Below are positions 1 to 64,000 of a stretch of 64,000 nucleotides of DNA, in pieces. Positions within the stretch are counted from its first letter, which is position 1; every line of letters starts with the position of its first letter. The notes below the pieces were generated by a model. The model made no database searches. It saw nothing but the letters and a program-made list of their open reading frames with translations, and was not told the origin of the DNA. Made by a program: the position numbers and the translations under genes. Origin of the DNA: Devosia sp. RR2S18 (GTDB lineage: Bacteria; Pseudomonadota; Alphaproteobacteria; Rhizobiales; Devosiaceae); assembly GCF_030177755.1 (NCBI RefSeq), contig NZ_CP126539.1:1822001-1886000 (forward strand), read 5' to 3'.

Positions 1-11
1 GGTGAGTGACG

Positions 12-1673
12 CTACCTGTCAGAAACTCGCCAATTTGAATTGATCCACGGCTCTGCATTTTCCCGAGGAAGAGGCGTGCGGCCGAGGATGTGATCGGAGG
101 CCTTTTCGCCTACCATGATCGATGGCGCGTTGAGGTTGCCATTGGTGATGCGCGGGAAAATCGAGGAATCGGCGACACGGAGGCCATCAACGCCGATTAC
201 CCGGCATTGGGGATCGACCACCGACATCGGGTCGTCGTAACGTCCCATCCTGCAGGTGCCGCACGGATGGTAAGCACTCTCTGCGTGATCGCGGATGTGG
301 GCATCAAGGTCTTCGTCGCTCTGCACAGCCGCGCCCGGCAGGATCTCCTTGCCCCGGTAGGGATCGAACGCCGCTTGCCCAAAGATCTCTCGGGTGAGGC
401 GTATGCAGTGCCTGAAGTCGACCCAATCCTGCGGGTCGGACATGTAGTTGAACAAGATTTTCGGGGCGATCTTGGGGTCAGCCGACCCGAGCGTCACCGC
501 GCCTCGCGACTTTGAACGCATAGGACCCACATGCGCCTGGAAGCCATGGCCCTCGGCGGCGGCCTGCCCGTCATACCGAACGGCTATCGGCAGAAAGTGG
601 TACTGAATGTCGGGATATTCGACGCCGGCGCGAGACCGGACGAAGGCGGCACTCTCGAACTGGTTAGAAGCGCCTGGACCGCTCTTGAAGAACAGCCATT
701 GCGCGCCCGCCATCGCCTTGCCGAACAAATTCCAATGTTTGTAGAGGGTGATTGGCTGCGTGCAAGCCTGCTGGATGTAGAGCTCCAGGTGATCCTGAAG
801 GTTCTGTCCAACGCCAGTGCGGTCGGCGATAACCTCGACACCATGCTCCCGCAGATGAGCGCCGGGGCCGATGCCTGAAAGCATCAGCAGCTTGGGAGAG
901 TTGATCGAAGATGCCGCCACGATCACCTCGTGGTTCGCATGGACGATCTCGATCCTGCCGCCACGCTCGATCTCGACACCAACCGCACGGCCATTTTCGA
1001 TGACGATGCGACGCGCGAAGCAACGCACCAGTTCGAGGTTGTCGCGCTTGAGGGCAGGGCGCAGGTACGCGTTGGCGGCAGACCAGCGCCGTCCCCGCCA
1101 GACGGTCTGCTCCATGGGGCCAAAGCCCTCCTGCTTGTGCCCATTGTAGTCGTCCGTTGCTTCGAACCCTGCCTCTTTGCCGGCTTGGACGAACGTCTCG
1201 AACAGCGGGTTGTCGCGCTGGCCCCGGGTCACATGAAGGGGACCATCTTTGCCGCGCCACTCGGGATCGCCACCGTGGCCGCCCGCATGCCAGTGCTCCA
1301 TGCGCTTGAAATAGGGGAGCACATCGGCGTAGCTCCAGCCGCTGGCACCAGTTTCTGCCCAGTGGTCATAGTCGTGAGCATGCCCGCGCACATACACCAT
1401 GCCGTTGATTGAGGAAGATCCGCCGACGACCTTTCCCCGAGGCGTGACAAGACGGCGGCCACCCAGACCGGGTTCAGGCTCGGACATGAACCCCCAGTCA
1501 TAGCGCTTCATGTTCATGGGATAGCTCAGGGCGCCCGGCATCTGGATGAACGGACCAATGTCCGTTCCACCATATTCAAGCACCAGGACCTTGTTTCGTC
1601 CGTCTTCGCTCAGTCGGTATGCCATGGCCGAGCCAGCCGAGCCCGAGCCGATGATGACGAAATCTGCACGCAT
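12..1673 (-). CDS. betA: Choline dehydrogenase, GMC flavoprotein
   Basis: This 553-residue flavoprotein should oxidise choline to betaine aldehyde and pass electrons to the membrane quinone pool. An FAD-binding glycine motif (GSGSAGS) starts near residue 9. The GMC signature ([14 protein letters not shown]) lies around residues 78-91, and the C-terminal HPCGTCRMG stretch carries the active-site histidine region. The length matches BetA. The ATG at 1673 follows an AAGGAG ribosome-binding site. It is the last gene of the betI-betC-betB-betA operon, 12 bases after betB. Other GMC alcohol dehydrogenases are similar, but the neighbours make choline the clear substrate. BetI probably represses it. 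Confidence 0.95.
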
Positions 1674-1685
1674 GGGTTTGGCTCC

Positions 1686-3146
1686 TTAGAATGGGGCCTC
1701 GACATCGCTCATGGCGACATAGACGGACTTGATCTGCGTGTAGTGCTCGATGGCCGCACGCGCGTTCTCTCGCCCGACACCGGAATGCTTGACGCCACCA
1801 AAGGGAACCTCGACGGGGGTGAGGTTGTAGGTGTTGATCCAGCAGGTGCCCGCTTCCAGTGCCGCAACGGTGCGGTGCGCGCGGGTGATGTCCTGCGTGA
1901 AGACACCAGCCGATAGACCGAACTCGGTTCCGTTTGCCCGGGCAATTACCTCTGCTTCGGTTTTGAAGGAGAGCACCGACAGCACCGGTCCGAAGATTTC
2001 CTCCCGCGCGATCCGCATCTCGTCGGTAACACCGGTGAACAGCGTCGGCTCGATATAAAAGCCGTTGTCGTATCCAGCCGGAATTGCGCCGCCAAACACC
2101 AGTTGCGCGCCTTCCGCCTTGCCAATCTCGATGTAGGACAGCACCTTGTCGCGCTGTGCGGCCGAGATAAGCGGCCCAATTTGTGTGTTCTCGTCGAGCG
2201 GGTCGCCGATAACGGCCCTTGCCGTTCGCTCCGCGACACGGGCAATGAATGCCTTCTGCACCGCCTCATGCACGAACACCCGCGTGCCGTTCGAGCAGAT
2301 CTGGCCACTGGAGTAGAAATTGGCGTTGATGGCTGCACTCACTGCATTGTCGAGATCGGCGTCCTCAAAGATGATCAGCGGTGATTTGCCGCCCAGTTCC
2401 ATGGTCACGTGCCGCACGCCATCGGCAGCGGCGGCATAGACCTTGCGCCCGGTGGCCACCGAGCCGGTGAGCGAGACCTTGGCGGTGCGCGGATCGGTCG
2501 CCAGCGCCGCCCCAACGTCGCCATAGCCCTGGACAACATTGAAGAGGCCGGCCGGCGCGCCCGCCTCAATGAAGATCTCGGCTAGCTTGAGAGCGCAAAG
2601 GGGGGTCAGTTCGGATGGCTTGAATACCATCGCATTGCCACAGGCTAGCGCGGGCGCCGCCTTCCAGCAAGCAATCTGGGTGGGGTAGTTCCACGCACCA
2701 ATACCCACGCACACGCCCAGTGGCTCGCGCCGGGTATAAGCGAAGTCAGCGCCCAGCGGCATCATCTCGCCATTGATTGTCGGCGCAATCCCACCAAAGA
2801 ACTCCAGCGCCTGCGCACCGGAGGTCGCGTCCGCCACCAGGGTTTCCTGCAGCGGCTTACCCGTGTCGCGGGTTTCGAGCTCGCTCAATTCACGGTTTCG
2901 CGCAATGATGATTTCTGCCGCCCTGCGGAGGACGCGACCGCGTTCCACCGGCGCCAGCGCCGCCCATTGCTTCTGTGCACGCAGAGCTGAGTCCAACGCC
3001 TGGTGGATGACCGCCGGGGTTGCGGAATGCACTTGGGCGATCACCTCGCCAGTCGCCGGATAGTTGCATTCGATAATGCGTCCGGCACTGTCTTCGACAT
3101 ACTGGCCATCGATGAAATGGCTGGCTTGAGGCTGTAGGTTGATCAT
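1686..3146 (-). CDS. betB: Betaine aldehyde dehydrogenase
   Basis: This 486-residue NAD(P)+-dependent aldehyde dehydrogenase converts betaine aldehyde to glycine betaine, the second step of choline oxidation. The aldehyde dehydrogenase core is complete: the ELGGKSP motif with its general-base glutamate near residue 250, the nucleophilic cysteine in GQICSNGTR near residue 284, and the EEIFGPV motif near 385. It follows betC with only 2 bases between stop and ATG, and betA follows 12 bases later, so the three are co-transcribed. The product is an osmoprotectant and, in rhizobia, also a carbon and nitrogen source. Confidence 0.95.
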
Positions 3147-3148
3147 GT

Positions 3149-4666
3149 CTATTCGCCGCGGGGAAAGCGTTGATTGGTCTCAAGGACGTTAAGGTCCATG
3201 TGATTGCGCATGTAGCGCTCGGATGCGCGCCTCAGCGGCTCGAAGTCCCAGGGGAAGAACGAGCCGTTCCGGAGGGCCTCGTAAACGATGTGGCGGCGCG
3301 CTTGGCTCTCACGAATTTCGGCATCATAAGCCTGGAGGTCCCAATAATCGCACGCGCGCGCCCTGAGGCGCGTGAGCGTCTCGGCATACGCCGGATCGAC
3401 GGCGAGGTTAGTTAGCTCGTGCGGATCTGCCTTGAGGTCGAACAAAAGTTCCGGATCGAGCGCGCATCTAATGTATTTCCAGCGACCTTCAACGATCGCC
3501 ACCAATGGCGCATAGGAAGCCTCGGCAGCGTATTCCATTCGCACCGGGGTCGTGCGTGTGCCGCCCTTGGCCAGTTCCACAAGCGATTCACCATCGGTCC
3601 ATGGGGACACTTCGCCCAGGTCGATGCCGACGAGTTCTGCAAGGGTGGAATTGACGTCGAGCGTCGATACCGGAGTTTCGACCAAGCGCGGCTCGAGACG
3701 TGGCGCAGAGATCATCAGCGGCACGCGAGACGAGCCGTCGAAGAAGCTCATCTTGAACCAAAGGCCCTTCTCGCCCAGCATGTCGCCGTGATCCGAAACA
3801 AAAAGAATGATGGTGTTTTCCGCCTGCCGGGTGGTCTGCAACGCCTCGAGGATCTCACCGATCCTCTCGTCGATGTAGGAAATGTTGGCAAAGTATGCCC
3901 TCCGCGAGCGCCTGATCTGGGTTTCGCTGAGTTCGAAGGCACGCCAATCATTGGCGTCAAAGATGCGCTGGGAATGCGGATCCATTTCCTCATAGGGGAG
4001 AGCTGCTACCTGGGGCTCCAGGTGCTCGCAATCCTCATAGACGTCCCAATATTTGCGTCGGGCGACATAGGGGTCGTGTGGATGGGTGAAGCTGGCGGTC
4101 AGCATCCAGGGGCGGTCGTCTCGGCCGCGCGAATTGTCGTAGATCTTCGCCTTGGCGTGGAAAGCCACCTCGTCATCGTATTCCAGCTGGTTAGTAATCT
4201 CGGCGACCCCTGCACCGGTGACCGAACTCAGATTGTGGTACCACCACGCGATGCGCTCGCCGGGCTTGCGATAGTCCGGCGTCCAGCCGAAATCGGCAGG
4301 GTAGACATCCGTCGTCAGCCGCTCTTCAAACCCATGCAGCTGATCGGGACCGACAAAGTGCATCTTGCCCGAAAGCGCCGTGCGATATCCGGCGCGCCGC
4401 AGATGATGCGCGTAGGTTGGGATGTCTGAGGCGAACTCCGCGGCGTTGTCGTACACCCCGGTTCGACGGGGCAATTGGCCCGACATGTAGCTCGCACGGC
4501 CCGGCGCACACAAAGGCGACGCCGTGTAGGTGTTGGCAAAGCGTACCGACCTACATGCCAGTGCCTTGAGGTTGGGCGCGTGCAGCCAGTCGGCCGGACC
4601 ATCTGGGAACAAGGTCCCATTGAGCTGGTCGACCATGAGGACAAGAATGTTGGGGCGAGAGGTCAA
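3149..4666 (-). CDS. betC: Choline-sulfatase
   Basis: This 505-residue sulfatase hydrolyses choline-O-sulfate to choline and sulfate and feeds BetA. The sulfatase signature CAPGR begins at Cys53, the residue expected to be matured to formylglycine. An N-terminal metal-binding aspartate lies in MVDQL, and the [13 protein letters not shown] segment is typical of choline-sulfatases. The C-terminal extension (about residues 450-505) also matches BetC. The start is a TTG at 4666 whose last two bases overlap the betI stop (TTGA), so the two genes are translationally coupled. A formylglycine-generating enzyme is not seen in the window and must be elsewhere. Confidence 0.95.
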
Positions 4667-5265
4667 GCGCGTTCTTTTCGTTCGAGCCAGAGATCGAGAT
4701 AGCCTTTGACCATCTCCCGGGTACCGGCGCGGTCGGGCACGCCGTCTTGTAGGGCATGGCGGATGTAGAACCCGTCGATCAGCGAGGCGAGACCTTGAGC
4801 CACTTGCTGCGCGGTTGCTTCATCGAAAAGCTGGCGCAAGTTGAAGACGAGGTTGGAGTGCAGGCGGCGGGCATAAACCTGCAGCAGTCTGCGAGTCTCT
4901 CGGGATTGCAGCGCCCGCACGTAGAAGGCCAGCCAGGCCGCGACAATTTCCCGTTCGAACTGGCTCGGTTCAAAGCTCGCATCAATGATGGCGCGGATGC
5001 GCTGCTCGGGCCCGTGGGCGGTTTTTAGTCGAGTAGACACGGCGAGCCTGAAAGTCTCCAAGACGTGGCGCATCGCCGCCAAGAATATCTGGTCTTTCGA
5101 GCCGAAATAATGGTGAGCAAGCGCGGAAGACATCCCGGCACGCTTGGCAATCTGGCTGACAGTTACGTCAAGGGAGCCGGCCTCGCCGATCTCTGCGATT
5201 GTTGCCAGGATCAGCGCCTTTCGGCGCAAAATCGGCATGCCCTTGCTGGCCATATTTTCCACCAT
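4663..5265 (-). CDS. betI: TetR-family choline-responsive repressor
   Basis: This 200-residue TetR regulator has an N-terminal helix-turn-helix around residues 25-55, with the signature segment ALAHHYFGSKDQIF. The C-terminal ligand domain should sense choline. In the family, BetI represses the bet genes and choline uptake and is released by choline. It is the first gene of the betICBA operon and is divergent from choX. A 7-2-7 inverted repeat at 5306-5321 between the two start codons is a good operator candidate. A nearby in-frame ATG four codons downstream is an alternative start. Confidence 0.9.
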   Translation of the reverse strand: MVENMASKGMPILRRKALILATIAEIGEAGSLDVTVSQIAKRAGMSSALAHHYFGSKDQIFLAAMRHVLETFRLAVSTRLKTAHGPEQRIRAIIDASFEPSQFEREIVAAWLAFYVRALQSRETRRLLQVYARRLHSNLVFNLRQLFDEATAQQVAQGLASLIDGFYIRHALQDGVPDRAGTREMVKGYLDLWLERKERA

Positions 5266-5305
5266 TGTCGAAAAACTGGTTTACATCTCCACATATTTTG
5301 TTTTT

Positions 5306-5321
5306 GATTGACCAGTCAATC
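5306..5321. promoter_or_regulatory. Probable BetI operator
   Basis: The 16-base sequence GATTGACCAGTCAATC is a perfect 7-base inverted repeat around a 2-base spacer. It lies between divergent betI and choX, 36 bases upstream of the choX ribosome-binding site. Repression by BetI of both directions is inferred from position and symmetry. Confidence 0.6.
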
Positions 5322-5356
5322 GACAATTTTCGACCTTCCAGCCCAAGGAGATGGCT

Positions 5357-6286
5357 ATGATCAAACACGCCGCTACGCTGACCAGCGCGCTCGCGCTGTC
5401 GCTGGTCTCGAGCGCTGCGTTCGCTCAGGCTCAGTGCACAACGGTTTCTTTTTCGGACGTCGGCTGGACGGACATCACCACCACGACCTCGGCCACCAAG
5501 CAGGTGCTGCAGGCGCTGGGTTATGACGTCAATGTCAAGGTGTTGTCGGTCCCCGTGACGTTCGCATCGCTCGAAAGCGACGATGTGGATATCTTCCTGG
5601 GCAACTGGATGCCCTCGCAGGAAGCTGCAATTCGCCCCTATCTCGATAGCGGCGAAATCCAATCAGTCGGCGCCAATCTCCAGGGCACCAAATACAACCT
5701 CGCCGTTCCTGCATACACCTATGACAAGGGTCTGCAGACCTATGAGGACATCGCTGATTTCTCCGATGAACTCGAGTCGACAATTTACGGCATCGAGCCG
5801 GGCAACGAGGGCAACTCCTACCTTGTTGGGCTGATCGACGCCGACGAGTATAATCTTGGCGACTTCCGCGTCCGCGAAAGCTCAGAGCAGGGCATGCTGT
5901 CGGAGGTCCAGCGCCACGTCGATCGCAAGGAGGACATCCTGTTCCTCGGCTGGGAACCACATCCGATGAACGCCAATTTCGACATGCGCTATGTTGAAGG
6001 TGGCGAGGACTTCTTCGGCGGCGAAGGCGAAGTTTACACAGTCACCCGCAGCGGTTTTGTCGAAGAATGCCCCAATGTCGGTGCGTTCCTGCAGAACCTC
6101 AACTTCACGCTCCCTATGGAAAACGAGATCATGGGCAAGATCCTCGACGACGGCATGGATGCCGATGATGCGTCGCTGGAGTGGATGCAGGCCAATCCCG
6201 ATCTGCCGCTGAGCTGGGTTGATGGCGTCACCACCGTGGACGGCGGAGACGCCACTGCCGCAGTAAACGAACTGCTCGCTCGCTAA
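5357..6286 (+). CDS. choX: Choline ABC transporter, substrate-binding protein
   Basis: This is a 309-residue periplasmic binding protein of the OpuAC/ProX type, with a clear signal peptide (MIKHAATLTSALALSLVSSA, cleaved near AFAQA). The body matches ChoX: the VGWTDI segment, the FLGNWMPS segment near residue 75, and FLGWEPHPMN with the aromatic residues that box a quaternary ammonium group. I chose the ATG at 5357 because the AAGGAG at 5345-5350 directly abuts the upstream ATG at 5351 but is ideally spaced from 5357. It is first in choXWV and divergent from betI. Confidence 0.93.
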   Translation: MIKHAATLTSALALSLVSSAAFAQAQCTTVSFSDVGWTDITTTTSATKQVLQALGYDVNVKVLSVPVTFASLESDDVDIFLGNWMPSQEAAIRPYLDSGEIQSVGANLQGTKYNLAVPAYTYDKGLQTYEDIADFSDELESTIYGIEPGNEGNSYLVGLIDADEYNLGDFRVRESSEQGMLSEVQRHVDRKEDILFLGWEPHPMNANFDMRYVEGGEDFFGGEGEVYTVTRSGFVEECPNVGAFLQNLNFTLPMENEIMGKILDDGMDADDASLEWMQANPDLPLSWVDGVTTVDGGDATAAVNELLAR

Positions 6287-6292
6287 GATCCT

Positions 6293-6319
6293 ATCAGCCT
6301 GGCCCCCGGTCAGGCTGAT
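6293..6319 (+). terminator. Intercistronic hairpin between choX and choW
   Basis: The arms ATCAGCCTG and CAGGCTGAT form a perfect 9-base stem with a 9-base loop, 7 bases after the choX stop. A short T-run follows at 6325-6329. Such a structure can act as a partial terminator or RNA stabiliser that raises binding protein over permease; that role is inferred. Confidence 0.55.
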
Positions 6320-6354
6320 CCACCTTTTTCTGCAACGACCAAAGGGGCAGGCCA

Positions 6355-7194
6355 TTGGAGTGGCTGACGGACAACAAGATTCCCGTGGGAGACTGGGCGA
6401 GCAATTTCTTCAACTGGCTCAAGGACAATTTCTCCGGTGTCATCGACACGCTGGCCGAAGGTGCCGAATGGCTTATTGAAGGCTTGTTATGGGTCCTGCA
6501 AACGCCACACCCGCTGATCATCATCGCTGTCTTTGTCGGCCTTACCTGGTTGCTGCAGCGCAATTGGAAGCCGTGCCTTCTCGTAGCGCTCGGTCTTCTC
6601 TTCATTCTTAATCAGGGCTACTGGCGCGAGACCACCGAGAGCCTGACGCTCGTCATGTCCGCCTGCATTGTCTGCATGGCGATCGGCGTGCCCATCGGCA
6701 TCGCTGCTGCGCACCGGCCCAATCTCTATCGAGTATTGCAGCCCGTCCTCGATCTCATGCAGACGCTGCCCACTTTCGTGTACCTCATCCCCGCCATCGT
6801 TTTCTTCGGTATCGGTATGGTGCCGGGGCTGATTGCTGCGGTAATTTTTGTGGTGCCTGCGCCCATCCGGTTGACTTATCTGGGCATCTCATCAACTCCG
6901 ACACCCTTGCTTGAGGCCGCTGAGGCGTTCGGCGGTACAGGCGGTCAGAAGCTACGCAAGGTGGAATTGCCCCATGCCCTGCCGCAGATCATGGCCGGAC
7001 TGAACCAGACCATCATGCTGTCGCTCTCGATGGTTGTCGTGGCGGCGCTGGTCGGTGCTGATGGCCTCGGCGTGCCGGTGGTGAGAGCGCTCAATCAGGT
7101 CAACACCTCGCTCGGTTTCGAAAGTGGCTTTGTTATTGTGGTCGTCGCCATCGTGCTCGATCGGATGCTGCGCATAGGACAGGACAGAAAATGA
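6355..7194 (+). CDS. choW: Choline ABC transporter, permease
   Basis: This is a 279-residue permease of the ProW/OpuAB family with about six to seven transmembrane segments. The EAAEAFGGTGGQKLRKVELPHALPQI stretch (about residues 185-210) is the cytoplasmic EAA loop that contacts the ATPase. The start is a TTG at 6355 preceded by a purine-rich AAAGGGGC. The stop overlaps the choV ATG (ATGA), so translation is coupled. Together with ChoX and ChoV it imports choline for the bet pathway and for Pcs. Confidence 0.92.
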   Translation: MEWLTDNKIPVGDWASNFFNWLKDNFSGVIDTLAEGAEWLIEGLLWVLQTPHPLIIIAVFVGLTWLLQRNWKPCLLVALGLLFILNQGYWRETTESLTLVMSACIVCMAIGVPIGIAAAHRPNLYRVLQPVLDLMQTLPTFVYLIPAIVFFGIGMVPGLIAAVIFVVPAPIRLTYLGISSTPTPLLEAAEAFGGTGGQKLRKVELPHALPQIMAGLNQTIMLSLSMVVVAALVGADGLGVPVVRALNQVNTSLGFESGFVIVVVAIVLDRMLRIGQDRK

Positions 7195-8228
7195 GCAAGG
7201 CTGTCATTTTCGATAAGGTAGACATCGTCTTCGGCGACAAGCCGGAAGCGGCTCTGGTGCTGATGGATGAAGGTAGGTCCCGTTCCGAAATCCAGGCGGA
7301 AACCAACCAGATCCTTGGGGTGCACAATTGCTCGCTCGAGGTGGAGGAGGGCGAGATCGTGGTCTTCATGGGCCTTTCGGGATCCGGCAAGTCCACGCTC
7401 CTCCGGGCCGTCAACGGTCTTAATCCGGTGGCGCGGGGCTCGGTGACGGTCACCACGAATGGCTGGTCGGTAGATCCTGCCAACTGTTCGCAGGAAGAAC
7501 TGCTGAAACTCCGGCGGGAATGCGTCGCCATGGTGTTCCAGCAATTCGGGCTCCTGCCTTGGCGCAACGTGATCGACAATGTCGGTTTGGGGCTCGAGTT
7601 GAGCGGCATGAACAAGGCCGAGCGCACGACCAAGGTTCAGGAGCAGCTTAAACTGGTGGGGCTCTCCGAATGGGGTGAGAGCAAGGTCAGCGAACTATCT
7701 GGCGGCATGCAGCAGCGCGTTGGCCTCGCCCGGGCTTTCGCCACGGACGCCCCGATCCTGCTAATGGATGAGCCGTTCTCGGCCCTTGATCCTCTTATCC
7801 GGACGCGCTTGCAGGACGAACTGCTCGAGCTGCAGGCGAAGCTCAAGCGCACCATCATCTTCGTGTCTCATGACCTTGATGAGGCCTTCAAGATTGGCAA
7901 CCGCATCGCCATCATGGAGGGTGGGCGGATCGTCCAGTGTGGCACGCCTCAGGAAATCATAGCCGACCCGGTGAGTGATTATGTGGAGGACTTCGTCACG
8001 CACATGAACCCGCTCAATGTCTTGCGGGCCGGCGATGTGATGGCCAGCAACCCCGTAGCGGCGCCTGATGTAGAGATGGACTACGAAACCCCTGTCTCGG
8101 CGGTAATTGACACGCTTTCAAGCGGCGCTGCCGTGATCGGCGTAACTGAAGCGGGCGAGCCGGTGGGGCGGATCACCAACAAGGAGATCATCTCGGCCCT
8201 TCAATCGAAGGATGGCGCGAACGGTTAA
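7191..8228 (+). CDS. choV: Choline ABC transporter, ATP-binding protein
   Basis: This 345-residue ABC ATPase belongs to the glycine-betaine/choline group. Walker A is GLSGSGKST (about residues 62-70), the signature is LSGGMQQR (about 166-173) and Walker B is ILLMDEP (about 188-194), followed by a switch histidine in FVSHD. The long N-terminal segment before Walker A and the C-terminal extension of about 75 residues, which resembles one degenerate CBS-type regulatory unit, are usual for this family. It overlaps choW by 4 bases and ends the uptake operon. Confidence 0.93.
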   Translation: MSKAVIFDKVDIVFGDKPEAALVLMDEGRSRSEIQAETNQILGVHNCSLEVEEGEIVVFMGLSGSGKSTLLRAVNGLNPVARGSVTVTTNGWSVDPANCSQEELLKLRRECVAMVFQQFGLLPWRNVIDNVGLGLELSGMNKAERTTKVQEQLKLVGLSEWGESKVSELSGGMQQRVGLARAFATDAPILLMDEPFSALDPLIRTRLQDELLELQAKLKRTIIFVSHDLDEAFKIGNRIAIMEGGRIVQCGTPQEIIADPVSDYVEDFVTHMNPLNVLRAGDVMASNPVAAPDVEMDYETPVSAVIDTLSSGAAVIGVTEAGEPVGRITNKEIISALQSKDGANG

Positions 8229-8341
8229 ACTGCCGCGCGTACTCGCCTCCACAGTTTCGCGAGGAACTCAAGTCTGCCCCGGTCGAGCACAGAGATTTTC
8301 GCGTGGGCGATACCCCATTTTGGCAATGCTCATAACCGTCG

Positions 8342-8632
8342 CTACAGAGTGACGTAGTCAGTCTCCTGGAAATCTGCCACTTGCGTCTTCCAGAATGTCT
8401 CGACGAAGGCGGTATGCAGCGGATGAGAGTTGTACGCGTCGTATGCGGCTTGATCGTCGAACTCCATCGAGAAGCCGAAGGTGAAGGCACACTTCCGACT
8501 GACCTGCCGAAGTTGCTCGAAGTTTCTGACGCCGGGGATCTCGGATAGGACTAGAGCCTCTTTAAAGAAGTCTCGCTTGCCTTCTGAACACGCCGGGTGC
8601 CGAAGCGTGAATGCAACTGTGTGTCGGATCAT
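8342..8632 (-). CDS. Dabb-domain (stress-responsive dimeric alpha/beta barrel) protein
   Basis: This 96-residue protein begins MIRHTVAFTLRHP and has the short dimeric barrel pattern of Dabb/ferredoxin-like proteins, including FGFSMEFDDQAAYDAYNSHP around residues 53-72. The biochemical role of such proteins is varied and mostly unknown. It converges with choV and lies downstream of pcs on the same strand, with 115 bases between the genes. No substrate can be assigned from sequence. A GGAGAGG sequence precedes the ATG. Confidence 0.75.
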   Translation of the reverse strand: MIRHTVAFTLRHPACSEGKRDFFKEALVLSEIPGVRNFEQLRQVSRKCAFTFGFSMEFDDQAAYDAYNSHPLHTAFVETFWKTQVADFQETDYVTL

Positions 8633-8747
8633 CTCTTTGCCTCTCCGGCGCCTTTTTCTATCAGTTGTTCAGGACCGCTTGGTCAGCGAGCAGTCTTGTC
8701 GAGAGCACGCTCTGGCGTGACGCTGATTGTTGCGGTGTGCGGCGCTC

Positions 8748-9446
8748 TCATCCATTGGGACCATAAAGCGCCTGCTGAACGACACCCGCAAGCACAAGAT
8801 AGATGGAGGTTGCCGCCAGCGCCCATTCTGCCCAGCCTGAGAGGTTGAAGTCCGTGGCGACTGCCAACCCCGCCAAGACCACCCACAGCGAAGTGGCGGG
8901 CAGAGTCAGCTTCCGCCAGCGTGCCGTGCGAACCGGGTGAACGAATTTCAGCGGCAGGAACATCGAAATTGCGAGAAGCACCACCAGCAGGAGGATCACC
9001 CAGGAACTCGGTTCGAGCGCAAAGAAGACCAGCACTGCCATATTCCAACAGCCTGGGAAGCCTGAGAAGGAGTAGTCTCGGGTCTTCATGCCGGTGTCCG
9101 CGAAATAGATGATGCTGGCATAGATGATTAGGATGGTTGCGAACCAACCAGCCCATTCCGGCAGCAGTCCCGATGCGAACAGTGCATAGGCCGGGATGAA
9201 GACGTAGGTGATGTAGTCGATGATGAGATCCATCAGGGCCCCGTCATAGCGAGGAGCGTTCCGGCCAACCTTGTATCGACGGGCAAGTGGTCCGTCGATA
9301 CCGTCCACAGCGAAGGCGACTACTAGCCAGAACCACATCAGATTCCAGCTGCCGTCGACGGCAGCGAGCATCGCCAGCATTGCGAGCACGGCACCTGTAG
9401 CTGTCAGAAGATGGACGGCGAGGGCTTTGTGGCTTGGACTCATCAT
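8748..9446 (-). CDS. pcs: Phosphatidylcholine synthase (CDP-alcohol phosphatidyltransferase)
   Basis: This 232-residue membrane protein has about eight hydrophobic segments and a CDP-alcohol phosphotransferase core (DGIDGPLAR near residue 51, with downstream G, D and D residues in DGALMDLIID). The family condenses CDP-diacylglycerol with free choline to give phosphatidylcholine and CMP in one step, in the inner membrane. Two adjacent ATGs (9446, 9443) are the likely start; the open frame upstream is not membrane-like. Its place beside the choline importer suggests that imported choline is shared between betaine synthesis and membrane lipid. Confidence 0.88.
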   Translation of the reverse strand: MMSPSHKALAVHLLTATGAVLAMLAMLAAVDGSWNLMWFWLVVAFAVDGIDGPLARRYKVGRNAPRYDGALMDLIIDYITYVFIPAYALFASGLLPEWAGWFATILIIYASIIYFADTGMKTRDYSFSGFPGCWNMAVLVFFALEPSSWVILLLVVLLAISMFLPLKFVHPVRTARWRKLTLPATSLWVVLAGLAVATDFNLSGWAEWALAATSIYLVLAGVVQQALYGPNG

Positions 9447-9724
9447 TTCAATGTGGATGAACACGACCACTGGAGCAACCGTCCCCTCGGAAACTGGTTT
9501 CGACGTGCGCGGGTGCAAAGACCCGCCGCCGGCAGAAGAGTTGGGCCGTGCCGACATGCAGACGATGGCGGCAGCCTCGGTGATAGCCTCGCGGCTTGCG
9601 TTTCCTGATTTTGCGAGGCGATGTGGTGCCGTCTGCTCTAGGATGGGCTTGCCAACTTTTGCTTCCCATCAAACGGAATGGCGTGCTGCAATGTGAACCG
9701 CGTAGGGTTTGCCGGCAACTGTAT
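9447..9724. other. Intergenic region between pcs and the IS110-family element
   Basis: I see no convincing gene here. A 10-base palindrome TTGCCGGCAA occurs at 9709-9718, just beyond the transposase stop codon, and recurs at 10745-10754 on the other side of the transposase. These may mark the ends of the element or its recombination sites. Confidence 0.4.
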
Positions 9725-10660
9725 TCAGGTAGCCAGGATTTCCCGGAAGTAGGCGCCGTCCGCAACCATACTGTTCAAGACGCTGAGCAGCTTTCTGGCG
9801 GTCGCCGTCAGTGCGGCTTTCACTGGTTTCCCTGCGTCCTGTAACTTTCGCCGGAAGGCTTTGAACGTTGTCGAATGCCTTGAGGCATGCAAGGCAGCAA
9901 GATACAGGACTGTTCTGACGGTTGCCCTTCCGCCGCCGATGACCCGCTTACCCTGCCGCTGTCCACTGTCACGGGCGATCGGAGCGAGACCGGCTAATGC
10001 CGCGATCTTTCGGCGATCCGTCGTGCCGATTTCCGGCAGCTCGGCCATCAAGGTTGCGGAAACGATCATACCTACGCCAGGCACTGATTGAAGCATGCGG
10101 TCCGTTTCCGCTATTTCGGGCGACGATTGGATGATCTCGGCGATCCTGGCCTCGACCTTTGCAATTCGCCGTTCCAGAACCAGGATCAGGCTTTTCATAT
10201 CGGATCTGGAATCGCTGTCTGTCGTTTGCTGGAGACGGGTCGCCTCCTGCTTTCGCATTTCAACTAATTGACGGCGCCGGATGATCTGCGCGAGCAGCAC
10301 TTGCCTGGTAGCCGAGATCGGGGGCGTCTGTGCCGGCTGCAGCTTCTGTCCAAAGGTCGCGAGCATCCTGGCATCAACGCGGTCGGTCTTGCCGATCACT
10401 CCCATGGCTCTGGCGAAGTCACGCGCTTGGCGAGGATTGACTCGACTGAAGCTGGATTTACCCGCCTCAAGCCCGTCGCGCAGCGCTCGATCGTAACCGC
10501 CGCTAGCCTCAAAGATGACCCATGCTCCCTCGCGCGCAACAGCACTGGCAAAGCTCCGGATTCCGGCTGGAGTGTTCTCGATACGCCGGGCACCATGAGC
10601 TGGATGATAGATGTCGAGCCAAGCCTTGGCGACATCAACGCCGATGTAAATCTGGTCCAT
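9725..10660 (-). mobile_element. IS110-family transposase
   Basis: This 311-residue DEDD-type transposase starts at ATG 10660 with IYIGVDVAKAWLDIY, carrying the first acidic residue of the RuvC-like N-terminal domain. GKTDRVDARMLA carries further acidic residues. The C-terminal Transposase_20 half has a helix-hairpin-helix (LQSVPGVGMIVSATLMAE), then AALAGLAPIARDSG with the serine and an RRK/GGGRATVR segment. Members transpose through a circular intermediate and usually lack terminal inverted repeats, so element ends cannot be set exactly. The frame looks intact. It separates pcs from the cbb3/NirK region. Confidence 0.9.
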
Positions 10661-10870
10661 TATGTCTCCTGTTCCTGTACTGCGGGGTCTGCGCAACAGC
10701 CCCAATCAACTGTTCAGGATGAACGCGAAAATCGGGTGGCTCCCTTGCCGGCAAACGGGCTTGATCAATGGCCCCGGAGGCTCGCGGGATGCCACCCGCA
10801 CCATCCATAATAACCGATCTCGCAAAGACAGGAGGCTGCTTGGTTTAAGTTACGCGGCCATGGCCGGTTG
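10661..10870. other. Flank upstream of the IS110-family transposase
   Basis: This stretch holds the presumed non-coding end of the IS, including the palindrome TTGCCGGCAA at 10745-10754. I see no gene. Together with the adjacent 10871-10951 stub it fills the gap up to the DUF454 gene. Confidence 0.4.
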
Positions 10871-10951
10871 TTACAGTGTGGGGAACACGACCAAAGCTGC
10901 ATAACCAGCAACTGCCGCAAGAAAGCGTCGGCGGCTGAAGACCGTGTTCAT
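10871..10951 (-). pseudogene. Stub of a Tat-exported protein
   Basis: An ATG at 10951, 15 bases after the DUF454 stop and on the same strand, opens a 26-codon frame. It reads like a twin-arginine signal peptide (MNTVFSRRRFLAAVAGYAAL) and then stops at TAA. The DNA after it belongs to the IS110-side sequence. It is probably the first codons of a gene cut off by the insertion or a deletion. In denitrification regions ApbE/NosX-type proteins begin this way, but too little is left to assign it. Confidence 0.4.
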
Positions 10952-10965
10952 CGGGCCGCTCCAGC

Positions 10966-11343
10966 TTAATCGTTGTCGGCCGGTGCTGGCCGCGTTAGAA
11001 TGAATGTACCCACCAGAAAAAGGAAAAAGGCCGTCACGCTGGCAAGCGGCCAGTCAGGAGAGGCGGTGATAAGCAGAATGATGTAACTCGCCCCCATCAT
11101 GCCGACCGCGAGAGCTTTCGCCCGAGGGGCTACTGCTCTCTCCCGACGCCAGTTCCGCAGCGGTTCACCAAACACTGGGTGGTTCAGCAGCCATTGCTCG
11201 GCCCGGGGAGAGCAACGCGAGAAGAACCATGCCGCGGCAAGCAGGAAGGGTGTGGAAGGAAGGACCGGCAGCAGGGCACCGGCAGCTGCCAAGGACAGCA
11301 TTGTGCCTCCTAGAGCGAGATTGCACGCCCGCATCACCCTCAT
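10966..11343 (-). CDS. DUF454 (YbaN-type) small membrane protein
   Basis: This 125-residue protein has the DUF454 pattern: an N-terminal membrane hairpin with GALLPVLPSTPFLLAAAWFFS, a polar stretch with HPVFGEPLRNWR, then two more hydrophobic segments. The function is not established. Such genes are common next to heme, cytochrome or denitrification genes. It overlaps the next upstream gene by 4 bases (ATGA) and is probably the distal end of the cco transcript. Confidence 0.8.
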   Translation of the reverse strand: MRVMRACNLALGGTMLSLAAAGALLPVLPSTPFLLAAAWFFSRCSPRAEQWLLNHPVFGEPLRNWRRERAVAPRAKALAVGMMGASYIILLITASPDWPLASVTAFFLFLVGTFILTRPAPADND

Positions 11344-11708
11344 TGCCGCACTTCTCCTGAGATCATCTGCATCGCCGCCGACCCAAGTGTAGCCGCCCGC
11401 GCCACATCATCGAAGAGTTGCGCCAACTCCTCGAAAGCGGAGCGGTCTACCTCGGTCCAGCTGATATCGTCGAGTTCAGCCAGCATCTGAGTCAACGCAA
11501 TTATCCGTACTAGCTGCCCGCGGGCCTTCAGAAGGGCGCTCCGATCCCGCCGCGCCTGCTCAAGTGTCATGAAACGGGCAATCGCTTCGTCCACCTGCTC
11601 GCGGCACTCGCAAGTGCTGGCGGCGTGCTGGATTGTAGATCGGAGGCGCTGCGCCAAGTCATCTGTTTGGCTCGAGGTTTCGCGGCTGATAACTGGATGA
11701 AACGACAT
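11340..11708 (-). CDS. Hypothetical protein, cco operon
   Basis: I do not recognise this 122-residue soluble, helix-rich protein. It has two neighbouring cysteines (CEC near residue 34) and an acidic C-terminal half with ELDDISWTEVDRSAFEELAQLF. It lies 85 bases after ccoS and overlaps the DUF454 start by 4 bases, so it is read with the cbb3 genes. The CEC pair could bind a metal or form a disulfide, which is speculation. The frame is well behaved and coupled to a real gene, so it is likely expressed. Confidence 0.6.
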   Translation of the reverse strand: MSFHPVISRETSSQTDDLAQRLRSTIQHAASTCECREQVDEAIARFMTLEQARRDRSALLKARGQLVRIIALTQMLAELDDISWTEVDRSAFEELAQLFDDVARAATLGSAAMQMISGEVRQ

Positions 11709-11793
11709 GAGCAGGCGGCCAAGGTGGTTTGCTGCGGTGCAGCTTAGCTATCTTGTGCCATCATGTGTTTGTTCTGTCGCAAACAAGGGTAGG

Positions 11794-12003
11794 CTAGCTC
11801 ACCTTGCCCGGAGGATCGATTGGTTCTCCGGACGTGCCGTCCAGTTCGCGCGTTACTATAGGCGCGTCAGCGTCAAAGAGGACGCGCTGGCTCGCGCCGT
11901 CCAAATCCTCATACTGTCCATCTCGCAGGGTCCACAGGAAGACGACCAGACCTGCGGCACCGAGCACGACCGAGATTGGGATCAAGAAGAAGAAATCGCT
12001 CAC
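11794..12003 (-). CDS. ccoS: cbb3 oxidase maturation protein CcoS
   Basis: This 69-residue protein starts with a GTG at 12003 that overlaps the ccoI stop (GTGA). It has one N-terminal transmembrane helix containing FFFLIPISVVLG, then the family hallmark FLWTLRDGQYEDLDG. CcoS is needed for cofactor insertion into cbb3-type oxidase in Rhodobacter and rhizobia. The C-terminal tail of about 30 residues is longer than in many CcoS proteins. The gene sits inside a longer open frame with no credible upstream start, so the overlap with ccoI decides the start. Confidence 0.9.
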   Translation of the reverse strand: MSDFFFLIPISVVLGAAGLVVFLWTLRDGQYEDLDGASQRVLFDADAPIVTRELDGTSGEPIDPPGKVS

Positions 12004-14246
12004 AGAATGGCCTCCGAGCTGCGCTCCAGAGGAGCGAGTCCTGGACGGCGGAAGCCCAGCCGCAGAGCGTTGAGCACCACCACCACTGACGAGAGCGACA
12101 TTGCGATGGCCGCGACGAACGGGTTGATCAATCCCGCAACCGCTGCTGGTAAGGCAATGGCGTTGTACAGCAAGGACAGAGCGAGGTTCTGCTTGACCAG
12201 CGCGCTTGCTTCTCGGGCGATGCGTAGCGCTATCGGAACGGCGAGCAGGTCGCTTCGCAAGAAGACGAAATCGGCTGCATTGCGGCCCACATCTACAGCG
12301 TTGGCCGGCGCCATCGATACGTGAGCGCCAAGAAGAGCGGGCGCGTCGTTTAGGCCATCCCCAACCATGAGCGGGCGGTGGCCTGCATTGGTGATCGCCT
12401 TGAGACGCTCGCATTTGTCGGCGGGGAGCGCTCCGGCCAGAGTGTCGTGTATACCGAGTTTATCCGCGACTTGCTGCACCGCCTTGGGCTGGTCTCCCGA
12501 GACGATCTCCAGAAGCACGCCATCCGTCTTCAGCGTCGCCACGGCTTGCGCCGCTCCTGGCCGCAGTCGTTCCGCGAACTCGAAACCTGCCAGCAGCGCG
12601 CCATCGCGTGTGAGCACTGTTCCCGTCTGACCAGGTTCGGAGAGAGCCCACCCGGCGCGGCCAAGGCGGTATATCGAGCCACCCTCGCGAGCCTCTACGC
12701 CAAGGCCGGGTACTTCCTCTAGGCTCTCCCAGCTTCGGGCGCGGTGATCTCCAGCACCAGAGGCAGCGCGCACAATTGCCCTTGAATAGGGGTGCTGGGA
12801 TCCCTGCGCTATGCTTGCAGCCAGAGCCATGATCTCGGCGGGTATGGTGGTACGGTTGGCCAACTCAGGCGTGCCTTCGGTAAGCGTACCGGTCTTGTCG
12901 AAGATTGCGGTGTCCACTTCAGCCAGTCGTTCGAGGGCGCTACCGTCCTTCATCATAATGCCCGCATCGAACAGGCGCCGTGCGGCTACAACTTGAACCA
13001 TCGGCACGGCCAGCCCAAGCGCGCAGGGGCAAGTGATGATCAGGACGGCGATGGCGATGGTGGCCGCATTATGCAGGTCGCCATCAAAGAGCATCCAACC
13101 CACAAAAGCCGCGGCGGCGGACAGATGCACAACGGGCGAGTAGAGCTCGGCAGCACGGTCAGCAATGCGCCGATAGCTAGCCCGGCCGTTTTCGGCGCCT
13201 TCCAGCAGCCTGATCATCTGCGCGAGAGTAGATTCCTGCTCGCTAGCCTCTACCTGCAGGGTGAGGGACCCGGTCAGGTTGAGGGTTCCGGCCTCGACGC
13301 GAGTGCCGGGCTGAACAGGATCGGGAGTGCTTTCTCCGCTCAGGAGGCTGCGGTCCAGGTCGGAGCTACCTTCGATCACAAGCGCGTCCACGGGGACGCG
13401 CTCGCCGGGCACCAGCAACACGATCATCCCGGGGGCGATATCTCGGAGCGGCAAGTACTCGCAGGTGCCGTCCTCCTGTTGGACTAGGGCGCCGCGAGGG
13501 GAGAGTTGGGCCAAACCTCTCACGGCCATACGGGCTCGCTCCCGCATGACATGGTCGAGTGTTCGCCCGATCAGCAGAAAGAACAGAAGAGATACGGTAG
13601 CATCAAAATAGACCTGCTCGCCGGATCTGATGGTGTCGTGAAGGCTTAGCGCGAAAGCTAGAATGATGCCGATAGTGATCGGTACATCCATATTGGTGCG
13701 GCCATGCGTCATGGCCTGCCAAGCGGAGGCATAGAACGTGCGGCCTGAATAGAGCAGGGCGGGCAGTGTCAGCCCGGCGCAGATCCAGTGCAGAATGTCG
13801 CGGGTGGGACCATCAGCGCCCGACCACACCGAGCCCGACAGCATCATGATGTTCATGGACGCAAAGGCAGCGACCGCGAGCGCCCTAATCAGCGCGGGCA
13901 GTATCTGATCCTTTTGCTCGTCATGGGCTTCGTAGAGATGTGGTTCGTAGCCCAACCTGACCATTGCATCGACGACTGACGGTATCGTGTCGCCGGTCCA
14001 GCGGACAGATACGCGTTTGGTCGAGAGGTTCACCCGTGCCGATTGTACCCTCGGTATCTGCCCCAAGGCCTGTTCAATGGTGTTGATGCAGGCACCGCAG
14101 TGGATTGCCGGTACAGCGAAGTCGGACTGCCGGATGCCGCCGCCGAGATCCCGACTGGCGAGTTGCGCCTCATTGGCCGAGGGACCTCGTTGCACGGGCC
14201 CGGCAACAGCCTCGACAAACTCGGGCGGAGGCAAGCAGCAGCTCAT
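12000..14246 (-). CDS. ccoI: Copper-translocating P-type ATPase for cbb3 assembly
   Basis: This 748-residue P1B-type ATPase has an N-terminal heavy-metal domain with HCGAC (Cys50, Cys53), after a short MSCCLPP leader rich in cysteine. The actuator motif SGES is at 303-306, the membrane metal site CPC at 406-408, the phosphorylated DKTGT at 450-454, and the GDGLNDAP hinge near 630. CcoI (FixI) moves copper out of the cytoplasm for the CuB site of cbb3 oxidase; here it could also supply NirK and pseudoazurin. It overlaps ccoS by 4 bases and follows the DUF2189 gene after 4 bases. Confidence 0.94.
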   Translation of the reverse strand: MSCCLPPPEFVEAVAGPVQRGPSANEAQLASRDLGGGIRQSDFAVPAIHCGACINTIEQALGQIPRVQSARVNLSTKRVSVRWTGDTIPSVVDAMVRLGYEPHLYEAHDEQKDQILPALIRALAVAAFASMNIMMLSGSVWSGADGPTRDILHWICAGLTLPALLYSGRTFYASAWQAMTHGRTNMDVPITIGIILAFALSLHDTIRSGEQVYFDATVSLLFFLLIGRTLDHVMRERARMAVRGLAQLSPRGALVQQEDGTCEYLPLRDIAPGMIVLLVPGERVPVDALVIEGSSDLDRSLLSGESTPDPVQPGTRVEAGTLNLTGSLTLQVEASEQESTLAQMIRLLEGAENGRASYRRIADRAAELYSPVVHLSAAAAFVGWMLFDGDLHNAATIAIAVLIITCPCALGLAVPMVQVVAARRLFDAGIMMKDGSALERLAEVDTAIFDKTGTLTEGTPELANRTTIPAEIMALAASIAQGSQHPYSRAIVRAASGAGDHRARSWESLEEVPGLGVEAREGGSIYRLGRAGWALSEPGQTGTVLTRDGALLAGFEFAERLRPGAAQAVATLKTDGVLLEIVSGDQPKAVQQVADKLGIHDTLAGALPADKCERLKAITNAGHRPLMVGDGLNDAPALLGAHVSMAPANAVDVGRNAADFVFLRSDLLAVPIALRIAREASALVKQNLALSLLYNAIALPAAVAGLINPFVAAIAMSLSSVVVVLNALRLGFRRPGLAPLERSSEAIL

Positions 14247-14250
14247 TGCC

Positions 14251-15048
14251 TTAGCCTTTCACCGCCATGTAAGCATGCCAAGTTGCATGACCGAGCAGCG
14301 GGAAGATCAAGATCATTCCGATCAGACCCGTCAGCAGTGAAGCGGCGGTCAACGCCATGACAAGGGCGCCCCACACGAGCAATGCCGGCAGGTTGTTCCA
14401 GACCAGGGACATCGACAGCCCCATGGCGGAAAACGCATCCGAATGCTTGTCGAGCATCATGGGGATTGAGAAGGCGCTGATGGCAAAGGCGAAAGCGGCG
14501 AATAGCCCACCAACGGCGGTACCCGTCACAAGCATGGCGACACCGGTTGGTGTGGTGAACAGGAGGCTAAACAACTCGTCGGCGCCAGGGAACGGGCGCC
14601 ATCCGAAGAACAGGGCATAGAGCAGGACCGCGGCGCGCATCCAGACCAGCATGAGCGTGACGAGAACCGCCCCGACAAAGAGCAGGTGGGCCGCCCCACC
14701 ATTCGTCGGGAAAAGCATGGCGACCAAGGAGACGCGCTCGCCCGCTTGCAGGCGGCGGCTCTTCTCGTACAGCCCCGTGGCGAGCAGGGGGCCCACAACA
14801 AGGAAGCCTGCCAATGCGGGGAACAGCACCTGCACCCAGTCAAACTGGATCATGCCCACGAGCACCAGGAGCGACAGCATGGCCACCCCCACGCCGTAGG
14901 CGAGACTGGAGAACGGGTCCGTCCATAGGTCACGCCAGCCGGCGGCCAGCCAGCCAAAAGCTGAGTTGGCGGCGAGGTTTCGGCGGTGATCGACCGCTTT
15001 GGGGAGCGGTGGGACAGTTTCTGGAATGCTGAGGAGGGTCTTCGCCAT
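14251..15048 (-). CDS. DUF2189 membrane protein in the ccoH position
   Basis: This 265-residue protein has about six transmembrane segments and the DUF2189 pattern (GWLAAGWRDLWTDPFSSLAYG near residues 33-53; GLYEKSRRLQAGE near 107-119; SAFSIPMMLDKHSDAFSAM near 191-209). The role is unknown. It sits between the ccoP-side genes and ccoI, where rhizobia and Rhodobacter carry ccoG and ccoH. Its length and topology do not match FixH (one helix) or FixG (ferredoxin). Its place suggests a role in oxidase assembly or copper handling, by inference only. Confidence 0.8.
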   Translation of the reverse strand: MAKTLLSIPETVPPLPKAVDHRRNLAANSAFGWLAAGWRDLWTDPFSSLAYGVGVAMLSLLVLVGMIQFDWVQVLFPALAGFLVVGPLLATGLYEKSRRLQAGERVSLVAMLFPTNGGAAHLLFVGAVLVTLMLVWMRAAVLLYALFFGWRPFPGADELFSLLFTTPTGVAMLVTGTAVGGLFAAFAFAISAFSIPMMLDKHSDAFSAMGLSMSLVWNNLPALLVWGALVMALTAASLLTGLIGMILIFPLLGHATWHAYMAVKG

Positions 15049-15068
15049 TGGAGGTGTCCGGGTTGATG

Positions 15069-15281
15069 TCAGCAGGCGGACTTGGCAGCGCGGTAGCCGC
15101 CATGCTTGCTTTCAGTTTTGAGGTGAGTGACGCAGTCTGGCTGCGATGCAAACGCCACATAGACAAGATGCGCATTGGCTCCGATCAGCACGCCAACGAT
15201 GGCCAGTGCAGCCATGAGCAGCATCAGCGGGGTGCTACGACGCTTCGGCTCCGGTTGGTCCAGGGTCACCGGCGAACTCAT
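15069..15281 (-). CDS. Small single-helix membrane protein, cbb3 cluster
   Basis: This 70-residue protein starts at ATG 15281, overlapping the ccoP stop by 4 bases (ATGA). A basic N-terminus (EPKRR) precedes one transmembrane helix of about residues 18-38. A conserved-looking segment with NAHLVYVAFASQPDCVTH follows, and a cysteine ends the chain. Similar short proteins occur near cytochrome oxidase genes in alphaproteobacteria, but I know of no assigned function. It may take the place of CcoH as a single-helix assembly factor, though it is less than half the length of FixH. Confidence 0.75.
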   Translation of the reverse strand: MSSPVTLDQPEPKRRSTPLMLLMAALAIVGVLIGANAHLVYVAFASQPDCVTHLKTESKHGGYRAAKSAC

Positions 15282-16159
15282 TGCTGAGCCTGTCGCAGTT
15301 CGAGGACGTAGAGCGTCAAAAGCTTGATGTCTGTTGGCGAGAGTCGCCCCTCCCAGGAAGGCATCGTGCCGGCACGACCATGGTAGACCGAGTCTCGAAT
15401 GCTGGCCCTGTCGCCGCCATAGATCCAGAATTCGTCGGCCAGATTGGGAGCACCACTCTCGACCATGCCCGTCGCCTCGAGACCGTGACACCCCGCGCAA
15501 TTGTTGGCGAAGATCTCCGCCCCGGCAGCGAGAAGCTCGGGTTCAGCAGAACTGGCGACCTCTGGCTTGGAAAGCGACTCGACATAGGTCACCACCGTGC
15601 CAATCTCTGCGCCGCTCAACATCTTGTCGCGACCAAAGGCCAGCATTTGGGCATAGCGCGTTTCCGGGCTTTGCCCATTGATACCGACACGAATGGTCTC
15701 GGCGATCGTTTCGGGCTCGTCGCCCCACATGGCCGGCGCATTAGCCAAGTTCGGGAAGCCGGGGCCACCGGTGGCCTTGGCGCCGTGGCAGCCGGCACAA
15801 TTGTCGGCAAAAAGCGTGGCTCCGGTATCTCGGACCACCTGCATCAGGCTCTCGTCTGCCTGGATGCTTGCAAAGTCAGTCGCACCAATGCGATCCGCCC
15901 ATGCCGCCCGAGCCGCTTGCGCTTGCGTGAGACTTTCGCGAACCGCGACATGCTGATCAGCGCCAAGCAGTCCGCGGAAGTAACCGTTCAAGCCCGGCCA
16001 GCTCGGCATCAGTACCGTCCAGAGGATTGCAAATCCCCCAAAGGCGATGAGAGCAAGATAAACAGGTTTGGGAACCGGAGAGTTCAACTCCTTGATACCG
16101 TTCCATTCGTGGCCCGTCGTCATCTGGCCGGAGAATTCGTCGCGTTCGCCTAGCGCCAT
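15278..16159 (-). CDS. ccoP: cbb3-type cytochrome c oxidase subunit III (diheme)
   Basis: This 293-residue subunit has one N-terminal transmembrane helix (about residues 33-52) and a periplasmic part with two heme c sites, both CAGCH, at 121-125 and 221-225. Methionine axial ligands are available downstream of each. CcoP passes electrons from soluble donors or the bc1 complex to CcoO and CcoN. The ATG at 16159 lies within the last codons of ccoQ, a 10-base overlap, and the stop overlaps the next gene. Confidence 0.95.
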   Translation of the reverse strand: MALGERDEFSGQMTTGHEWNGIKELNSPVPKPVYLALIAFGGFAILWTVLMPSWPGLNGYFRGLLGADQHVAVRESLTQAQAARAAWADRIGATDFASIQADESLMQVVRDTGATLFADNCAGCHGAKATGGPGFPNLANAPAMWGDEPETIAETIRVGINGQSPETRYAQMLAFGRDKMLSGAEIGTVVTYVESLSKPEVASSAEPELLAAGAEIFANNCAGCHGLEATGMVESGAPNLADEFWIYGGDRASIRDSVYHGRAGTMPSWEGRLSPTDIKLLTLYVLELRQAQQ

Positions 16160-16323
16160 GGCCGGTCCTCCTCTTCGCGCACCGGCCGCTTGGCCGCTTC
16201 TTCAAACTTCTTTCTGTTCGAGGGCCAGTAGGTCCAGGCGACGGCAATCACGCTGAGGCCAACAAGATAGAAGAGCCCGAATGACTTGGAGAAGGCGACG
16301 ACCGCGTCGTGATCGAAGGGCAT
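16150..16323 (-). CDS. ccoQ: cbb3-type cytochrome oxidase subunit IV
   Basis: This is a 57-residue protein with a single transmembrane helix (about residues 14-32), then a tryptophan-containing WPSNRKKFEEAAKR segment and an acidic/basic tail, typical of CcoQ/FixQ. The ATG at 16323 immediately follows the ccoO stop codon with no gap, and its end overlaps the ccoP start by 10 bases. CcoQ stabilises the cbb3 complex. I found it by reading the gap between ccoO and ccoP; its size and position match the canonical NOQP order. Confidence 0.92.
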   Translation of the reverse strand: MPFDHDAVVAFSKSFGLFYLVGLSVIAVAWTYWPSNRKKFEEAAKRPVREEEDRPWR

Positions 16324-17055
16324 CTATTGCACTCCCGCCAAGGCAGTTTCTTGCGCGGCATCTGTCAGGGTGCCGAGGACCTGGAGATAGGCCACCAGCG
16401 CGTCCATATCGGACAGCCGCCCCTGTACGCCGTCAAACATTCGGATGTTGGTTTCGGCGCCATAGCGCTCTGCCACACCACCAGAAGCCGGAGAGTCCGG
16501 GTTCGCCTGACCGAATGCATCGATCTCGGCATTGGCAATCTGCTCGTCGCTGTAGGGGACACCCACCGTCCTGAGTGCCGCCAGATGCGCTCCGAGGTCG
16601 TCGGTCTTTAGCTGGTCGCGAAGCAGCCAACGATAGGCCGGCATCTTGGATTCGGGCACCACGTCACGCGGGTTGTTAAGATGCATTGTGTGCCAGGCAT
16701 CCGAGTACTTGTCGCCCAGGCGAGCCAAGTCTGGCCCCGTGCGCTTGGATCCCCAGAGCTGTGGATGGTCGTACTGGCTCTCGACTGCCAAGGAGTAGGG
16801 TCCATACCGCTCCACTTCGTCCTGCAGGGTACGGATCATCTGACTGTGGCAGGCGTAGCAGCCCTCGCGGATGTAGATGTTGCGGCCGGCAACTTCGAGC
16901 GGAGTATAGACCCGCATATCAGGTGCTTCTTCCACGGTTTCGTCGATGGTGAAGAGGGGCGCGATCTCGATGAAGCCGCCGATTGAGGCGACTATGACGA
17001 TGAACGCCACCAAGCCTACGGCACTGCGTTCCAGATTGTAGTGAAGGCCAAACAT
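16324..17055 (-). CDS. ccoO: cbb3-type cytochrome c oxidase subunit II (monoheme)
   Basis: This 243-residue subunit has one N-terminal helix (about residues 11-35) and a single heme c motif CYACH at 66-70, followed by SQMIR as in other CcoO/FixO proteins. A distal methionine ligand lies in the SKMPAYRWL region near residue 150. It transfers electrons from CcoP heme to CcoN. It is 5 bases downstream of ccoN and abuts ccoQ, so all four subunits are co-translated. Confidence 0.95.
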   Translation of the reverse strand: MFGLHYNLERSAVGLVAFIVIVASIGGFIEIAPLFTIDETVEEAPDMRVYTPLEVAGRNIYIREGCYACHSQMIRTLQDEVERYGPYSLAVESQYDHPQLWGSKRTGPDLARLGDKYSDAWHTMHLNNPRDVVPESKMPAYRWLLRDQLKTDDLGAHLAALRTVGVPYSDEQIANAEIDAFGQANPDSPASGGVAERYGAETNIRMFDGVQGRLSDMDALVAYLQVLGTLTDAAQETALAGVQ

Positions 17056-17060
17056 TGCAC

Positions 17061-18704
17061 TTATTCTCCAGCTTGCAGTGCCGGCTGGGCAGGCAGGTCG
17101 AAGGCGACCTCGTCAGCGACCGGCGCGGGCATGCGGATAGTCATGATGATGTTGAAGAGGGCAACGAGGGCACCCAGTAGGAACAGCAACCCGCCGAATG
17201 CACGCACGATGTAGTAGGGGTGCATGGCCACTAGGCTATCGATGAAGGAGTAGGCGAGGCCGCCACTCTCTGTGTAGGTGCGCCACATCAGGCCCTGGAT
17301 CACACCCGAGTTCCACATCGCGAAGACGTAGATCACGGTACCCGACAGGGCGAGCCAGAAGTGCACTTCCACCAGCTTCTGCGAATAAAGGTTTGGCCGC
17401 TTCCACATGGATGGAACCAGCGAATAGAGCGATCCAAAGGTGATCATGGCCACCCAGCCGAGAGCGCCGGCATGCACGTGCCCTATGGTCCAATCAGTGT
17501 AGTGGCTGAGCGAGTTCACGGCGCGGATCGCCATGAAGGAGCCTTCGAACGTGGTGATGCCGTAGAAGATTGCGGCAAGCGCCATGAAGCGGAGTACCGC
17601 GTCGTCGCGGACCTTGTGCCAGGCACCGTTGAGCGTCAGCAAAGCGTTCCCGGCAGAGGCCCATGATGGGACCAGAAGAACGACCGAGAAGGCCATGCCG
17701 AGGGTCTGAACCCAATGGGGGAGGGCGGTGTAGTGCAGGTGGTGCGAGCCCGCCCACATGTACATGAAGGTGATGCCCCAGAAGCTGATGATCGACAAGC
17801 GATACGAGAATATGGGCCGGTTGGCTCGCTTGGGCAGGTAGTAATACATCATGCCCAAGAAGCCGGCGGTGAGGAAGAAGGCGACCGCGTTGTGCCCGTA
17901 CCACCACTGCGTCATGGCATCCTGCACACCCGAGAACAGCGAGTAAGACTTTGCGCTACCCAGCGAGATCGGGACGGCTAGGTTGTTGACGATATGAAGG
18001 ATGGCCACCACGAGGATGAAGGCCATGTAGTACCAGTTAGCCACATAGATGTGCGGCTCTTTGCGGCGCGCCAGGGTGCGCATGTAGATGGCGAAGTAGA
18101 CCACCCAGACAACGACCAGCCAGATGTCGGCGTACCACTCGGGCTCGGCGTATTCCTTTGATTGGGTGAGGCCCATAAGGTACCCGCTGGCCGCCAATAA
18201 GCAGAACAGATTGTAGCCAAGCAGCACGAACCATGGGCTGATCTGATCGGGTAGGCGGGCACGGGTCGTGCGCTGGAGGACATGTAAAGAAGTGGCAATC
18301 AAGGCATTGCCGCCAAAGCCGAAGATGACGCCGCTCGTGTGCACAGGGCGTAGCCGGCCGAAGCTCGCCCAAGCGGCGTCGATGGTGAAATCCGGCCATG
18401 CCAGGAGCGCCGCGACCCAGAAGCCGGCGCCCATTCCGACGACACCCCAGAGGAGCGTCAGGATAATGCCCAGCTTGGTTGGCGCGTCGTAGTATTCGTT
18501 CAGCCGCTCTGCCGATGGCTCCGGTGCGTTGTACCGTTGCGCGACGGCGGTAAAGCCGATCACGCCCGCAGCGAGTACCATCCAGCCGTGGATGCCGAGC
18601 AGGTCGGCGCGCCCCGCCGCTGCCATTGCGAGCCCCAGCAGTGTGAGCACGCCGAGTATGATCATTGCCCACAGCCGTTCGGTCCGTGTCAGATCTGCTA
18701 TCAT
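17061..18704 (-). CDS. ccoN: cbb3-type cytochrome c oxidase subunit I
   Basis: This 547-residue catalytic subunit of a high-affinity C-family heme-copper oxidase has about 12 to 14 transmembrane helices. HTSGVIFGFGGNALIATSLHVLQ (about residues 122-144) holds low-spin heme ligand histidines, WYGHNAVAFFLTAGFLGMMYY near 267-287 holds CuB ligands, and HLHYTALPHW near 320 holds another pair. It allows respiration at very low oxygen. It heads the ccoNOQP operon, and an anaerobox at 18779-18792 lies about 75 bases upstream of its ATG. Confidence 0.96.
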   Translation of the reverse strand: MIADLTRTERLWAMIILGVLTLLGLAMAAAGRADLLGIHGWMVLAAGVIGFTAVAQRYNAPEPSAERLNEYYDAPTKLGIILTLLWGVVGMGAGFWVAALLAWPDFTIDAAWASFGRLRPVHTSGVIFGFGGNALIATSLHVLQRTTRARLPDQISPWFVLLGYNLFCLLAASGYLMGLTQSKEYAEPEWYADIWLVVVWVVYFAIYMRTLARRKEPHIYVANWYYMAFILVVAILHIVNNLAVPISLGSAKSYSLFSGVQDAMTQWWYGHNAVAFFLTAGFLGMMYYYLPKRANRPIFSYRLSIISFWGITFMYMWAGSHHLHYTALPHWVQTLGMAFSVVLLVPSWASAGNALLTLNGAWHKVRDDAVLRFMALAAIFYGITTFEGSFMAIRAVNSLSHYTDWTIGHVHAGALGWVAMITFGSLYSLVPSMWKRPNLYSQKLVEVHFWLALSGTVIYVFAMWNSGVIQGLMWRTYTESGGLAYSFIDSLVAMHPYYIVRAFGGLLFLLGALVALFNIIMTIRMPAPVADEVAFDLPAQPALQAGE

Positions 18705-18778
18705 TGATTTTGCCCCGTTCCCCAGCGGGCGAACGACCCGCGTTTGGGTCAGAGGTAGAGCAAAGTTCAGCAGCGTCT

Positions 18779-18792
18779 TTGATCTAGCGCAA
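18779..18792. promoter_or_regulatory. FNR/FixK-type anaerobox upstream of ccoN
   Basis: TTGATCTAGCGCAA is a textbook FNR/ANR/FixK half-site pair (TTGAT-N4-CGCAA). It sits 75 bases upstream of the ccoN ATG, a distance consistent with activation at about -41. It is the strongest of five such boxes in this region. Confidence 0.85.
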
Positions 18793-18871
18793 AGTCTCTC
18801 CGGAGATCAGCGTGGCCCTTGAACATATCGAGCGTGAAGGGGGACTTGGCTCAGGCGGATGGCTGGCGGCC

Positions 18872-19570
18872 TTACCGTGAGCCTTCTTCAGCGATCGTCA
18901 ACAATGCGTTCTGGTCGCGAACGAGTAGCTTCTGCCGCCCACCTTCCACCAGTCCGCGTGATTCCCAGGCGCTCAGAATGCGCGAAACGGTATGCAGAGT
19001 GGTGCCGGTCATCTCGGCAAGGTCCTGGCGCGAGATCTGGAAATCGATCCGCACGCCGTTCTCCTCCCGTTTTCCCGCTTGCTTGACGAGGCGCAGGACA
19101 GCGTGGGCGAGGCGACGTTCGACCTCCTCCGTCGCCATTTCGCGCATGCGCGTGTGCGCCTCCTGCAGGCGCTCCCCGATCGTTTGCATTGCATTGACGG
19201 CCAGGGCGGGAATCCGTTCGATCAGACTCCCCCAGACCTCGGTCGGCCAGCAGACGACTAAGCTTTCCGCAACTGCAACCGGAGTGCCGGGGTAGTCCTC
19301 TCTTTGGAGGGCTTTGGCAAAGCCGAAGATATCGCCGGGATGGACAACGCGGACGATGATCTGCTGACCGTCTGCCGTAACTTGGGTGACTTTCAGGCGC
19401 CCATGCAACAGCAGAAAGAACTCTTTCGCCGGCTGCCCCTGCTCGAAAATGGCCGTACCGATCGGTGCCCGCCGCAGTGATGCCTTGGCTAGCAACTGCT
19501 CCAGTTCTTCGGCGCTCAGCTTCTCGAAAAGAGGCAGCTCCCGCACTAGCGTAGGGTCAACTCCAGCCAA
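18872..19570 (-). CDS. Crp/Fnr-family transcriptional regulator (Dnr/NnrR-like)
   Basis: This 232-residue regulator has a cyclic-nucleotide-type beta barrel (about residues 10-125), a dimer helix, and a C-terminal helix-turn-helix. The segment ISRQDLAEMTGTTLHTVSRIL near residues 178-198 is typical of the Dnr/NnrR/FixK branch. Only one cysteine is visible, so it should not carry an FNR-type [4Fe-4S] cluster; NO or redox sensing through heme, or control by level as in FixK, is more likely. The start is a TTG at 19570 behind AAGGGA. It is divergent from pseudoazurin and shares the box at 19664-19677. It is the obvious candidate to bind the five anaeroboxes. Confidence 0.88.
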   Translation of the reverse strand: MAGVDPTLVRELPLFEKLSAEELEQLLAKASLRRAPIGTAIFEQGQPAKEFFLLLHGRLKVTQVTADGQQIIVRVVHPGDIFGFAKALQREDYPGTPVAVAESLVVCWPTEVWGSLIERIPALAVNAMQTIGERLQEAHTRMREMATEEVERRLAHAVLRLVKQAGKREENGVRIDFQISRQDLAEMTGTTLHTVSRILSAWESRGLVEGGRQKLLVRDQNALLTIAEEGSR

Positions 19571-19663
19571 TGTCTTCCCTTCAACCTGAGCGTGAGATGA
19601 GCCTTACACGATGGTGGGCAGCTCGATCAACGTATGGCGCCATTCTCGAAATCGTAGCGCTCT

Positions 19664-19677
19664 TTGACCCCGGTCAA
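19664..19677. promoter_or_regulatory. Perfect FNR/Dnr-type anaerobox between the regulator and pseudoazurin
   Basis: TTGACCCCGGTCAA is a perfect 14-base palindrome of the TTGAC-N4-GTCAA class. It is 75 bases from the pseudoazurin ATG and 94 bases from the TTG of the divergent Crp/Fnr gene. It could serve both directions, including autoregulation. Confidence 0.8.
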
Positions 19678-19751
19678 AGAGGCGATGGGCCATCATGCAT
19701 AGAAACAACGTCGAAGGGGCCAACGGGTCCCAGCGCTCAAGGAGAAGAATA

Positions 19752-20198
19752 ATGCGCACCACACTCAAAACCATCGTGATCGGCTTGGCATTTGGGGCGT
19801 TCTTGGGGGCGCCAGCCTTTGCGGCGGACTATGAGATCAAGATGCTGAACAAGGGCGATGCTGGCGCGATGGTCTTCGAGCCGGCGGCGCTGCAGATCCA
19901 GCCCGGTGACACGGTCACGTTTGTGCCTACGGACAAGAGCCACAACGCTGAGGCAATCCTGGGCATGATCCCAGAGGGTGCCGAGGCATTCAAGGGCAAG
20001 ATCAACCAGGAGGTGAGTGTAACGTTCGATGTTCCCGGCCTTTATGGCGTCAAGTGCGCACCGCACTTCGGGATGGGCATGGTTGCCGCGATCGCGGTGG
20101 GCGATGAACTGCCCAATCTGGAAGAAGCCAAGGCCGTGAAGGTGCCGCCCAAAGCTCAACAGCGGTTCGATGCGGCCTACGAAGAACTGGGTCTCTGA
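19752..20198 (+). CDS. Pseudoazurin (blue copper electron carrier)
   Basis: This 148-residue periplasmic cupredoxin has a signal peptide cleaved near AFAADY (residues 22-27). Type 1 copper ligands are visible: His64 in SHN, Cys102, His105 and a methionine at 108-110 within CAPHFGMGM. Pseudoazurins donate electrons to copper nitrite reductase; nirK lies 220 bases downstream. The ATG at 19752 is chosen because the signal peptide begins there and GGAGAAGAA precedes it. A strong terminator follows, so it is transcribed separately from nirK. Confidence 0.94.
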
Positions 20199-20223
20199 TC
20201 TGACATCGGTCTATCTGATCTAC

Positions 20224-20252
20224 CCCGCAGGCCAGCCCTGCGGGTTTTTCTT
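20224..20252 (+). terminator. Rho-independent terminator after pseudoazurin
   Basis: An 8-base perfect GC-rich stem (CCCGCAGG / CCTGCGGG) with a 5-base loop is followed at once by TTTTTCTTT. It lies 26 bases after the pseudoazurin stop. Confidence 0.9.
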
Positions 20253-20305
20253 TGCCCCATTGAGATCAGCCCCTCGCGCGCAGCAAACCTAGAACGTCGA
20301 ATTGT

Positions 20306-20319
20306 TTGATCTGACGCAA
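20306..20319. promoter_or_regulatory. Anaerobox upstream of nirK
   Basis: TTGATCTGACGCAA matches the TTGAT-N4-CGCAA class seen before ccoN. It is 99 bases upstream of the nirK ATG. Confidence 0.75.
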
Positions 20320-20417
20320 GGAAGGACCGGGCGCTCGGTCCTAGGGTGTCATCGACCACACAAGAGGCGCGGCAATAAAACCCGCCCTGACTGGCCAGGA
20401 CATTCTGGAGAAGAATC

Positions 20418-21575
20418 ATGTTCAAGAAAGCGCACCCCGAGACTGAAGTTGCCCAAGAGGGCCAGGGCGAAAAGCTGAGCCGTCGCACCCTGCTCGCTGG
20501 TACTGCCGGTCTCACCTTCGTCGGAGCCTTGGGGGGTATGGCTGTGCAGGCGAAGGCTGACCATCGGCACATGTCGGATGCTGGAGGCACAGGCAGCGGT
20601 CGCTTGTATCAAACCAGCCCAACGATGCCAGCCCATGCTGACATCGCCCATGACCCCACCGACATTCCACCCCCAATCACGCGGCGCGAACCGCAGACCA
20701 TCAGGGTGGACCTTGAGACGGTGGAAATGGAGGCCCATTTGGGCGGCGAGAGCCTCTTCCGCTACTGGACCTTCAACGGGCGTGTTCCGGGTCCGTTCAT
20801 TCGAGTTCGCGTCGGCGATACCGTCGAGTGCTATCTCAAGAACGCCGAAGACAGCTGGATGGCGCACAATGTCGACTTCCATGCGGCCACCGGCCCTGGT
20901 GGCGGTGCCGTACTGACTACCTCGATGCCTGGTGAAGAACATGCGTTCCGCTTCAAGGCTCTGAACCCTGGTCTTTATGTGTATCACTGTGCCGTGCCGC
21001 CGGTGGCGCTGCATCTGGCAGCCGGGATGTACGGTCTGATCTTGGTGGAACCAGAAGAAGGTCTCGCACCGGTCGATCGCGAGTTTTACGTCATGCAGGG
21101 AGAAATCTACACCGAGGAGGCCTATGGCACCCCGGGCCTGCTGACCGAGAGTTACGAAAAGCTGCTCAACGAGCGTCCGGAGTACTTCGTCTTCAATGGG
21201 CATGTCGGTGCCCTGACCGATCACTTCCCGCTCAAGGCGAACGTAGGGGAGACCGTGCGCATCTTCTTTGGCGTGGGTGGTCCTAACTTCACCTCCTCGT
21301 TCCACGTCATCGGCGAGATCTTCGACCGCGTCTATCAGGCGGCTTCGCTCACCAGCCCACCGCTTACCGACGTGCAGACGGTGACGGTCCCCGCTGGCGG
21401 AGCTGCGATGGTCGAGTTCAAATGCGACGTGCCCGGACGCTATGTCCTTGTGGACCATGCCCTGTCGCGTGCTGAACGCGGGCTCGCTGGTTACCTGATC
21501 GTGGAAGGGGAAGAGCAGCCCGACATCTTCGGGCCGATCGGTGAACCCCCTGACGCGGGTATGTCGGGACACTGA
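20418..21575 (+). CDS. nirK: Copper-containing nitrite reductase (NO-forming)
   Basis: This 385-residue two-domain cupredoxin enzyme reduces nitrite to nitric oxide in the periplasm. It has a Tat-type leader (SRRTLLAGTAGLTFVGAL, from residue 21). Type 1 copper ligands are His150, Cys191, His199 and Met204; type 2 ligands are His155, His190 and His347. The catalytic Asp153 and His296 are present, so the enzyme should be active. GGAGAAGAATC precedes the ATG. No nor or nos genes occur in the window, so the fate of NO must be handled elsewhere. Confidence 0.97.
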   Translation: MFKKAHPETEVAQEGQGEKLSRRTLLAGTAGLTFVGALGGMAVQAKADHRHMSDAGGTGSGRLYQTSPTMPAHADIAHDPTDIPPPITRREPQTIRVDLETVEMEAHLGGESLFRYWTFNGRVPGPFIRVRVGDTVECYLKNAEDSWMAHNVDFHAATGPGGGAVLTTSMPGEEHAFRFKALNPGLYVYHCAVPPVALHLAAGMYGLILVEPEEGLAPVDREFYVMQGEIYTEEAYGTPGLLTESYEKLLNERPEYFVFNGHVGALTDHFPLKANVGETVRIFFGVGGPNFTSSFHVIGEIFDRVYQAASLTSPPLTDVQTVTVPAGGAAMVEFKCDVPGRYVLVDHALSRAERGLAGYLIVEGEEQPDIFGPIGEPPDAGMSGH

Positions 21576-21617
21576 TTGACTGCACGTAAACTGCGCTGGT
21601 CACCGGCGCCAACACAG

Positions 21618-21641
21618 GAAGCGCACCCACGAGTGCGCTTC
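21618..21641 (+). terminator. Terminator after nirK
   Basis: A 9-base perfect stem (GAAGCGCAC / GTGCGCTTC) with a 6-base loop lies 43 bases after the nirK stop. The trailing sequence TTCCGT has only a weak T-run. Confidence 0.65.
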
Positions 21642-21732
21642 TTCCGTATGGGTCACTTTACAACCGAAGGAAGCAATAGCTGCAAAGCCACTCCAAACCC
21701 AGTATGTGCCGCTGAGCCCTGCTACTAGGCCA

Positions 21733-22275
21733 CTAACTGGGTGAACAGTGCGCCGGATGCAGTTCGAATGGAAAGACCCTATACGGTGCCGCATTCACCC
21801 CAGCGTTGTCCAGGATTTGGTCAATAGCAGCAGCAAGTCCCTTGATTATGTGCTGTGGGGAAAACTCCATGCAATGGAGGGGCAGCAATGTCGCATCTTC
21901 AATGGCGCGGGACATCGTAGCGGCGGCTCGACTTCCGTGCCGCATCGCGGCTGATGTTTTTTGCTCTCGCACTTTGACTCCCGCGGCACAGAGCAGAATG
22001 AGCGCCTTGAGGTATAATCGCTGCTGTCCCTCGCTCAGCTGCCATACATCCTCCCAGGCCTCGTGCGCTTCCCAGTAGTAGCCATGATTAAAGAGGTCCA
22101 CGCCCCAGGCGAACTCCTCCAGCCTCGCAGCCGGATGGGAAGGCAGCGCGGCTATGCGGCCGAAACTGTGTCCACTCGGATGTCGGACCGGATGAGGAGA
22201 CCGCCCCGGCAGGTAGGCGTAAGCCGGAAAAGGGCGGTGTGCCGCGTACTTCGGAGGACATTGTCGTTCTATCAA
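21733..22275 (-). CDS. DUF309-domain protein
   Basis: This protein of about 180 residues holds the DUF309 signature FNHGYYWEAHEAWEDVWQ (around residues 63-80) and helical repeats after it. The function is unknown. The start is set to the TTG at 22275 because AGGAGGGG lies 8 bases upstream; the open frame before it is a read-through of non-coding DNA. An anaerobox at 22330-22343 lies 55 bases upstream, so it probably belongs to the low-oxygen regulon. It converges with nirK. Confidence 0.75.
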   Translation of the reverse strand: MIERQCPPKYAAHRPFPAYAYLPGRSPHPVRHPSGHSFGRIAALPSHPAARLEEFAWGVDLFNHGYYWEAHEAWEDVWQLSEGQQRLYLKALILLCAAGVKVREQKTSAAMRHGSRAAATMSRAIEDATLLPLHCMEFSPQHIIKGLAAAIDQILDNAGVNAAPYRVFPFELHPAHCSPS

Positions 22276-22329
22276 GCATCCCCTCCTGGCCGTATCCGAT
22301 TCAAATAACCACGCCGGCCTGCTCGCAAT

Positions 22330-22343
22330 TTGATCCAGCGCAA
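22330..22343. promoter_or_regulatory. Anaerobox between the DUF309 gene and the His-rich protein gene
   Basis: TTGATCCAGCGCAA is a TTGAT-N4-CGCAA box in a divergent intergenic region. It is 55 bases from the DUF309 start and about 120 bases from the GTG of the plus-strand gene. Confidence 0.75.
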
Positions 22344-22465
22344 GCAGTGCTTGAGCCTGAGCAGTAGTATGGCGCCGTGCTGCACATGCTGGAAGGCACT
22401 GAAGCCATCTGAGGCAGCGGTCGGCAGGCAGAAGGCCGTCGGTGCCCTGCTGAGTTGCCCACCCA

Positions 22466-23505
22466 GTGCCCACAGCACTCCTTCTCACATGCTACCGGGA
22501 ACACGTGAAATGCGGCGCAGCTATAGCCCAGGAAGAAACTATCGAGGGCTCCTTCGTTCTGCCCAATGTGGACCGGGAGGTTTCCGGAGAGATGGTGGTC
22601 CAAGAGACTGGGCCGCTCTCCCGCCAGCTTGAACTGACTTACTTCAATCTCGATACCGGTGAACCAATCTCTCGGTTCGATGTCGAGCTTACCCAACAAC
22701 TCCATGTGCTGGCCACGGACTCAGCACTTTCGCGCCTCATCCATCAGCACGTCGAGGCGGCCGATGAGGAGGGGCGCTTCACCACCGAGATCGCATTTCC
22801 CGAACCGGGTCTCTACCACATCTACACGGACGCGGTCCCCTCCGGGCTAGGCCAGCAGGTGCTCCGCTTTGATATCCAGGTGGGTGATCGAAGCGACGAG
22901 GACTCAACGGCCGGTGCGGCGATGACAGGACAGCCGGCCGTTGTCGCGGACGGGCTCGTCGCCGCGTCCGTCGAGGCTACACGGTGCTACTGGATGCCTC
23001 CGAGCTCGTAGCGGGACAGGAAGGCACGATGAGCCTTGTCGTGGAAAAGGGCGGTGAGCCGGCGACCGATCTCGAGCCCTATCTTGGTGTGGCCGCTCAC
23101 GCTGTACTCGTCAGAGCCGAGGACCTGACCTATGTGCATGCGCACGCCATGGCCGAAGGGGACCATTCACACGAGGACCACGGTAGCATGGAGCAGCAGG
23201 GACACATGGGCGGTCACGACCACGAACCGGCCGCCTATGACGAGCGCGGAGCCGGGTCGCGCGAAGAGCACGGCCACGGCCATATGGCTGATATGTCTCA
23301 CTCCTCCTCTGCTGGTCACGTCGGACACGCAGGACATGGAACCGGCGAAAGCGATGCTGCCGCGGTCGCTGCCGAGATGAGCATCCACCTGACGCCGCAC
23401 GCTCCAGGCACCTATGCGCTCTGGGTCGAGTTCATCGGCGGCGGCGAAGTGGTGACGGTGCCCTTCGCTCTCCAGATTCCGCAAGAAATTGATCTGTTGC
23501 AATGA
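22466..23505 (+). pseudogene. His-rich, putative metal-binding exported protein, frameshifted
   Basis: Two open frames form one protein. The first runs from a GTG at 22466 to 23011 but loses sense near 22974. The second carries on in another frame with GYTVLLDASELVAGQEG to 23505. One missing base in GTCGAGGCTACACGG explains the break. The restored protein of about 345 residues has a beta-rich N-terminal half, then a His/Met-rich stretch (for example HSHEDHGSMEQQGHMGGHDH, near 23167-23230, and HGHGHMADMSHSS after it). The C-terminal APGTYALWVEFIGGGEVVTVPF resembles secreted copper-related proteins. The start is uncertain and no standard signal peptide is obvious. Its neighbour YcnI and nirK suggest copper binding. 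Confidence 0.65.
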
Positions 23506-23571
23506 TTTGATGCCCGGACGGGGCTACGAAAGTCTCATGGGAGTAGATGATCCAACACTGGAGAAGATGAC

Positions 23572-24096
23572 ATGGAGAAAACTGTTGTGCTGACCGCTAT
23601 CGCACTGACCTTGGGAAGCGTTCCTGCGCAGGCCCACATCGTCCTCCAGAGCAAGGAGGCGCAGTTGGGCGCCTCGTATCCAGCCGTGCTCGTTGTTGGA
23701 CATGGCTGCGGCGGCGAAGCGCCGACGAGGGTTTCTTGTCCAGATCCCGGAAGGACTCTACAAAGTTACGCCAGGCCCATGCCCAAGGCAGGTTGGGATA
23801 TTGAGACGGTAGCCGGACCCTACGAGACCCCCTTCATGAACCATGGCACCGAGCTTACCGAAGGGGTCAAGGAGATTTCCTGGACCGGTGGGTCGCTGCC
23901 GGACGACTTCTTCGACGAGTTCACCTTCCGCGGGACTTTTGCTGAAAACCCCGAGGAAGGTACCACCTTCTATTTCTCAGTCATCCAGACTTGCGGCAGC
24001 GATGAAGATGCCTGGATTGACCAGTCGGGGAATGAGGACGTGGAATTCCCTGCTCCTGCAGTTACCCTAAAGGCGGGTTCGGGGCATCACCATTGA
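23572..24096 (+). CDS. YcnI/DUF1775-like copper-associated exported protein, with an out-of-frame segment
   Basis: This 174-residue protein has a signal peptide cleaved before HIVLQSKEAQ, leaving the N-terminal histidine typical of YcnI (a copper-binding position). Conserved parts include GHGCGG, PKAGWDI and ISWTGGSLPDDFFDEF. Residues about 56-67 read CPDPGRTLQSYA, but the neighbouring frame of the same DNA reads VQIPEGLYKVTP, the family sequence. An extra base near 23737 and a missing base near 23772 compensate each other. The gene remains open but the segment is scrambled, or the two changes are sequencing errors. The C-terminus ends HHH. Confidence 0.8.
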   Translation: MEKTVVLTAIALTLGSVPAQAHIVLQSKEAQLGASYPAVLVVGHGCGGEAPTRVSCPDPGRTLQSYARPMPKAGWDIETVAGPYETPFMNHGTELTEGVKEISWTGGSLPDDFFDEFTFRGTFAENPEEGTTFYFSVIQTCGSDEDAWIDQSGNEDVEFPAPAVTLKAGSGHHH

Positions 24097-24110
24097 GGCT
24101 TTCCAACTCG

Positions 24111-24132
24111 GACGCGGGGCTTAACCCGCGTC
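24111..24132 (+). terminator. Possible terminator after the YcnI-like gene
   Basis: An 8-base perfect stem (GACGCGGG / CCCGCGTC) with a 6-base loop starts 14 bases after the YcnI-like stop. There is no T-run, so termination is uncertain. Confidence 0.45.
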
Positions 24133-24210
24133 TGCCCGCTTCCAGAGGTGACGGCCTTTACTGCAGCACAAGGAGCGGTCAGATCACGGCAATACCGGGT
24201 TGATCGAGGA

Positions 24211-24894
24211 CTAGGTGTGGATCATCGCCAAGGGATCTGCGCCAAACAGCACCACATGACAGCCTATGAGTAGCCATGTGGTCAGGAGGACCGTCAGCAC
24301 CAAAGCCAACACCATGGCGCGATCGACTCCCAGCCGGGCTCGGCCTTGCGCCACCGCCAGAAATGGAACGATAGACGTATTCTGTTTCAGGGAGTCCAGC
24401 GAGGCATCCTTGCGTTTGCTGCTCCTCCGCTCAGCCATGACGATCCCGAAAACACCGAACACGGTCAAAGCCCCGAACAGCAACAAGGCTCGGAGGTCGC
24501 CATTGGCCACGATGTGGCTGGCTGCCCAGAGAACAAAGCCCCACAAGACCGGGTGCCGGGTAATCGCCACAATCGTCCCGGGCTGGCTCCCTTTGCGCAT
24601 GCTCACGGAGATTGGGTTGGGACTGAGAAGACCCGCCAACAGCAAGAAGAACGCTATTGGCGTGAGGATAAGCGGCACCCAGGCGTGCCACGGGGCTGGA
24701 GACCAGAGTTCGATATAATCGATTTGCAGTGCCGCATGGAAAACCCACGCCAAGCTAGCAAGTGAAACAACCGAATAGAGAATGAGATAGGCGCGCCGGC
24801 CCAGGACCGCGATCAGGCGCGCTCGGATTGTGGGGACGGAGGGTACCGAATGGAGGAGCAGGAACACGAGCAGAGCAACAAGAAACTGTGTCAA
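24211..24894 (-). CDS. nnrU: NnrU-family membrane protein
   Basis: This 227-residue membrane protein has about six transmembrane helices and the NnrU/isoprenylcysteine-methyltransferase-like core VAITRHPVLWGFVLWAASHIVANGD (about residues 129-153). NnrU is found with denitrification genes, and its loss affects nitrite and NO reduction in Rhodobacter; the reaction is not known. The start is a TTG at 24894. An anaerobox at 24982-24995, 88 bases upstream, marks it as part of the nirK regulon. It is divergent from the DUF2249 gene. Confidence 0.88.
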   Translation of the reverse strand: MTQFLVALLVFLLLHSVPSVPTIRARLIAVLGRRAYLILYSVVSLASLAWVFHAALQIDYIELWSPAPWHAWVPLILTPIAFFLLLAGLLSPNPISVSMRKGSQPGTIVAITRHPVLWGFVLWAASHIVANGDLRALLLFGALTVFGVFGIVMAERRSSKRKDASLDSLKQNTSIVPFLAVAQGRARLGVDRAMVLALVLTVLLTTWLLIGCHVVLFGADPLAMIHT

Positions 24895-24981
24895 TCGATC
24901 AATCCGGGTCTGGGCAGGCGAGTGGGCGCGTAAACAGCACCCCGTCGCGGCGCTACGCTAGTTCCTTTTGTAAGAGTCGCT

Positions 24982-24995
24982 TTGTTCCCGATCAA
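24982..24995. promoter_or_regulatory. Anaerobox between nnrU and the DUF2249 gene
   Basis: TTGTTCCCGATCAA fits the FNR/Dnr class with one changed base in the left half. It lies 88 bases from the nnrU start and 135 bases from the DUF2249 ATG. Confidence 0.6.
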
Positions 24996-25129
24996 ACTTG
25001 CATCACCTGACAACGGTGAAGTTTGAGCTGCGACAAAGCGCACATCATTGTCCGGTGGTAAACCGCTTGAGACTGAGCGGCACACAACTGCCAGCTGCTG
25101 TCGCCGGCACAATCACTGAGGACCTCGCG

Positions 25130-25630
25130 ATGAACGATCTTGAACTCGATGTCCGTCCAATCTTGCGCAATGGCGGCGAACCATTCAGTGCCATCATGGG
25201 TGCGGTGAACGCTCTGGCTGCCGGGCAGCGCCTGCGGTTGTTTGTGACCTTTCGACCTGAACCCCTGTTCGAGGTGATGGCCAAAAAGGGGTTCTCCAAC
25301 GAGGCAATGGCGCTGCAGGGGGGCGACTGGCAGATCGTCTTTACCCCAACTGCCGCAAAGCCACCCGGTGGGTCGGCCGACAACCCCAACACCTGGGACG
25401 ATCCCAAGCATTATCTCGATTGCACGGAAATGGAGCTATCTGAAGCCGAGACTATCGTCCTTGATCGGCTCGCGAGTATGCCCGAAGGGGAGGTCCTCTT
25501 CGCTATCTTCATGGGCGAGCCGACTTCCTTTTTCAGCACGCTGAAGGGGCGAGGCCACGCGCAGGTGGGGGACTTCGCCGAAGACGGTCAAACCTATCGA
25601 TTGCTCATCCGATCGGGTGGACGTTCCTAG
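25130..25630 (+). CDS. DUF2249-domain protein
   Basis: This 166-residue protein has an N-terminal DUF2249 domain: LELDVRPILRNGGEPFSAIM, then LRLFVTFRPEPLFEVMAKKGF and GGDWQIVFTP (residues 4-75). Such small domains occur with nitrite, NO and hemerythrin-like proteins in denitrifiers; the activity is unknown. The C-terminal half (about 100-166) is an extra, partly conserved region. The ATG at 25130 starts the conserved domain; the open frame before it is non-coding. It is divergent from nnrU with an anaerobox between. Confidence 0.8.
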   Translation: MNDLELDVRPILRNGGEPFSAIMGAVNALAAGQRLRLFVTFRPEPLFEVMAKKGFSNEAMALQGGDWQIVFTPTAAKPPGGSADNPNTWDDPKHYLDCTEMELSEAETIVLDRLASMPEGEVLFAIFMGEPTSFFSTLKGRGHAQVGDFAEDGQTYRLLIRSGGRS

Positions 25631-25661
25631 CCGCAAACGCGGGAGCCCTGAGACGGCCGTG

Positions 25662-26206
25662 CTATTCAGGGCGCGGCTTGCGCCGCGTGAGCAGGACCGG
25701 GGCGTACTCCACGATATAGAGCGTGAAGGCCAGGACCCAGCATATCCCGCTCGCCGAAACCAATGTCAGATAGTGGTCTGGCAACGCTGTGGCGAGCGGG
25801 CGTAGTATTGCACCGGATATCAGCAGCGCATAGCTGATGGCGGTCGAGAGAGGCGCGGTAAGCGGGAGCCCGGTATGACCGCGTGTTGCGCGGCTCATGA
25901 TGGCCAGGGTCATGAGGCCAATTGCGCCAACCGTGAACACGTGAAGGGCCGACGCGAGGTCGAGCCACCCAAACGGCACGAGCGCTATGGCGATGAAGCC
26001 CAAGGGCACGAATGCATAGGCCAGGTGCAGCACGAGAACCAACCGCTCGGCCCCTGTCTGCCAACCACCCCACCGGCTCAACCGCACAAAATGCAGGGCG
26101 CCCGCCGTCAGGCAAACTAGTCCAGTGACAATGTGGTCGGGCAACACCACCCAAAGCGTCAGGGCGGCTAGGCCGTGAGGAGCGCTATCGTGTCCAGTAG
26201 TCTAAA
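25662..26206 (-). pseudogene. nnrS: 3' fragment of nnrS, truncated at an IS110-family element
   Basis: The frame encodes only the last 170 or so residues of an NnrS heme/copper membrane protein, normally about 400 residues. Visible family sequence includes ALHVFTVGAIGLMTLAIMSRATRGHTG and LVLHLAYAFVPLG. The coherent frame can be read upstream through HGLAALTLWVVLPDHIV to about 26206, where a stop and IS-side sequence begin. The 5' half is not found beyond the IS. NnrS normally protects against NO stress during denitrification, so this copy should be non-functional. Confidence 0.8.
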
Positions 26207-26330
26207 AGGCACGGCTAGTGTCGTTACGTGACGCTTGGCAAGCCAGTTCCGTGTGAAGCTCGGCACGACACGCCCTCCGATGATGGTGACCAGCATGACA
26301 CTTCTGGGTCCGTATCCGCCGCAAGCGGGA

Positions 26331-27443
26331 TCAGACGAGACCATTCTTCAACGGCGCAAGCAGTTTGCGGGCAAGGGCGACAATTGCAGTCTTCTTGTAC
26401 CGGCCACCGCTCTGCATGACGCGCGTCCTGAACCATTGACTGAGGGTCGAGTTCGGCTGATGGCGCACCCAGAGCCAGGCAACTTGTACAAGCGTCGATC
26501 GCAGCCGAGGATTGCCGGATTTCGACACCCCTTGCTCATAATTGATCAGGCCACTTTGCCACGGCGTTGGGGCAAGACCTGCGTAAGCGGCGACCTGCCT
26601 TCGGTTGTCGAACTTCCGGGAAAGTCCCTCGGACCACAAGACAGCCGCAAATTCCGGGCCGATACCCTTGAGATTGAGCAACAGCGCCGGTGTGGGCACA
26701 TCTGCCGCAGCGAGCATAGCATCGCGTTCCTCCTCGACGGCCTTGATCTGCTGGATCAGCAACTCGATCCGATCAAGTTCGCGGCTGATCTGTGCCCTGA
26801 GTGCCGGCGGCAACGGCCGTCCATCTCCGGTGGCAAGCAGATCGAGGCACTTGCGTCGGTCGGCCTTCAACGGCTCGTATCCGGCCACGCCTTGGCTGAA
26901 CAGCAGACCCTTTATCCTGTTGACGTGCCTGATCCGCTCGTTCGTCAGCGCCTTTCGCTCGCGCACTAGACGGCGACGATCCTCCTCCTCCGGCGTTGGC
27001 ACCCGCAACATGGCACAAACGCGAGGCTCGCCGCGACTGTAAGCCAGTAAAGCCCGGATGAGTGCCTCGCCGTCGATCCGGTCGGTCTTGGCCCGGCGGC
27101 GGCGGCGTGATGTGGCAATCGACGCCGGGTCGACGACGTAGCTTTCGATACCTTCGCGCCCAAGAACCCGGTGTATCCAGAATCCATCCAAACCGGCCTC
27201 CTGGATGCAAATGATCCGCAAGTTATGTTTCGTTCTTTCTTCCGCCTTGCGTTGCAGTTCAGCGAAGTGGTCGAGCAAACCCGGAACGTCACCCGCCGAC
27301 ACGATGTGTCGTGACATTTTCTCGCCGCGTCCCGGAGAGAGGGACGTCACAAGCCACTTTGAACGAGACAGTTCTAACGAGACAAATATTGCGGCAAGAT
27401 CGACGCGGATTGGGGCCGGAGCTTTGGTGCTGTTGGCTTGCAT
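26331..27443 (-). mobile_element. IS110-family transposase (second element)
   Basis: This 370-residue transposase has an N-terminal DEDD domain: VSLELSRSKWLV, CIQEAGLDGFWIHRVL and AKTDRIDGEALIRALLAYSRG. Its C-terminal Transposase_20 domain has LNLKGIGPEFAAVLWSEGLSR, then VAAYAGLAPTPWQSG. It differs clearly in sequence from the copy at 9725-10660, so the two arrived separately. The frame looks intact. It lies just beyond the broken nnrS and probably caused the truncation. Element ends are not defined because this family lacks terminal repeats. Confidence 0.9.
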
Positions 27444-27862
27444 GCTAACCTCCAGGTGATGTTTGGCGACCTCACTCTGGCAGAGCGTTGGCCGCTTTCC
27501 ATCCCCATAGGATCTTCAGGGTAGCCGACCGTCCGCTTCCCGGCTGGACCGAAAGAGAAGCAGACGTTTCCCCAAATTGAGGGAGAATGGGCGTGTCGGT
27601 TCACTCCGACACAGGCTCGCTCCCCGATCACAGAGAAGAGAAGGACGCGGCATAGTGGTGGAAGCGCGACGTTGGCTCCTGAGGTCTTGTTGCTGGGCAC
27701 ACGAGCAGCTTTAGTCGCCTGAGGTGCCAGTGACCTGATGCTGCTGGACAAAGCGGGGCGCGATTTGGCTCGTTCAAACTGATGCCACTCGAAAGCCCGC
27801 TGGTGCTGGAACTCTTGCACTGGTTCGTTGAGTTCAGTCCAACAGCCATCGGTACCGTCAGA
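27444..27862. other. Intergenic region upstream of the second IS110-family transposase
   Basis: About 420 bases between the transposase start and the antiporter stop hold no gene I can support. The part nearest the transposase is presumably the IS non-coding end. No trace of the missing nnrS 5' half is seen here. Confidence 0.4.
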
Positions 27863-29089
27863 TTAATCTTGATCGGAGTGCCTCGCATAGAGCCGGCTTA
27901 GTGGGGCGGCAGTGATCCCGTGGCAGACGATAGAGGCGCAAACAACGGCGCTAGCGATATACCAGATTGCCGGGTCGCTGGTATGTGCACGGGCGACAGC
28001 GGCGTAGTAGACAGCCGCAATGCCTATGGGGCCGAACCATGACAGATACGTCACATCTTGGAATCTGAGCGGCCTGCGCAGGGCAGGGAGCAACATGAAG
28101 ATGACGGGTGGCCGGCGAAAAATAAGTAAGGCGACGACGGCGGCCAGAAGAGGCCACCCCATCTTGCCCCATTGTTCGAGGGGCAGAGCAATTCCGAAGA
28201 GTACGAACATCGGCAGGGTAAAGAGCTTGGCGACCGCTTCTTGAATATTTTCTTCCTCGTGCTCCTCTTCTCTATCGCTCGACAAATTGAAGACCAGCCC
28301 GGCCAGGAACACTGAGATTAGTGCATCTGCGCCCACCAGCTTAGCCGCACCGAGCGTGAAGAGAGAGAATGCGACCGTGTAGCCGAGCAGCGAGGTGTTC
28401 TCGACGATGTTTCGCTTCTCGGCAAACTCCAGCAGCTTGGCCGCGCCGAATCCGACAATGACGCCAATGACGGCTGCGGTAACCACGCCAATGGCAACGG
28501 ATTCGACCAGCCATTTGGACCATGCCTCGGCGGCGCTGTGCTCGACCATGAAGATGGACAGCATGACGAACAGGTGGGCGAGGCCGTCATTGGCTCCCGC
28601 CTCGAAGGAAAGCGCATCGCGAAGGCGAGCGGGTAGTTTGTTCTTGGCGAAGGGTCCCGTTACGATGGAACTGGCGACCACCGGGTCGGTCGGCGTGACG
28701 ATCGACCCGATGAGCAGTGCACCCCAGAGCGGAAGCCCTAGTGCCCAAGCGGCCACCAACGACGATGCTAGCCACATTCCAAGCATGCCTAAGGTCAGCA
28801 ACCACGCTACCGGTCGCAACAAGACGGCAACGCAGTCCCGCTTTAGGCGTAGCGCCACTCCCATCAACCCGATTGCAAGCGTCAGCCGGGATGTTTGTTC
28901 GAGGATGGCATTCTCGTTGCCCCAATGCTCTATGTTAAGCCAGCCGAGGCCATAAGGGCCCACTGCAACCCCCACCAGCACTGCAATCATCGGTTCTTGA
29001 ACCAGGCTTTTCTTGATGAGCTTGGAGAAAGTCCCGACGAGGATGATCACCAGGGCGATCACCGCCAGCGCTACGTTGAGTTCCTGCAT
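27863..29089 (-). CDS. Na+/H+ antiporter, CPA1 (NhaP) family
   Basis: This protein of about 408 residues has some 12 transmembrane helices. The ND-type ion site is recognisable in FEAGANDGLAHLFVMLSIF (about residues 169-187) and is preceded by GSIVTPTDPVVASSIVTGPF, a CPA1 hallmark. It should exchange protons for sodium or potassium in the inner membrane and would fit the osmotic theme of the betaine genes. The ATG at 29089 is preferred; one four codons upstream is possible. It is divergent from the dehydrogenase/oxidase operon. Confidence 0.88.
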   Translation of the reverse strand: MQELNVALAVIALVIILVGTFSKLIKKSLVQEPMIAVLVGVAVGPYGLGWLNIEHWGNENAILEQTSRLTLAIGLMGVALRLKRDCVAVLLRPVAWLLTLGMLGMWLASSLVAAWALGLPLWGALLIGSIVTPTDPVVASSIVTGPFAKNKLPARLRDALSFEAGANDGLAHLFVMLSIFMVEHSAAEAWSKWLVESVAIGVVTAAVIGVIVGFGAAKLLEFAEKRNIVENTSLLGYTVAFSLFTLGAAKLVGADALISVFLAGLVFNLSSDREEEHEEENIQEAVAKLFTLPMFVLFGIALPLEQWGKMGWPLLAAVVALLIFRRPPVIFMLLPALRRPLRFQDVTYLSWFGPIGIAAVYYAAVARAHTSDPAIWYIASAVVCASIVCHGITAAPLSRLYARHSDQD

Positions 29090-29400
29090 GGCCTCCCTCA
29101 TCGAAAGGTTTGCCGCTCACTGGCGACATTCCTCTTTTGCTGGCAGTCGGAACGCCAACTTCCCCCCTCTGTTCCTGTCTCGTCCTGCATGCCCGGGCAA
29201 GTTTGTGACCTTCGCCCAGAAAGGAGGAGCTTTCCTGGGCCTTGTGCGTTGCGGCTTGGCATAGCCGCGTTCAGAATTCGTTCATGCGGCTAACAGCAGG
29301 AAAAAGGTGGGTTGATCTGCTGAGCTGCACGAGTATCATTCATCCGGTGCTTGATAGTGAAACCAGTGCGGCGAGTTGATATGCGTGTGAGGGTGGTTAC
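29090..29400. other. Divergent promoter region between the antiporter and the dehydrogenase/oxidase operon
   Basis: About 310 bases without a gene. It must hold promoters for both directions, but I could not fix a -35/-10 pair, an anaerobox or an operator with confidence. A GGAAC at 29146-29150 with a TGTT 16 bases on is only a weak EcfG-like match. Confidence 0.5.
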
Positions 29401-30168
29401 ATGGCGGGCTTTATAGTACGTGTCCTGCGTGCGAGCTTGATTTATGTTGCCCTTGGAAGCACTGCGTTATACTCGCAGGCTGCACCACTTGTTCCTGCTG
29501 ATATTCTTGCCAGACCTGCAGATATTGAGAGGGGTCGCGGTATTGCTGTTGGAACTTACTCCGACTCGCCAGCTGGGGCATGCTTTCAGTGCCATGGCCT
29601 GGACGGGGCAGGAGACCGTGCTGCCGCCTTTCCGCGCCTCACCGGTCAGGTGTACCAGTATCTTGTGAAATCCCTGCGTGACTATGCATCCGGTGAGCGG
29701 CAGAGCGCGATCATGGAGCCGATCGCGAAGGCCCTGAGCGAACAGCAAATGCGCGACGTGTCAGCTTTTTACGCTGTGCAATCCGATGCGCCAATGCCGC
29801 CCGCTCCCGAGGTCGAGTATGACCTGCTGCAACTTGGCGGTGCGTTGGCAGCCGTAGGTTCGATGGAGCGGGGTATTCAGGGCTGCATCAACTGTCATGG
29901 GCCTGACGGCAGCGGTCTTGCTCCCAGCTATCCGGCACTCGCAGGGCAGTATGCCCCCTACCTCGAGGCCCAGCTACTGGCCTGGAAGAACGGCACGCGG
30001 GACGGCGACCTCCACAATATCATGAGCTACATTGCGCAAAAGATGACCGATGAGGAGATCCGGGCCGTGTCGATCTACTATGCTTCCATCCGGCCCGATG
30101 GTGCACCTGACCGCGCAGGACTTTGGGAATTCGAGAGTGTGCCCGAGCTTGCAGGAGGTCTTCCATGA
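29401..30168 (+). CDS. Diheme cytochrome c, first gene of the dehydrogenase/oxidase operon
   Basis: This 255-residue exported protein has a signal peptide cleaved near YSQAAP (residue 28) and two cytochrome c domains, with CFQCH at 61-65 and CINCH at 162-166. The second domain closely resembles that of the cytochrome at 33037-33957 (LLAWKNGTRDGD against LLLWKQGLRGGD), so the two are paralogues. It probably accepts electrons from the GMC dehydrogenase or passes them to subunit II of the oxidase. The stop overlaps the next ATG by 4 bases. Confidence 0.88.
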   Translation: MAGFIVRVLRASLIYVALGSTALYSQAAPLVPADILARPADIERGRGIAVGTYSDSPAGACFQCHGLDGAGDRAAAFPRLTGQVYQYLVKSLRDYASGERQSAIMEPIAKALSEQQMRDVSAFYAVQSDAPMPPAPEVEYDLLQLGGALAAVGSMERGIQGCINCHGPDGSGLAPSYPALAGQYAPYLEAQLLAWKNGTRDGDLHNIMSYIAQKMTDEEIRAVSIYYASIRPDGAPDRAGLWEFESVPELAGGLP

Positions 30169-30491
30169 GGTGGCAGAGAAAATGGTTGGGTGCTGTCGGC
30201 GTGGCCAGCTTACTGGGCACCGGTGTAGCGCTGGCGCAGAGCAACAGCGCCGCCAGTAATCTGGAAGGCGGGGGCGAGAGTGGATCGCAGGCCCAGGTCG
30301 CGGCAGTGGGTGCTGGAACTGCCAATGGCGTGACCACCGGTGTCAGTGGTCCCGATCAGGGTGGAGGGGTTCAGCCGGGCGAGTTGCCGCCGCTGCCAGC
30401 CGCTGACTTGTGCTCTGACTATGAAGGCGAGCCTGCCTACGAACACTGCCTGGGATTGGTTTTAGTCGAGGAATGGGGAGACGAACTATGA
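30165..30491 (+). CDS. Small exported protein of unknown function in the dehydrogenase operon
   Basis: I do not recognise this 108-residue protein. It has a signal peptide (GVASLLGTGVALAQS, cleaved near residue 25). A glycine-rich, low-complexity middle (about 30-75) follows. The short C-terminal domain has two cysteines in LCSDYEGEPAYEHCLGL, spaced to form a disulfide or hold a cofactor. It is coupled by 4-base ATGA overlaps to the genes on both sides. That is strong evidence that it is translated and belongs to the dehydrogenase complex, perhaps as a small scaffold or linker. Confidence 0.7.
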   Translation: MRWQRKWLGAVGVASLLGTGVALAQSNSAASNLEGGGESGSQAQVAAVGAGTANGVTTGVSGPDQGGGVQPGELPPLPAADLCSDYEGEPAYEHCLGLVLVEEWGDEL

Positions 30492-31255
30492 GCGAGGGAC
30501 TATCCCGCCGCGACTTACTAAAGGCAGCCGGCCTCGGTGGCGCCGCTGCTGTAATTCCAGGTGTGTCGCAAGCGCAAGTGCCGGTGGAGCCCGTTGTGAA
30601 TCCCGTCGCCGAAGGCTTGGCGGGAGCGGCAAATCCCACGCCGGTTGGTCTCTTGTTCTTCTTCAATGACGAAGAGGCTCAGTTCGTTGAGGCCGCGGTC
30701 GAGCGATTGATCCCCAGTGACCCCGAATGGCCGGGAGCCGGGCAGGCGGGCGTGCTTTATTACATCGATCGTCAGCTAGCCTCGGCTTATGGCGCAGGTG
30801 GCCGCATGTATCTCAATGGCCCCTGGGATCCATCCGCGCCACCGCAGTTCGGCTATCAACTGCGACAGAGTCCGGCCGAACTGTACCGCATAGGCATTGC
30901 GGAAACGCGACAATTTGCTCGTGATCAGTTTAACCAGCGGGAAGTCTGGGACCTCGGTCCTGCTGACATGGATCGGGTTCTCGAGGCACTCGAATTCGGA
31001 GATGCAGCCCTGCCGTCGATTCCGAGTCCGGTCTTCTTCGAGACGCTTCTCGCCAACACCATCGAGGGCTACTTCGGCGATCCGGCCTATGGGGGAAATC
31101 GCGACATGGTCGGCTGGCGCATGGTGGGGTTCCCCGGCGCCTACGCCGCCTACATCGACGCCATCGACAATTATGGGGTGGCGTTCGAACGCCGGCCGAT
31201 CAGCTTCGCCGACCAGCAGGCGCGGCATGATCACATACACGGACACGGGCACTGA
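30488..31255 (+). CDS. Gluconate 2-dehydrogenase subunit 3-like (small Tat-exported subunit)
   Basis: This 255-residue protein starts at ATG 30488 with a twin-arginine leader (SRRDLLKAAGLGGAAAVIPG). The body matches the gluconate 2-dehydrogenase subunit 3 family: FFNDEEAQFVEAAVERLIPSD, then FYGDPAYGGN-like FGDPAYGGNRDMVGWRMVGFPG near residues 200-221. In related sugar and alcohol dehydrogenases this subunit carries the flavoprotein through the Tat system. The C-terminus is His-rich (HDHIHGHGH). It lies 15 bases before the flavoprotein gene. Confidence 0.88.
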   Translation: MSEGLSRRDLLKAAGLGGAAAVIPGVSQAQVPVEPVVNPVAEGLAGAANPTPVGLLFFFNDEEAQFVEAAVERLIPSDPEWPGAGQAGVLYYIDRQLASAYGAGGRMYLNGPWDPSAPPQFGYQLRQSPAELYRIGIAETRQFARDQFNQREVWDLGPADMDRVLEALEFGDAALPSIPSPVFFETLLANTIEGYFGDPAYGGNRDMVGWRMVGFPGAYAAYIDAIDNYGVAFERRPISFADQQARHDHIHGHGH

Positions 31256-31270
31256 GGGAGAATTTAGCCA

Positions 31271-33034
31271 ATGGCCACGCGCGCAAAGCCGGTCGATGTC
31301 GTTCTTGTCGGGGGCGGATTAACCGCATCCATTCTGGGCAAGGAGTTGGCTGAGGCCGGACGCACGGTGGTGGCTTTGGAGCGCGGTCAGATGCGCGACA
31401 CGGTTCCGGACTTCCAGTCCCCAACCATGCACGACGAGCTAAAGTACGACGTGCGCTACGGGCTGGCGCAGGATGTCAGCGTACAAACACTTAGCTTTCG
31501 CAATCTGGTCGGACAGCGGGCGCTCCCCATGCGCCAACTCGGATCTTTTCTGCCGGGCGAGGGCGTCGGTGGCGGCGCAGTGCACTGGAACGGGCAGACC
31601 TGGCGATTTCAACCCGAATGGTTTCGGCTGCGGTCTTGGGTTAACGAGCGCTATGGCGCAAACTTTCTTGCCGAGGATGTGACTATCCAGGACTGGGGGA
31701 TCACCTACGAGGAGCTGGAGCCGTATTACGCACATTTCGAGCGAGTGATGGGAATTGGCGGTCTTCCCTTTGCCGACGGTGATACAGTGCTAGGGGGCGG
31801 TAACCCCTTCGAGGGTCCGCGGAGCACCCCTTATCCCAATCCTCCGATGAAGCAGTCCTATTCGGGAGCGCTCTTTGAGGATGCCGCAGCGCGGCTGGGA
31901 TATCATCCATTCCCAGTACCGTCAGCCAATATGACGCGGCACTACACCAATCCTTTCGGCGCCGAGTTGCAGCCCTGCATGTATTGCGGCTTTTGCGAAC
32001 GCTTCGGCTGCGAGCACTTCGCCAAAGCAAGTCCGCAGGTGAACATTCTGCCATTCGCCATGGCAAATCCAAACTTCGAGATGCGCACCCACGCCTATGT
32101 GCAACGCATTGAGTGGGACGCCGAGGCCAAGGTGGCGACCGGAGTGACCTACGTAAACGCCGGTGGCGAAGAGATCTTTCAGCCGGCGGGGATGGTGGTG
32201 CTCTGCGCCTTCGCACACCACAATCCGGTGCTGATGCTGCAATCAGGTATTGGCAACGCCTATAACCCGGAAACTCGTCGAGGAACGGTGGGACGGAACT
32301 ACACCTATCAGACCATGACAGGCGTCGACGTGTTCTATGACGACGGGCGCCGGATTAATCCCTTTATGGGAGCAGGAGCTCTAGGCACTGCGATCGACGA
32401 CTTCAACAATGGCAGCATGGACCATTCGGGTCTGGGTTTCATCGGCGGGGGCTATGTCGCGGCCTACCAGACCAATGGTCGACCAATCAAGTTCCACCCA
32501 GTTCCACCCGGCACGCCGCGCTGGGGCGCCGACTGGAAGCAGGCGGTGCGTCGCTACTACAACAGCACCGTCGGTCTCACCTTTCATGGCTCGTCAGTGC
32601 CGCATCCCAACAACTACATCGGCCTTGATCCCACCTATACCGACGCGTTCGGTCAGCCGTTGGGTATGCTGACTTACGACTTCCCGCACAATGACCGGCT
32701 GATGGCCCGCTATATCACGGACAAAGTGCGTGAGATCGCTCTCGCCATGGGTGGTGACCAGATCTCGGTTGGCTGGCTGGACGACCACTACAGCATCGTG
32801 CCCTACCAGACGACGCACAACACGGGCGGCGCCATCATGGGCACAGACCCCGAGACCAGCGTGGTCAACCGCTATCTACAATCCTGGAACCTGCACAATT
32901 TGTGGGTCATGGGCGCGAGCGTCTTCCCGCAGAACGCCGGCTACAACCCAACCGATACAGTCGGGGCGCTAGCCTACTGGGCCGCCGACGCGATGCTGAA
33001 CCAATATATGAGCAACCCACGACCCTTGGTGTAG
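31271..33034 (+). CDS. GMC-family flavin dehydrogenase, large subunit
   Basis: This 587-residue FAD enzyme has a nucleotide-binding fold at the N-terminus (VLVGGGLTASILGKELAEAG). Late motifs YQTTHNTGGAIMG and FPQNAGYNPTDTVGALAYW carry the active-site histidine and asparagine region of gluconate/sorbitol/glucose dehydrogenase large subunits. A loop with Cys236, Cys239, Cys242 and Cys247 (CMYCGFCERFGC) resembles the iron-sulfur loop of FAD-dependent glucose dehydrogenases. It has no signal peptide and should be carried out by the preceding Tat subunit. The substrate is unknown (polyol, sugar or alcohol). Electrons should pass to the adjacent cytochromes. Confidence 0.88.
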   Translation: MATRAKPVDVVLVGGGLTASILGKELAEAGRTVVALERGQMRDTVPDFQSPTMHDELKYDVRYGLAQDVSVQTLSFRNLVGQRALPMRQLGSFLPGEGVGGGAVHWNGQTWRFQPEWFRLRSWVNERYGANFLAEDVTIQDWGITYEELEPYYAHFERVMGIGGLPFADGDTVLGGGNPFEGPRSTPYPNPPMKQSYSGALFEDAAARLGYHPFPVPSANMTRHYTNPFGAELQPCMYCGFCERFGCEHFAKASPQVNILPFAMANPNFEMRTHAYVQRIEWDAEAKVATGVTYVNAGGEEIFQPAGMVVLCAFAHHNPVLMLQSGIGNAYNPETRRGTVGRNYTYQTMTGVDVFYDDGRRINPFMGAGALGTAIDDFNNGSMDHSGLGFIGGGYVAAYQTNGRPIKFHPVPPGTPRWGADWKQAVRRYYNSTVGLTFHGSSVPHPNNYIGLDPTYTDAFGQPLGMLTYDFPHNDRLMARYITDKVREIALAMGGDQISVGWLDDHYSIVPYQTTHNTGGAIMGTDPETSVVNRYLQSWNLHNLWVMGASVFPQNAGYNPTDTVGALAYWAADAMLNQYMSNPRPLV

Positions 33035-33036
33035 CG

Positions 33037-33957
33037 ATGACAGTTCGGCTGACACACATCGGAGTTGGCGCGGCGCTGCTGGCCTTGGTTAGTCTGCCAT
33101 TGCCGGTCGCCTCGCAGGGGCCTTTGGGGGATCTGGGCACAGACTCGCCTGATGCCGTCTCGATTGACGATGTCAATCATGGGCGGTTTACCGCCATGGG
33201 CGGCATCTTTGGAGACCAGCGCATCGACTGCATCCGCTGCCATGGACTGGATGGCATGGGCAACAGCAGTGGCGCGTTCCCGCGCTTGGCAGGTCAGAAT
33301 GCCTGGTATCTCTACAAGACCCTGACGGACTACGCGGCGGGACGTCGGCCAAGCGAAGTGATGGTGCCAATTGCACGCAGCATGACCGATCAAGAAATGC
33401 GCGAGGTCGCGGCCTATTATGCCTCGATTGTCGAGGAAAGACCGTATGAACCGCCTGAGGCAGATATGCAGGTGCTGCAAATTGGCGGGGCCATCGCGGC
33501 GGTCGGGCTGCCGCGCCAGGGCGTACCGGCCTGCTCCAGTTGCCACGGCGCCAATGGCGAAGGACTGCCGCCGGTAAACCCAGCCCTCGCCGGTCAGTTC
33601 GCCCCCTATCTTGAACATCAATTGCTGCTCTGGAAACAGGGACTCAGGGGCGGCGACCCGATGGACGTAATGGCCCGCATCGCTTCGTCCATGACTGAAG
33701 AGCAGATCCGGGCCGTGTCGCTCTATTACGGATCGGTCGTTACAGCCGACTGGTTGACCGACGCCGAGGCAGAAGCACTGGCGCCGGTGGTGGCTGAGGA
33801 GATCACGCCCGTTATTCCGGTGGTTCCCCTGGTTCCGGAGACTGCCGCACCAGGCGCTGGCTTCGCCCCGAACGTGCTGCCGCCTTATCTACCGGTATTC
33901 GAAGATGAGGTCCCTTCAGCGCCCGCTGAGATGCCCGAACCCTTGGCTGGCCAATGA
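33037..33957 (+). CDS. Diheme cytochrome c subunit with proline-rich tail
   Basis: This 306-residue exported cytochrome has a signal peptide cleaved near PVASQG (residue 27) and heme c motifs CIRCH at 65-69 and CSSCH at 166-170. The last 65 residues are low-complexity, rich in Pro, Val and Glu, with no membrane helix; this could be a flexible tether or docking arm. It is a paralogue of the cytochrome at 29401. The ATG follows the flavoprotein stop after 2 bases and the stop overlaps the next gene, so it is a likely electron-transfer subunit of the dehydrogenase. Confidence 0.88.
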   Translation: MTVRLTHIGVGAALLALVSLPLPVASQGPLGDLGTDSPDAVSIDDVNHGRFTAMGGIFGDQRIDCIRCHGLDGMGNSSGAFPRLAGQNAWYLYKTLTDYAAGRRPSEVMVPIARSMTDQEMREVAAYYASIVEERPYEPPEADMQVLQIGGAIAAVGLPRQGVPACSSCHGANGEGLPPVNPALAGQFAPYLEHQLLLWKQGLRGGDPMDVMARIASSMTEEQIRAVSLYYGSVVTADWLTDAEAEALAPVVAEEITPVIPVVPLVPETAAPGAGFAPNVLPPYLPVFEDEVPSAPAEMPEPLAGQ

Positions 33958-34346
33958 AGGCTTGGGGGCGAATAGGCAGAGGGAAGAGAGGTATGCTGCT
34001 GCTCGCCGCAGGGTTTGGTCTGGCCGCCTGCCAATCAGCAGTGCCGGTGCAGCAGCAGATTGTCGACGCGAACCCGGAGCGCGGCCGCCAGGCCATTACT
34101 GCCATCGGCTGTGGAGCTTGCCACGAAATTCCAGGCGTGCAGGGCGCCCACGGCATCGTCGGTCCCTCTCTCGAGGACTTCGGCCAACGTCAGCTCATCG
34201 GCGGTGTGCTGCCCAACGAGCCCACGGTGCTGATCCGCTGGGTCGAGAACGCCCCTTCGCTTATCCCCGAGACCGGCATGCCGGATCTCCCGCTTTCCCA
34301 AGATCAGGCCCGCGATATAGCGGCCTATCTTTATACGCTGCGATAG
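33954..34346 (+). CDS. Monoheme cytochrome c lipoprotein
   Basis: This 130-residue protein has a lipoprotein signal peptide with the lipobox LAAC (Cys26) and a single heme c motif CGACH at 53-57. A methionine axial ligand is available in TGMPDLPLS near residue 107. Membrane anchoring by lipid would place it between the dehydrogenase cytochromes and the oxidase. It overlaps the previous gene by 4 bases and precedes coxB by 10. Its cytochrome domain resembles that of oxidase subunit II, so it may have arisen from it. Confidence 0.87.
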   Translation: MKAWGRIGRGKRGMLLLAAGFGLAACQSAVPVQQQIVDANPERGRQAITAIGCGACHEIPGVQGAHGIVGPSLEDFGQRQLIGGVLPNEPTVLIRWVENAPSLIPETGMPDLPLSQDQARDIAAYLYTLR

Positions 34347-34356
34347 GACAAGGGCG

Positions 34357-35310
34357 ATGTGGGACTGGCCCAACCTGACAGAAGGCATCCAATCAGCGCT
34401 TGCTCCGGCGGGCCCTCATGCTGGCTGGGTTGCGCATCTGAGCTGGCTAATTTTTATCGGCGGCGGTCTCATCTTGCTCGTCGTCGTCGTGATGGCAGCT
34501 CTGGCCATGTTCGCCCCGGAGCGATTCCGTAGGGCCATCGGGCAACGCCGCACTGTGATTATCGGCGGTGTTGCTTTCCCCTTTTTCACGCTTACGGCCC
34601 TGCTGATCTATGGCTTGAGCGGATCGAGCGGGCTGGTCACATTCGGTCCGCCGGCCTTGCGGGTGGAGGTCGTGGGCGAGCAGTGGTGGTGGCGCGTCCA
34701 CTACCTGGATGCGGAAGGTGAGACGCGACTAACTACGGCCAACGAAATCCGCATTCCCACCGGAATGCCGATCGAATTCGTGCTCAAGTCCGCTGATGTG
34801 ATCCATAGTTTCTGGGTGCCGAGCTTAGCGGGCAAGCTCGACATGATCCCAGGTCGCATCAACTCCTATCGCTTTGCCGCCGACAAGCCAGGTGTTTACC
34901 GGGGACAGTGCGCCGAGTTTTGCGGTGAACAGCACGCTCTTATGGCCTTCTACGTGGTGGCGATGGAGCAGGACGAATTCGAGCTCTGGTATGCCGACCA
35001 AGTCCAGCCCGCTCCCGAGCCCACACTGGCCCAACTGGAACAAGGCCGCGAACTCTTTCTGGCCAATGGCTGTGGGGCCTGTCACACCATTCGGGGAACC
35101 CCGGCTGATGGCTTAATTGGGCCGGACCTCACCCATGTGGGCGGTCGGCTGTCGCTCGCGGCGGGCGTGTTGCCGAACAATGTGGGCACTCTGGCAGGCT
35201 GGATATCCTCAGCTCAGCACCTGAAGCCTGAGAACAAGATGCCTTCCTTCGGCAATCTCAGGGGCACCGAACTGCGCGCCATAGCCGCCTATCTGGAGAA
35301 CCTTAAGTGA
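34357..35310 (+). CDS. coxB: Cytochrome c oxidase subunit II with fused cytochrome c (caa3 type)
   Basis: This 317-residue subunit has two N-terminal transmembrane helices and a cupredoxin domain with the full CuA ligand set (His150, Cys185, Cys189, His193, Met196). A C-terminal cytochrome c domain carries CGACH at 239-243 and a methionine in NKMPSF near 296. The fusion defines a caa3-type oxidase, which can take electrons without a separate soluble cytochrome. The 4-base overlap with the next gene couples translation of subunit I. Confidence 0.95.
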   Translation: MWDWPNLTEGIQSALAPAGPHAGWVAHLSWLIFIGGGLILLVVVVMAALAMFAPERFRRAIGQRRTVIIGGVAFPFFTLTALLIYGLSGSSGLVTFGPPALRVEVVGEQWWWRVHYLDAEGETRLTTANEIRIPTGMPIEFVLKSADVIHSFWVPSLAGKLDMIPGRINSYRFAADKPGVYRGQCAEFCGEQHALMAFYVVAMEQDEFELWYADQVQPAPEPTLAQLEQGRELFLANGCGACHTIRGTPADGLIGPDLTHVGGRLSLAAGVLPNNVGTLAGWISSAQHLKPENKMPSFGNLRGTELRAIAAYLENLK

Positions 35311-37895
35311 GCGACAAGACAAGGGAAGGCGGCATCGCGGATACACGGCAGCAGGCGCCTGCGACCGAGATTGAATACCCCAACAGCCTGCCGCGTCCGG
35401 CGGAAGAGTTGGAGAAGCTCGAAAAAGTCTGGGAGCCCCCGCGCGGCTTCCGCATGTTCTCGGCCGTGAACAACAACTATGTCGGCGTCTACTATGTTGG
35501 CGCCTCGTTCCTGTTCTTCATTCTGGCCGGCGTCCTGGCGTTGATTGTACGCACCCAGCTGGCAGTGCCTGAAAACGAGCTTGTTGGACACGAACTCTAC
35601 AACCAGCTCTTCACCATGCACGGCACGGTGATGATGTTCCTCTTCGCTGTGCCGGCTGTGGAGGCAATGGGTGTCCTGCTACTGCCCAACATGCTGGGCG
35701 CCCGGGATCTGCCGTTTCCGCGGCTGAGCGCCTATGCGTTCTGGGCCTATTTCGCCGGCGGGTTGGCATTCTTTTGCAGCATCTTCTTTGGGCTCGCCCC
35801 TAATGGCGGCTGGTTCATGTATCCGCCGCTGACCAGCATGGAGTTTTCGCCCGGCCTCAACGCCGACTTCTGGCTCCTGGGTATCGGCTTCATTGAAATT
35901 TCCGCGATCGCGGGCGCTATCGAGATCATCGTTGGGATTATGAAAACGCGTGCCCCGGGCATGTCGCTCGACAAGCTACCTGTTTATGCCTGGGCCATGT
36001 TGGTCTTCGCCGGTATGATCGTTTTTGGCTTTCCCGCGGTCATTTTGGCCACCGCACTGCTCGAGCTTGAACGGGCTTTCGACTGGCCGTTTTTTCTCGC
36101 CGACCGGGGAGGCGACCCAGTTCTTTGGCAGCACCTCTTCTGGTTCTTTGGCCATCCCGAGGTCTACATCATCTTTTTGCCCGCGGCGGGCATGGTGTCC
36201 ATGATAGTTCCGGCAATGGCCCGCACGCCACTGGTGGCTTACCGGCTGGTTGTCCTGGCCTTGCTGGCGACTGGGTTTCTGAGTTTCGGGCTCTGGGTGC
36301 ACCACATGTACACCACCGGTATCCCGCCACTCAGCTTAAGCTTCTTTTCAGCGGCAAGCATGGCTGTGGCAATCCCCAGTGGTATTCAGGTATTCGCCTG
36401 GATCGCTACATTTGCCGCAGGCAGGATCCAGTTCAAAGTGCCGACGCTCTTTGTTCTGGGGTTCCTCTTTATCTTCACGCTAGGCGGACTGACCGGCGTC
36501 ATGGTGGCGCTCGTGCCGTTCGACTGGCAGGCGCACGACACCTACTTCGTCGTGGCGCACCTCCACTACGTCCTGATCGGCGGCATGGTATTTCCCCTTT
36601 TTGCCGCCTTCTACTACTGGATCCCAATTGTCAGCGAGCGGCCGCTCTCGGAGCGGCTCGGAAAATGGGTGTTCTGGCTGCTCTTTATCGGCGTCAACGT
36701 CACCTTCTTCACCATGCATATAACCGGTCTCGCCGGGATGCCGCGCCGGGTCTATACCTACCCGGAGAATGTCAGCTGGGGTGCCCTGAACATGGTCTCC
36801 ACGCTGGGCAGCTACATGATCGCAGCTGGCGTGCTGGTGTTTGTCATCGACATGTTCAGAAATTTTCGCCCCTTCACCGGCAAGAACGCAGGAAATGTGT
36901 GGAATGCCGGCACGTTGGAATGGCTGCCGAGTGGCAATTACCAGACGCGCAGCATTCCCCATGTCACCAGTCGCGAGCCCCTCTGGGACCAGCCTAAGCT
37001 TGCACATGATGTGGTGGCCGGGCGGTATTATTTGCCGGGGGCGCCTACCGGCGGCCGTGAGACCATCATCACCAGCCCAATCGACGCGCGCCCGCAGTAC
37101 CTGCTGAAACTGCCCGGCTCAAGCTGGGGACCGTTCCTGGGTGCCTTGTTCACGGCTGCCTTCTTCATGAGCTTGGTGGTTAAGCTCTATATGGTGGGGT
37201 TAGCGCTTGGGGCGCTGGCGATTGCGATGATCATCTGGTGGATGTGGGACACCGACCCTGAGACGCGAGACCACCCGATCAAAGTTGGCGACGAAGTCGA
37301 GTTGCCAATCAACGTCGTTGGTCCAGCCAGCCATTCCTGGTGGGGCACGGTGGTGCTGATCTTGGTGGGGGCGACGCTGTTCACCTGTCTGGTGTTCTCC
37401 TATCTCTATCTTTGGCTGGTCAATGGAGAGATATGGCTGCCGGAAACGCACCAGTTGCCAGAGTTAGTCTGGTTCGTCGTGCCGACAGCGCTTTTTTTGG
37501 CCAGCAGCGCTGCTGTGGTGTTTGCCGGTCGGCAGGCAAGTCAGCTTCCTCGGGTCAATCCGTGGTTCTTGCGCGCAGCCGTGTTCCTCGCCATCCCGCT
37601 GATGATGGCAGGTCTAGCTACAGCGATCTATGCTGACTGGCATGTTGGACTGCGGCCTAGCGAAAGCAGCTATGGAGCGGTCGTCTACATGTTCAGCGTC
37701 GTCCAGGGGGTGTATGTTGCGGCGCTGACGCTGATGGGGCTCTTTGTTCTCGCCCGCTCGCTAACCGGGCGGCTCTCGGCCAGCCGCAGGGCCAGTTTGG
37801 ACAACACGGCGCTGCTCTGGCACTACATGACTGCCCAGGGTGTGATCGGGCTAACGCTGACCCATTTCTTTCCCCGATTGATGGGACTGAGCTGA
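35307..37895 (+). CDS. coxA: Cytochrome c oxidase subunit I fused to subunit III
   Basis: This 862-residue protein joins subunits I and III. Residues about 30-560 form the catalytic heme-copper core: the low-spin heme histidine in HGTVMMFLFAVP, the CuB/Tyr region WFFGHPEVYIIFLPAAG, WVHHMYTTGIP, and HDTYFVVAHLHYVLIGG with heme a3 and CuB histidines. A linker of about 100 residues and two extra helices lead to a subunit III domain (about 660-862). Such I+III fusions are known in caa3 and ba3-like oxidases. Heme A synthesis and CuA assembly genes are not in the window. Confidence 0.94.
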   Translation: MSDKTREGGIADTRQQAPATEIEYPNSLPRPAEELEKLEKVWEPPRGFRMFSAVNNNYVGVYYVGASFLFFILAGVLALIVRTQLAVPENELVGHELYNQLFTMHGTVMMFLFAVPAVEAMGVLLLPNMLGARDLPFPRLSAYAFWAYFAGGLAFFCSIFFGLAPNGGWFMYPPLTSMEFSPGLNADFWLLGIGFIEISAIAGAIEIIVGIMKTRAPGMSLDKLPVYAWAMLVFAGMIVFGFPAVILATALLELERAFDWPFFLADRGGDPVLWQHLFWFFGHPEVYIIFLPAAGMVSMIVPAMARTPLVAYRLVVLALLATGFLSFGLWVHHMYTTGIPPLSLSFFSAASMAVAIPSGIQVFAWIATFAAGRIQFKVPTLFVLGFLFIFTLGGLTGVMVALVPFDWQAHDTYFVVAHLHYVLIGGMVFPLFAAFYYWIPIVSERPLSERLGKWVFWLLFIGVNVTFFTMHITGLAGMPRRVYTYPENVSWGALNMVSTLGSYMIAAGVLVFVIDMFRNFRPFTGKNAGNVWNAGTLEWLPSGNYQTRSIPHVTSREPLWDQPKLAHDVVAGRYYLPGAPTGGRETIITSPIDARPQYLLKLPGSSWGPFLGALFTAAFFMSLVVKLYMVGLALGALAIAMIIWWMWDTDPETRDHPIKVGDEVELPINVVGPASHSWWGTVVLILVGATLFTCLVFSYLYLWLVNGEIWLPETHQLPELVWFVVPTALFLASSAAVVFAGRQASQLPRVNPWFLRAAVFLAIPLMMAGLATAIYADWHVGLRPSESSYGAVVYMFSVVQGVYVAALTLMGLFVLARSLTGRLSASRRASLDNTALLWHYMTAQGVIGLTLTHFFPRLMGLS

Positions 37896-37896
37896 G

Positions 37897-38262
37897 ATGC
37901 GGGAGCAAACATTCTTCAAGCCGCTGTTTGTAACCGTCTCGGGCTTGCTGATCTGGGCGGCACACTTCACGGTCATTTATGCAGTGAATGCGCTTGCGTG
38001 CGAACGGCTCTGGATGGCTCAGCGGATCTTTGGCATGGGACTGGTGCCGTTCCTCATCCTCATGGCTACCTTGGTCGCAGCGGGTACACTGGCCGTCATC
38101 GGTGTGCTCGCCTTTCTCAATCGAACGCCAAGCTTGCCCGATGCCGCCAATGAGCGCACCACAATCTTTCTGCGTAAGGTGACGATCACCGTTCTAGCAC
38201 TGTCATTTGTGGCGGTGATCTACCAGACCATCCCTGCCTTCATTGTACCGGCGTGCGGATAG
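37897..38262 (+). CDS. Small three-helix membrane protein after the fused oxidase subunit
   Basis: This 121-residue protein starts one base after the coxA stop. It has three hydrophobic segments (about residues 8-35, 45-73 and 89-117) and conserved-looking NALACERLW and TIPAFIVPACG ends. It is probably an accessory or subunit-IV-like component of the oxidase. No heme or metal motif is visible. It closes the operon; the next gene is 125 bases away. Confidence 0.72.
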   Translation: MREQTFFKPLFVTVSGLLIWAAHFTVIYAVNALACERLWMAQRIFGMGLVPFLILMATLVAAGTLAVIGVLAFLNRTPSLPDAANERTTIFLRKVTITVLALSFVAVIYQTIPAFIVPACG

Positions 38263-38317
38263 GTGTGCGGCTAGAGTTGCTCCGGTGCGAAGTAAAACCA
38301 ACTGGTTCAAACAACAC

Positions 38318-38342
38318 GGAACAACTGGGAGCGGCTCTGGTT
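38318..38342 (+). promoter_or_regulatory. Possible EcfG-type promoter
   Basis: GGAAC at 38318-38322 is followed after 16 bases by GGTT at 38339-38342, close to the GGAAC-N16-CGTT consensus of alphaproteobacterial general-stress sigma factors. It lies 45 bases before the small gene at 38388. Confidence 0.4.
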
Positions 38343-38387
38343 AAGGTGGTGTCCGCAGGGGCGGAACGAACCTAAAATGGAATTGAG

Positions 38388-38570
38388 ATGCCAGCACAAG
38401 ATAGGATTAGCCGTCGTACGATGGGCTACATCGTAGGCGGCGCTGTTGCCCTGGTCGCGATCGTTATAGTGGCCTTGATGTTTCAAGTGACCGAGCCTGA
38501 TGGGGTGCCGGCTCCCGGCCCTGTACCCTCTGCGGATGACCCCAATCCCGTCGAGGAACTGCTGCCTTAG
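38388..38570 (+). CDS. Small single-helix membrane protein
   Basis: This 60-residue protein has a basic start (RISRRTMGY), one transmembrane helix at about residues 14-34 and a short acidic, proline-rich tail ending DDPNPVEELLP. I do not recognise a family. An EcfG-like promoter lies just upstream, and the codon pattern and membrane layout suggest a real small stress or envelope protein. Confidence 0.5.
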   Translation: MPAQDRISRRTMGYIVGGAVALVAIVIVALMFQVTEPDGVPAPGPVPSADDPNPVEELLP

Positions 38571-38900
38571 CAGCTGAATAGCTGTTGCTCGAGCCCAACG
38601 GAGCACGATTTCGCGCACGCATCATTTCAGTTTGGGTGAACACGATGTTATGTGCATCAAGTAGCTGCGGCTTCGCTTGCATGCATGGGTTCAACCAGTT
38701 CATTGTCGTGGGCTGGCTTGGACAACCAACGCCCGTTTAGATCGGACAGCATTTCCAACTTAGGATGGTCCGAGACTATCCCGGAACCATCATTGGTAGC
38801 TCCCGTTGGCCAGATGTAAGGTCCGGCGCTCAGACGGTAAAATTGCAGTTCTCGTCATGATCCGGCGTCGGGCCAATCAGGACACAGAAGGAGGATTGCA
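38571..38900. other. Intergenic region before the DUF3309 gene
   Basis: About 330 bases with no gene I can support. Its main feature is the EcfG-type promoter at 38783-38807. A minus-strand open frame crosses it but has no family resemblance and no ribosome-binding site. Confidence 0.5.
38783..38807 (+). promoter_or_regulatory. EcfG-type general-stress promoter
   Basis: GGAAC at 38783-38787 and CGTT at 38804-38807 are separated by exactly 16 bases, a full match to the GGAAC-N16-CGTT consensus for EcfG sigma factors. It lies 94 bases before the DUF3309 gene ATG. Confidence 0.65.
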
Positions 38901-39104
38901 ATGGGCTTCTGGCTCCTACTGCTGCTGATCGTGCTGTTGATCGCCACACTCCCGACATATCCACACAGCCGGGGTTGGGGATACGGTCCTGCCGCTGTCG
39001 TCGCTTTTCTATTCCTGATCTGGCTTGTTGCCGTTTGGATCGGCTGGCTTGCTTTTGCTTGGCCGTGGACTGCCGCACCTGCCGTTACAACACCGGTCAC
39101 TTAG
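38901..39104 (+). CDS. DUF3309 small membrane protein
   Basis: This 67-residue protein matches the DUF3309 pattern: a hydrophobic start (LLLLLIVLLIATLPTYPHS), then a GWGYGP turn and a second helix. Proteins of this type are widespread in alphaproteobacteria, without a known function. AAGGAGGATTGC precedes the ATG. The EcfG-type promoter upstream fits a general-stress gene. The next gene starts 15 bases after the stop and may be co-transcribed. Confidence 0.8.
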   Translation: MGFWLLLLLIVLLIATLPTYPHSRGWGYGPAAVVAFLFLIWLVAVWIGWLAFAWPWTAAPAVTTPVT

Positions 39105-39119
39105 CGGCGGGAGCACATC

Positions 39120-39551
39120 ATGCAGGTCAAGCAATTGTCCAATACCGATGGCCGCAGCTTTGCCATCGTTCTCTCGGAAGGCGAGGAGGCGGTAAGCTGT
39201 CTCACGGACTTCGCCCGGGAGCATCATGTGGATGCCGGGCGGTTCAACGCTCTAGGAGCCTTCAGCAGCGTTACTCTGGGGTTCTTCGATTTTGACAAGC
39301 GCGACTACGAGCGCATCGTCCTTGATGAGCAGGTCGAGGTACTGACTCTGGTCGGGAATTTCTCCACTTTCGAGAACGAGACCAAGCTCCACCCTCATGT
39401 GGTGATTGGCAAGCGCAACGGGCAGGCATTCGGTGGCCATTTGCTGGAGGGCTTTGTAAAGCCGACGCTCGAGATTGTCGTGGTGGATGAGCCGACCCAT
39501 CTGCGGCGGCAGACCGATCCCAAGACGGGTCTGCCCCTGCTGGTGCTCTGA
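39120..39551 (+). CDS. PPC/DUF296-domain protein
   Basis: This 143-residue protein is a stand-alone PPC (DUF296) domain. Visible family features are DGRSFAIVLSEGEEAVSCLTDFA, the FNALGAFSSVTLGFFD strand pair, LVGNFS and HPHVVIGKRNGQAFGGHLLEG with the conserved histidines. In bacteria these form trimers that may bind a metal, and their role is unclear. It lies between the stress-type small protein and the enolase-superfamily gene, with a 9-base gap to the latter. Confidence 0.85.
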   Translation: MQVKQLSNTDGRSFAIVLSEGEEAVSCLTDFAREHHVDAGRFNALGAFSSVTLGFFDFDKRDYERIVLDEQVEVLTLVGNFSTFENETKLHPHVVIGKRNGQAFGGHLLEGFVKPTLEIVVVDEPTHLRRQTDPKTGLPLLVL

Positions 39552-39560
39552 GGTGCCGCA

Positions 39561-40652
39561 GTGAGGGCTCATGTGAACAGTGTCGCCGTCTCGGCCTACA
39601 GGATCCCTACGGCAACGGCTGAGTCCGATGGTACACTGGAGTGGGATGCTACCACTCTGGTGTTGGTCACGCTGGAGGCGGGCGGCAAGACAGGCACTGG
39701 GTATACCTATGCCGATCGAGGCACGGCTGCGCTTATCCATGATCTTCTCGGTGATGTGCTTCGGGGGCGGGACGCGTTCGACATCCCGGGGTGCTGGGCC
39801 GCGATGGTACAGCGCACGCGAAACCTCGGTCGACCAGGCGCCGCCTCCATGGCGATAGCGGCCTGTGACGTCGCCTTGCACGACCTTAAGGCCAGGCTGC
39901 TCGACGTGCCGCTCGCATCTCTTCTGGGTCAGAGCCGCGACAGCGTCCCCCTTTATGGCAGCGGCGGTTTCACCTCCATGTCGGACGCCGAACTGGTTGA
40001 GCAACTAGAGGGGTGGGCCGAAGAGGGCCTCAAGGCGGTGAAGATGAAAGTCGGCCGGCAGCCGGAGCAGGATATTGGCCGAGCCCGGATCGCCCGCAGC
40101 GCCGCCGGCGACGGCGTGGAATTGTTCGTCGATGCCAATGGCGCCTATTCCAGGAAGCAGGCGCTTGCCATGGCTGAGGGTTTCGCCGAGTTGGGGGTGA
40201 CCTGGTTCGAGGAGCCGGTTTCGTCAAACGACCTCGATGGCTTGCGCCTACTGCGCGACCGAGGTCCCGCGGGCATGGCCATTTCGGCGGGAGAGTATGG
40301 CTACGACAGTCCTTATTTCCGGCGCATGCTCGCGGCCGGCGCCGTTGATGTGCTGCAGGCCGATGCCACACGATGCGCTGGTATAACCGGCTTCTTGCAA
40401 GCGGATGCGCTGGCCGCCGCCTTTGAGGTGCCGTTGTCCAGCCACACGGCGCCGAACCTGCATCTTGCCTGTTGTTGTGCGGCTCACCGCATCGAGAACA
40501 TGGAGTGGTTTTTCGACCACGTGCGGATCGAGAACATGCTCTTCGAGGGCGCCGTGCAGCCTCGAGCCGGCAAACTTGCACCTGATCTCGACAGGGCCGG
40601 GCTGGGTTTGGAGTTCAGGCACGCGGATGCAGAGCAATATTTGGTTTCGTAG
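39561..40652 (+). CDS. Enolase-superfamily (mandelate racemase/muconate lactonizing) enzyme
   Basis: This 363-residue enzyme has the two-domain MR/MLE layout. Catalytic and metal residues are visible: the KxK base in VKMKVG near residue 160, metal ligands in FVDANG near 192, WFEEP near 217 and SAGEYG near 244, and a histidine in SSHTAPNLHLA near 295. These abstract a proton alpha to a carboxylate, as in acid-sugar dehydratases. The substrate cannot be read from sequence. The start is a GTG at 39561. Neighbouring oxidoreductases suggest a sugar-acid or hydroxy-acid pathway. Confidence 0.88.
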   Translation: MRAHVNSVAVSAYRIPTATAESDGTLEWDATTLVLVTLEAGGKTGTGYTYADRGTAALIHDLLGDVLRGRDAFDIPGCWAAMVQRTRNLGRPGAASMAIAACDVALHDLKARLLDVPLASLLGQSRDSVPLYGSGGFTSMSDAELVEQLEGWAEEGLKAVKMKVGRQPEQDIGRARIARSAAGDGVELFVDANGAYSRKQALAMAEGFAELGVTWFEEPVSSNDLDGLRLLRDRGPAGMAISAGEYGYDSPYFRRMLAAGAVDVLQADATRCAGITGFLQADALAAAFEVPLSSHTAPNLHLACCCAAHRIENMEWFFDHVRIENMLFEGAVQPRAGKLAPDLDRAGLGLEFRHADAEQYLVS

Positions 40653-40701
40653 GGCGGTGGGTCCGGTGAGGAGGCGTCCGTTGTAACGATGAGGAGGGAA
40701 A

Positions 40702-43668
40702 ATGGCGAAGCACCGGCTGATCGACACGGAGGCAAGAGGTCCCGCGCAACGGCATGAGAGGGTAGAAAGCGGCAGGGTGCAGGCGGCCTTTGTTGAGAGC
40801 GACGGACCCTTCGCCGAGATGGCCAGAGAGCTCTCACGGGAGCTCGACGGGGAGGTGCGGTTCGGTGCGGGTGATCGCGCCCTCTATGCAACGGATGCTT
40901 CCAACTACCGTCAGGTGCCCACCGGCGTCGTTGTTCCGCGAACCATTGAGGACGTTCGTCGAACTGTCTCCAAATGCGCTGAGAACCGAGTGCCAATCAC
41001 CTCGCGCGGTGGCGGCACAAGTCTTGTGGGGCAAAGCACCAACACCGGTTTGGTGATCGACTTTTCCAAATACCTCAACCACATCCTCGCTCTCGATCCG
41101 GACACCAAGACGGCGGTGGTGGAGCCGGGCTGCGTACTCGATGAACTACGGGACGCGGCAGAGGCGCATGGTCTCACCTTTGGTCCCGACCCGGCAACCC
41201 ACGACCACAACACTCTGGGCGGCATGATCGGGAACAATTCCTGCGGAGTTCATTCGGTCGCCTATGGGCGCACCGCCGACAATGTGCTGGGCCTAAGAGT
41301 TCTAACGTATCGCGGTCTGGAGATGGAGGTTGGACCGACTAGTGACGAGGCGTTCCGGGCCATTGTTGCTGAAGGCGGCGAGAAGGCGGAGATCTATCGC
41401 AAGCTCGACGAGTTCCGGCAGCGCTATGGCAACCTTATCCGCACGCGTTTCCCCGACTTGCCACGCCGGGTGTCCGGGTTTGCCGACCTCGACAAGCTGT
41501 TGCCTGAGAACGGCTTCGATGTCGCCAAGGCGCTGGTGGGGACGGAAGGTACCTGCGTCACCGTGCTTGAAGCCAAGCTCCAGCTGTCCCCCAGCCCAAG
41601 CGAACAGGTTCTGGTGATCCTGGGCTTCAAAGGCATCGACAAGGCCGCCGATGCAGTTCCCAAAATTCTAGAGTTCGGCCCCCGGGCAATCGAGGGGATC
41701 GACTGCATGCTCATCGAAGGCATGGAACGCAAGGAGTTGCACACCGACAAGCTGGACGTCCTGCCAGAAGGGCACGACTGGCTGGTCGTCGAGTTCGGTG
41801 GCGATACGGAAGAGGAGGCCGAGGCTAAGGCCGCCAAACTGCAGGAGCACTTCGAGGCCAATCCTCATGTGCAGGCTAAGCGCGTCACCGACCCGGAGAC
41901 GCAGGAGAAGGTATGGCTGGTCCGCGAGGCAGGCCTGCCCGCCAGCGCCTATGTTCCGGACCGGCCGGAGGCTTGGGAGGGCTGGGAGGACACTGCCGTG
42001 CCTCGCGAAAAGCTCGGCGACTACGTGCGGGACCTCAGGGCGCTCTACAAAAAGTACGGCTATGAATCACCGATTTACGGCCATTTCGGCGATGGCCTGG
42101 TTCATTGCCGAGTCAGCTTCGACCTGAAGTCGGAGCCGGGTATCGCCAAGTGGCGGCGCTTTCTGGACGAGGCCGCTGATCTGGTAATCGGCTATGGCGG
42201 GTCGCTGTCCGGCGAGCATGGTGATGGTCAGGGCAGGGCCGAACTGCTGGAGAAAATGTATGGCCCTGAGCTGGTCCAGGCCTTTCGTGAGTTCAAGGCG
42301 ATCTGGGATCCCCATGGGCGCATGAATCCCGGCAAGGTCGTTGATGCCTTTCCGATCACGTCCAATCTTCGCCTTGGCCCAAGCTATACCCCTCCTGAGC
42401 TGGAGACACATTTCCACTTTGGCGAGGGTGGCTTCGCAGCGGAGGCGGAGCGCTGCGTCGGTGTCGGCAAGTGCCGCCGCAATGACCCCGGTACGCAGGT
42501 CATGTGCCCAAGCTATCTGGTCACCGGCGAGGAAAAGCACAGCACGCGCGGCCGGGCGCGCCTGCTCTTCGAAATGCTGCATGGTGGCGTGCTTGAAAAG
42601 GGTTGGAAGAGCGATGAGGTGGAGGATGCACTTGACCTCTGCCTCGCGTGCAAAGGCTGCAAGAGCGACTGCCCGGTCAATGTTGATATGGCGACCTATA
42701 AGGCCGAGTTCCGCTCGCACTATTATGAGGGACGGCTCCGGCCGCGCGCCGCCTATGCGATGGGCCGGATCTACTGGTGGTCGAGGATCGCCAGCAAGGT
42801 TCCATGGTTCGCCAACGCGGTGATGGGGACCCCCGGCGTCTCGCGTTTGGCCAAGTGGGTCGGCGATATTGCGCCGCAGCGGCAAATCCCCCGCTATGCC
42901 GACCAGAGCTTTACCTCGTGGTTTCAAGAAAACCGGGGCGAGGGCGGCGCCGGCCCACGTGTGGTGCTGTGGCCCGATACATTCAATAACTACTTCCGCC
43001 CGGACACCGCCATTGCCGCGGTGAAGACCCTGGAGGCGCTTGGCTTCTCGGTCACCATTCCCAGCCGTCCCCTCTGCTGCGGCCGCCCCATATATGACTG
43101 GGGATTGCTCGATACCGCATCCAAGCTCTGGCAGCAGACCTTTACGGCACTGCGGCAGGAGATCGATGATGGGATACCCGTTATCGGGCTTGAACCCGCC
43201 TGTACCTCTGCGTTCAAGGACGAGCTGCTGGGGCTGTTTCCAGGCAACGAGCAGGCCAAGAAGCTCTCCGAGCAGACACATTATTTTTCTGATTTTGTCG
43301 CTGAGCACCTCAAAGAGCATGAGCCTGTCGCCGAGGGTGGCAGAGCCGTGGTTCACTTCCACTGCAATCACCACGCAGTGCTCGGCAAAGGGGGAGAACG
43401 GCAGCTCATCGAGGCGTTGGGCGTAGAGCCCCATGTCCTGCCGTCCGGATGTTGCGGGATGGCGGGGTCCTTCGGCTTCGAGGCTGACAAATACGAGCTT
43501 TCACAGGAGCTGGGTGAGCGTGTTTTACTGCCCAGTGTCCGCGCCGCGTCGGAAGACGATTACATCGTTTCGAGCGGCTTTAGCTGTCGCGAGCAGATCG
43601 AACAATCGACGGGAAGGCGGACGCTGCACGCAGCAGAGCTGGCCGCCCGGAGATTGGGCTTGAACTAA
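40702..43668 (+). CDS. FAD-linked oxidase fused to Fe-S (CCG-domain) protein, D-2-hydroxyacid dehydrogenase type
   Basis: This 988-residue protein has an N-terminal FAD-binding type 4 domain (VTSRGGGTSLVGQS-like segment near residue 99; GGMIGNNSCGVHSVAYGRTADNV near 173) and an FAD-oxidase C domain ending with GEHGDGQGRAELL near 506. Then come ferredoxin-type cysteine clusters (CVGVGKCRRNDPG near 591; CLACKGCKSDCPVN near 648). Two CCG-type motifs (CCGRP near 794, SGCCGMAG near 915) end it. Such fusions oxidise D-lactate, glycolate or D-2-hydroxyglutarate and pass electrons to quinone. GAGGAGGGAAA precedes the ATG. Confidence 0.9.
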   Translation: MAKHRLIDTEARGPAQRHERVESGRVQAAFVESDGPFAEMARELSRELDGEVRFGAGDRALYATDASNYRQVPTGVVVPRTIEDVRRTVSKCAENRVPITSRGGGTSLVGQSTNTGLVIDFSKYLNHILALDPDTKTAVVEPGCVLDELRDAAEAHGLTFGPDPATHDHNTLGGMIGNNSCGVHSVAYGRTADNVLGLRVLTYRGLEMEVGPTSDEAFRAIVAEGGEKAEIYRKLDEFRQRYGNLIRTRFPDLPRRVSGFADLDKLLPENGFDVAKALVGTEGTCVTVLEAKLQLSPSPSEQVLVILGFKGIDKAADAVPKILEFGPRAIEGIDCMLIEGMERKELHTDKLDVLPEGHDWLVVEFGGDTEEEAEAKAAKLQEHFEANPHVQAKRVTDPETQEKVWLVREAGLPASAYVPDRPEAWEGWEDTAVPREKLGDYVRDLRALYKKYGYESPIYGHFGDGLVHCRVSFDLKSEPGIAKWRRFLDEAADLVIGYGGSLSGEHGDGQGRAELLEKMYGPELVQAFREFKAIWDPHGRMNPGKVVDAFPITSNLRLGPSYTPPELETHFHFGEGGFAAEAERCVGVGKCRRNDPGTQVMCPSYLVTGEEKHSTRGRARLLFEMLHGGVLEKGWKSDEVEDALDLCLACKGCKSDCPVNVDMATYKAEFRSHYYEGRLRPRAAYAMGRIYWWSRIASKVPWFANAVMGTPGVSRLAKWVGDIAPQRQIPRYADQSFTSWFQENRGEGGAGPRVVLWPDTFNNYFRPDTAIAAVKTLEALGFSVTIPSRPLCCGRPIYDWGLLDTASKLWQQTFTALRQEIDDGIPVIGLEPACTSAFKDELLGLFPGNEQAKKLSEQTHYFSDFVAEHLKEHEPVAEGGRAVVHFHCNHHAVLGKGGERQLIEALGVEPHVLPSGCCGMAGSFGFEADKYELSQELGERVLLPSVRAASEDDYIVSSGFSCREQIEQSTGRRTLHAAELAARRLGLN

Positions 43669-43791
43669 GCGGCAGCGTTAACCTGCGGCGGGCTCTGCAG
43701 CGATCGGAACCCACTGCACAGCGATCTGTTGGACCCATGGACTGTCGTGCGGGCAGCCAATCGGGAGAAGCAAGGCACGGAGGAAAAGACG

Positions 43792-45561
43792 ATGGCCAAG
43801 ACTGTTTCAGATTTCATGTTTGACCGGCTCACCGAATGGGGCGTCAAGCAGATCTACGGTTTCCCCGGCGATGGCATCAACGGCATACTCAGCGCGCTTG
43901 ATCGGGCCAAGGACCGGTTCAACTTCGTCCAGACGCGGCACGAGGAATCAGCAGCGTTTATGGCTTGCGGCCATGCCAAATACTCCAGCGAACTGGGCGT
44001 GTGCCTTGCTACATCAGGTCCTGGCGCCATTCATCTGCTGAACGGGCTCTATGACGCCAAGCTCGATCACCAGCCGGTGCTCGCCATCGTGGGACAGCAG
44101 GCCCGCGCAGCTCTAGGCGGCCACTACCAGCAGGAAGTCGATCTCAAGAACCTCTTCAAGGACGTGGCCTCCGAATACGTGGAGGTCTGCATGGACCCGA
44201 CGCAGATGCGGCACCTCGTAGACCGCGCTGTTCGTATTGCGATCTCGATGCGCACCGTCACCTGCATCATCGTGCCTAACGATGTGCAGGAGCTCGACGC
44301 CGTCGAGACGCCGCCGCGCAAACATGGCACGATTCATTCCGGGGTTGGCTATCGGGCTCCACGCGTGGTTCCCGAAAAGGTAGATCTCCAGGAAGCTGCC
44401 AACATCCTCAACAATGGCGAGAAGGTCGCCATGCTTGTGGGGGCCGGCGCGCTCGGCGCGACTGATCAGGTTATCGAAGTCGCCGAAGTGCTTGGCGCAG
44501 GCATTGCCAAAGCTCTCCTCGGGCGTGCAGCCGTTCCCGACGATCTGCCCTTCGTGACCGGTCAAATGGGCCTTCTGGGCACCAAACCTTCTGACCAGAT
44601 GATGCAGAATTGCGATACCCTGCTGATGGTGGGCACGAGCTTCCCATACTCAGAGTTCCTGCCCAAGGAAGGGCAAGCCAAGGCGGTTCAGATCGACATC
44701 GACCCGCGCATGCTGTCGCTCCGCTATCCCATCGACGTCAACCTCGTGGGCGACTCGGCTGCGACCTTGCAGACCCTGCTGCCGCTCCTCCGGCGGAAGG
44801 AAGATCGCTCCTGGCGCCAGGATATCGAAAAGCAAGTCGCCGACTGGTGGGACGACGTCGATAAACGCTCCGAACTGGAAGCCGACCCGATCAACCCCGA
44901 ATTCCTGTTCCGTGAACTGTCGCCCCGATTGCCCGACAATGCAATTATCAGCGCGGACTCCGGTACATCGGCGAACTGGTTCGCCCGCGCTCTCAAGCTG
45001 CGCCGCGGCATGATGGCGTCTCTCTCGGGCAATCTCGCTACCATGTGTCCCGGCGTACCCTACGCGACGGCAGCCAAATTCGCGCATCCTGATCGAGTGT
45101 CCATCGCGTTTGTCGGGGATGGCGCCATGCAGATGTTGGGGATCAATGGCCTCATCACAGTCGCCAAGTACTGGCAGCAGTGGAGTGACCCTCGCCTGGT
45201 GATTGCGGTCCTGAACAATCACGACCTAGCCCAGGTGACCTGGGAGCAGCGGGCACTGGCCGGTTCGCGCAAGACCGAGCTGACCCAGAACGTGCCAGAC
45301 TTCTCCTATGCGAGCTACGCCGAGTCTCTGGGTCTGCGCGGCATCAAGGTCGACAAGCCCGAGCAGGTTGGCCGTGCCTGGGATCAAGCCCTATCGTCGG
45401 ATCGGCCTTGTGTAATCGACGCTCGAGTGGATGCGAACGTCCCAACCCTGCCGCCCCACATCAGCTTCGATCAGGCCAAGAGCTATGCAACGGCGCTCAC
45501 CAAAGGCGATCCCAATGCCGGAGCCATCGTGTGGCAAACGCTCAAACGGGTGTTCACCTAG
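43792..45561 (+). CDS. ThDP-dependent enzyme, pyruvate oxidase/dehydrogenase (cytochrome) type
   Basis: This 589-residue enzyme has three thiamine-diphosphate domains. The catalytic glutamate lies in RHEESAAFMA (about residues 50-59), the central FAD/cofactor domain spans about 190-330, and the ThDP motif GDGAMQMLGINGL...NNHDLAQ lies near 442-475. It is closest in layout to PoxB-type pyruvate:quinone oxidoreductases, but acetolactate-synthase-like and oxalyl/sulfo-substrate relatives share these motifs. The ATG at 43792 follows GGAGGAAAAGACG. Together with the preceding flavoprotein it suggests quinone-linked oxidation of 2-keto and hydroxy acids. Confidence 0.85.
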   Translation: MAKTVSDFMFDRLTEWGVKQIYGFPGDGINGILSALDRAKDRFNFVQTRHEESAAFMACGHAKYSSELGVCLATSGPGAIHLLNGLYDAKLDHQPVLAIVGQQARAALGGHYQQEVDLKNLFKDVASEYVEVCMDPTQMRHLVDRAVRIAISMRTVTCIIVPNDVQELDAVETPPRKHGTIHSGVGYRAPRVVPEKVDLQEAANILNNGEKVAMLVGAGALGATDQVIEVAEVLGAGIAKALLGRAAVPDDLPFVTGQMGLLGTKPSDQMMQNCDTLLMVGTSFPYSEFLPKEGQAKAVQIDIDPRMLSLRYPIDVNLVGDSAATLQTLLPLLRRKEDRSWRQDIEKQVADWWDDVDKRSELEADPINPEFLFRELSPRLPDNAIISADSGTSANWFARALKLRRGMMASLSGNLATMCPGVPYATAAKFAHPDRVSIAFVGDGAMQMLGINGLITVAKYWQQWSDPRLVIAVLNNHDLAQVTWEQRALAGSRKTELTQNVPDFSYASYAESLGLRGIKVDKPEQVGRAWDQALSSDRPCVIDARVDANVPTLPPHISFDQAKSYATALTKGDPNAGAIVWQTLKRVFT

Positions 45562-45808
45562 CAAAGCGGCCGCCAAGGCGGCACCTTGCCCGGCCCATTT
45601 CCCGCGGAGGTTAGTAGGTGTGCTCTTCTGACTTCTTCTTTCAAGCGTGAGGAGAAGGGCTCCAGAGACGCGGGCCGTGTCTGTAAACACAGTTTTGGTG
45701 AGCGTCCAGCTGCCGGTCGGCTCAGTCTACAGCAATGACCAAGAAGGGGTGGCTTGCGGATCGGGAGCTATTGGCGGGCTGATGGCCTAAGCAGCCGCCG
45801 ACCAGGTT
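45562..45808. other. Intergenic region, convergent
   Basis: About 250 bases between the convergent ThDP-enzyme gene and the BigR-like gene. I see no gene and no clear terminator. Confidence 0.4.
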
Positions 45809-46147
45809 TCAGGCGTCGGCTGTTTGAGATGGCGCACAGTAGATCTGATAAAGCGTGCTCAGCACGCGCGTCACCGGCTCGGAGGCCAACCGGTAGTAGA
45901 TCGTCTGCCCCTCCCGTCTGGTCTTCACAAGTCCGAGCGCCCGTAACTTCGAGAGATGTTGCGAAAGAGGGGATTGCTCGAGGCCGACAATCCGGGAGAG
46001 CTCACTGACGCTGCGCTCCTGCTCCAGTAGATTGCAGAGGATCAGGAGACGCTTCGGGTTCGCCATTGCGGTAAGCAGCTGAGCGGCTTCTTCAGCCCGC
46101 GGCTCCAGGTCAGTGATGTTCATGTCGCGACTTCGTTCCGTCTTCAT
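45809..46147 (-). CDS. bigR: ArsR-family sulfide/persulfide-sensing repressor, BigR-like
   Basis: This 112-residue winged-helix regulator matches BigR/SqrR. Recognition segments are ERSVSELSRIVGLEQSPLSQHLSKLRALG. Two cysteines (C38 and C104 with this start) are 66 residues apart, the same spacing as the Cys pair that forms a disulfide or tetrasulfide in BigR (C42/C108). The ATG at 46147 is used; another at 46123 is possible. It is divergent from the YeeE/MBL operon, and a palindrome at 46163-46174 lies between. It should repress the downstream sulfur genes until sulfide builds up. Confidence 0.9.
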   Translation of the reverse strand: MKTERSRDMNITDLEPRAEEAAQLLTAMANPKRLLILCNLLEQERSVSELSRIVGLEQSPLSQHLSKLRALGLVKTRREGQTIYYRLASEPVTRVLSTLYQIYCAPSQTADA

Positions 46148-46162
46148 GCTTGACATATTAGA

Positions 46163-46174
46163 ATATTCGAATAT
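46163..46174. promoter_or_regulatory. Probable BigR operator
   Basis: ATATTCGAATAT is a perfect 12-base palindrome inside a longer AT-rich imperfect repeat (about 46155-46178), immediately upstream of the repressor gene and 67 bases from the divergent YeeE gene. BigR operators are AT-rich palindromes of this kind. Confidence 0.7.
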
Positions 46175-46240
46175 GTTAGGCAACATAATTCGATGGCGGG
46201 TTACCCGAGCCGCGCACACTTCATAGTTCAAGATAGGTCC

Positions 46241-46669
46241 ATGATCACCACTTTCACACCCATTGAGGCGCTGCTCGGCGGCTCAATGATTGGCATCGCT
46301 GCCGTCGCGCTGATGGCCACCCATGGCCGGGTCGCAGGAATGACTGGCATTCTGACCGGCGCAATCATGCCAAACGGCGATTGGGGCTGGCGTGTCGCTT
46401 TCCTCCTGGGTGCAGTTGCCGCTCCTGTTGCCATTCTGCTCCTGACCGGGGGATCTCTGCCGCTGCAAGCGGATCTACCCGCCTGGGCAATCATGCTGGG
46501 TGGTCTCCTGGTCGGCATCGGCGTCACCTTTGGTGGCGGTTGCACCTCGGGGCACGGCGTCTGTGGCATGGCACGCCTGTCTGTCCGCTCCGTCGTGGCC
46601 ACCCTCACATTTATGCTGACCACATTCGCAACGGTTTTCGTGGTTCGCCACATTCTGGGAGGCTTCTGA
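46241..46669 (+). CDS. YeeE/YedE-family sulfur transporter, first half (PmpA-like)
   Basis: This 142-residue membrane protein has about four helices and the family motif GGGCTSGHGVCGMARLSVRS (about residues 103-122), with the conserved cysteines thought to guide sulfur species. It is half of a YeeE/YedE channel whose second half is the next gene. Such pairs sit next to BigR and Blh in rhizobia. The ATG at 46241 starts the first helix. The stop overlaps the next ATG by one base (TGATG). Confidence 0.88.
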   Translation: MITTFTPIEALLGGSMIGIAAVALMATHGRVAGMTGILTGAIMPNGDWGWRVAFLLGAVAAPVAILLLTGGSLPLQADLPAWAIMLGGLLVGIGVTFGGGCTSGHGVCGMARLSVRSVVATLTFMLTTFATVFVVRHILGGF

Positions 46670-47106
46670 TGCTCCGCAATCTCGCTGCAGCACTTATCGG
46701 CCTAGTCTTTGGAGCTGGCATTGCCATCTCGGGCATGGCCAACCCGGCCAAGGTGCTAAATTTCTTCGACGTTTTCGGCACATGGGACCCGAGCCTGTTG
46801 TTGGTCATGGGCTCGGCCCTGACCGTAACCTTCATCGGCTACCGGTTTGTGCTCAGGCGGCCCACTCCGATGTTCGACGGCAGGTTTCATCTCCCCGCCA
46901 AACGCGACCTCGACCTGCCGCTCATCGGCGGCTCGATCCTGTTCGGCATTGGCTGGGGAATTGCCGGCTTCTGTCCTGGTGGCGCTATCCCGGCGCTCGG
47001 TTCAGGCGAGCCCAGCCCCCTTATCTTTGTGGCCGCGATGATTGGCGGCATCCTCCTGGCCAACGGCCTGAGGGCGGTATCCGCTCGCCGTCAATCGCTG
47101 GCCTGA
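46669..47106 (+). CDS. YeeE/YedE-family sulfur transporter, second half (PmpB-like, DUF6691)
   Basis: This 145-residue membrane protein has four helices, with GLVFGAGIAISGMANPAKVLNFFD (about residues 11-34) and the cysteine motif GIAGFCPGGAIPALGSG (about 99-115). It pairs with the preceding gene to form one transport unit for thiosulfate or another sulfur compound. Translation is coupled through the TGATG overlap. Confidence 0.88.
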   Translation: MLRNLAAALIGLVFGAGIAISGMANPAKVLNFFDVFGTWDPSLLLVMGSALTVTFIGYRFVLRRPTPMFDGRFHLPAKRDLDLPLIGGSILFGIGWGIAGFCPGGAIPALGSGEPSPLIFVAAMIGGILLANGLRAVSARRQSLA

Positions 47107-47130
47107 TCTCAAACTGGAAAGGAGCTATTC

Positions 47131-48045
47131 ATGTCCAGCCAAGCAATTACCTTCACGCCAGATCTCTCAGTCCGACCTGAAGTGGTGGCATTCTTCGACG
47201 AACCGACCAACACCATCAGCTATATCGTCAAGGACCCACAGTCCGATGCCTGTGCCGTGATCGATTCCGTCATGGACTTCGATTACGCGTCCGGCACCAT
47301 CGCATACGAAGGTGCCGACAGGATCATCGCCCACATTCGTGACAATGGGTGGAAGCTCGAATGGCTGATCGAGACCCATGTCCACGCCGATCACCTTTCT
47401 GCCGCGCCGTACATCCAGTCCAAGCTGGGTGGCAAGCTCGGCATTGGTGACCAGATCTGCGACGTGCAGGACACCTTCGGCAAGATCTTCAACGAAGGCA
47501 CCGAGTTCCAACGGGACGGGTCGCAGTTCGACCAGCTCTTCAAGGACGGGGATAGCTACCAGATCGGCACCATGACCGCATACACCCTGTTCACGCCCGG
47601 ACACACTCCGGCAGACATGGTGCATGTGATTGGCAATGCCGCCTTTGTTGGTGACACCCTTTTCATGCCGGATGGCGGTTCGGCACGTGCCGACTTTCCA
47701 GGTGGCGACGCTCGTACCCTCTACCAGTCCATTCAGCGACTGCTGACGCTCCCCGGCGAAGTGCGGCTCTTCATGTGCCACGATTACGGTCCCAATGGTC
47801 GCGACATCCAGTGGGAGACCACTGTTGCCGAGGAACGGGATCACAACATTCATGTGGGCCACGGCACCTCTGAGGACGAATTCGTCCGGATGCGCGAGGA
47901 GCGGGACAGCACTCTGTCCATGCCCAAGCTGATCATTCCCTCCCTGCAGGTGAACATGCGGGCAGGGCAGCTGCCGCCAGCCGAAGACGACGGCAAGACC
48001 TACCTCAAAGTGCCCATCAATGGGCTCAGCTCCTCAAAGGAATAG
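47131..48045 (+). CDS. MBL-fold hydrolase, ETHE1/Blh-type persulfide dioxygenase
   Basis: This 304-residue metallo-beta-lactamase-fold protein has the metal motif HVHADH at 83-88, a further histidine in FTPGHTPADM near 171, an aspartate in FVGDTLF and a histidine in CHDYG near 213. The layout matches Blh/ETHE1-like enzymes that oxidise glutathione persulfide. In BigR operons Blh is often fused to a DUF442 phosphatase-like domain; here that domain is the next, broken gene. AAAGGAGC precedes the ATG. It should act in sulfide detoxification under BigR control. Confidence 0.9.
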   Translation: MSSQAITFTPDLSVRPEVVAFFDEPTNTISYIVKDPQSDACAVIDSVMDFDYASGTIAYEGADRIIAHIRDNGWKLEWLIETHVHADHLSAAPYIQSKLGGKLGIGDQICDVQDTFGKIFNEGTEFQRDGSQFDQLFKDGDSYQIGTMTAYTLFTPGHTPADMVHVIGNAAFVGDTLFMPDGGSARADFPGGDARTLYQSIQRLLTLPGEVRLFMCHDYGPNGRDIQWETTVAEERDHNIHVGHGTSEDEFVRMREERDSTLSMPKLIIPSLQVNMRAGQLPPAEDDGKTYLKVPINGLSSSKE

Positions 48046-48051
48046 TCCATC

Positions 48052-48375
48052 ATGGTCATTCGCAAGATCGACGAGCAGTTTGCTCAAAGCCCTCAGATCT
48101 AGCCTGATGACATCAGGCTGATTGCTGACGCGGGTTACAAGGGCATCGTTTGTGCCCGTCCGGACAACGAGGACCCCGGTCAGCCGTCCTTCAGCCAGAT
48201 TGCTGAAGTCGCAGAGCGGTTCGGCCTCAAGGCCTTCCACATCCCGGTGTCCGGCCAACTTACCGAGGGCCAGCTCATCCGCTTCGAGCAGGCCCGCTTC
48301 GAAACCGCGGGCCCGATCCTGGGCTACTGCCGCTCCGGTGGCCGGGCTGGCAGCCTCTACGCCGCGACGCTCTGA
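48052..48375 (+). pseudogene. DUF442 (TIGR01244) sulfur-transferase-like gene with an in-frame stop
   Basis: A 108-codon frame starts at ATG 48052, 6 bases after the MBL stop. It encodes the DUF442 fold (IRKIDEQFAQSPQI, then DIRLIADAGYKGIVCARPDNED, FHIPVSGQLTEGQ and the catalytic loop GYCRSGGRAG). Codon 17 is TAG at 48100-48102, where the family has a serine or threonine. The rest of the frame is undamaged, so the change is recent, or it is a sequencing error. The C-terminal end is also a little short. Confidence 0.85.
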
Positions 48376-48388
48376 CTGAAAGCTCCCC

Positions 48389-49174
48389 ATGTTCCTCGAA
48401 CCCCTACAATACCTGCTGGGCGCTCTGTCCGGCGGACTGGTCGGCTTTACGCTGGGCCTCTTCGGTGGTGGTGGCTCAATCCTTGCCGTGCCCTTGATGG
48501 TCTATGTGGTAGGGGTGCCAGTCGCCCATATCGCCATAGGCACAAGTGCGTTTGCTGTGGCAGCCAATGCTGCCAGTAATCTGGTCACCCACGCCCGCAA
48601 GGGCAACGTGATCTGGCGCTGTGCCCTGATGTACACGGTGGCCGGGATCGCAGGCGCTTTTCTGGGGTCTCTACTCGGCAAAGCGATGGAAGGTGATAAA
48701 CTGCTGTTCCTGTTTGCCATCCTCATGCTGGTAGTGGGCGTGCTGATGTTCCGGGGGCGTAGCGATCCGGGTGTCGAAGGGGCAACCTGCAACAGGGAAA
48801 AAGCACCCAAGGTCCTTGGCTTTGGCGGGCTCACGGGCGCCTTCTCCGGCTTCTTTGGTATTGGTGGCGGCTTTCTGATTGTTCCAGGACTGGTCGCTTC
48901 CACGGGCATGCCCATCCTCAATGCCATCGGCTCCTCCCTCGTCGCCGTCACAGCCTTCGGGCTCACGACTGCTCTGAGCTATGCCCTCTCGGGTCTGGTG
49001 GACTGGCCTCTGGCGGCAGTGTTCATCGGCGGCGGGGTGCTTGGGGGGCTGGTGGGAGCCCGAGTTGCTGGGCTGCTGGCACGCCAAAAAGGACTACTGA
49101 ACACCGCTTTCGCCGGCCTCATCATCCTGGTTGCCCTCTATATGGCTATCCAAACCGCTACCGCCTTCATCTGA
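48389..49174 (+). CDS. TauE/SafE-family anion exporter
   Basis: This 261-residue membrane protein has about eight helices and the two inverted half-repeats of TauE/SafE, each with a GIGGGFLIVP-like segment (LFGGGGSILAVPLMVYVVG near residue 25; FFGIGGGFLIVPGLVASTGMP near 154). It probably exports sulfite or related anions made by persulfide oxidation. It lies 13 bases after the DUF442 frame in the BigR-controlled operon. Confidence 0.9.
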   Translation: MFLEPLQYLLGALSGGLVGFTLGLFGGGGSILAVPLMVYVVGVPVAHIAIGTSAFAVAANAASNLVTHARKGNVIWRCALMYTVAGIAGAFLGSLLGKAMEGDKLLFLFAILMLVVGVLMFRGRSDPGVEGATCNREKAPKVLGFGGLTGAFSGFFGIGGGFLIVPGLVASTGMPILNAIGSSLVAVTAFGLTTALSYALSGLVDWPLAAVFIGGGVLGGLVGARVAGLLARQKGLLNTAFAGLIILVALYMAIQTATAFI

Positions 49175-49189
49175 AGAGGAGAATGATCC

Positions 49190-49582
49190 ATGTACACCTT
49201 TGACAAACAGCTTGATGGCCTCACGTTCGCGGCCGCGGCCGCGGTCACGCGCACAAAACAAGTGCTTGCAGATCATGGCTTTGGCGTGCTCACCGAAATC
49301 GATGTCCAGAAGACCATGAAGACCAAATTGGATGCGGACATGCCAGGCTATATGATCCTGGGTGCCTGCAATCCGAAGATGGCGTTCGAAGCATTGAAGC
49401 TCGAGCCTCGCGTGGGAGCGATGCTGCCGTGCAACGTGATCGTGCGGGAACAGGGTGGTGGTACGGTCGAAGTCAGCGCCATTGATCCCGTGGCTTCCAT
49501 GAGTGCCATCGACAATGCGGACCTCCACGCCGTCGCCGGCAAGGTTCAGACCATGCTGTCTGACGTGGTGAAGGCGCTCTGA
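49190..49582 (+). CDS. DUF302-domain protein
   Basis: This 130-residue protein is one DUF302 domain: FAAAAAVTRTKQVLADHGFGVLTEIDV, then GYMILGACNPKMAFEALKLEPRVGAMLPCNVIVRE with its conserved cysteines. The function is unknown; the domain often occurs with sulfur and thiol metabolism. GAAGAGGAGAATG precedes the ATG. It ends the BigR-linked operon and a hairpin follows. Confidence 0.88.
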   Translation: MYTFDKQLDGLTFAAAAAVTRTKQVLADHGFGVLTEIDVQKTMKTKLDADMPGYMILGACNPKMAFEALKLEPRVGAMLPCNVIVREQGGGTVEVSAIDPVASMSAIDNADLHAVAGKVQTMLSDVVKAL

Positions 49583-49592
49583 GATCCTTACG

Positions 49593-49624
49593 GCAGTAGG
49601 GCCGGGACGGTTCCGACCCTCTGC
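49593..49624. terminator. Hairpin between convergent genes
   Basis: GCAG plus AGGGCCGG pairs with CCGACCCT plus CTGC, with one G-T pair and a bulge, between the DUF302 stop and the convergent L,D-transpeptidase stop. It could serve as a bidirectional terminator, though T-runs are poor. Confidence 0.45.
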
Positions 49625-49631
49625 CCTCGCT

Positions 49632-50312
49632 CTATTGCAGGACGACTATGGGCGCTCCCCAGGTCACCCTTTCATAAAGATCGATGACATCCTGGAACAG
49701 CAGCCGTACGCAGCCACTCGATACGGCTTGACCGATGGAGCGGGCATCCATGTTCCCGTGCAGGCGGTAGAGGGTGTCGCGGTTGCCTTGGTGGATATAG
49801 AGCGCCCGTGGCCCTAGGGGGTTGTCTAACCCTGGACCCATGCCGTTCCGGTACTGTTCGAGCTCAGGCTCCCGGTCGATCATGTCAGAAGGTGGGGTCC
49901 AGGTCGGCCATTCGCGGCCATAGGCAATGTGGCCTCGGCCTTCCCAGGCAAAGCCCTCGCGTCCAATGCCCACGCCATAGCGCATGGCCCGGTCATTCGC
50001 CATCGTCCAATAAAGGAACCGGTTCGGGGTATCGACCACCACAACCCCAGCCCTTTCGCCGGTGGGGTTCTCGACTTCGCGTCGCCAGTAGATTGGATCG
50101 ACAAGATCTATGCGGGCCGCTGGGATGAGGAAGCGTTCGTCCGGAATGGCGGCGTACATGGCCAGGTATTCAGGAGGAATGGATGGTGGAGGGGGAGCCA
50201 CAGCAGTAGTCACTGGTGGTATAGTGGTCGTCGTGCAGCCGGCAAGAGCCAGAGCGGCAAGGCTGGAAGTGCCCAGCATCATGTGCCGGCGTGAGATGGG
50301 TGTTGAATGCAT
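49632..50312 (-). CDS. L,D-transpeptidase (YkuD domain), Tat/lipoprotein leader
   Basis: This 226-residue protein has a leader with both an arginine pair (SRRHMMLG) and a lipobox (LAGC, Cys25), so it is probably a membrane-anchored lipoprotein. The YkuD catalytic motif is in YRLHGNMDARSIGQAVSSGCVRL, with the nucleophilic cysteine near residue 203. These enzymes form 3-3 cross-links or attach proteins to peptidoglycan. The ATG at 50312 is used. It stands alone, convergent with the DUF302 gene. Confidence 0.92.
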   Translation of the reverse strand: MHSTPISRRHMMLGTSSLAALALAGCTTTTIPPVTTAVAPPPPSIPPEYLAMYAAIPDERFLIPAARIDLVDPIYWRREVENPTGERAGVVVVDTPNRFLYWTMANDRAMRYGVGIGREGFAWEGRGHIAYGREWPTWTPPSDMIDREPELEQYRNGMGPGLDNPLGPRALYIHQGNRDTLYRLHGNMDARSIGQAVSSGCVRLLFQDVIDLYERVTWGAPIVVLQ

Positions 50313-50386
50313 GTCTTTGCAGCCTGTGTGGGCTGCCTCTCAGGGATACGGATCAGGGTGTTACCGGCTTGCAGGCGCCGGCGTCC

Positions 50387-50728
50387 TTACGTGGCTTGTG
50401 GTGGCCGGAACCGCCCCTCGTTTGCCAGACCGGCAACCCCAATTGCATCCAGTTTAGTGAAGGTTGCGACTTGCGGCTCGAATGTGCAGCCCACCGGCAG
50501 CGGCAGGACACAGGTCGGCTGCTGACAGGGGATCGCATGCCCTTTGACCTTCTTGGGGCAGGGCCTGAAAGCCGGAGCCTTCTGGAACAATGCGTCCGCC
50601 TCCGCGCAGACATCCTGATCAGCAACTGTCCAGAACTGCCCAGTTGCCGCACTTATAGCCATCGTCGGTCCGGACAGGGAGATCAAGCCAAAAAGCGCGA
50701 CAACGATAAAGATCAAGAGTCGATTCAT
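50387..50728 (-). CDS. Hypothetical exported protein
   Basis: This 113-residue protein has a clear signal peptide (LLIFIVVALFGLISLSGPT, cleaved near AISA). The mature part has five cysteines (in DVCAEAD, FRPCPKK, IPCQQPTC and VGCTFEP). I do not recognise a family. The even cysteine-rich pattern suggests a disulfide-bonded periplasmic protein. It lies upstream of, and on the same strand as, the L,D-transpeptidase, 74 bases away. Confidence 0.55.
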   Translation of the reverse strand: MNRLLIFIVVALFGLISLSGPTMAISAATGQFWTVADQDVCAEADALFQKAPAFRPCPKKVKGHAIPCQQPTCVLPLPVGCTFEPQVATFTKLDAIGVAGLANEGRFRPPQAT

Positions 50729-50944
50729 GAGCGATCTCTAATGCGTTCAACGGGGAGATGCGAGGTGCCGCCAGAGAGAGTTCGCGTGCGTTGCACCAGT
50801 ACAACAGCGGCTCGGCCAACCCGTGGTGCGTAGTCCAAGTCCGCAGTACTCGGTGGCTCTCCAAACGCTAGCAAGCGATGCCTATGCTCCCATCCTGCGC
50901 TCCCACTGATGATGGCGGAAGATGAGCATGAGAACGCCCGGAGA

Positions 50945-51607
50945 TCACCCCGCTTTTATCGGGTAACCCACGGCCTTCCACTCGGGAAAGCCTTGGGCCA
51001 TGCGCCTGACCACGTAGCCCCGTGCCCGAAGCGCAGCAACGGCCTCTTGCGAGAGGATGCAGTATGGACCCCGGCAGTAAGCGACGATCTCGCGTGTGGT
51101 CGGCAGCTCCGAAAGCCTCGCCTCCAGTTCACCGGGTTCGATGTTTATGGCACCTGGTAGGTGACCGGCGGAGAACTCGTCGGCCGGGCGGACGTCGAGC
51201 ACCGTCACGCTGTCGCTCTCCATGCGCATCCGCAGTTCGGCTGTCGTTATTGGCTCCAATTCGTCCGGATCAGTGAAGTAGGCGTCGATGATCTCCTGAA
51301 CAGCGCCGATGTTGTGGGCAGCCAAGTTTCGCAATGCGACGACCGCTTCGGTGATCGGCCCATCCTGCAAGCTGTAGATGATGTTCTTGCCGTCCCGCCG
51401 ACCCGCAACCAAGCCGCCTTTGCGGAGCTGCTGCAGGTGTTGAGAGACATTGGCGAAGGGAAGCCCTGTTCGCTGCACCAATCTTTCCACTGGGTGCTCC
51501 CCCTGCGCCAGCAGTTCGAGCAGTTCCAGCCGATGTTCGCTCGCGAGGAGACGGGCCACGGCTGCGAAGTGGCTGTAAAGGGCACGCTTGGGGTTGTCGC
51601 TTGACAT
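50945..51607 (-). CDS. ArsR-family regulator fused to a rhodanese domain
   Basis: This 220-residue protein has an N-terminal winged helix (residues about 10-90: LLELLAQGEHPVERLVQRTGLPFANVSQHLQQLRKGG). A rhodanese domain follows (about 115-215: VLDVRPADEFSAGHLPGAINIEPGELE), with the active-site loop EIVAYCRGPYCILSQEA containing the catalytic cysteine. Such fusions sense sulfur or metal stress and usually control an adjacent transporter. Here the divergent MFS gene is truncated, so its target is lost. Confidence 0.9.
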   Translation of the reverse strand: MSSDNPKRALYSHFAAVARLLASEHRLELLELLAQGEHPVERLVQRTGLPFANVSQHLQQLRKGGLVAGRRDGKNIIYSLQDGPITEAVVALRNLAAHNIGAVQEIIDAYFTDPDELEPITTAELRMRMESDSVTVLDVRPADEFSAGHLPGAINIEPGELEARLSELPTTREIVAYCRGPYCILSQEAVAALRARGYVVRRMAQGFPEWKAVGYPIKAG

Positions 51608-51666
51608 TCCGGCTCCGTCTCATTCAAGTTCGTTGTTGAATGTATTCGAAGGGAGCGAAATCCGCA

Positions 51667-52113
51667 ATGCGTCCGATGCACCGCCAGGTGGCTCTCCTCG
51701 CAACCGCTCAGGCCCTGTTCCAGATTGTCTCAGCGCTGGTAATGACCATAGGCGGGCTTGCCGGCAGCGTCCTTGCTCCCTCTCCGGAATGGGCCACCGT
51801 TCCCATCGCTGCTATGTTCCTGGGAACGGCGGTATCGACTGTCCCGGCCTCGATGTGGATGACCCGAGTAGGCCGCAGGATCGGGTTTGTCACCGGAGCC
51901 GGCCTTGGCGCCCTTGGTGGCCTCTCGGCGGCGGGCATGCTCACCTCGTCTCTGGCCCTCTTGTGCCTGGGCACCTTCCTGGCTGGCGCCTATCAGGGGT
52001 TTGCCCAGTTCTATCGGTTCGCGGCCTCGGAAGTGGCAGAAGGGGACTTCAAGCCACGGGCCATCTCCTTGGTACTCGCCGGAGGCGTTGTGGCGGCGGT
52101 GCTCGGGCCTTTG
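51667..52113 (+). pseudogene. MFS transporter, truncated after about 149 codons
   Basis: The frame begins at ATG 51667 and reads as the first four or five helices of a major facilitator (MHRQVALLATAQALFQIVS, then VGRRIGFVTGAGLGALGG with the loop 2-3 motif). It ends in sense at LGPL (about 52113), where an IS21-like end begins; after that the frame runs into unrelated DNA. Normal members have about 400 residues. It is divergent from the ArsR-rhodanese gene, its expected regulator. Confidence 0.8.
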
Positions 52114-52158
52114 TGTCAATCGGCCCGGAACATTGACCCCTTGTCGGCGTCCAATATT
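52114..52158. mobile_element. Solo end of an IS21-family-like element (scar)
   Basis: The sequence from 52114 begins TGTCAATCGGCCCGGAACAT and continues with TTGACCCC and GGCGTCCAATATT. It resembles the terminal inverted repeat of IS21-family elements as I remember them. No transposase gene is present. It lies exactly where two unrelated genes are both cut, so it looks like the remnant of an insertion followed by deletion. Confidence 0.45.
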
Positions 52159-52425
52159 TGCACGCCGAAACACAGTAACGCTACTCTGTGGTTCCGGATC
52201 AGCAGTGATGGCCACGCTCATGCTCGAAGCGCCAGCGACTTGGGAGTGTGGCTCCCGGACCCAGAAGCCCATCGCGAGATCGCCCCCGCGGCAGGCGAAC
52301 TGGAATTGCGCACTGGCAGTGTCGGAGTAGGCAATGGGCACGCCGCCACCTTCGTACTTCCACTCGTCGGCGCTGGCAGAGGTCACCAGGAGCAAGCAGG
52401 CGGCAAAGATCAAGCGTCTGTGCAT
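52159..52425 (-). pseudogene. 5' fragment of an exported-protein gene
   Basis: From ATG 52425 the minus strand encodes a good signal peptide (MHRRLIFAACLLLVTSASAD) and about 70 further residues (for example EWKYEGGGVPIAYSDTASAQ). At the IS21-like scar it loses sense and runs on, antisense through the MFS remnant. The family is not recognised. The gene has lost its 3' end. Confidence 0.6.
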
Positions 52426-52507
52426 GGGTTTTCCGAATGTACGTTACAAGACATCACAAAGCTGGAGCGCAGCGTCACCGGATCGATGGAAAAGCCGCAG
52501 TGCGTCC

Positions 52508-53413
52508 TCAGCCTCGAACGAGCTCCATTTGCTCCACCTCAATGGTCGTGCCCTGCTGGCAGAACGAGAACTCCGCCAGCCGACCCTCCACTTGCACGGT
52601 ATCGCCTGTACCGGCTTTCCCCAAACGACCTGTTAAGGTGTAAAGGCGACCAGAGTGGTCCCGCATCGCTTGGCATTCTACGCCCTCGTCGGTCAGAGTG
52701 CCAAAGATCACCACGTCGTTGTCAGGTGCTGGGGCAGGCGGCCCGAGTGGGCGAACACTGATCACCTGCAACGTGGTGCCTTGCTGACAAAGGGAGCGGT
52801 CGACAGCGTTGGCCACCAATCGGATGCGGTCACCATCCCGCCACTCCCCGATCGGACCAATCAACGTATAGAGACGCCCATCATCCCCGCGCATGGCCTG
52901 ACAGGTGATCCCCTCATCGGTGAGCGTGCCTGAGAGGGTTCTGGTCGGGAGATTTGTGCCGCCCGGGCGCGGGCGCTGGGTATGGCTGGGAATGCGCAGC
53001 ACCATCCCGGGGCGCAGCAGGTTAGGGTTGCGAAGATTTCGATTGGCTGAGGCTAAGGCACTCAGGCTGACGTCATATCTCCGAGCTATGCTTGCCAAAG
53101 TGTCCCCGGCACGCACCCGGTAAGTGCCACTCGCTGCTGGTCCAGACGAGGGTGTGGGGGAGGGCTGAGCGCCACCCCTCAATTTCAGCACCGTGCCGAG
53201 CTGGATGTAGTTGGGGTTGGAGAGGCCATTCAGGCGCATGATTTCCCCAGCCGGGATGCCACACCGCGACGCGATGCCGTACAATGTGTCACCTGGCTGA
53301 ACACGGACCGTAGCGCCACAGACAGGCTGGGCCTGCGCAGGAGCAACAACGGCCCCTGCGCTGCCCAGAGAAACAGCAGCAAGCGCCGCAGCGGTAAAGA
53401 GCTTTTTCAACAT
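52508..53413 (-). CDS. Exported LysM protein with two copies of a C-terminal domain
   Basis: This 301-residue protein starts at ATG 53413 with a signal peptide (MLKKLFTAAALAAVSLGSAG, cleaved near AQAQP). Two LysM domains follow (about residues 37-78, VQPGDTLYGIASRCGIP; and 95-138, VRAGDTLASIARRYDVS), which bind peptidoglycan. The second half holds two copies of a 60-residue unit starting GTLTDEG..CQAMR and ending CQQGTT (about 158-222 and 235-298). The longer open frame upstream of 53413 has no domain and is not used. The role is probably in the cell wall. Confidence 0.85.
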   Translation of the reverse strand: MLKKLFTAAALAAVSLGSAGAVVAPAQAQPVCGATVRVQPGDTLYGIASRCGIPAGEIMRLNGLSNPNYIQLGTVLKLRGGAQPSPTPSSGPAASGTYRVRAGDTLASIARRYDVSLSALASANRNLRNPNLLRPGMVLRIPSHTQRPRPGGTNLPTRTLSGTLTDEGITCQAMRGDDGRLYTLIGPIGEWRDGDRIRLVANAVDRSLCQQGTTLQVISVRPLGPPAPAPDNDVVIFGTLTDEGVECQAMRDHSGRLYTLTGRLGKAGTGDTVQVEGRLAEFSFCQQGTTIEVEQMELVRG

Positions 53414-53564
53414 GATCTCAACTCCCGGCATTCCAGACCGGATCAGATCACCTGACGCCTGAACGGTGTCTGAACAACCGAGATGGCCAGCCCCTCGGCA
53501 GACTGATCGCTCCGAACTTGGCGCGGCGGCAAGGCCAAGATTGTAGAAGAACGCAGATGACCGC

Positions 53565-54283
53565 CTATGGTCCTGTTTCTGCCCGAAGCGGTGCGGCATG
53601 GACTGGCACTGTACGAAGCGGGAATTGAATGACCCATCGGGTACCTGGTCTTGGACCACCTCCAATGGTGCGTGCCGCGCGGCCTTCCAGTGCAGCAACC
53701 ATCGAACGCACGAGGAGGGCGCCAAGGCCTGCCCCTTCATTGCCGCTAAAGCCGCTGCCATTGTCACTCACTTCGAGCAGAACGGAGCCGCCCTGCGTTT
53801 CTAGCGAAACTGCTACCGAGCCGTGACCATCAGGGAAGGCGTGCTTGAGTGCGTTGGTTACGAGCTCGTTGACGATAATGCCAAGTGCCACTGCATCAGC
53901 ACCACGCAACTGCAAGGCCTCCGCTTCAATGGCCAATGAGATGCCTTCACCGGGCAGGGTCTGTCGGACGTCTTCAACGATGGCTGCCAGGTATGGTGCC
54001 ACATCCACATGCGCAGAATCGGTGTCGATCCTCAGCCGGCGCTGTGCTGAGGCGATCCCAAGGATGCGCTGGTGAGCATTCTCAAGAGCACGGCGAACTT
54101 TGTCGTCTTCGGCTTTCATCGCCTCAAGAAGCAGAAAGGAAGAGACCATCGAGAGATTATTGCCGACACGATGGCTTAGCTCCCGCAAAAGATGCTCAAT
54201 GCGGCCACGCTCCATCGCAAGGTCGCTCGTGCGTTCCTGAACCCGATGCTCCAGATCTCGATTGGCCTGCTCCAAACCTGCAG
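53565..54283 (-). pseudogene. Histidine kinase (HisKA_2 type), 3' part, cut by an IS3-family element
   Basis: This fragment holds the dimerisation/phospho-acceptor segment LLRELSHRVGNNLSMVSSFLLLE and an ATPase domain with VNELVTNALKHAFPDG (N box), VSDNGSGF (G1) and GLGALLVRSMV (G2), so the catalytic half is undamaged. Its 5' half lies at 55502-56120. Removing the IS and one copy of the 3-base repeat CAG joins them in frame as RLAAGLEQANRDLE, giving a 444-residue kinase. HisKA_2 kinases often feed the general-stress pathway. The insertion should abolish the full protein. Confidence 0.85.
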
Positions 54284-54313
54284 TGAATAGCCCCTAGATT
54301 TGTAGACGCCTTC
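54284..54313 (+). repeat. Left terminal inverted repeat of the IS3-family element
   Basis: It starts TGAATAGCCCC and ends TGTAGACGCCTTC. It matches the right repeat at 25 of 30 positions. Confidence 0.9.
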
Positions 54314-54342
54314 TTCCCTAATTTTGAGGCAAGGAGGCCTAC

Positions 54343-54612
54343 ATGGGCAAAGGCAATTTCAGCGACGAGTTCAAGCGGGACGCGGTGCGTCAGATCACCG
54401 AGCGGGGGTATCCCGTTTCGGAGGTGTCGCAGCGTCTGGGGGTGAGTGCTCATTCGCTCTACGAGTGGCGCAAGAAGTATGCATCGGATGTTTCCAAGGG
54501 TGGGGATCAGGCCGATGAGATCCGGCAGCTTAAGCGAGAACTGGCGCGGGTCACTGAGGAGCGCGACATCCTAAAAAAAGCGGCCGCGTACTTCGCCAAG
54601 GATGCAAAGTGA
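54343..54612 (+). CDS. IS3-family transposase OrfA
   Basis: This 89-residue protein has an N-terminal helix-turn-helix of the HTH_Tnp_1 type ([20 protein letters not shown], then [19 protein letters not shown]) and a leucine-zipper-like C-terminal helix ([23 protein letters not shown]). OrfA binds the IS ends. An A7 run at 54573-54579 is the expected -1 frameshift site for making the OrfAB fusion. The frame is intact and starts 30 bases inside the left repeat. Confidence 0.92.
54573..54579 (+). promoter_or_regulatory. A7 programmed-frameshift site
   Basis: Seven adenines near the 3' end of orfA, 33 bases before its stop, are the usual slippery site for -1 ribosomal frameshifting in IS3-family elements. 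Confidence 0.6.
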
Positions 54613-55467
54613 GGTACGCGTTTGTCGCCGAGCATCGCCAGCAGTTCTGTGTGCGCACCATGTGCCGGTGCCTTTCCATCCATCCCAGCGGCTATTATGC
54701 GTGGCTCAAAAGCCCTTTGAGCAAAAGGGCGCGGGAAGACATTCGCCAGACCGAGCTGATCGAAGAGGCCTGGAAGCAGAGCGGCAAGGTTTATGGCTAC
54801 CGCAAGCTGCATGACGACCTGCTGGACCAGGGCGAGACCAGTTGCGCCAATCGTGTTGCGCGCCTGGCCAGACTGGCCGGGATCAAGGCTCAGATCGGCT
54901 ACCGGCGCCGGCCTGGTGCCTATGGAGGCAAGCCATCTGTGGTGGTCGACAATACCCTGGCTCGTCAGTTCGACGTCGATGCGCCGGACACCGCCTGGGT
55001 GACCGACATCACCTATATCAAGACCATGGAGGGCTTTGCCTATCTGGCCGTGGTCATCGACCTGTTCTCGCGCCGCGTCGTCGGCTGGTCACCAAAGCCG
55101 GCAGACCAGTGAGGTCGTCCTTCAGGCCCTGCACATGGCTGTCTGGCGCCGAAAGCCACAGAACACGGTGCTAGTCCATTCCGATCAGGGCTCCCAGTTC
55201 ACCAGCATGGACTGGGCTAGCTTCCTGCGACACCACAATCTGGTTCACTCGATGAGCCGGCGCGGCAACTGCCATGACAATGCTGTGGCCGAAAGCTTCT
55301 TCAACCTGCTCAAGCGCGAGAGGATCAGGCGTCGGACCTATCGGACACGGGACGAAGCCCGCCAAGATGTGTTCGATTACATTGAGATGTTCTACAACCC
55401 CACCCGAAAGCACGTCCGCAACGGCATGCTCTCACCCGTCGAGTTCGAACGGCGGCACCAAATCTAA
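54609..55467 (+). pseudogene. IS3-family transposase OrfB, frameshifted
   Basis: OrfB starts at GTG 54609, overlapping the orfA stop. The integrase core is readable in two frames. The first, up to about 55088, holds the first catalytic aspartate in [10 protein letters not shown] and runs to RRVVGWS. The second, from about 55095, holds [19 protein letters not shown], the second aspartate in VHSDQGSQF and the glutamate in NAVAESFFNLLKRE. About two bases are missing between them, so the first frame ends at 55112. The full enzyme cannot be made without frameshifting. Confidence 0.85.
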
Positions 55468-55471
55468 CCCC

Positions 55472-55501
55472 GAAGGTGTCTACAGAACACGGGGCTATTC
55501 A
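55472..55501 (-). repeat. Right terminal inverted repeat of the IS3-family element
   Basis: Read on the minus strand it starts TGAATAGCCCC and ends TGTAGACACCTTC. Confidence 0.9.
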
Positions 55502-56120
55502 CAGCGAGCCGTTGCTCTGCCCTGAGCCTCGCAGTGATCGACAAGAGCATGGCTCCGGTGACGCCGAAGATGGCGACAAGGAGCATCACCCTTACTAGTC
55601 CCACGTAGCGCTCTCGCTCGGCAAGCGCGCGATTTTCCTCCTCTTCAATCGCCGCTACTGCGTCAAATATACGTGCCGAAGTGCGCCTCAGCTCGTTCTC
55701 TCGCACCGCTTGGACTGCAGCTTCCATCCCGTCACTTTGAAGGGCTTCGAGAGCTTCATCGAGTTGCCCGTCACGCTGTTCAATCAGTCGGAGCAAGCCG
55801 CCGACCAGATCGTCCTCGATTGCCCGGCGTGCCACTGCGGCGCGCACCGTGTCAGCCAGCCCGTCCAGTTTGGCCCGTGCTTCGTTCGCGTCTGCTAGAT
55901 AGTCGATCTCGCGGGTGAGAATGTAAGCCCGCTGGGCTCGTTCGGCTTCGACGATCGCTCGATGGAGACGCTCGATCGCGGTACGCGCTTCGAGCGAGGC
56001 CCGCACTTTGTTCTCGGCCCAATAGCTCAAGCCTAAGAGCGCACCCGCTATCGCTGCCATGAGGATGAAGGCGGTGATCCCTGCGACGTGAACTCGAAAG
56101 CCGCCGTCTCTGACGGTCAT
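55502..56120 (-). pseudogene. Histidine kinase, 5' part (CHASE3 sensor), cut by an IS3-family element
   Basis: This fragment encodes the N-terminal sensor half: a transmembrane helix (VAGITAFILMAAIAGALLGL), a periplasmic CHASE3 domain of about 140 residues (with the RLHRAIVEAERAQRAYILT segment), and a second helix (VMLLVAIFGVTGAMLLSI). It then enters RLRAEQRLA and stops at the IS. With the fragment at 53565-54283 it restores a 444-residue CHASE3-HisKA_2 kinase. A truncated membrane sensor could still be made from the native promoter. Confidence 0.85.
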
Positions 56121-56392
56121 CTGGACCTCCGAATCAATCAGATCTCAGGCAGAATCGTAAAATACCTGCAGGGCCGCAACGCTCGTCGCTAAAGGTTGAA
56201 CCTAACCATTGGCGACCCTCTGCCGCTCGCACCTGAGCTTGATTGAAAAAGCCGCTGAAGATTGTCGCTGACATGAGCCGACGGGGCCTCGATTTTGAGC
56301 TCGGCTAGTAGGCTGCTAACGCCAGTGGCACCAGCAATGGGTCGTGAGCTCTCTGATGCAGGTCTTGGTAAGCTATGGGGCGCAAGTCACCG
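56121..56392. other. Intergenic region upstream of the interrupted kinase
   Basis: About 270 bases with no gene I can support. It should hold the kinase promoter (minus strand). No EcfG-type or anaerobox site was recognised. Confidence 0.4.
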
Positions 56393-56980
56393 CTACCGTG
56401 CAACCAACTCAACGACATCATGGAGCGATTCGAACATGGGGCTAGGCAGTTCGAGCAGGTAGCGCTGGTCTTCGCCGGCAACCTGATACAGACATCCCAC
56501 CTGGTTGCGCTCCCCGTCACTGCCATAGAGCACGGGCTGTTCATCGCCGAAGTGAAGGGCGCCACGATAGAAGAAGCCGCCATTGGACGGGGTAAGGCTG
56601 CCTGAGAAACGCTGGGAGCCACTGGTCTTTGCGATCGAGCTGCCCTCCTCCCCGATCCGGCAGCTGAAGTAGTCATAGACAACGGCAGGAAGCATGCCGC
56701 CCAGCTTAATGGTCCGGCATTGATAGTCGCCGTCCGGTAGCGAGCTCGTCGGGGTAAATCCGGGGGTGTATAGGGCGCTGATGGTGACTCTATCCGCTGC
56801 ACGGTCGGCGAGCAGCGCGGCGGCGAGACCCCGCGTGCGCGATTTGACGATGCCAGCAAGCCGCTCCTCATCGGATGCGTTTACCGCATCTGCCGGTGCT
56901 CCGCAGGGCTGCACTTGAGCCAGTGCGGGCTGGATCATGAGCAGTGCTAGTCCGCTCGCTACTATTTTGTGCATCAGCAT
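56393..56980 (-). CDS. DUF4893-domain exported protein
   Basis: This 195-residue protein has a signal peptide (IVASGLALLMIQPALAQ, cleaved near residue 21). The mature domain has DYQCRTIKLGG, YDYFSCRIGEEG and GSQRFSGSLTP, a DUF4893 pattern, with cysteines likely forming disulfides. The function is unknown. The last stretch is conserved (PSPMFESLHDVVELVAR). GAGGAACC precedes the ATG. It is a single-gene unit. Confidence 0.82.
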   Translation of the reverse strand: MLMHKIVASGLALLMIQPALAQVQPCGAPADAVNASDEERLAGIVKSRTRGLAAALLADRAADRVTISALYTPGFTPTSSLPDGDYQCRTIKLGGMLPAVVYDYFSCRIGEEGSSIAKTSGSQRFSGSLTPSNGGFFYRGALHFGDEQPVLYGSDGERNQVGCLYQVAGEDQRYLLELPSPMFESLHDVVELVAR

Positions 56981-57060
56981 GGCTGGGGTTCCTCGTTGCT
57001 TGTTGAGGGGGTAAACGCTTGGCGTTCCTACTCGAAACTTCCCTTAGCCTAACCTCGTGA

Positions 57061-57573
57061 TCACCTCGGCCCATCTCCGGACCCAAAGGAAGACTGAGCG
57101 GGTTTCGCTGCGGCTGTCCCGGAGTCACCTCTCGTAAGCTCTCGACCCAGCCCGAGATCTAAGGAACCCAAGCATCCCACCCTAAGCCCACCAGTAGACC
57201 CATTAGGATCACTGCAAGCGCGATAAAAGTTCTGGTGGAAGGCCCGAAGTTCTTCTCGGGTCGCTGATCGTCGTCCAATGAGCGCACCTCTTATGTATTT
57301 CGGCGGAACGTAATTGGAGGCCGAAAGGATCACAAGGTCGGACGGTTTTTCGAAGAACCCGTGAGAGCCATCGTGGTCGGGGCAGAGGGCACCCGCGGTA
57401 CTGAACGTAACCGGCTCTGCCAGAAGCTCTAGATTTCTATGTAGGATTGTTTCTGACAAGCGAGGTGCGCACTTGGGACAGCGCTGATGGTCCGTTCTGG
57501 TCCTACCAGGCGGACGCCTGCTCGTTGTCGGGTGGAGGCGAACAGCAGCTCCACAAATGAGTTGGTCGCGCAA
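57061..57573 (-). CDS. Doubtful hypothetical protein
   Basis: This 170-residue frame reads plausibly in its middle (CPKCAPRLSE, SNYVPPKYIRGALIGRRSA, TREELRAFHQNFYRA) but is low-complexity and basic at both ends. I know of no family for it and see no good ribosome-binding site at the first start. It may be a short gene with a later start, a remnant, or chance. Confidence 0.25.
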   Translation of the reverse strand: MRDQLICGAAVRLHPTTSRRPPGRTRTDHQRCPKCAPRLSETILHRNLELLAEPVTFSTAGALCPDHDGSHGFFEKPSDLVILSASNYVPPKYIRGALIGRRSATREELRAFHQNFYRACSDPNGSTGGLRVGCLGSLDLGLGRELTRGDSGTAAAKPAQSSFGSGDGPR

Positions 57574-57647
57574 CGGCAGACATGAGGTCTTTCAATGCCC
57601 GAAAACCGATGAACTACGTTTCACGAGTTGCGCCTCGCCGCGGTCGT

Positions 57648-58372
57648 TCAAAGCAGACGCATCCCTGAGGTTACGATGATCACAAGCGCCACACCCACCA
57701 TCAGCGGTCTGACGGGTATTCGCTTGACCAGGATGGCACCGAACGGAGCGGCTAGGACGCCGCCGATGATGAGGCCGGCAGCGTTGGCGATCTCAGTCCA
57801 GCCGATCGCAAGAACAAAGGTGATCGAGATAGTGAGTGTGACCAGGAATTCGGTCAGGCTTGTCGAGCCGATCACCTTTTTTGGTTCATGACCTCTCCCG
57901 ACCAACGATGTCGTTACGATGGGACCCCAGCCGCCACCACCCATTGCGTCCAGCACACCGCCGCCGAAACCGATCACTGGAATAAGCCTGTCGCGAACGT
58001 CACGTGCCAGAGTGGACGAAATTGAACAATGTAACCCCCAATGCCCATAAGGTAGATGGCGACGAAGGGTTCGATGGCACCTGCATCGATGTTCGCCAGC
58101 GTGAAAGCACCAATGGCTCCACCGATCATGCCGGCAGGGGCGAGCCGCGCAACCAGACGCCAGTCTACATTTCGATGCAAGGCGTGACTGGTCCCCGACG
58201 CTGCCGTTGTGAATATTTCGGTCACATGGGTCAGGGCGCTGGCGGTTACGGGTGGAACACCGAACGCCAGGAGCGACGAGGTCGTGATGACGCCAAACGC
58301 CATTCCCAAGGCACCGTCGATGATCTGAGCCCCAAAGCCGATCGCTATGAAGATGAAAATGTCTTGTGTCAC
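57648..58372 (-). pseudogene. TauE/SafE-family transporter, frameshifted
   Basis: Two minus-strand frames form one TauE/SafE protein. The first (58372 to about 58010) starts MTQDIFIFIAIGFGAQIIDG and ends in sense near YIVQFRP. The second (about 58010 to 57648) picks up with RDVRDRLIPVIGFGGGVLDAMGGGG and continues to the stop. A single-base loss or gain near 58010 explains the break. The restored protein has about 240 residues and eight helices. It differs from the intact TauE/SafE at 48389. Decay or a sequencing error are both possible. Confidence 0.8.
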
Positions 58373-58746
58373 GTCCGCACTCCAGTAGGTGCAGAGATAC
58401 TCCAGCGGGTTAGTCGTCTTTGAAAGCTAGAGAGCGACTAATGTGGGTGGGCACCAGAGAAAATTCGGCTCGCTCCGGAGCAGTGCTCAGATGAGCATTC
58501 CTGATCCGCTTGAACGTTGCGGCCGATAGCTGCGGTGGCGGTCGAGACTTGACCGCTACGCTATGTTGAAACTGACCGAAGCAACAGGCCCGACGCAGAC
58601 CAGAGCGATAGCGGCATTGTTGTAGGAAGGCAGGCCAGACTTGTGACTGTGACCTTGGTGGATGACCCGCACCGACAATGCGGGATTTCCCATCGACTTT
58701 GCTGAGCGGGCCGTTAGGTTCCCGCCAAGCTAGAGCCGAGGGATTC
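58373..58746. other. Intergenic region before the phospholipase-D-type gene
   Basis: About 370 bases with no gene I can support. Open frames crossing it lack family resemblance. It probably contains an old remnant and the promoter for the following gene. Confidence 0.4.
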
Positions 58747-60030
58747 GTGGCGCGCTTTTTCTCGAAACGCTTAGGTGTAGCATTAGCGCTGGTGATCGCT
58801 GGTGTGTTCGGCACGATTGCAGCGGTTATCCTGATTCCCGAGCCGCATGAGCTGGCAGGCCCCGTCGAAACGGAACTGCTGGCTGGGTCTCCTGAGTTCG
58901 TCCGATCCATGTTCGCTCTTCACGGAGGCAATCTCTACGAGAGCAACAACATTGCGACGCTGCAGAATGGGGAGGAAATCTTCCCCGCCATGCTTGACGC
59001 AATCGCAAGCGCTCAGCGCTCCATCAACTTCGAGACCTATGTCTATTGGAGTGGCTCAATCGGCTCCCGTTTTGCGGAGGCATTGGCGGAGCGGGCTGCG
59101 GCAGGCATCGAAGTCAATGTTCTTCTCGACTGGCAGGGCAGTGTGTCCATGGAGGACGAGCTGATCGAGACCATGGTCGCGGCGGGCGCTACGGTAAAGC
59201 GCTTCAGACCCATTGAGTGGTATACGTTGGACCGCTTCAACGCACGCACCCACCGCAAGCTGCTGATCGTTGATGGCACTGTCGGGTTCATCGGCGGTGT
59301 CGGTATCGCGGACAAGTGGCTCGGCGATGCCAGCAGCCCCGATGAGTTCCGGGAGCTTCACTATCGGGTTCAAGGTCCAGTGGTTGCGTCCATGCAGGGC
59401 GCTTTCGCTTTCAACTGGCTGGAGGCAACGGGCCGTCCCCTGCAGGGCGACCTCTATTTCCCTCCTGTTGCGGACTCAGGGCCGATCGTCACTCAGCTTG
59501 TTTACTCAAGCATTGGATCGCGCAACGTGATGCATGTGATGCTGATGACTGCACTTGCCGCGGCACAGGATCACATCCGCATCGGAACAGCTTACTTCGT
59601 GCCAGACGAAATCGCCATTGCTCAACTCCTGGCTGCTCGCCAACGCGGCGTAACCGTCGACGTGCTTGTTCCAGGCGAGCATACCAACAAAGACTTCGTT
59701 CGGGCTGCCTCACGGCACTTCTGGGGAGATCTACTGGAAGCCGGGGTAAACTTCTACGAATACGATCCGACGATGTATCACGCCAAGATCACCATCGTCG
59801 ATGAGAGCTGGACTTCGATCGGCTCCGCCAATTTCGATGAACGCTCGTTTCGGCTCAATGATGAGGCCAATCTCAACGTCTACGACGCGGCCTTCGCAGC
59901 CCAACAGATCAGCATTTTCCAGCAGGATGTTGAGCGCTCAACTCTCATCACGCTCGAGCATTGGGAGAGCCGGCCCGCGTGGCAGAAGGTGACCGACTGG
60001 CTCGCCAGTACGTTGCGGGTACAGCTTTAA
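58747..60030 (+). CDS. Phospholipase D/cardiolipin synthase-type membrane protein
   Basis: This 427-residue protein has an N-terminal membrane anchor (LGVALALVIAGVFGTIAAVIL) and two HKD active sites (HRKLLIVDGTVGFIGG near 176-191; HAKITIVDESWTSIGSANFDERSF near 345-368). That is the pattern of ClsA/B-type cardiolipin synthases and related transphosphatidylases at the inner membrane. The GTG at 58747 is chosen because CCGAGGG lies just upstream and the anchor begins there. An ATG at 58678 has no ribosome-binding site. It is convergent with the hydrolase gene. Confidence 0.88.
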   Translation: MARFFSKRLGVALALVIAGVFGTIAAVILIPEPHELAGPVETELLAGSPEFVRSMFALHGGNLYESNNIATLQNGEEIFPAMLDAIASAQRSINFETYVYWSGSIGSRFAEALAERAAAGIEVNVLLDWQGSVSMEDELIETMVAAGATVKRFRPIEWYTLDRFNARTHRKLLIVDGTVGFIGGVGIADKWLGDASSPDEFRELHYRVQGPVVASMQGAFAFNWLEATGRPLQGDLYFPPVADSGPIVTQLVYSSIGSRNVMHVMLMTALAAAQDHIRIGTAYFVPDEIAIAQLLAARQRGVTVDVLVPGEHTNKDFVRAASRHFWGDLLEAGVNFYEYDPTMYHAKITIVDESWTSIGSANFDERSFRLNDEANLNVYDAAFAAQQISIFQQDVERSTLITLEHWESRPAWQKVTDWLASTLRVQL

Positions 60031-60053
60031 GTCTGGAACCCATTTAGCCGTGA

Positions 60054-60704
60054 TCAGGGTTTGTCCAATGCAAGCTCCTCCGCCCAGGAGAGGACCGCCT
60101 TTGCAACGGTCTGCAAATGATCAGCCGCGCTGAAGCCCGACACTGCCTTGCGGGGCTTGAGATCATGATCTCCATCCTCGAGCCACAGCAGTTTCACCGC
60201 GGGTGAGAGCAGGTAGGTCTGGACCTCCTCTCGCGTTCCAAGCGGATCGCGTGTGCCCTGGCAGATGAGGGTAGGGGTTCTGAGGTCTTCGAGATGCGCC
60301 GTACGCAGCTGCTGTGGCTTGTCTGGAGGACGGAATGGATAACCTAGACACAGCAGACCGGCGATGCGCTGCGTTTCGTAGAGCTGGTCTGCTACCATGC
60401 TGCCCACGCGGCCCCCCATGGACTTGCCGCCAATGATAAGGTTCTTCCCGGGTTGCGCCAGTGCCTCGACCGCGCCGAGGTATTCGGGCATGAGCTTTTC
60501 TGCCTTGGGTGGTGGCTTCCGGCCGCCTTCGGTTCGCCTGCTGGCCATATAGGCAAACTCGAACCGGGCAACTCGTATGCCTTGCCGCACCAATGCTTCC
60601 GTCACCGCGTTCATCCCCGCGGAATCCATCGGCGCCCCTGCGCCATGTGCAAGGAGTATGGTGATCGCTGCATCGGGCGGGCCATCAACCAGAAACTCGG
60701 TCAT
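60054..60704 (-). CDS. Alpha/beta hydrolase (TEX30/KANSL3-type), last gene of the end-joining operon
   Basis: This 216-residue hydrolase has LLAHGAGAPMDS (oxyanion region), the nucleophile elbow GGKSMGGR near residue 98, the acid in CQGTRDPLGTREE and the histidine in DGDHDLKPRK. These match the small dienelactone-hydrolase/TEX30-like group, whose substrates are unknown. The ATG at 60704 overlaps the stop of the BRCT/TPR gene by 4 bases, so translation is coupled. A role in DNA repair is not known for this family; the link is positional. Confidence 0.85.
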   Translation of the reverse strand: MTEFLVDGPPDAAITILLAHGAGAPMDSAGMNAVTEALVRQGIRVARFEFAYMASRRTEGGRKPPPKAEKLMPEYLGAVEALAQPGKNLIIGGKSMGGRVGSMVADQLYETQRIAGLLCLGYPFRPPDKPQQLRTAHLEDLRTPTLICQGTRDPLGTREEVQTYLLSPAVKLLWLEDGDHDLKPRKAVSGFSAADHLQTVAKAVLSWAEELALDKP

Positions 60705-61777
60705 ACCGCAGAACTCCTGAGCTGACGTTCTGCCAGAGCAACACCTGCCCGAGCGCGGCGGGCCCACTCCGAACTCTGGTCGAGATCGAGGTATCGCCGC
60801 CACCAGCGCGCTGCTTCTCCCAGTTCACCCTCGTCATATTCGAGAGCCGCCAAATTGTAGATCGCGTCGCCGAACTCTGGATCGATCCCAATCGCACGCA
60901 GCAGATGATCCCGGGCGCTCCCCGGGCGGCCAAGTTCCCTCAGCACCGCCGCCTGATTCAGCCACGCTTCGCTAAACAGCGGGTCGCGCTTCAGCGCTGT
61001 GGCATAGGCGGTCATGGCCGCTTGCAGATCTCCCAGCTCTCGCAGACAGTTTCCCTGGTTGAAAGCTGCGGTCGCCTCATTAGGATCAATGGCTGCACAG
61101 CGACCGTAGAGCCGGGCGGCTGCCTCGAACTGGCTTTCTGCCTCCGCAGCCTCGGCCCGGGAGAACCAATCCTCCTCCTCGTCGACTGCCGCCTCGTCAA
61201 ATTGCATGACGCGTTGCCCGTCCAGCTCGAAGACGGAGCGATCATCGCGAGAGACGATCCGGTCTTCCCCCATTTCGAGGTGCAGTGGCGTCAGGGTGCC
61301 GGAGCTGCCCGGCTTGACCGATCGGGCAATTGCCAGCCAGGTCGCTCCATCCGCAACCAGAGCTGCGTACTTCCGAGCCATCACGAGGTCCCGGAACGAA
61401 TAGGGCTCCTCATGGTGTTCGAAGGCATCGAAGAGCGTGAGCCGATCCAGCGTCACCGGGTCGAGACTGGATTGCCGCAGGAGCGCCGCACGACTGATTG
61501 TACCAGCTGGCGGTGCGGGGCGGCTGCCGATCAGACGGAGAAGACCGCTTTCGCTTAGGAGGGTAGGGGTGTGATCATCCGTTTCCAGCCGTCGCTCCAA
61601 CTCGCTCCCCGCGTAGCGGGTCAGCAGGCCACGTCCAAGGACGAGAATGGTTGTGCCGCGCAGCTGGCCACGATGGAGCCTGCCGCCAAGTTCGTGGACC
61701 CGTTTGGTGGCAAGCCGCATTGGCAAGGCACTGAGCGCCCCCAGAACCCCGATGCTCTTGCCGGTGAGGTTGGCCAA
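60701..61777 (-). CDS. BRCT - MerR-like HTH - TPR protein next to ku
   Basis: This 358-residue protein appears to have three parts. Residues 1-85 look like a BRCT domain (LTGKSIGVLGALSALPMRLA, then RVHELGGRLHRG and ESGLLRLIGSRP). Residues 90-175 resemble a MerR-type helix-turn-helix (ISRAALLRQSSLDPVTLDRL and YSFRDLVMARKYAALVADGA). Residues 200-358 are TPR repeats (for example AAFNQGNCLRELGDLQAAM, EAWLNQAAVLRELGRPGSA). The start is a TTG at 61777, 5 bases after the ku stop, and the stop overlaps the hydrolase. BRCT domains bind phosphorylated repair partners, so it may be an end-joining cofactor or regulator. Confidence 0.8.
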   Translation of the reverse strand: MANLTGKSIGVLGALSALPMRLATKRVHELGGRLHRGQLRGTTILVLGRGLLTRYAGSELERRLETDDHTPTLLSESGLLRLIGSRPAPPAGTISRAALLRQSSLDPVTLDRLTLFDAFEHHEEPYSFRDLVMARKYAALVADGATWLAIARSVKPGSSGTLTPLHLEMGEDRIVSRDDRSVFELDGQRVMQFDEAAVDEEEDWFSRAEAAEAESQFEAAARLYGRCAAIDPNEATAAFNQGNCLRELGDLQAAMTAYATALKRDPLFSEAWLNQAAVLRELGRPGSARDHLLRAIGIDPEFGDAIYNLAALEYDEGELGEAARWWRRYLDLDQSSEWARRARAGVALAERQLRSSAV

Positions 61778-61782
61778 GTGGC

Positions 61783-62670
61783 TCAGGCCTTCTTCCTGGC
61801 GGCTGGTTTCGGCTTGGCCGTGGCGGTTTCCGGAGCTCCGGCCTTCTTGGCCTCTTTTGCTGCTGGTGCCGCCTTGGATTTGCTGCGAGCCGCAGGCTTC
61901 GGCTCACCCAAGCTTGCCTTGAGGGCGGCCATAAGGTCGATGACATTGCCGCGTTCTGGAGCGGCGGCGGTGACGGGCTTGTGGCCCTTTACCTTCTCCT
62001 TGATCATGGCCAAGAGCGCCTTCTCGTACCGGTCCTCATAGGCTTTTGGATCGAACAGGGTGGCCTTCTGCTCAATGAGCTTCTGCGCAAGCTCAAGCAT
62101 TTCTGGGTCTGGGTTGCCAACCGGAATGTCGCCGAAATACTCGGCGGTTCCCCGAACTTCACTGGGATTGCGCAGGGTCGAGATGAACATACCGGTCTCG
62201 CGCGCACTGATCGTGACCACCCGCTCACGACTGGTGAGGACCAGGCGTCCGATGCCCACCTTGCCGCTTTGCCGGAGTGCTTCGCGGAGGACAATGAAGG
62301 TTTCCTCAGCCAGCGCGCCGTCCGGTGCCAGATAGTAGGGCGCATCCTGGTAGATGACATCCACCTGGTCCTCGTCAACAAAGGCCTCGATGTTGATGGT
62401 GTGGTTGGATTCGATCCGCACTGCGTCGAGGTCGCTGTCTTCGATCAGCACGTACTGCTTGGGCTCGTACTCGTAGCCGCGCACCAGATCGCTCCGCTCG
62501 ACCAGACCCAGCTTGGGGTCGACCGGCTTCATGTTGATCCGGTTCATGGTCTCTTTGTGCAACTGATTGAAGCTGATGCGATCAGCTGAGCTGGTCGCGG
62601 GATACATCTTGACTGCACAGGACACCAGGCTCAGCCGCAGATGTCCCTTCCAACTCGCTCTTGGAGCCAT
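61783..62670 (-). CDS. ku: Ku-family DNA end-binding protein
   Basis: This 295-residue protein begins MAPRASWKGHLRLSLVSCAV, the bacterial Ku start, and has the ring-forming core (FNQLHKETMNRINMKPVD, GYEYEPKQYVLIEDSDLDAV, VGIGRLVLTSRERVV). The C-terminal tail from about residue 260 is rich in Lys, Ala and Pro, as in many Ku proteins that bind DNA and recruit LigD. Ku binds double-strand ends and loads LigD for non-homologous end joining. A strong AGGAGGGGG lies 2-10 bases before the ATG. It follows ligD on the same strand. Confidence 0.95.
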   Translation of the reverse strand: MAPRASWKGHLRLSLVSCAVKMYPATSSADRISFNQLHKETMNRINMKPVDPKLGLVERSDLVRGYEYEPKQYVLIEDSDLDAVRIESNHTINIEAFVDEDQVDVIYQDAPYYLAPDGALAEETFIVLREALRQSGKVGIGRLVLTSRERVVTISARETGMFISTLRNPSEVRGTAEYFGDIPVGNPDPEMLELAQKLIEQKATLFDPKAYEDRYEKALLAMIKEKVKGHKPVTAAAPERGNVIDLMAALKASLGEPKPAARSKSKAAPAAKEAKKAGAPETATAKPKPAARKKA

Positions 62671-62808
62671 TGCCCCCTCCTACGCATGTACTTCTATTCA
62701 TTCCTTCAGATGCTTATTCCGTATTCTTCGTGAGTTTCTTGAGCCGATTTCCTCACCCCACCTTGTCGGGCGTCCGGGCTGCAGAAGGATAGTAGATCTG
62801 GCCCACGG

Positions 62809-62827
62809 CAGAGTCGAATCGACTCTG
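62809..62827. terminator. Palindrome between ligD and ku
   Basis: CAGAGTCGA and TCGACTCTG form a 9-base perfect stem around a single A. It lies 36 bases after the ligD stop on the minus strand. No T-run follows, so it may be a protein-binding site or a weak terminator rather than a strong stop. Confidence 0.35.
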
Positions 62828-62863
62828 TTGGCCAGGTTTGGACGTTCGTCTTGGGGGGTGCAG

Positions 62864-64000
62864 TCATCTGCGGACCACCTGCTGCACGGGTTCGCTCAGG
62901 ACCTGCTGGGCTTCGAAATACCCTTCCCAAACATCAGGACCTTGTGCCCGTGCCGCGGCCGAGAAGATGTCGAAACTGTTGGCCGCGGCGAGTTCGCCCA
63001 ATTCGTCCCAGGTGACCGGCATGGCGACCGTGCCGCCAGCCCGAGCCCGGGTAGACCAGGGGCATATCGCCGTAGCGCCTTGCCCGTTCCGCAGATAGTC
63101 AAGGAAGATGCGGCCCTTCCGCTGGGCCTTGCTCATGTTGGCGATGAATCGATGCGGCTCATTGCGAGCAAGGAGTTCGGCGAAGTTCTGGCAGAACTGC
63201 TTCACCTCTGACCAGTCAGCCTGGGGGACCAGTGGGACGACTACGTGGATGCCTTTGCCGCCGGAAACCAAGGGCCAGGATGCGAGCCCAAGGGCACCAA
63301 GAATGTCCCGGATGTCGAAAGCTGCCTGCCGCACATCTGCAAAGCCGAGGTCCTCGTCCGGGTCGATGTCGAAGACCATGCGTTCTGGCAAATGTGGCTG
63401 CTGCCGGCGTGCCCCCCAGACGTGCCATTCAAGAACGTTCATCTGCACGCCACCGATGAGACCAGCGAGATCTTCGACCCACAGGATGCGACTGTCCTTG
63501 CCCGACAGCTTCTTGAGCTCGCCTGCGCGGAGGGCTGCGGGCATGCCGGGCAGCTGATGCTTCTGAAAGAACGTGTCGGTGAGATCGTGCCTGGTATCCC
63601 GCACCAGGGAAAGGGGGCGATCCGAAAGGTGTTGCAGCATGCGCTCGGAGACCGCTGCATAGTAGGCGGCGAGATGGGCCTTGGTGATGTCGGTGCCGGG
63701 ATAAATTACCTGGTCTGCATTGGTTAGCTTTATGCCGAGCGCTTGAGCAATATCCTTGCCGAATTTGGGGTCGAGCATGGCCCTTGGGACGCTCACGCCT
63801 GCCTGCTCGAGTACGACCTCGGCTGCGGGCTTGTCCTCCCGTAATCCCTTGAAGCTGGGGTGCCGCAGAGAACCGTCGGGGGTGATTTCACTGAAGGCAA
63901 CTTCGGCGACCAGCTCCGGGCGGACCCAGTTGGCAAGTCTGGCGATATCGCGAGGAACTGCCGCGAAGGGTGAGGATTTCAAAGACCGGGTTTTGAGCTG
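62864..64000 (-). CDS. ligD: DNA ligase D, C-terminal part (runs off the window)
   Basis: The frame is open from the window edge at 64000 to the stop at 62864, so only the last 378 residues are visible. The first 60 are the end of the ATP-dependent ligase domain (LKSSPFAAVPRDIARLANWV, then LRHPSFKGLREDK). The rest is the polymerase/primase domain: IYPGTDITKAHLAAYY, the catalytic DxD in FDIDPDEDLGF, GGKGIHVVVPL and KGRIFLDYLRNGQGATA with the third acidic residue. This order places the polymerase last, as in many proteobacterial LigD proteins. It repairs double-strand breaks with Ku. Confidence 0.95.
   Translation of the reverse strand, partial: QLKTRSLKSSPFAAVPRDIARLANWVRPELVAEVAFSEITPDGSLRHPSFKGLREDKPAAEVVLEQAGVSVPRAMLDPKFGKDIAQALGIKLTNADQVIYPGTDITKAHLAAYYAAVSERMLQHLSDRPLSLVRDTRHDLTDTFFQKHQLPGMPAALRAGELKKLSGKDSRILWVEDLAGLIGGVQMNVLEWHVWGARRQQPHLPERMVFDIDPDEDLGFADVRQAAFDIRDILGALGLASWPLVSGGKGIHVVVPLVPQADWSEVKQFCQNFAELLARNEPHRFIANMSKAQRKGRIFLDYLRNGQGATAICPWSTRARAGGTVAMPVTWDELGELAAANSFDIFSAAARAQGPDVWEGYFEAQQVLSEPVQQVVRR

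Follow-up and report, generated by a model that had tools for sequence, protein, structure and literature searches.

Respiration of organic alcohols usually runs via quinone and the bc1 complex, and the acceptor of fructose dehydrogenase is quinone. In the known fructose and glucose dehydrogenase complexes the beta subunit is a triheme cytochrome that accepts electrons from the catalytic one, as described in the available part of PMC5979317. Glucose dehydrogenase also holds a 3Fe-4S cluster by three cysteines, C212, C218 and C222 (PMC6719666, in the part available). Two further arrays resemble the locus described here. In the rus operon of Acidithiobacillus ferrooxidans, a single operon links the primary donor via a dihemic cytochrome c4 to an aa3 oxidase (PMC2754497, in its available text). 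COX operons of type a-II often contain PQQ dehydrogenases and carry a COX1-COX4 fusion (Degli Esposti 2014, PMC4013037, likewise in its available text).

Our locus lies in a window of 64,000 nucleotides, positions 1822001-1886000 of NZ_CP126539.1 (a 3.97-Mb genome on a single contig), and all coordinates of the locus are positions within this window. Nine genes on the + strand occupy 29401-38262, at successive distances of -4, -4, 15, 2, -4, 10, -4 and 1 bases, in agreement with an earlier reading of the sequence alone (hereafter the sequence-only reading), which had described nine co-directional genes that overlap by 4 bases or lie less than 16 bases apart. Family searches also agree with that reading on a GMC dehydrogenase, a Tat-type small subunit, cytochromes, a CuA subunit II and COX1. 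Together, the nine genes appear to encode a complete short-cut respiratory chain from substrate to oxygen, and since the array recurs in related bacteria, our results suggest that its parts function together. One concern raised earlier was that internal promoters might split the set. A sigma-70-like scan of 29050-39200 found one promoter-like site, located 5' of gene 1 (29312-29339, + strand), but chance alone predicts a mean of 3.6 sites, so the scan says little.

The dehydrogenase is encoded by genes 3 and 4. Gene 3 (30488-31255, + strand) is a small (hitchhiker) subunit of the Gluconate_2-dh3 family (PF13618, E 4e-28) with a Tat signal (PF10518, TAT_signal, and TIGR01409 are also over the cut-off), and the protein contains no cysteine. 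Gene 4 (31271-33034, + strand; GMC_oxred_N and GMC_oxred_C) is the FAD-dependent catalytic subunit. In both sequence and fold it comes closest to membrane-bound fructose dehydrogenase and to glucose dehydrogenase, and it belongs to the branch of these two enzymes. H105, H516 and N559 are invariant in 37 of 37 rows and align with residues of fructose dehydrogenase; going by the residue roles in the available part of PMC6719666, gene 4 would carry the FAD-linking histidine, with a predicted bond to FAD, and the catalytic His/Asn pair. Four invariant cysteines (C236, C239, C242 and C247) may hold a surface Fe-S cluster, a putative site with a spacing unlike that of C212, C218 and C222 in glucose dehydrogenase.

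The predicted fold of gene 4 suggests a sugar or polyol as substrate, and nothing narrower. The dehydrogenase of the chain probably oxidizes a sugar-like compound outside the inner membrane. For a further clue to the substrate, flanking open reading frames were clustered from 16 loci and the 64-kb window. Outside the operon, only a CtaG gene after gene 9 is common to 12 loci (two of the 12 matches are partial or weak), and we dropped neighboring genes as a guide to the substrate; CtaG has no counterpart in the 64-kb window. Two of the clusters that span at most six loci are annotated, as DUF2254 and PRC-barrel, and a catabolic gene common to the Microvirga loci may be among clusters of this size. 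No cluster from the 16 loci compared corresponds to the MR/MLE, FAD/4Fe-4S or TPP genes at 39561-45561.

Genes 7 and 8 encode the oxidase. Gene 7 (34357-35310, + strand; COX2 and Cytochrom_C, with TIGR02866 over the cut-off) carries the motif CAEFCGEQHALM, read as CuA, and one CxxCH, that is, the CuA subunit II with fused cytochrome c that characterizes caa3-type oxidases. Gene 8 (35307-37895, + strand, GTG start; COX1 E 3e-145, TIGR02891) contains GHPEVY, which we take to be the mark of family A1. In many, not all, caa3-type members of A1, COX3 is fused to COX1. Such a fusion of subunits I and III had been claimed for gene 8: the subunit I part is firm, and the subunit III part is softer, with a weak match to COX3 (PF00510, E 0.011, below the cut-off) and five extra hydrophobic segments (12 + 5 in a simple hydropathy scan). 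Gene 8 also keeps the D-pathway aspartate, and together with the CuA motif and GHPEVY this residue is presumably a feature of an energy-conserving oxidase. The canonical NN of the D-pathway is replaced in the fused COX1 family: the first position is Ser, Thr or Gly and the second Ala or Ser (DLPFPRLSA in gene 8). We rejected this change as an operon-specific trait, since it is found across the fused family in the segments compared. On a Sulfitobacter plasmid (L153), a coxB-like frame near 4279 on the - strand is without the CuA Cys residues and the motif His; this frame adjoins a fused COX1 and a GMC pair.

The separate cytochromes are encoded by genes 1, 5 and 6. The sequence-only reading had counted three, which holds as two dihemes and one monoheme, and the domain in subunit II makes six CxxCH motifs in total. 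Gene 1 (29401-30168, + strand), a putative electron carrier, matches PF00034 in two stretches and has CxxCH at 61 and 162; gene 5 (33037-33957, + strand) also matches PF00034, with CxxCH at 65 and 166, and the two dihemes are 51% identical over 191 residues. In its tail, gene 5 has a single stretch of borderline hydrophobicity, and it may contact the membrane. Gene 6 (33954-34346, + strand; PF00034, one CxxCH) is a probable lipoprotein, with Cys26 in a lipobox-like GLAAC, and shares 45% identity with the cytochrome domain found in gene 7.

The two other proteins are small. Gene 2 (30165-30491, + strand) encodes a secreted protein that is conserved in relatives and has no family match at E 0.001 (best E 0.69 at a looser limit). 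Its two cysteines, VGA.T.....T.G.SG and P.LP are kept in the 13 relatives aligned with it, and among the loci searched the family was found solely beside these dehydrogenases. Gene 9 (37897-38262, + strand), with three hydrophobic segments, is a small membrane protein and a possible accessory subunit; family searches, including those at a looser limit, gave no match. W20, Y28, C35, F91, L102, S103 and C120 are invariant in 14 of 14 aligned rows, and the structure model (pLDDT 71.1, pTM 0.51) is too weak for a fold search.

The idea that the dehydrogenase is linked directly to cytochromes gains its best new support from a swap of subunits. The triheme cytochrome c subunit of the fructose and glucose dehydrogenase complexes is absent from the operon, which has two dihemes instead. 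We counted CxxCH in open frames beside extracted GMC genes (61 rows, including one 28% paralogue and one duplicate contig). A diheme (two-CxxCH) frame lies directly 3' of the GMC gene in 17 of 17 close relatives and in 0 of 42 distant rows, and the rows on both sides are not independent. Among the distant rows, 25 have a triheme frame, the layout of the known complexes, six have a one-CxxCH frame and 11 have none (of these, six belong to Bhargavaea, Bacillota, and two stop at or close to the GMC gene). In one distant row, L022, a two-CxxCH frame lies upstream of the GMC gene.

The kinship of the dihemes points in the same direction. Gene 1 resembles trihemes encoded near related caa3 genes. 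With the 15 three-CxxCH proteins found in 20 stretches around coxAC relatives, genes 1 and 5 reach median scores of 115 and 118 bits; with the 25 trihemes of the distant rows (clade B) the medians are 24 and 31 bits, and 22 and 25 of the 25, respectively, gave any alignment. Hence, the dihemes appear to derive from the side of the oxidase. Judging from their position, the 15 three-CxxCH proteins would donate electrons to their oxidases.

The array is also conserved well beyond a single genome. Scanning the genome collection by pattern, a method whose reach is limited to close relatives, turned up 27 loci; among 297 genomes of the order, 28 (our own included) held a total of 30 matches at E 1e-100. 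The close set comprises 17 distinct relatives with a GMC about 64% identical or more (L006-L019, L021, L063 and L064, with L065 taken as the same contig as L017 because each is 378,869 bases long). In 14 of these 17, coxB and coxAC follow the GMC gene 3' on the same strand, so the array is more than chance, and the suspicion that relatives of the dehydrogenase might never adjoin an oxidase proves unfounded. The 14 intact arrays come from nine Microvirga loci (eight strains), a Bauldia MAG, a Hydrogenophilales MAG, Chelativorans and two further genomes. Aquabacter spiritensis (L015) has coxB (12712-13622 of its stretch), with a short frame overlapping the coxB stop, and a relative of gene 6 upstream on the other strand; there is no coxAC relative in the fetched 21.8 kb. 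In Tranquillimonas (L016) the relatives of the oxidase and of gene 6 lie upstream of the GMC gene and coxAC is split into two frames, and in L018 the contig ends before the oxidase. In a few of the 17 close relatives single genes went undetected: gene 1 in L019 and in L018 (contig start), gene 2 in L016, L017 and L018, and gene 9 in L064. Further away, none of 26 loci of the order with a GMC at most 57% identical has the array, and some coxAC relative lies within the fetched flanks of about 9 kb in six of them. A Thermus thermophilus plasmid carries a Gluconate_2-dh3/GMC pair with a GMC 58% identical, and no CxxCH frame of at least 90 residues lies within 3 kb downstream of that GMC.

On balance, we favor the view that these genes make up a short aerobic chain in the periplasm and inner membrane, dedicated and independent of quinone, and think it somewhat probable. 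Gene 3 would carry the FAD subunit (gene 4), folded in the cytoplasm, out by the Tat route. Gene 4 would oxidize an alcohol, probably a sugar- or polyol-like one, and electrons from FAD would move to the putative surface Fe-S cluster held by the C236-C247 cysteines. From there they could pass to the diheme cytochromes (genes 5 and 1), then to the lipoprotein cytochrome (gene 6), enter the oxidase at the cytochrome domain and CuA of subunit II (gene 7), and reduce oxygen at subunit I (gene 8), a predicted proton pump. Quinone and bc1 would be bypassed. The sequence-only reading had proposed this direct flow; we still infer it, because the triheme is missing and cytochromes akin to those of caa3 neighborhoods stand in its place. 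A cytochrome-linked dehydrogenase is the most likely reading since gene order is conserved and the triheme has been exchanged for oxidase-side cytochromes.

One could also argue that the dehydrogenase is cytochrome-linked and feeds a general periplasmic pool of cytochrome c, with genes 1 and 5 as its electron-transfer subunits and the caa3 oxidase as a general, co-regulated enzyme. Since the genome also encodes cytochrome c1 (bc1) and three other COX1 genes, the caa3 oxidase could indeed draw electrons from elsewhere. Aquabacter, which retains the dehydrogenase and coxB without coxAC nearby, and the caa3 relatives without GMC in the fetched stretches are likewise easier to place in such a scheme. 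Of the 297 order genomes, 42 have a coxAC match at E 1e-200, and nine places are at least 60% identical. Three of the nine are in this operon (our own, G158 and G230), so the oxidase mostly lives without the GMC. However, the downstream position of coxB and coxAC in 14 of 17 relatives speaks against a shared pool, as does the kinship of the dihemes to cytochromes from the neighborhood of related caa3 genes, and we consider it rather unlikely.

The other six coxAC stretches (L122-L127) give an impression of the company this oxidase keeps. Five encode a three-CxxCH protein, four have a 354-residue frame between coxB and coxAC, and in two blastp labelled a gene 9-like frame. The 354-residue frame is found in the GMC-less caa3 operons of L123, L125, L126, L127 and L158, and it resembles a gene annotated as sodium:calcium antiporter in S. 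meliloti (L158). In five plasmid records we saw a molybdopterin dehydrogenase near the oxidase of S. meliloti (L158) and a sorbosone dehydrogenase family gene near that of Bosea (L157). From this the oxidase seems to be a general module, at times located near periplasmic dehydrogenases; we offer this as an impression and not a count.

A dehydrogenase that reduces quinone, directly or via another subunit, next to an oxidase that is a mere neighbor, would agree with the kinship of gene 4 to fructose and glucose dehydrogenase in sequence and fold. We regard this as improbable. The operon is without the triheme subunit, and the genome holds no full-length relative of a clade-B triheme, only a partial match elsewhere (residues 31-280 of 409). 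Furthermore, the neighborhood is kept across several families.

The GMC type of the operon is rare: in a sample of the class, one of 385 genomes, our own, has a match at E 1e-235. In the genus, 13 of 75 genomes match the GMC at E 1e-30; the other 12 are just 28-32% identical, so the operon GMC is present in one of 75. The flanking antiporter and FAD/4Fe-4S genes are also each found in one of 75 genus genomes at strict limits, and an IS110 transposase lies near the operon at 26331-27443. This distribution within the genus, together with IS110, would fit a horizontally gained island. That the operon serves mainly to remove oxygen or substrate, or for overflow oxidation, as a niche trait of such an island and not for energy, would suit this distribution and the adjoining IS110, but it is very improbable given an oxidase that retains the CuA motif, GHPEVY and the D-pathway aspartate. 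Between the same transposase and another IS110 transposase (9725-10705) sits a cbb3 set (COX1, FixO and a FixP-like cytochrome) with a DUF2189 protein and a heavy-metal P-type ATPase, at 12000-18704 on the - strand.

How the array came together is a question on which the trees speak in part. The operon GMCs form one clade of 18 rows with support 98, in a tree that left out nine of 61 rows (L065, the 28% paralogue, five near-copies from Bhargavaea and two partial rows). A second GMC tree, which left out 15 of 61, gives the operon clade (15 rows) a support of 98/99 and recovers it in 97% of 200 bootstrap trees. The operon coxAC genes are not one clade (AU p 6e-71, and 7e-5 without the long row L019), and such a clade occurs in 0% of 200 bootstrap trees; of 50 rows, the first coxAC tree left out six, the AU test seven, the test without L019 eight and the bootstrap 15. 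The coxB tree, which left out four of 48 rows, does not reject one operon clade (p 0.42 and 0.45). The branching order of the operon rows is broadly shared between the GMC and coxAC trees, which makes a single ancient joining, with the dehydrogenase lost later, no worse an explanation than several joinings; we claim neither.

The distant row with an upstream diheme, L022, is a contig from an uncultured member of the Verrucomicrobia. On one strand it encodes a diheme c, a short CuA subunit II and a COX1 with HGIVYFW, which we take to be B-type-like, and continues with another diheme c, SCO1, Gluconate_2-dh3 and a GMC truncated where the contig stops. This GMC falls outside the operon clade (p 0.031, in a tree that left out 14 of 61 rows). 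The contig would thus join the dehydrogenase pair to a different oxidase and is the sole case that looks independent; it is one suggestive case, because a MAG contig can be misassembled. A more general picture, which we put forward as a tentative possibility, is that an FAD/Fe-S dehydrogenase of the sugar type has repeatedly been rebuilt from quinone-linked to oxidase-linked, by discarding its triheme and using the donor cytochromes of a heme-copper oxidase. The result would be a transferable, self-contained chain from substrate to oxygen, possibly one supercomplex, which Proteobacteria would have built with caa3 and Verrucomicrobia, separately, with an oxidase that looks B-type.

A nine-gene unit leading by itself from substrate to oxygen, seemingly mobile between lineages, would be a compact respiratory module. 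The subunit swap would also be a natural comparison of how a single flavoenzyme type connects to different acceptors, a matter of interest for enzyme electrodes that use fructose and glucose dehydrogenase. The sequence-only reading knew of no described system with these genes. As to the kind of system this goes too far: going by the available text of both sources, the rus operon (PMC2754497) and PQQ dehydrogenases in COX operons (PMC4013037) precede it. As to the exact gene set, we found no paper among the matches listed from the open-access literature, a scope that leaves most subscription journals outside. In PMC6431628, on alphaproteobacterial oxidase operons, no word of the available main text starts with dehydrogenase or GMC. 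A GMC protein is named in PMC6515984, which was set aside, as its available part shows no link of this kind.

How, then, does the locus differ from its closest counterparts? Fructose dehydrogenase of Gluconobacter and FAD glucose dehydrogenase of Burkholderia cepacia have a triheme, whereas the dihemes here are of another kinship, and the cysteine spacing is different. Gene 3 also has no cysteine for the disulfide that joins the small to the large subunit in glucose dehydrogenase (PMC6719666, in the part available). Related caa3 operons of Hyphomicrobiales and Azospirillum likewise have a subunit II with cytochrome c and a COX1-COX3-like fusion, often a triheme cytochrome and, in some, a gene 9-like protein. 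In the fetched stretches, however, they contain no Gluconate_2-dh3/GMC pair, and some have an exchanger-like gene between coxB and coxAC.

Like the rus operon, our array brings a donor enzyme, a diheme cytochrome and an oxidase together. The rus donor is Fe(II), via Cyc2 and rusticyanin, whereas here an organic substrate would donate via a flavoenzyme; family searches of the nine proteins gave no Cyc2 or rusticyanin, and the GMC flavoenzyme is the sole donor-type enzyme. Subunits I and III are separate genes in the rus operon, as its available description has it, and here subunit I is fused to a III-like part. Like the a-II operons, as far as their available description goes, the locus places a gene for a periplasmic-type dehydrogenase within a COX operon. 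Family searches of the nine operon proteins found no PQQ dehydrogenase. Where a-II has a PQQ enzyme and a COX1-COX4 fusion, this operon has a GMC flavoenzyme and a COX1 followed by a COX3-like part with a weak COX3 match.
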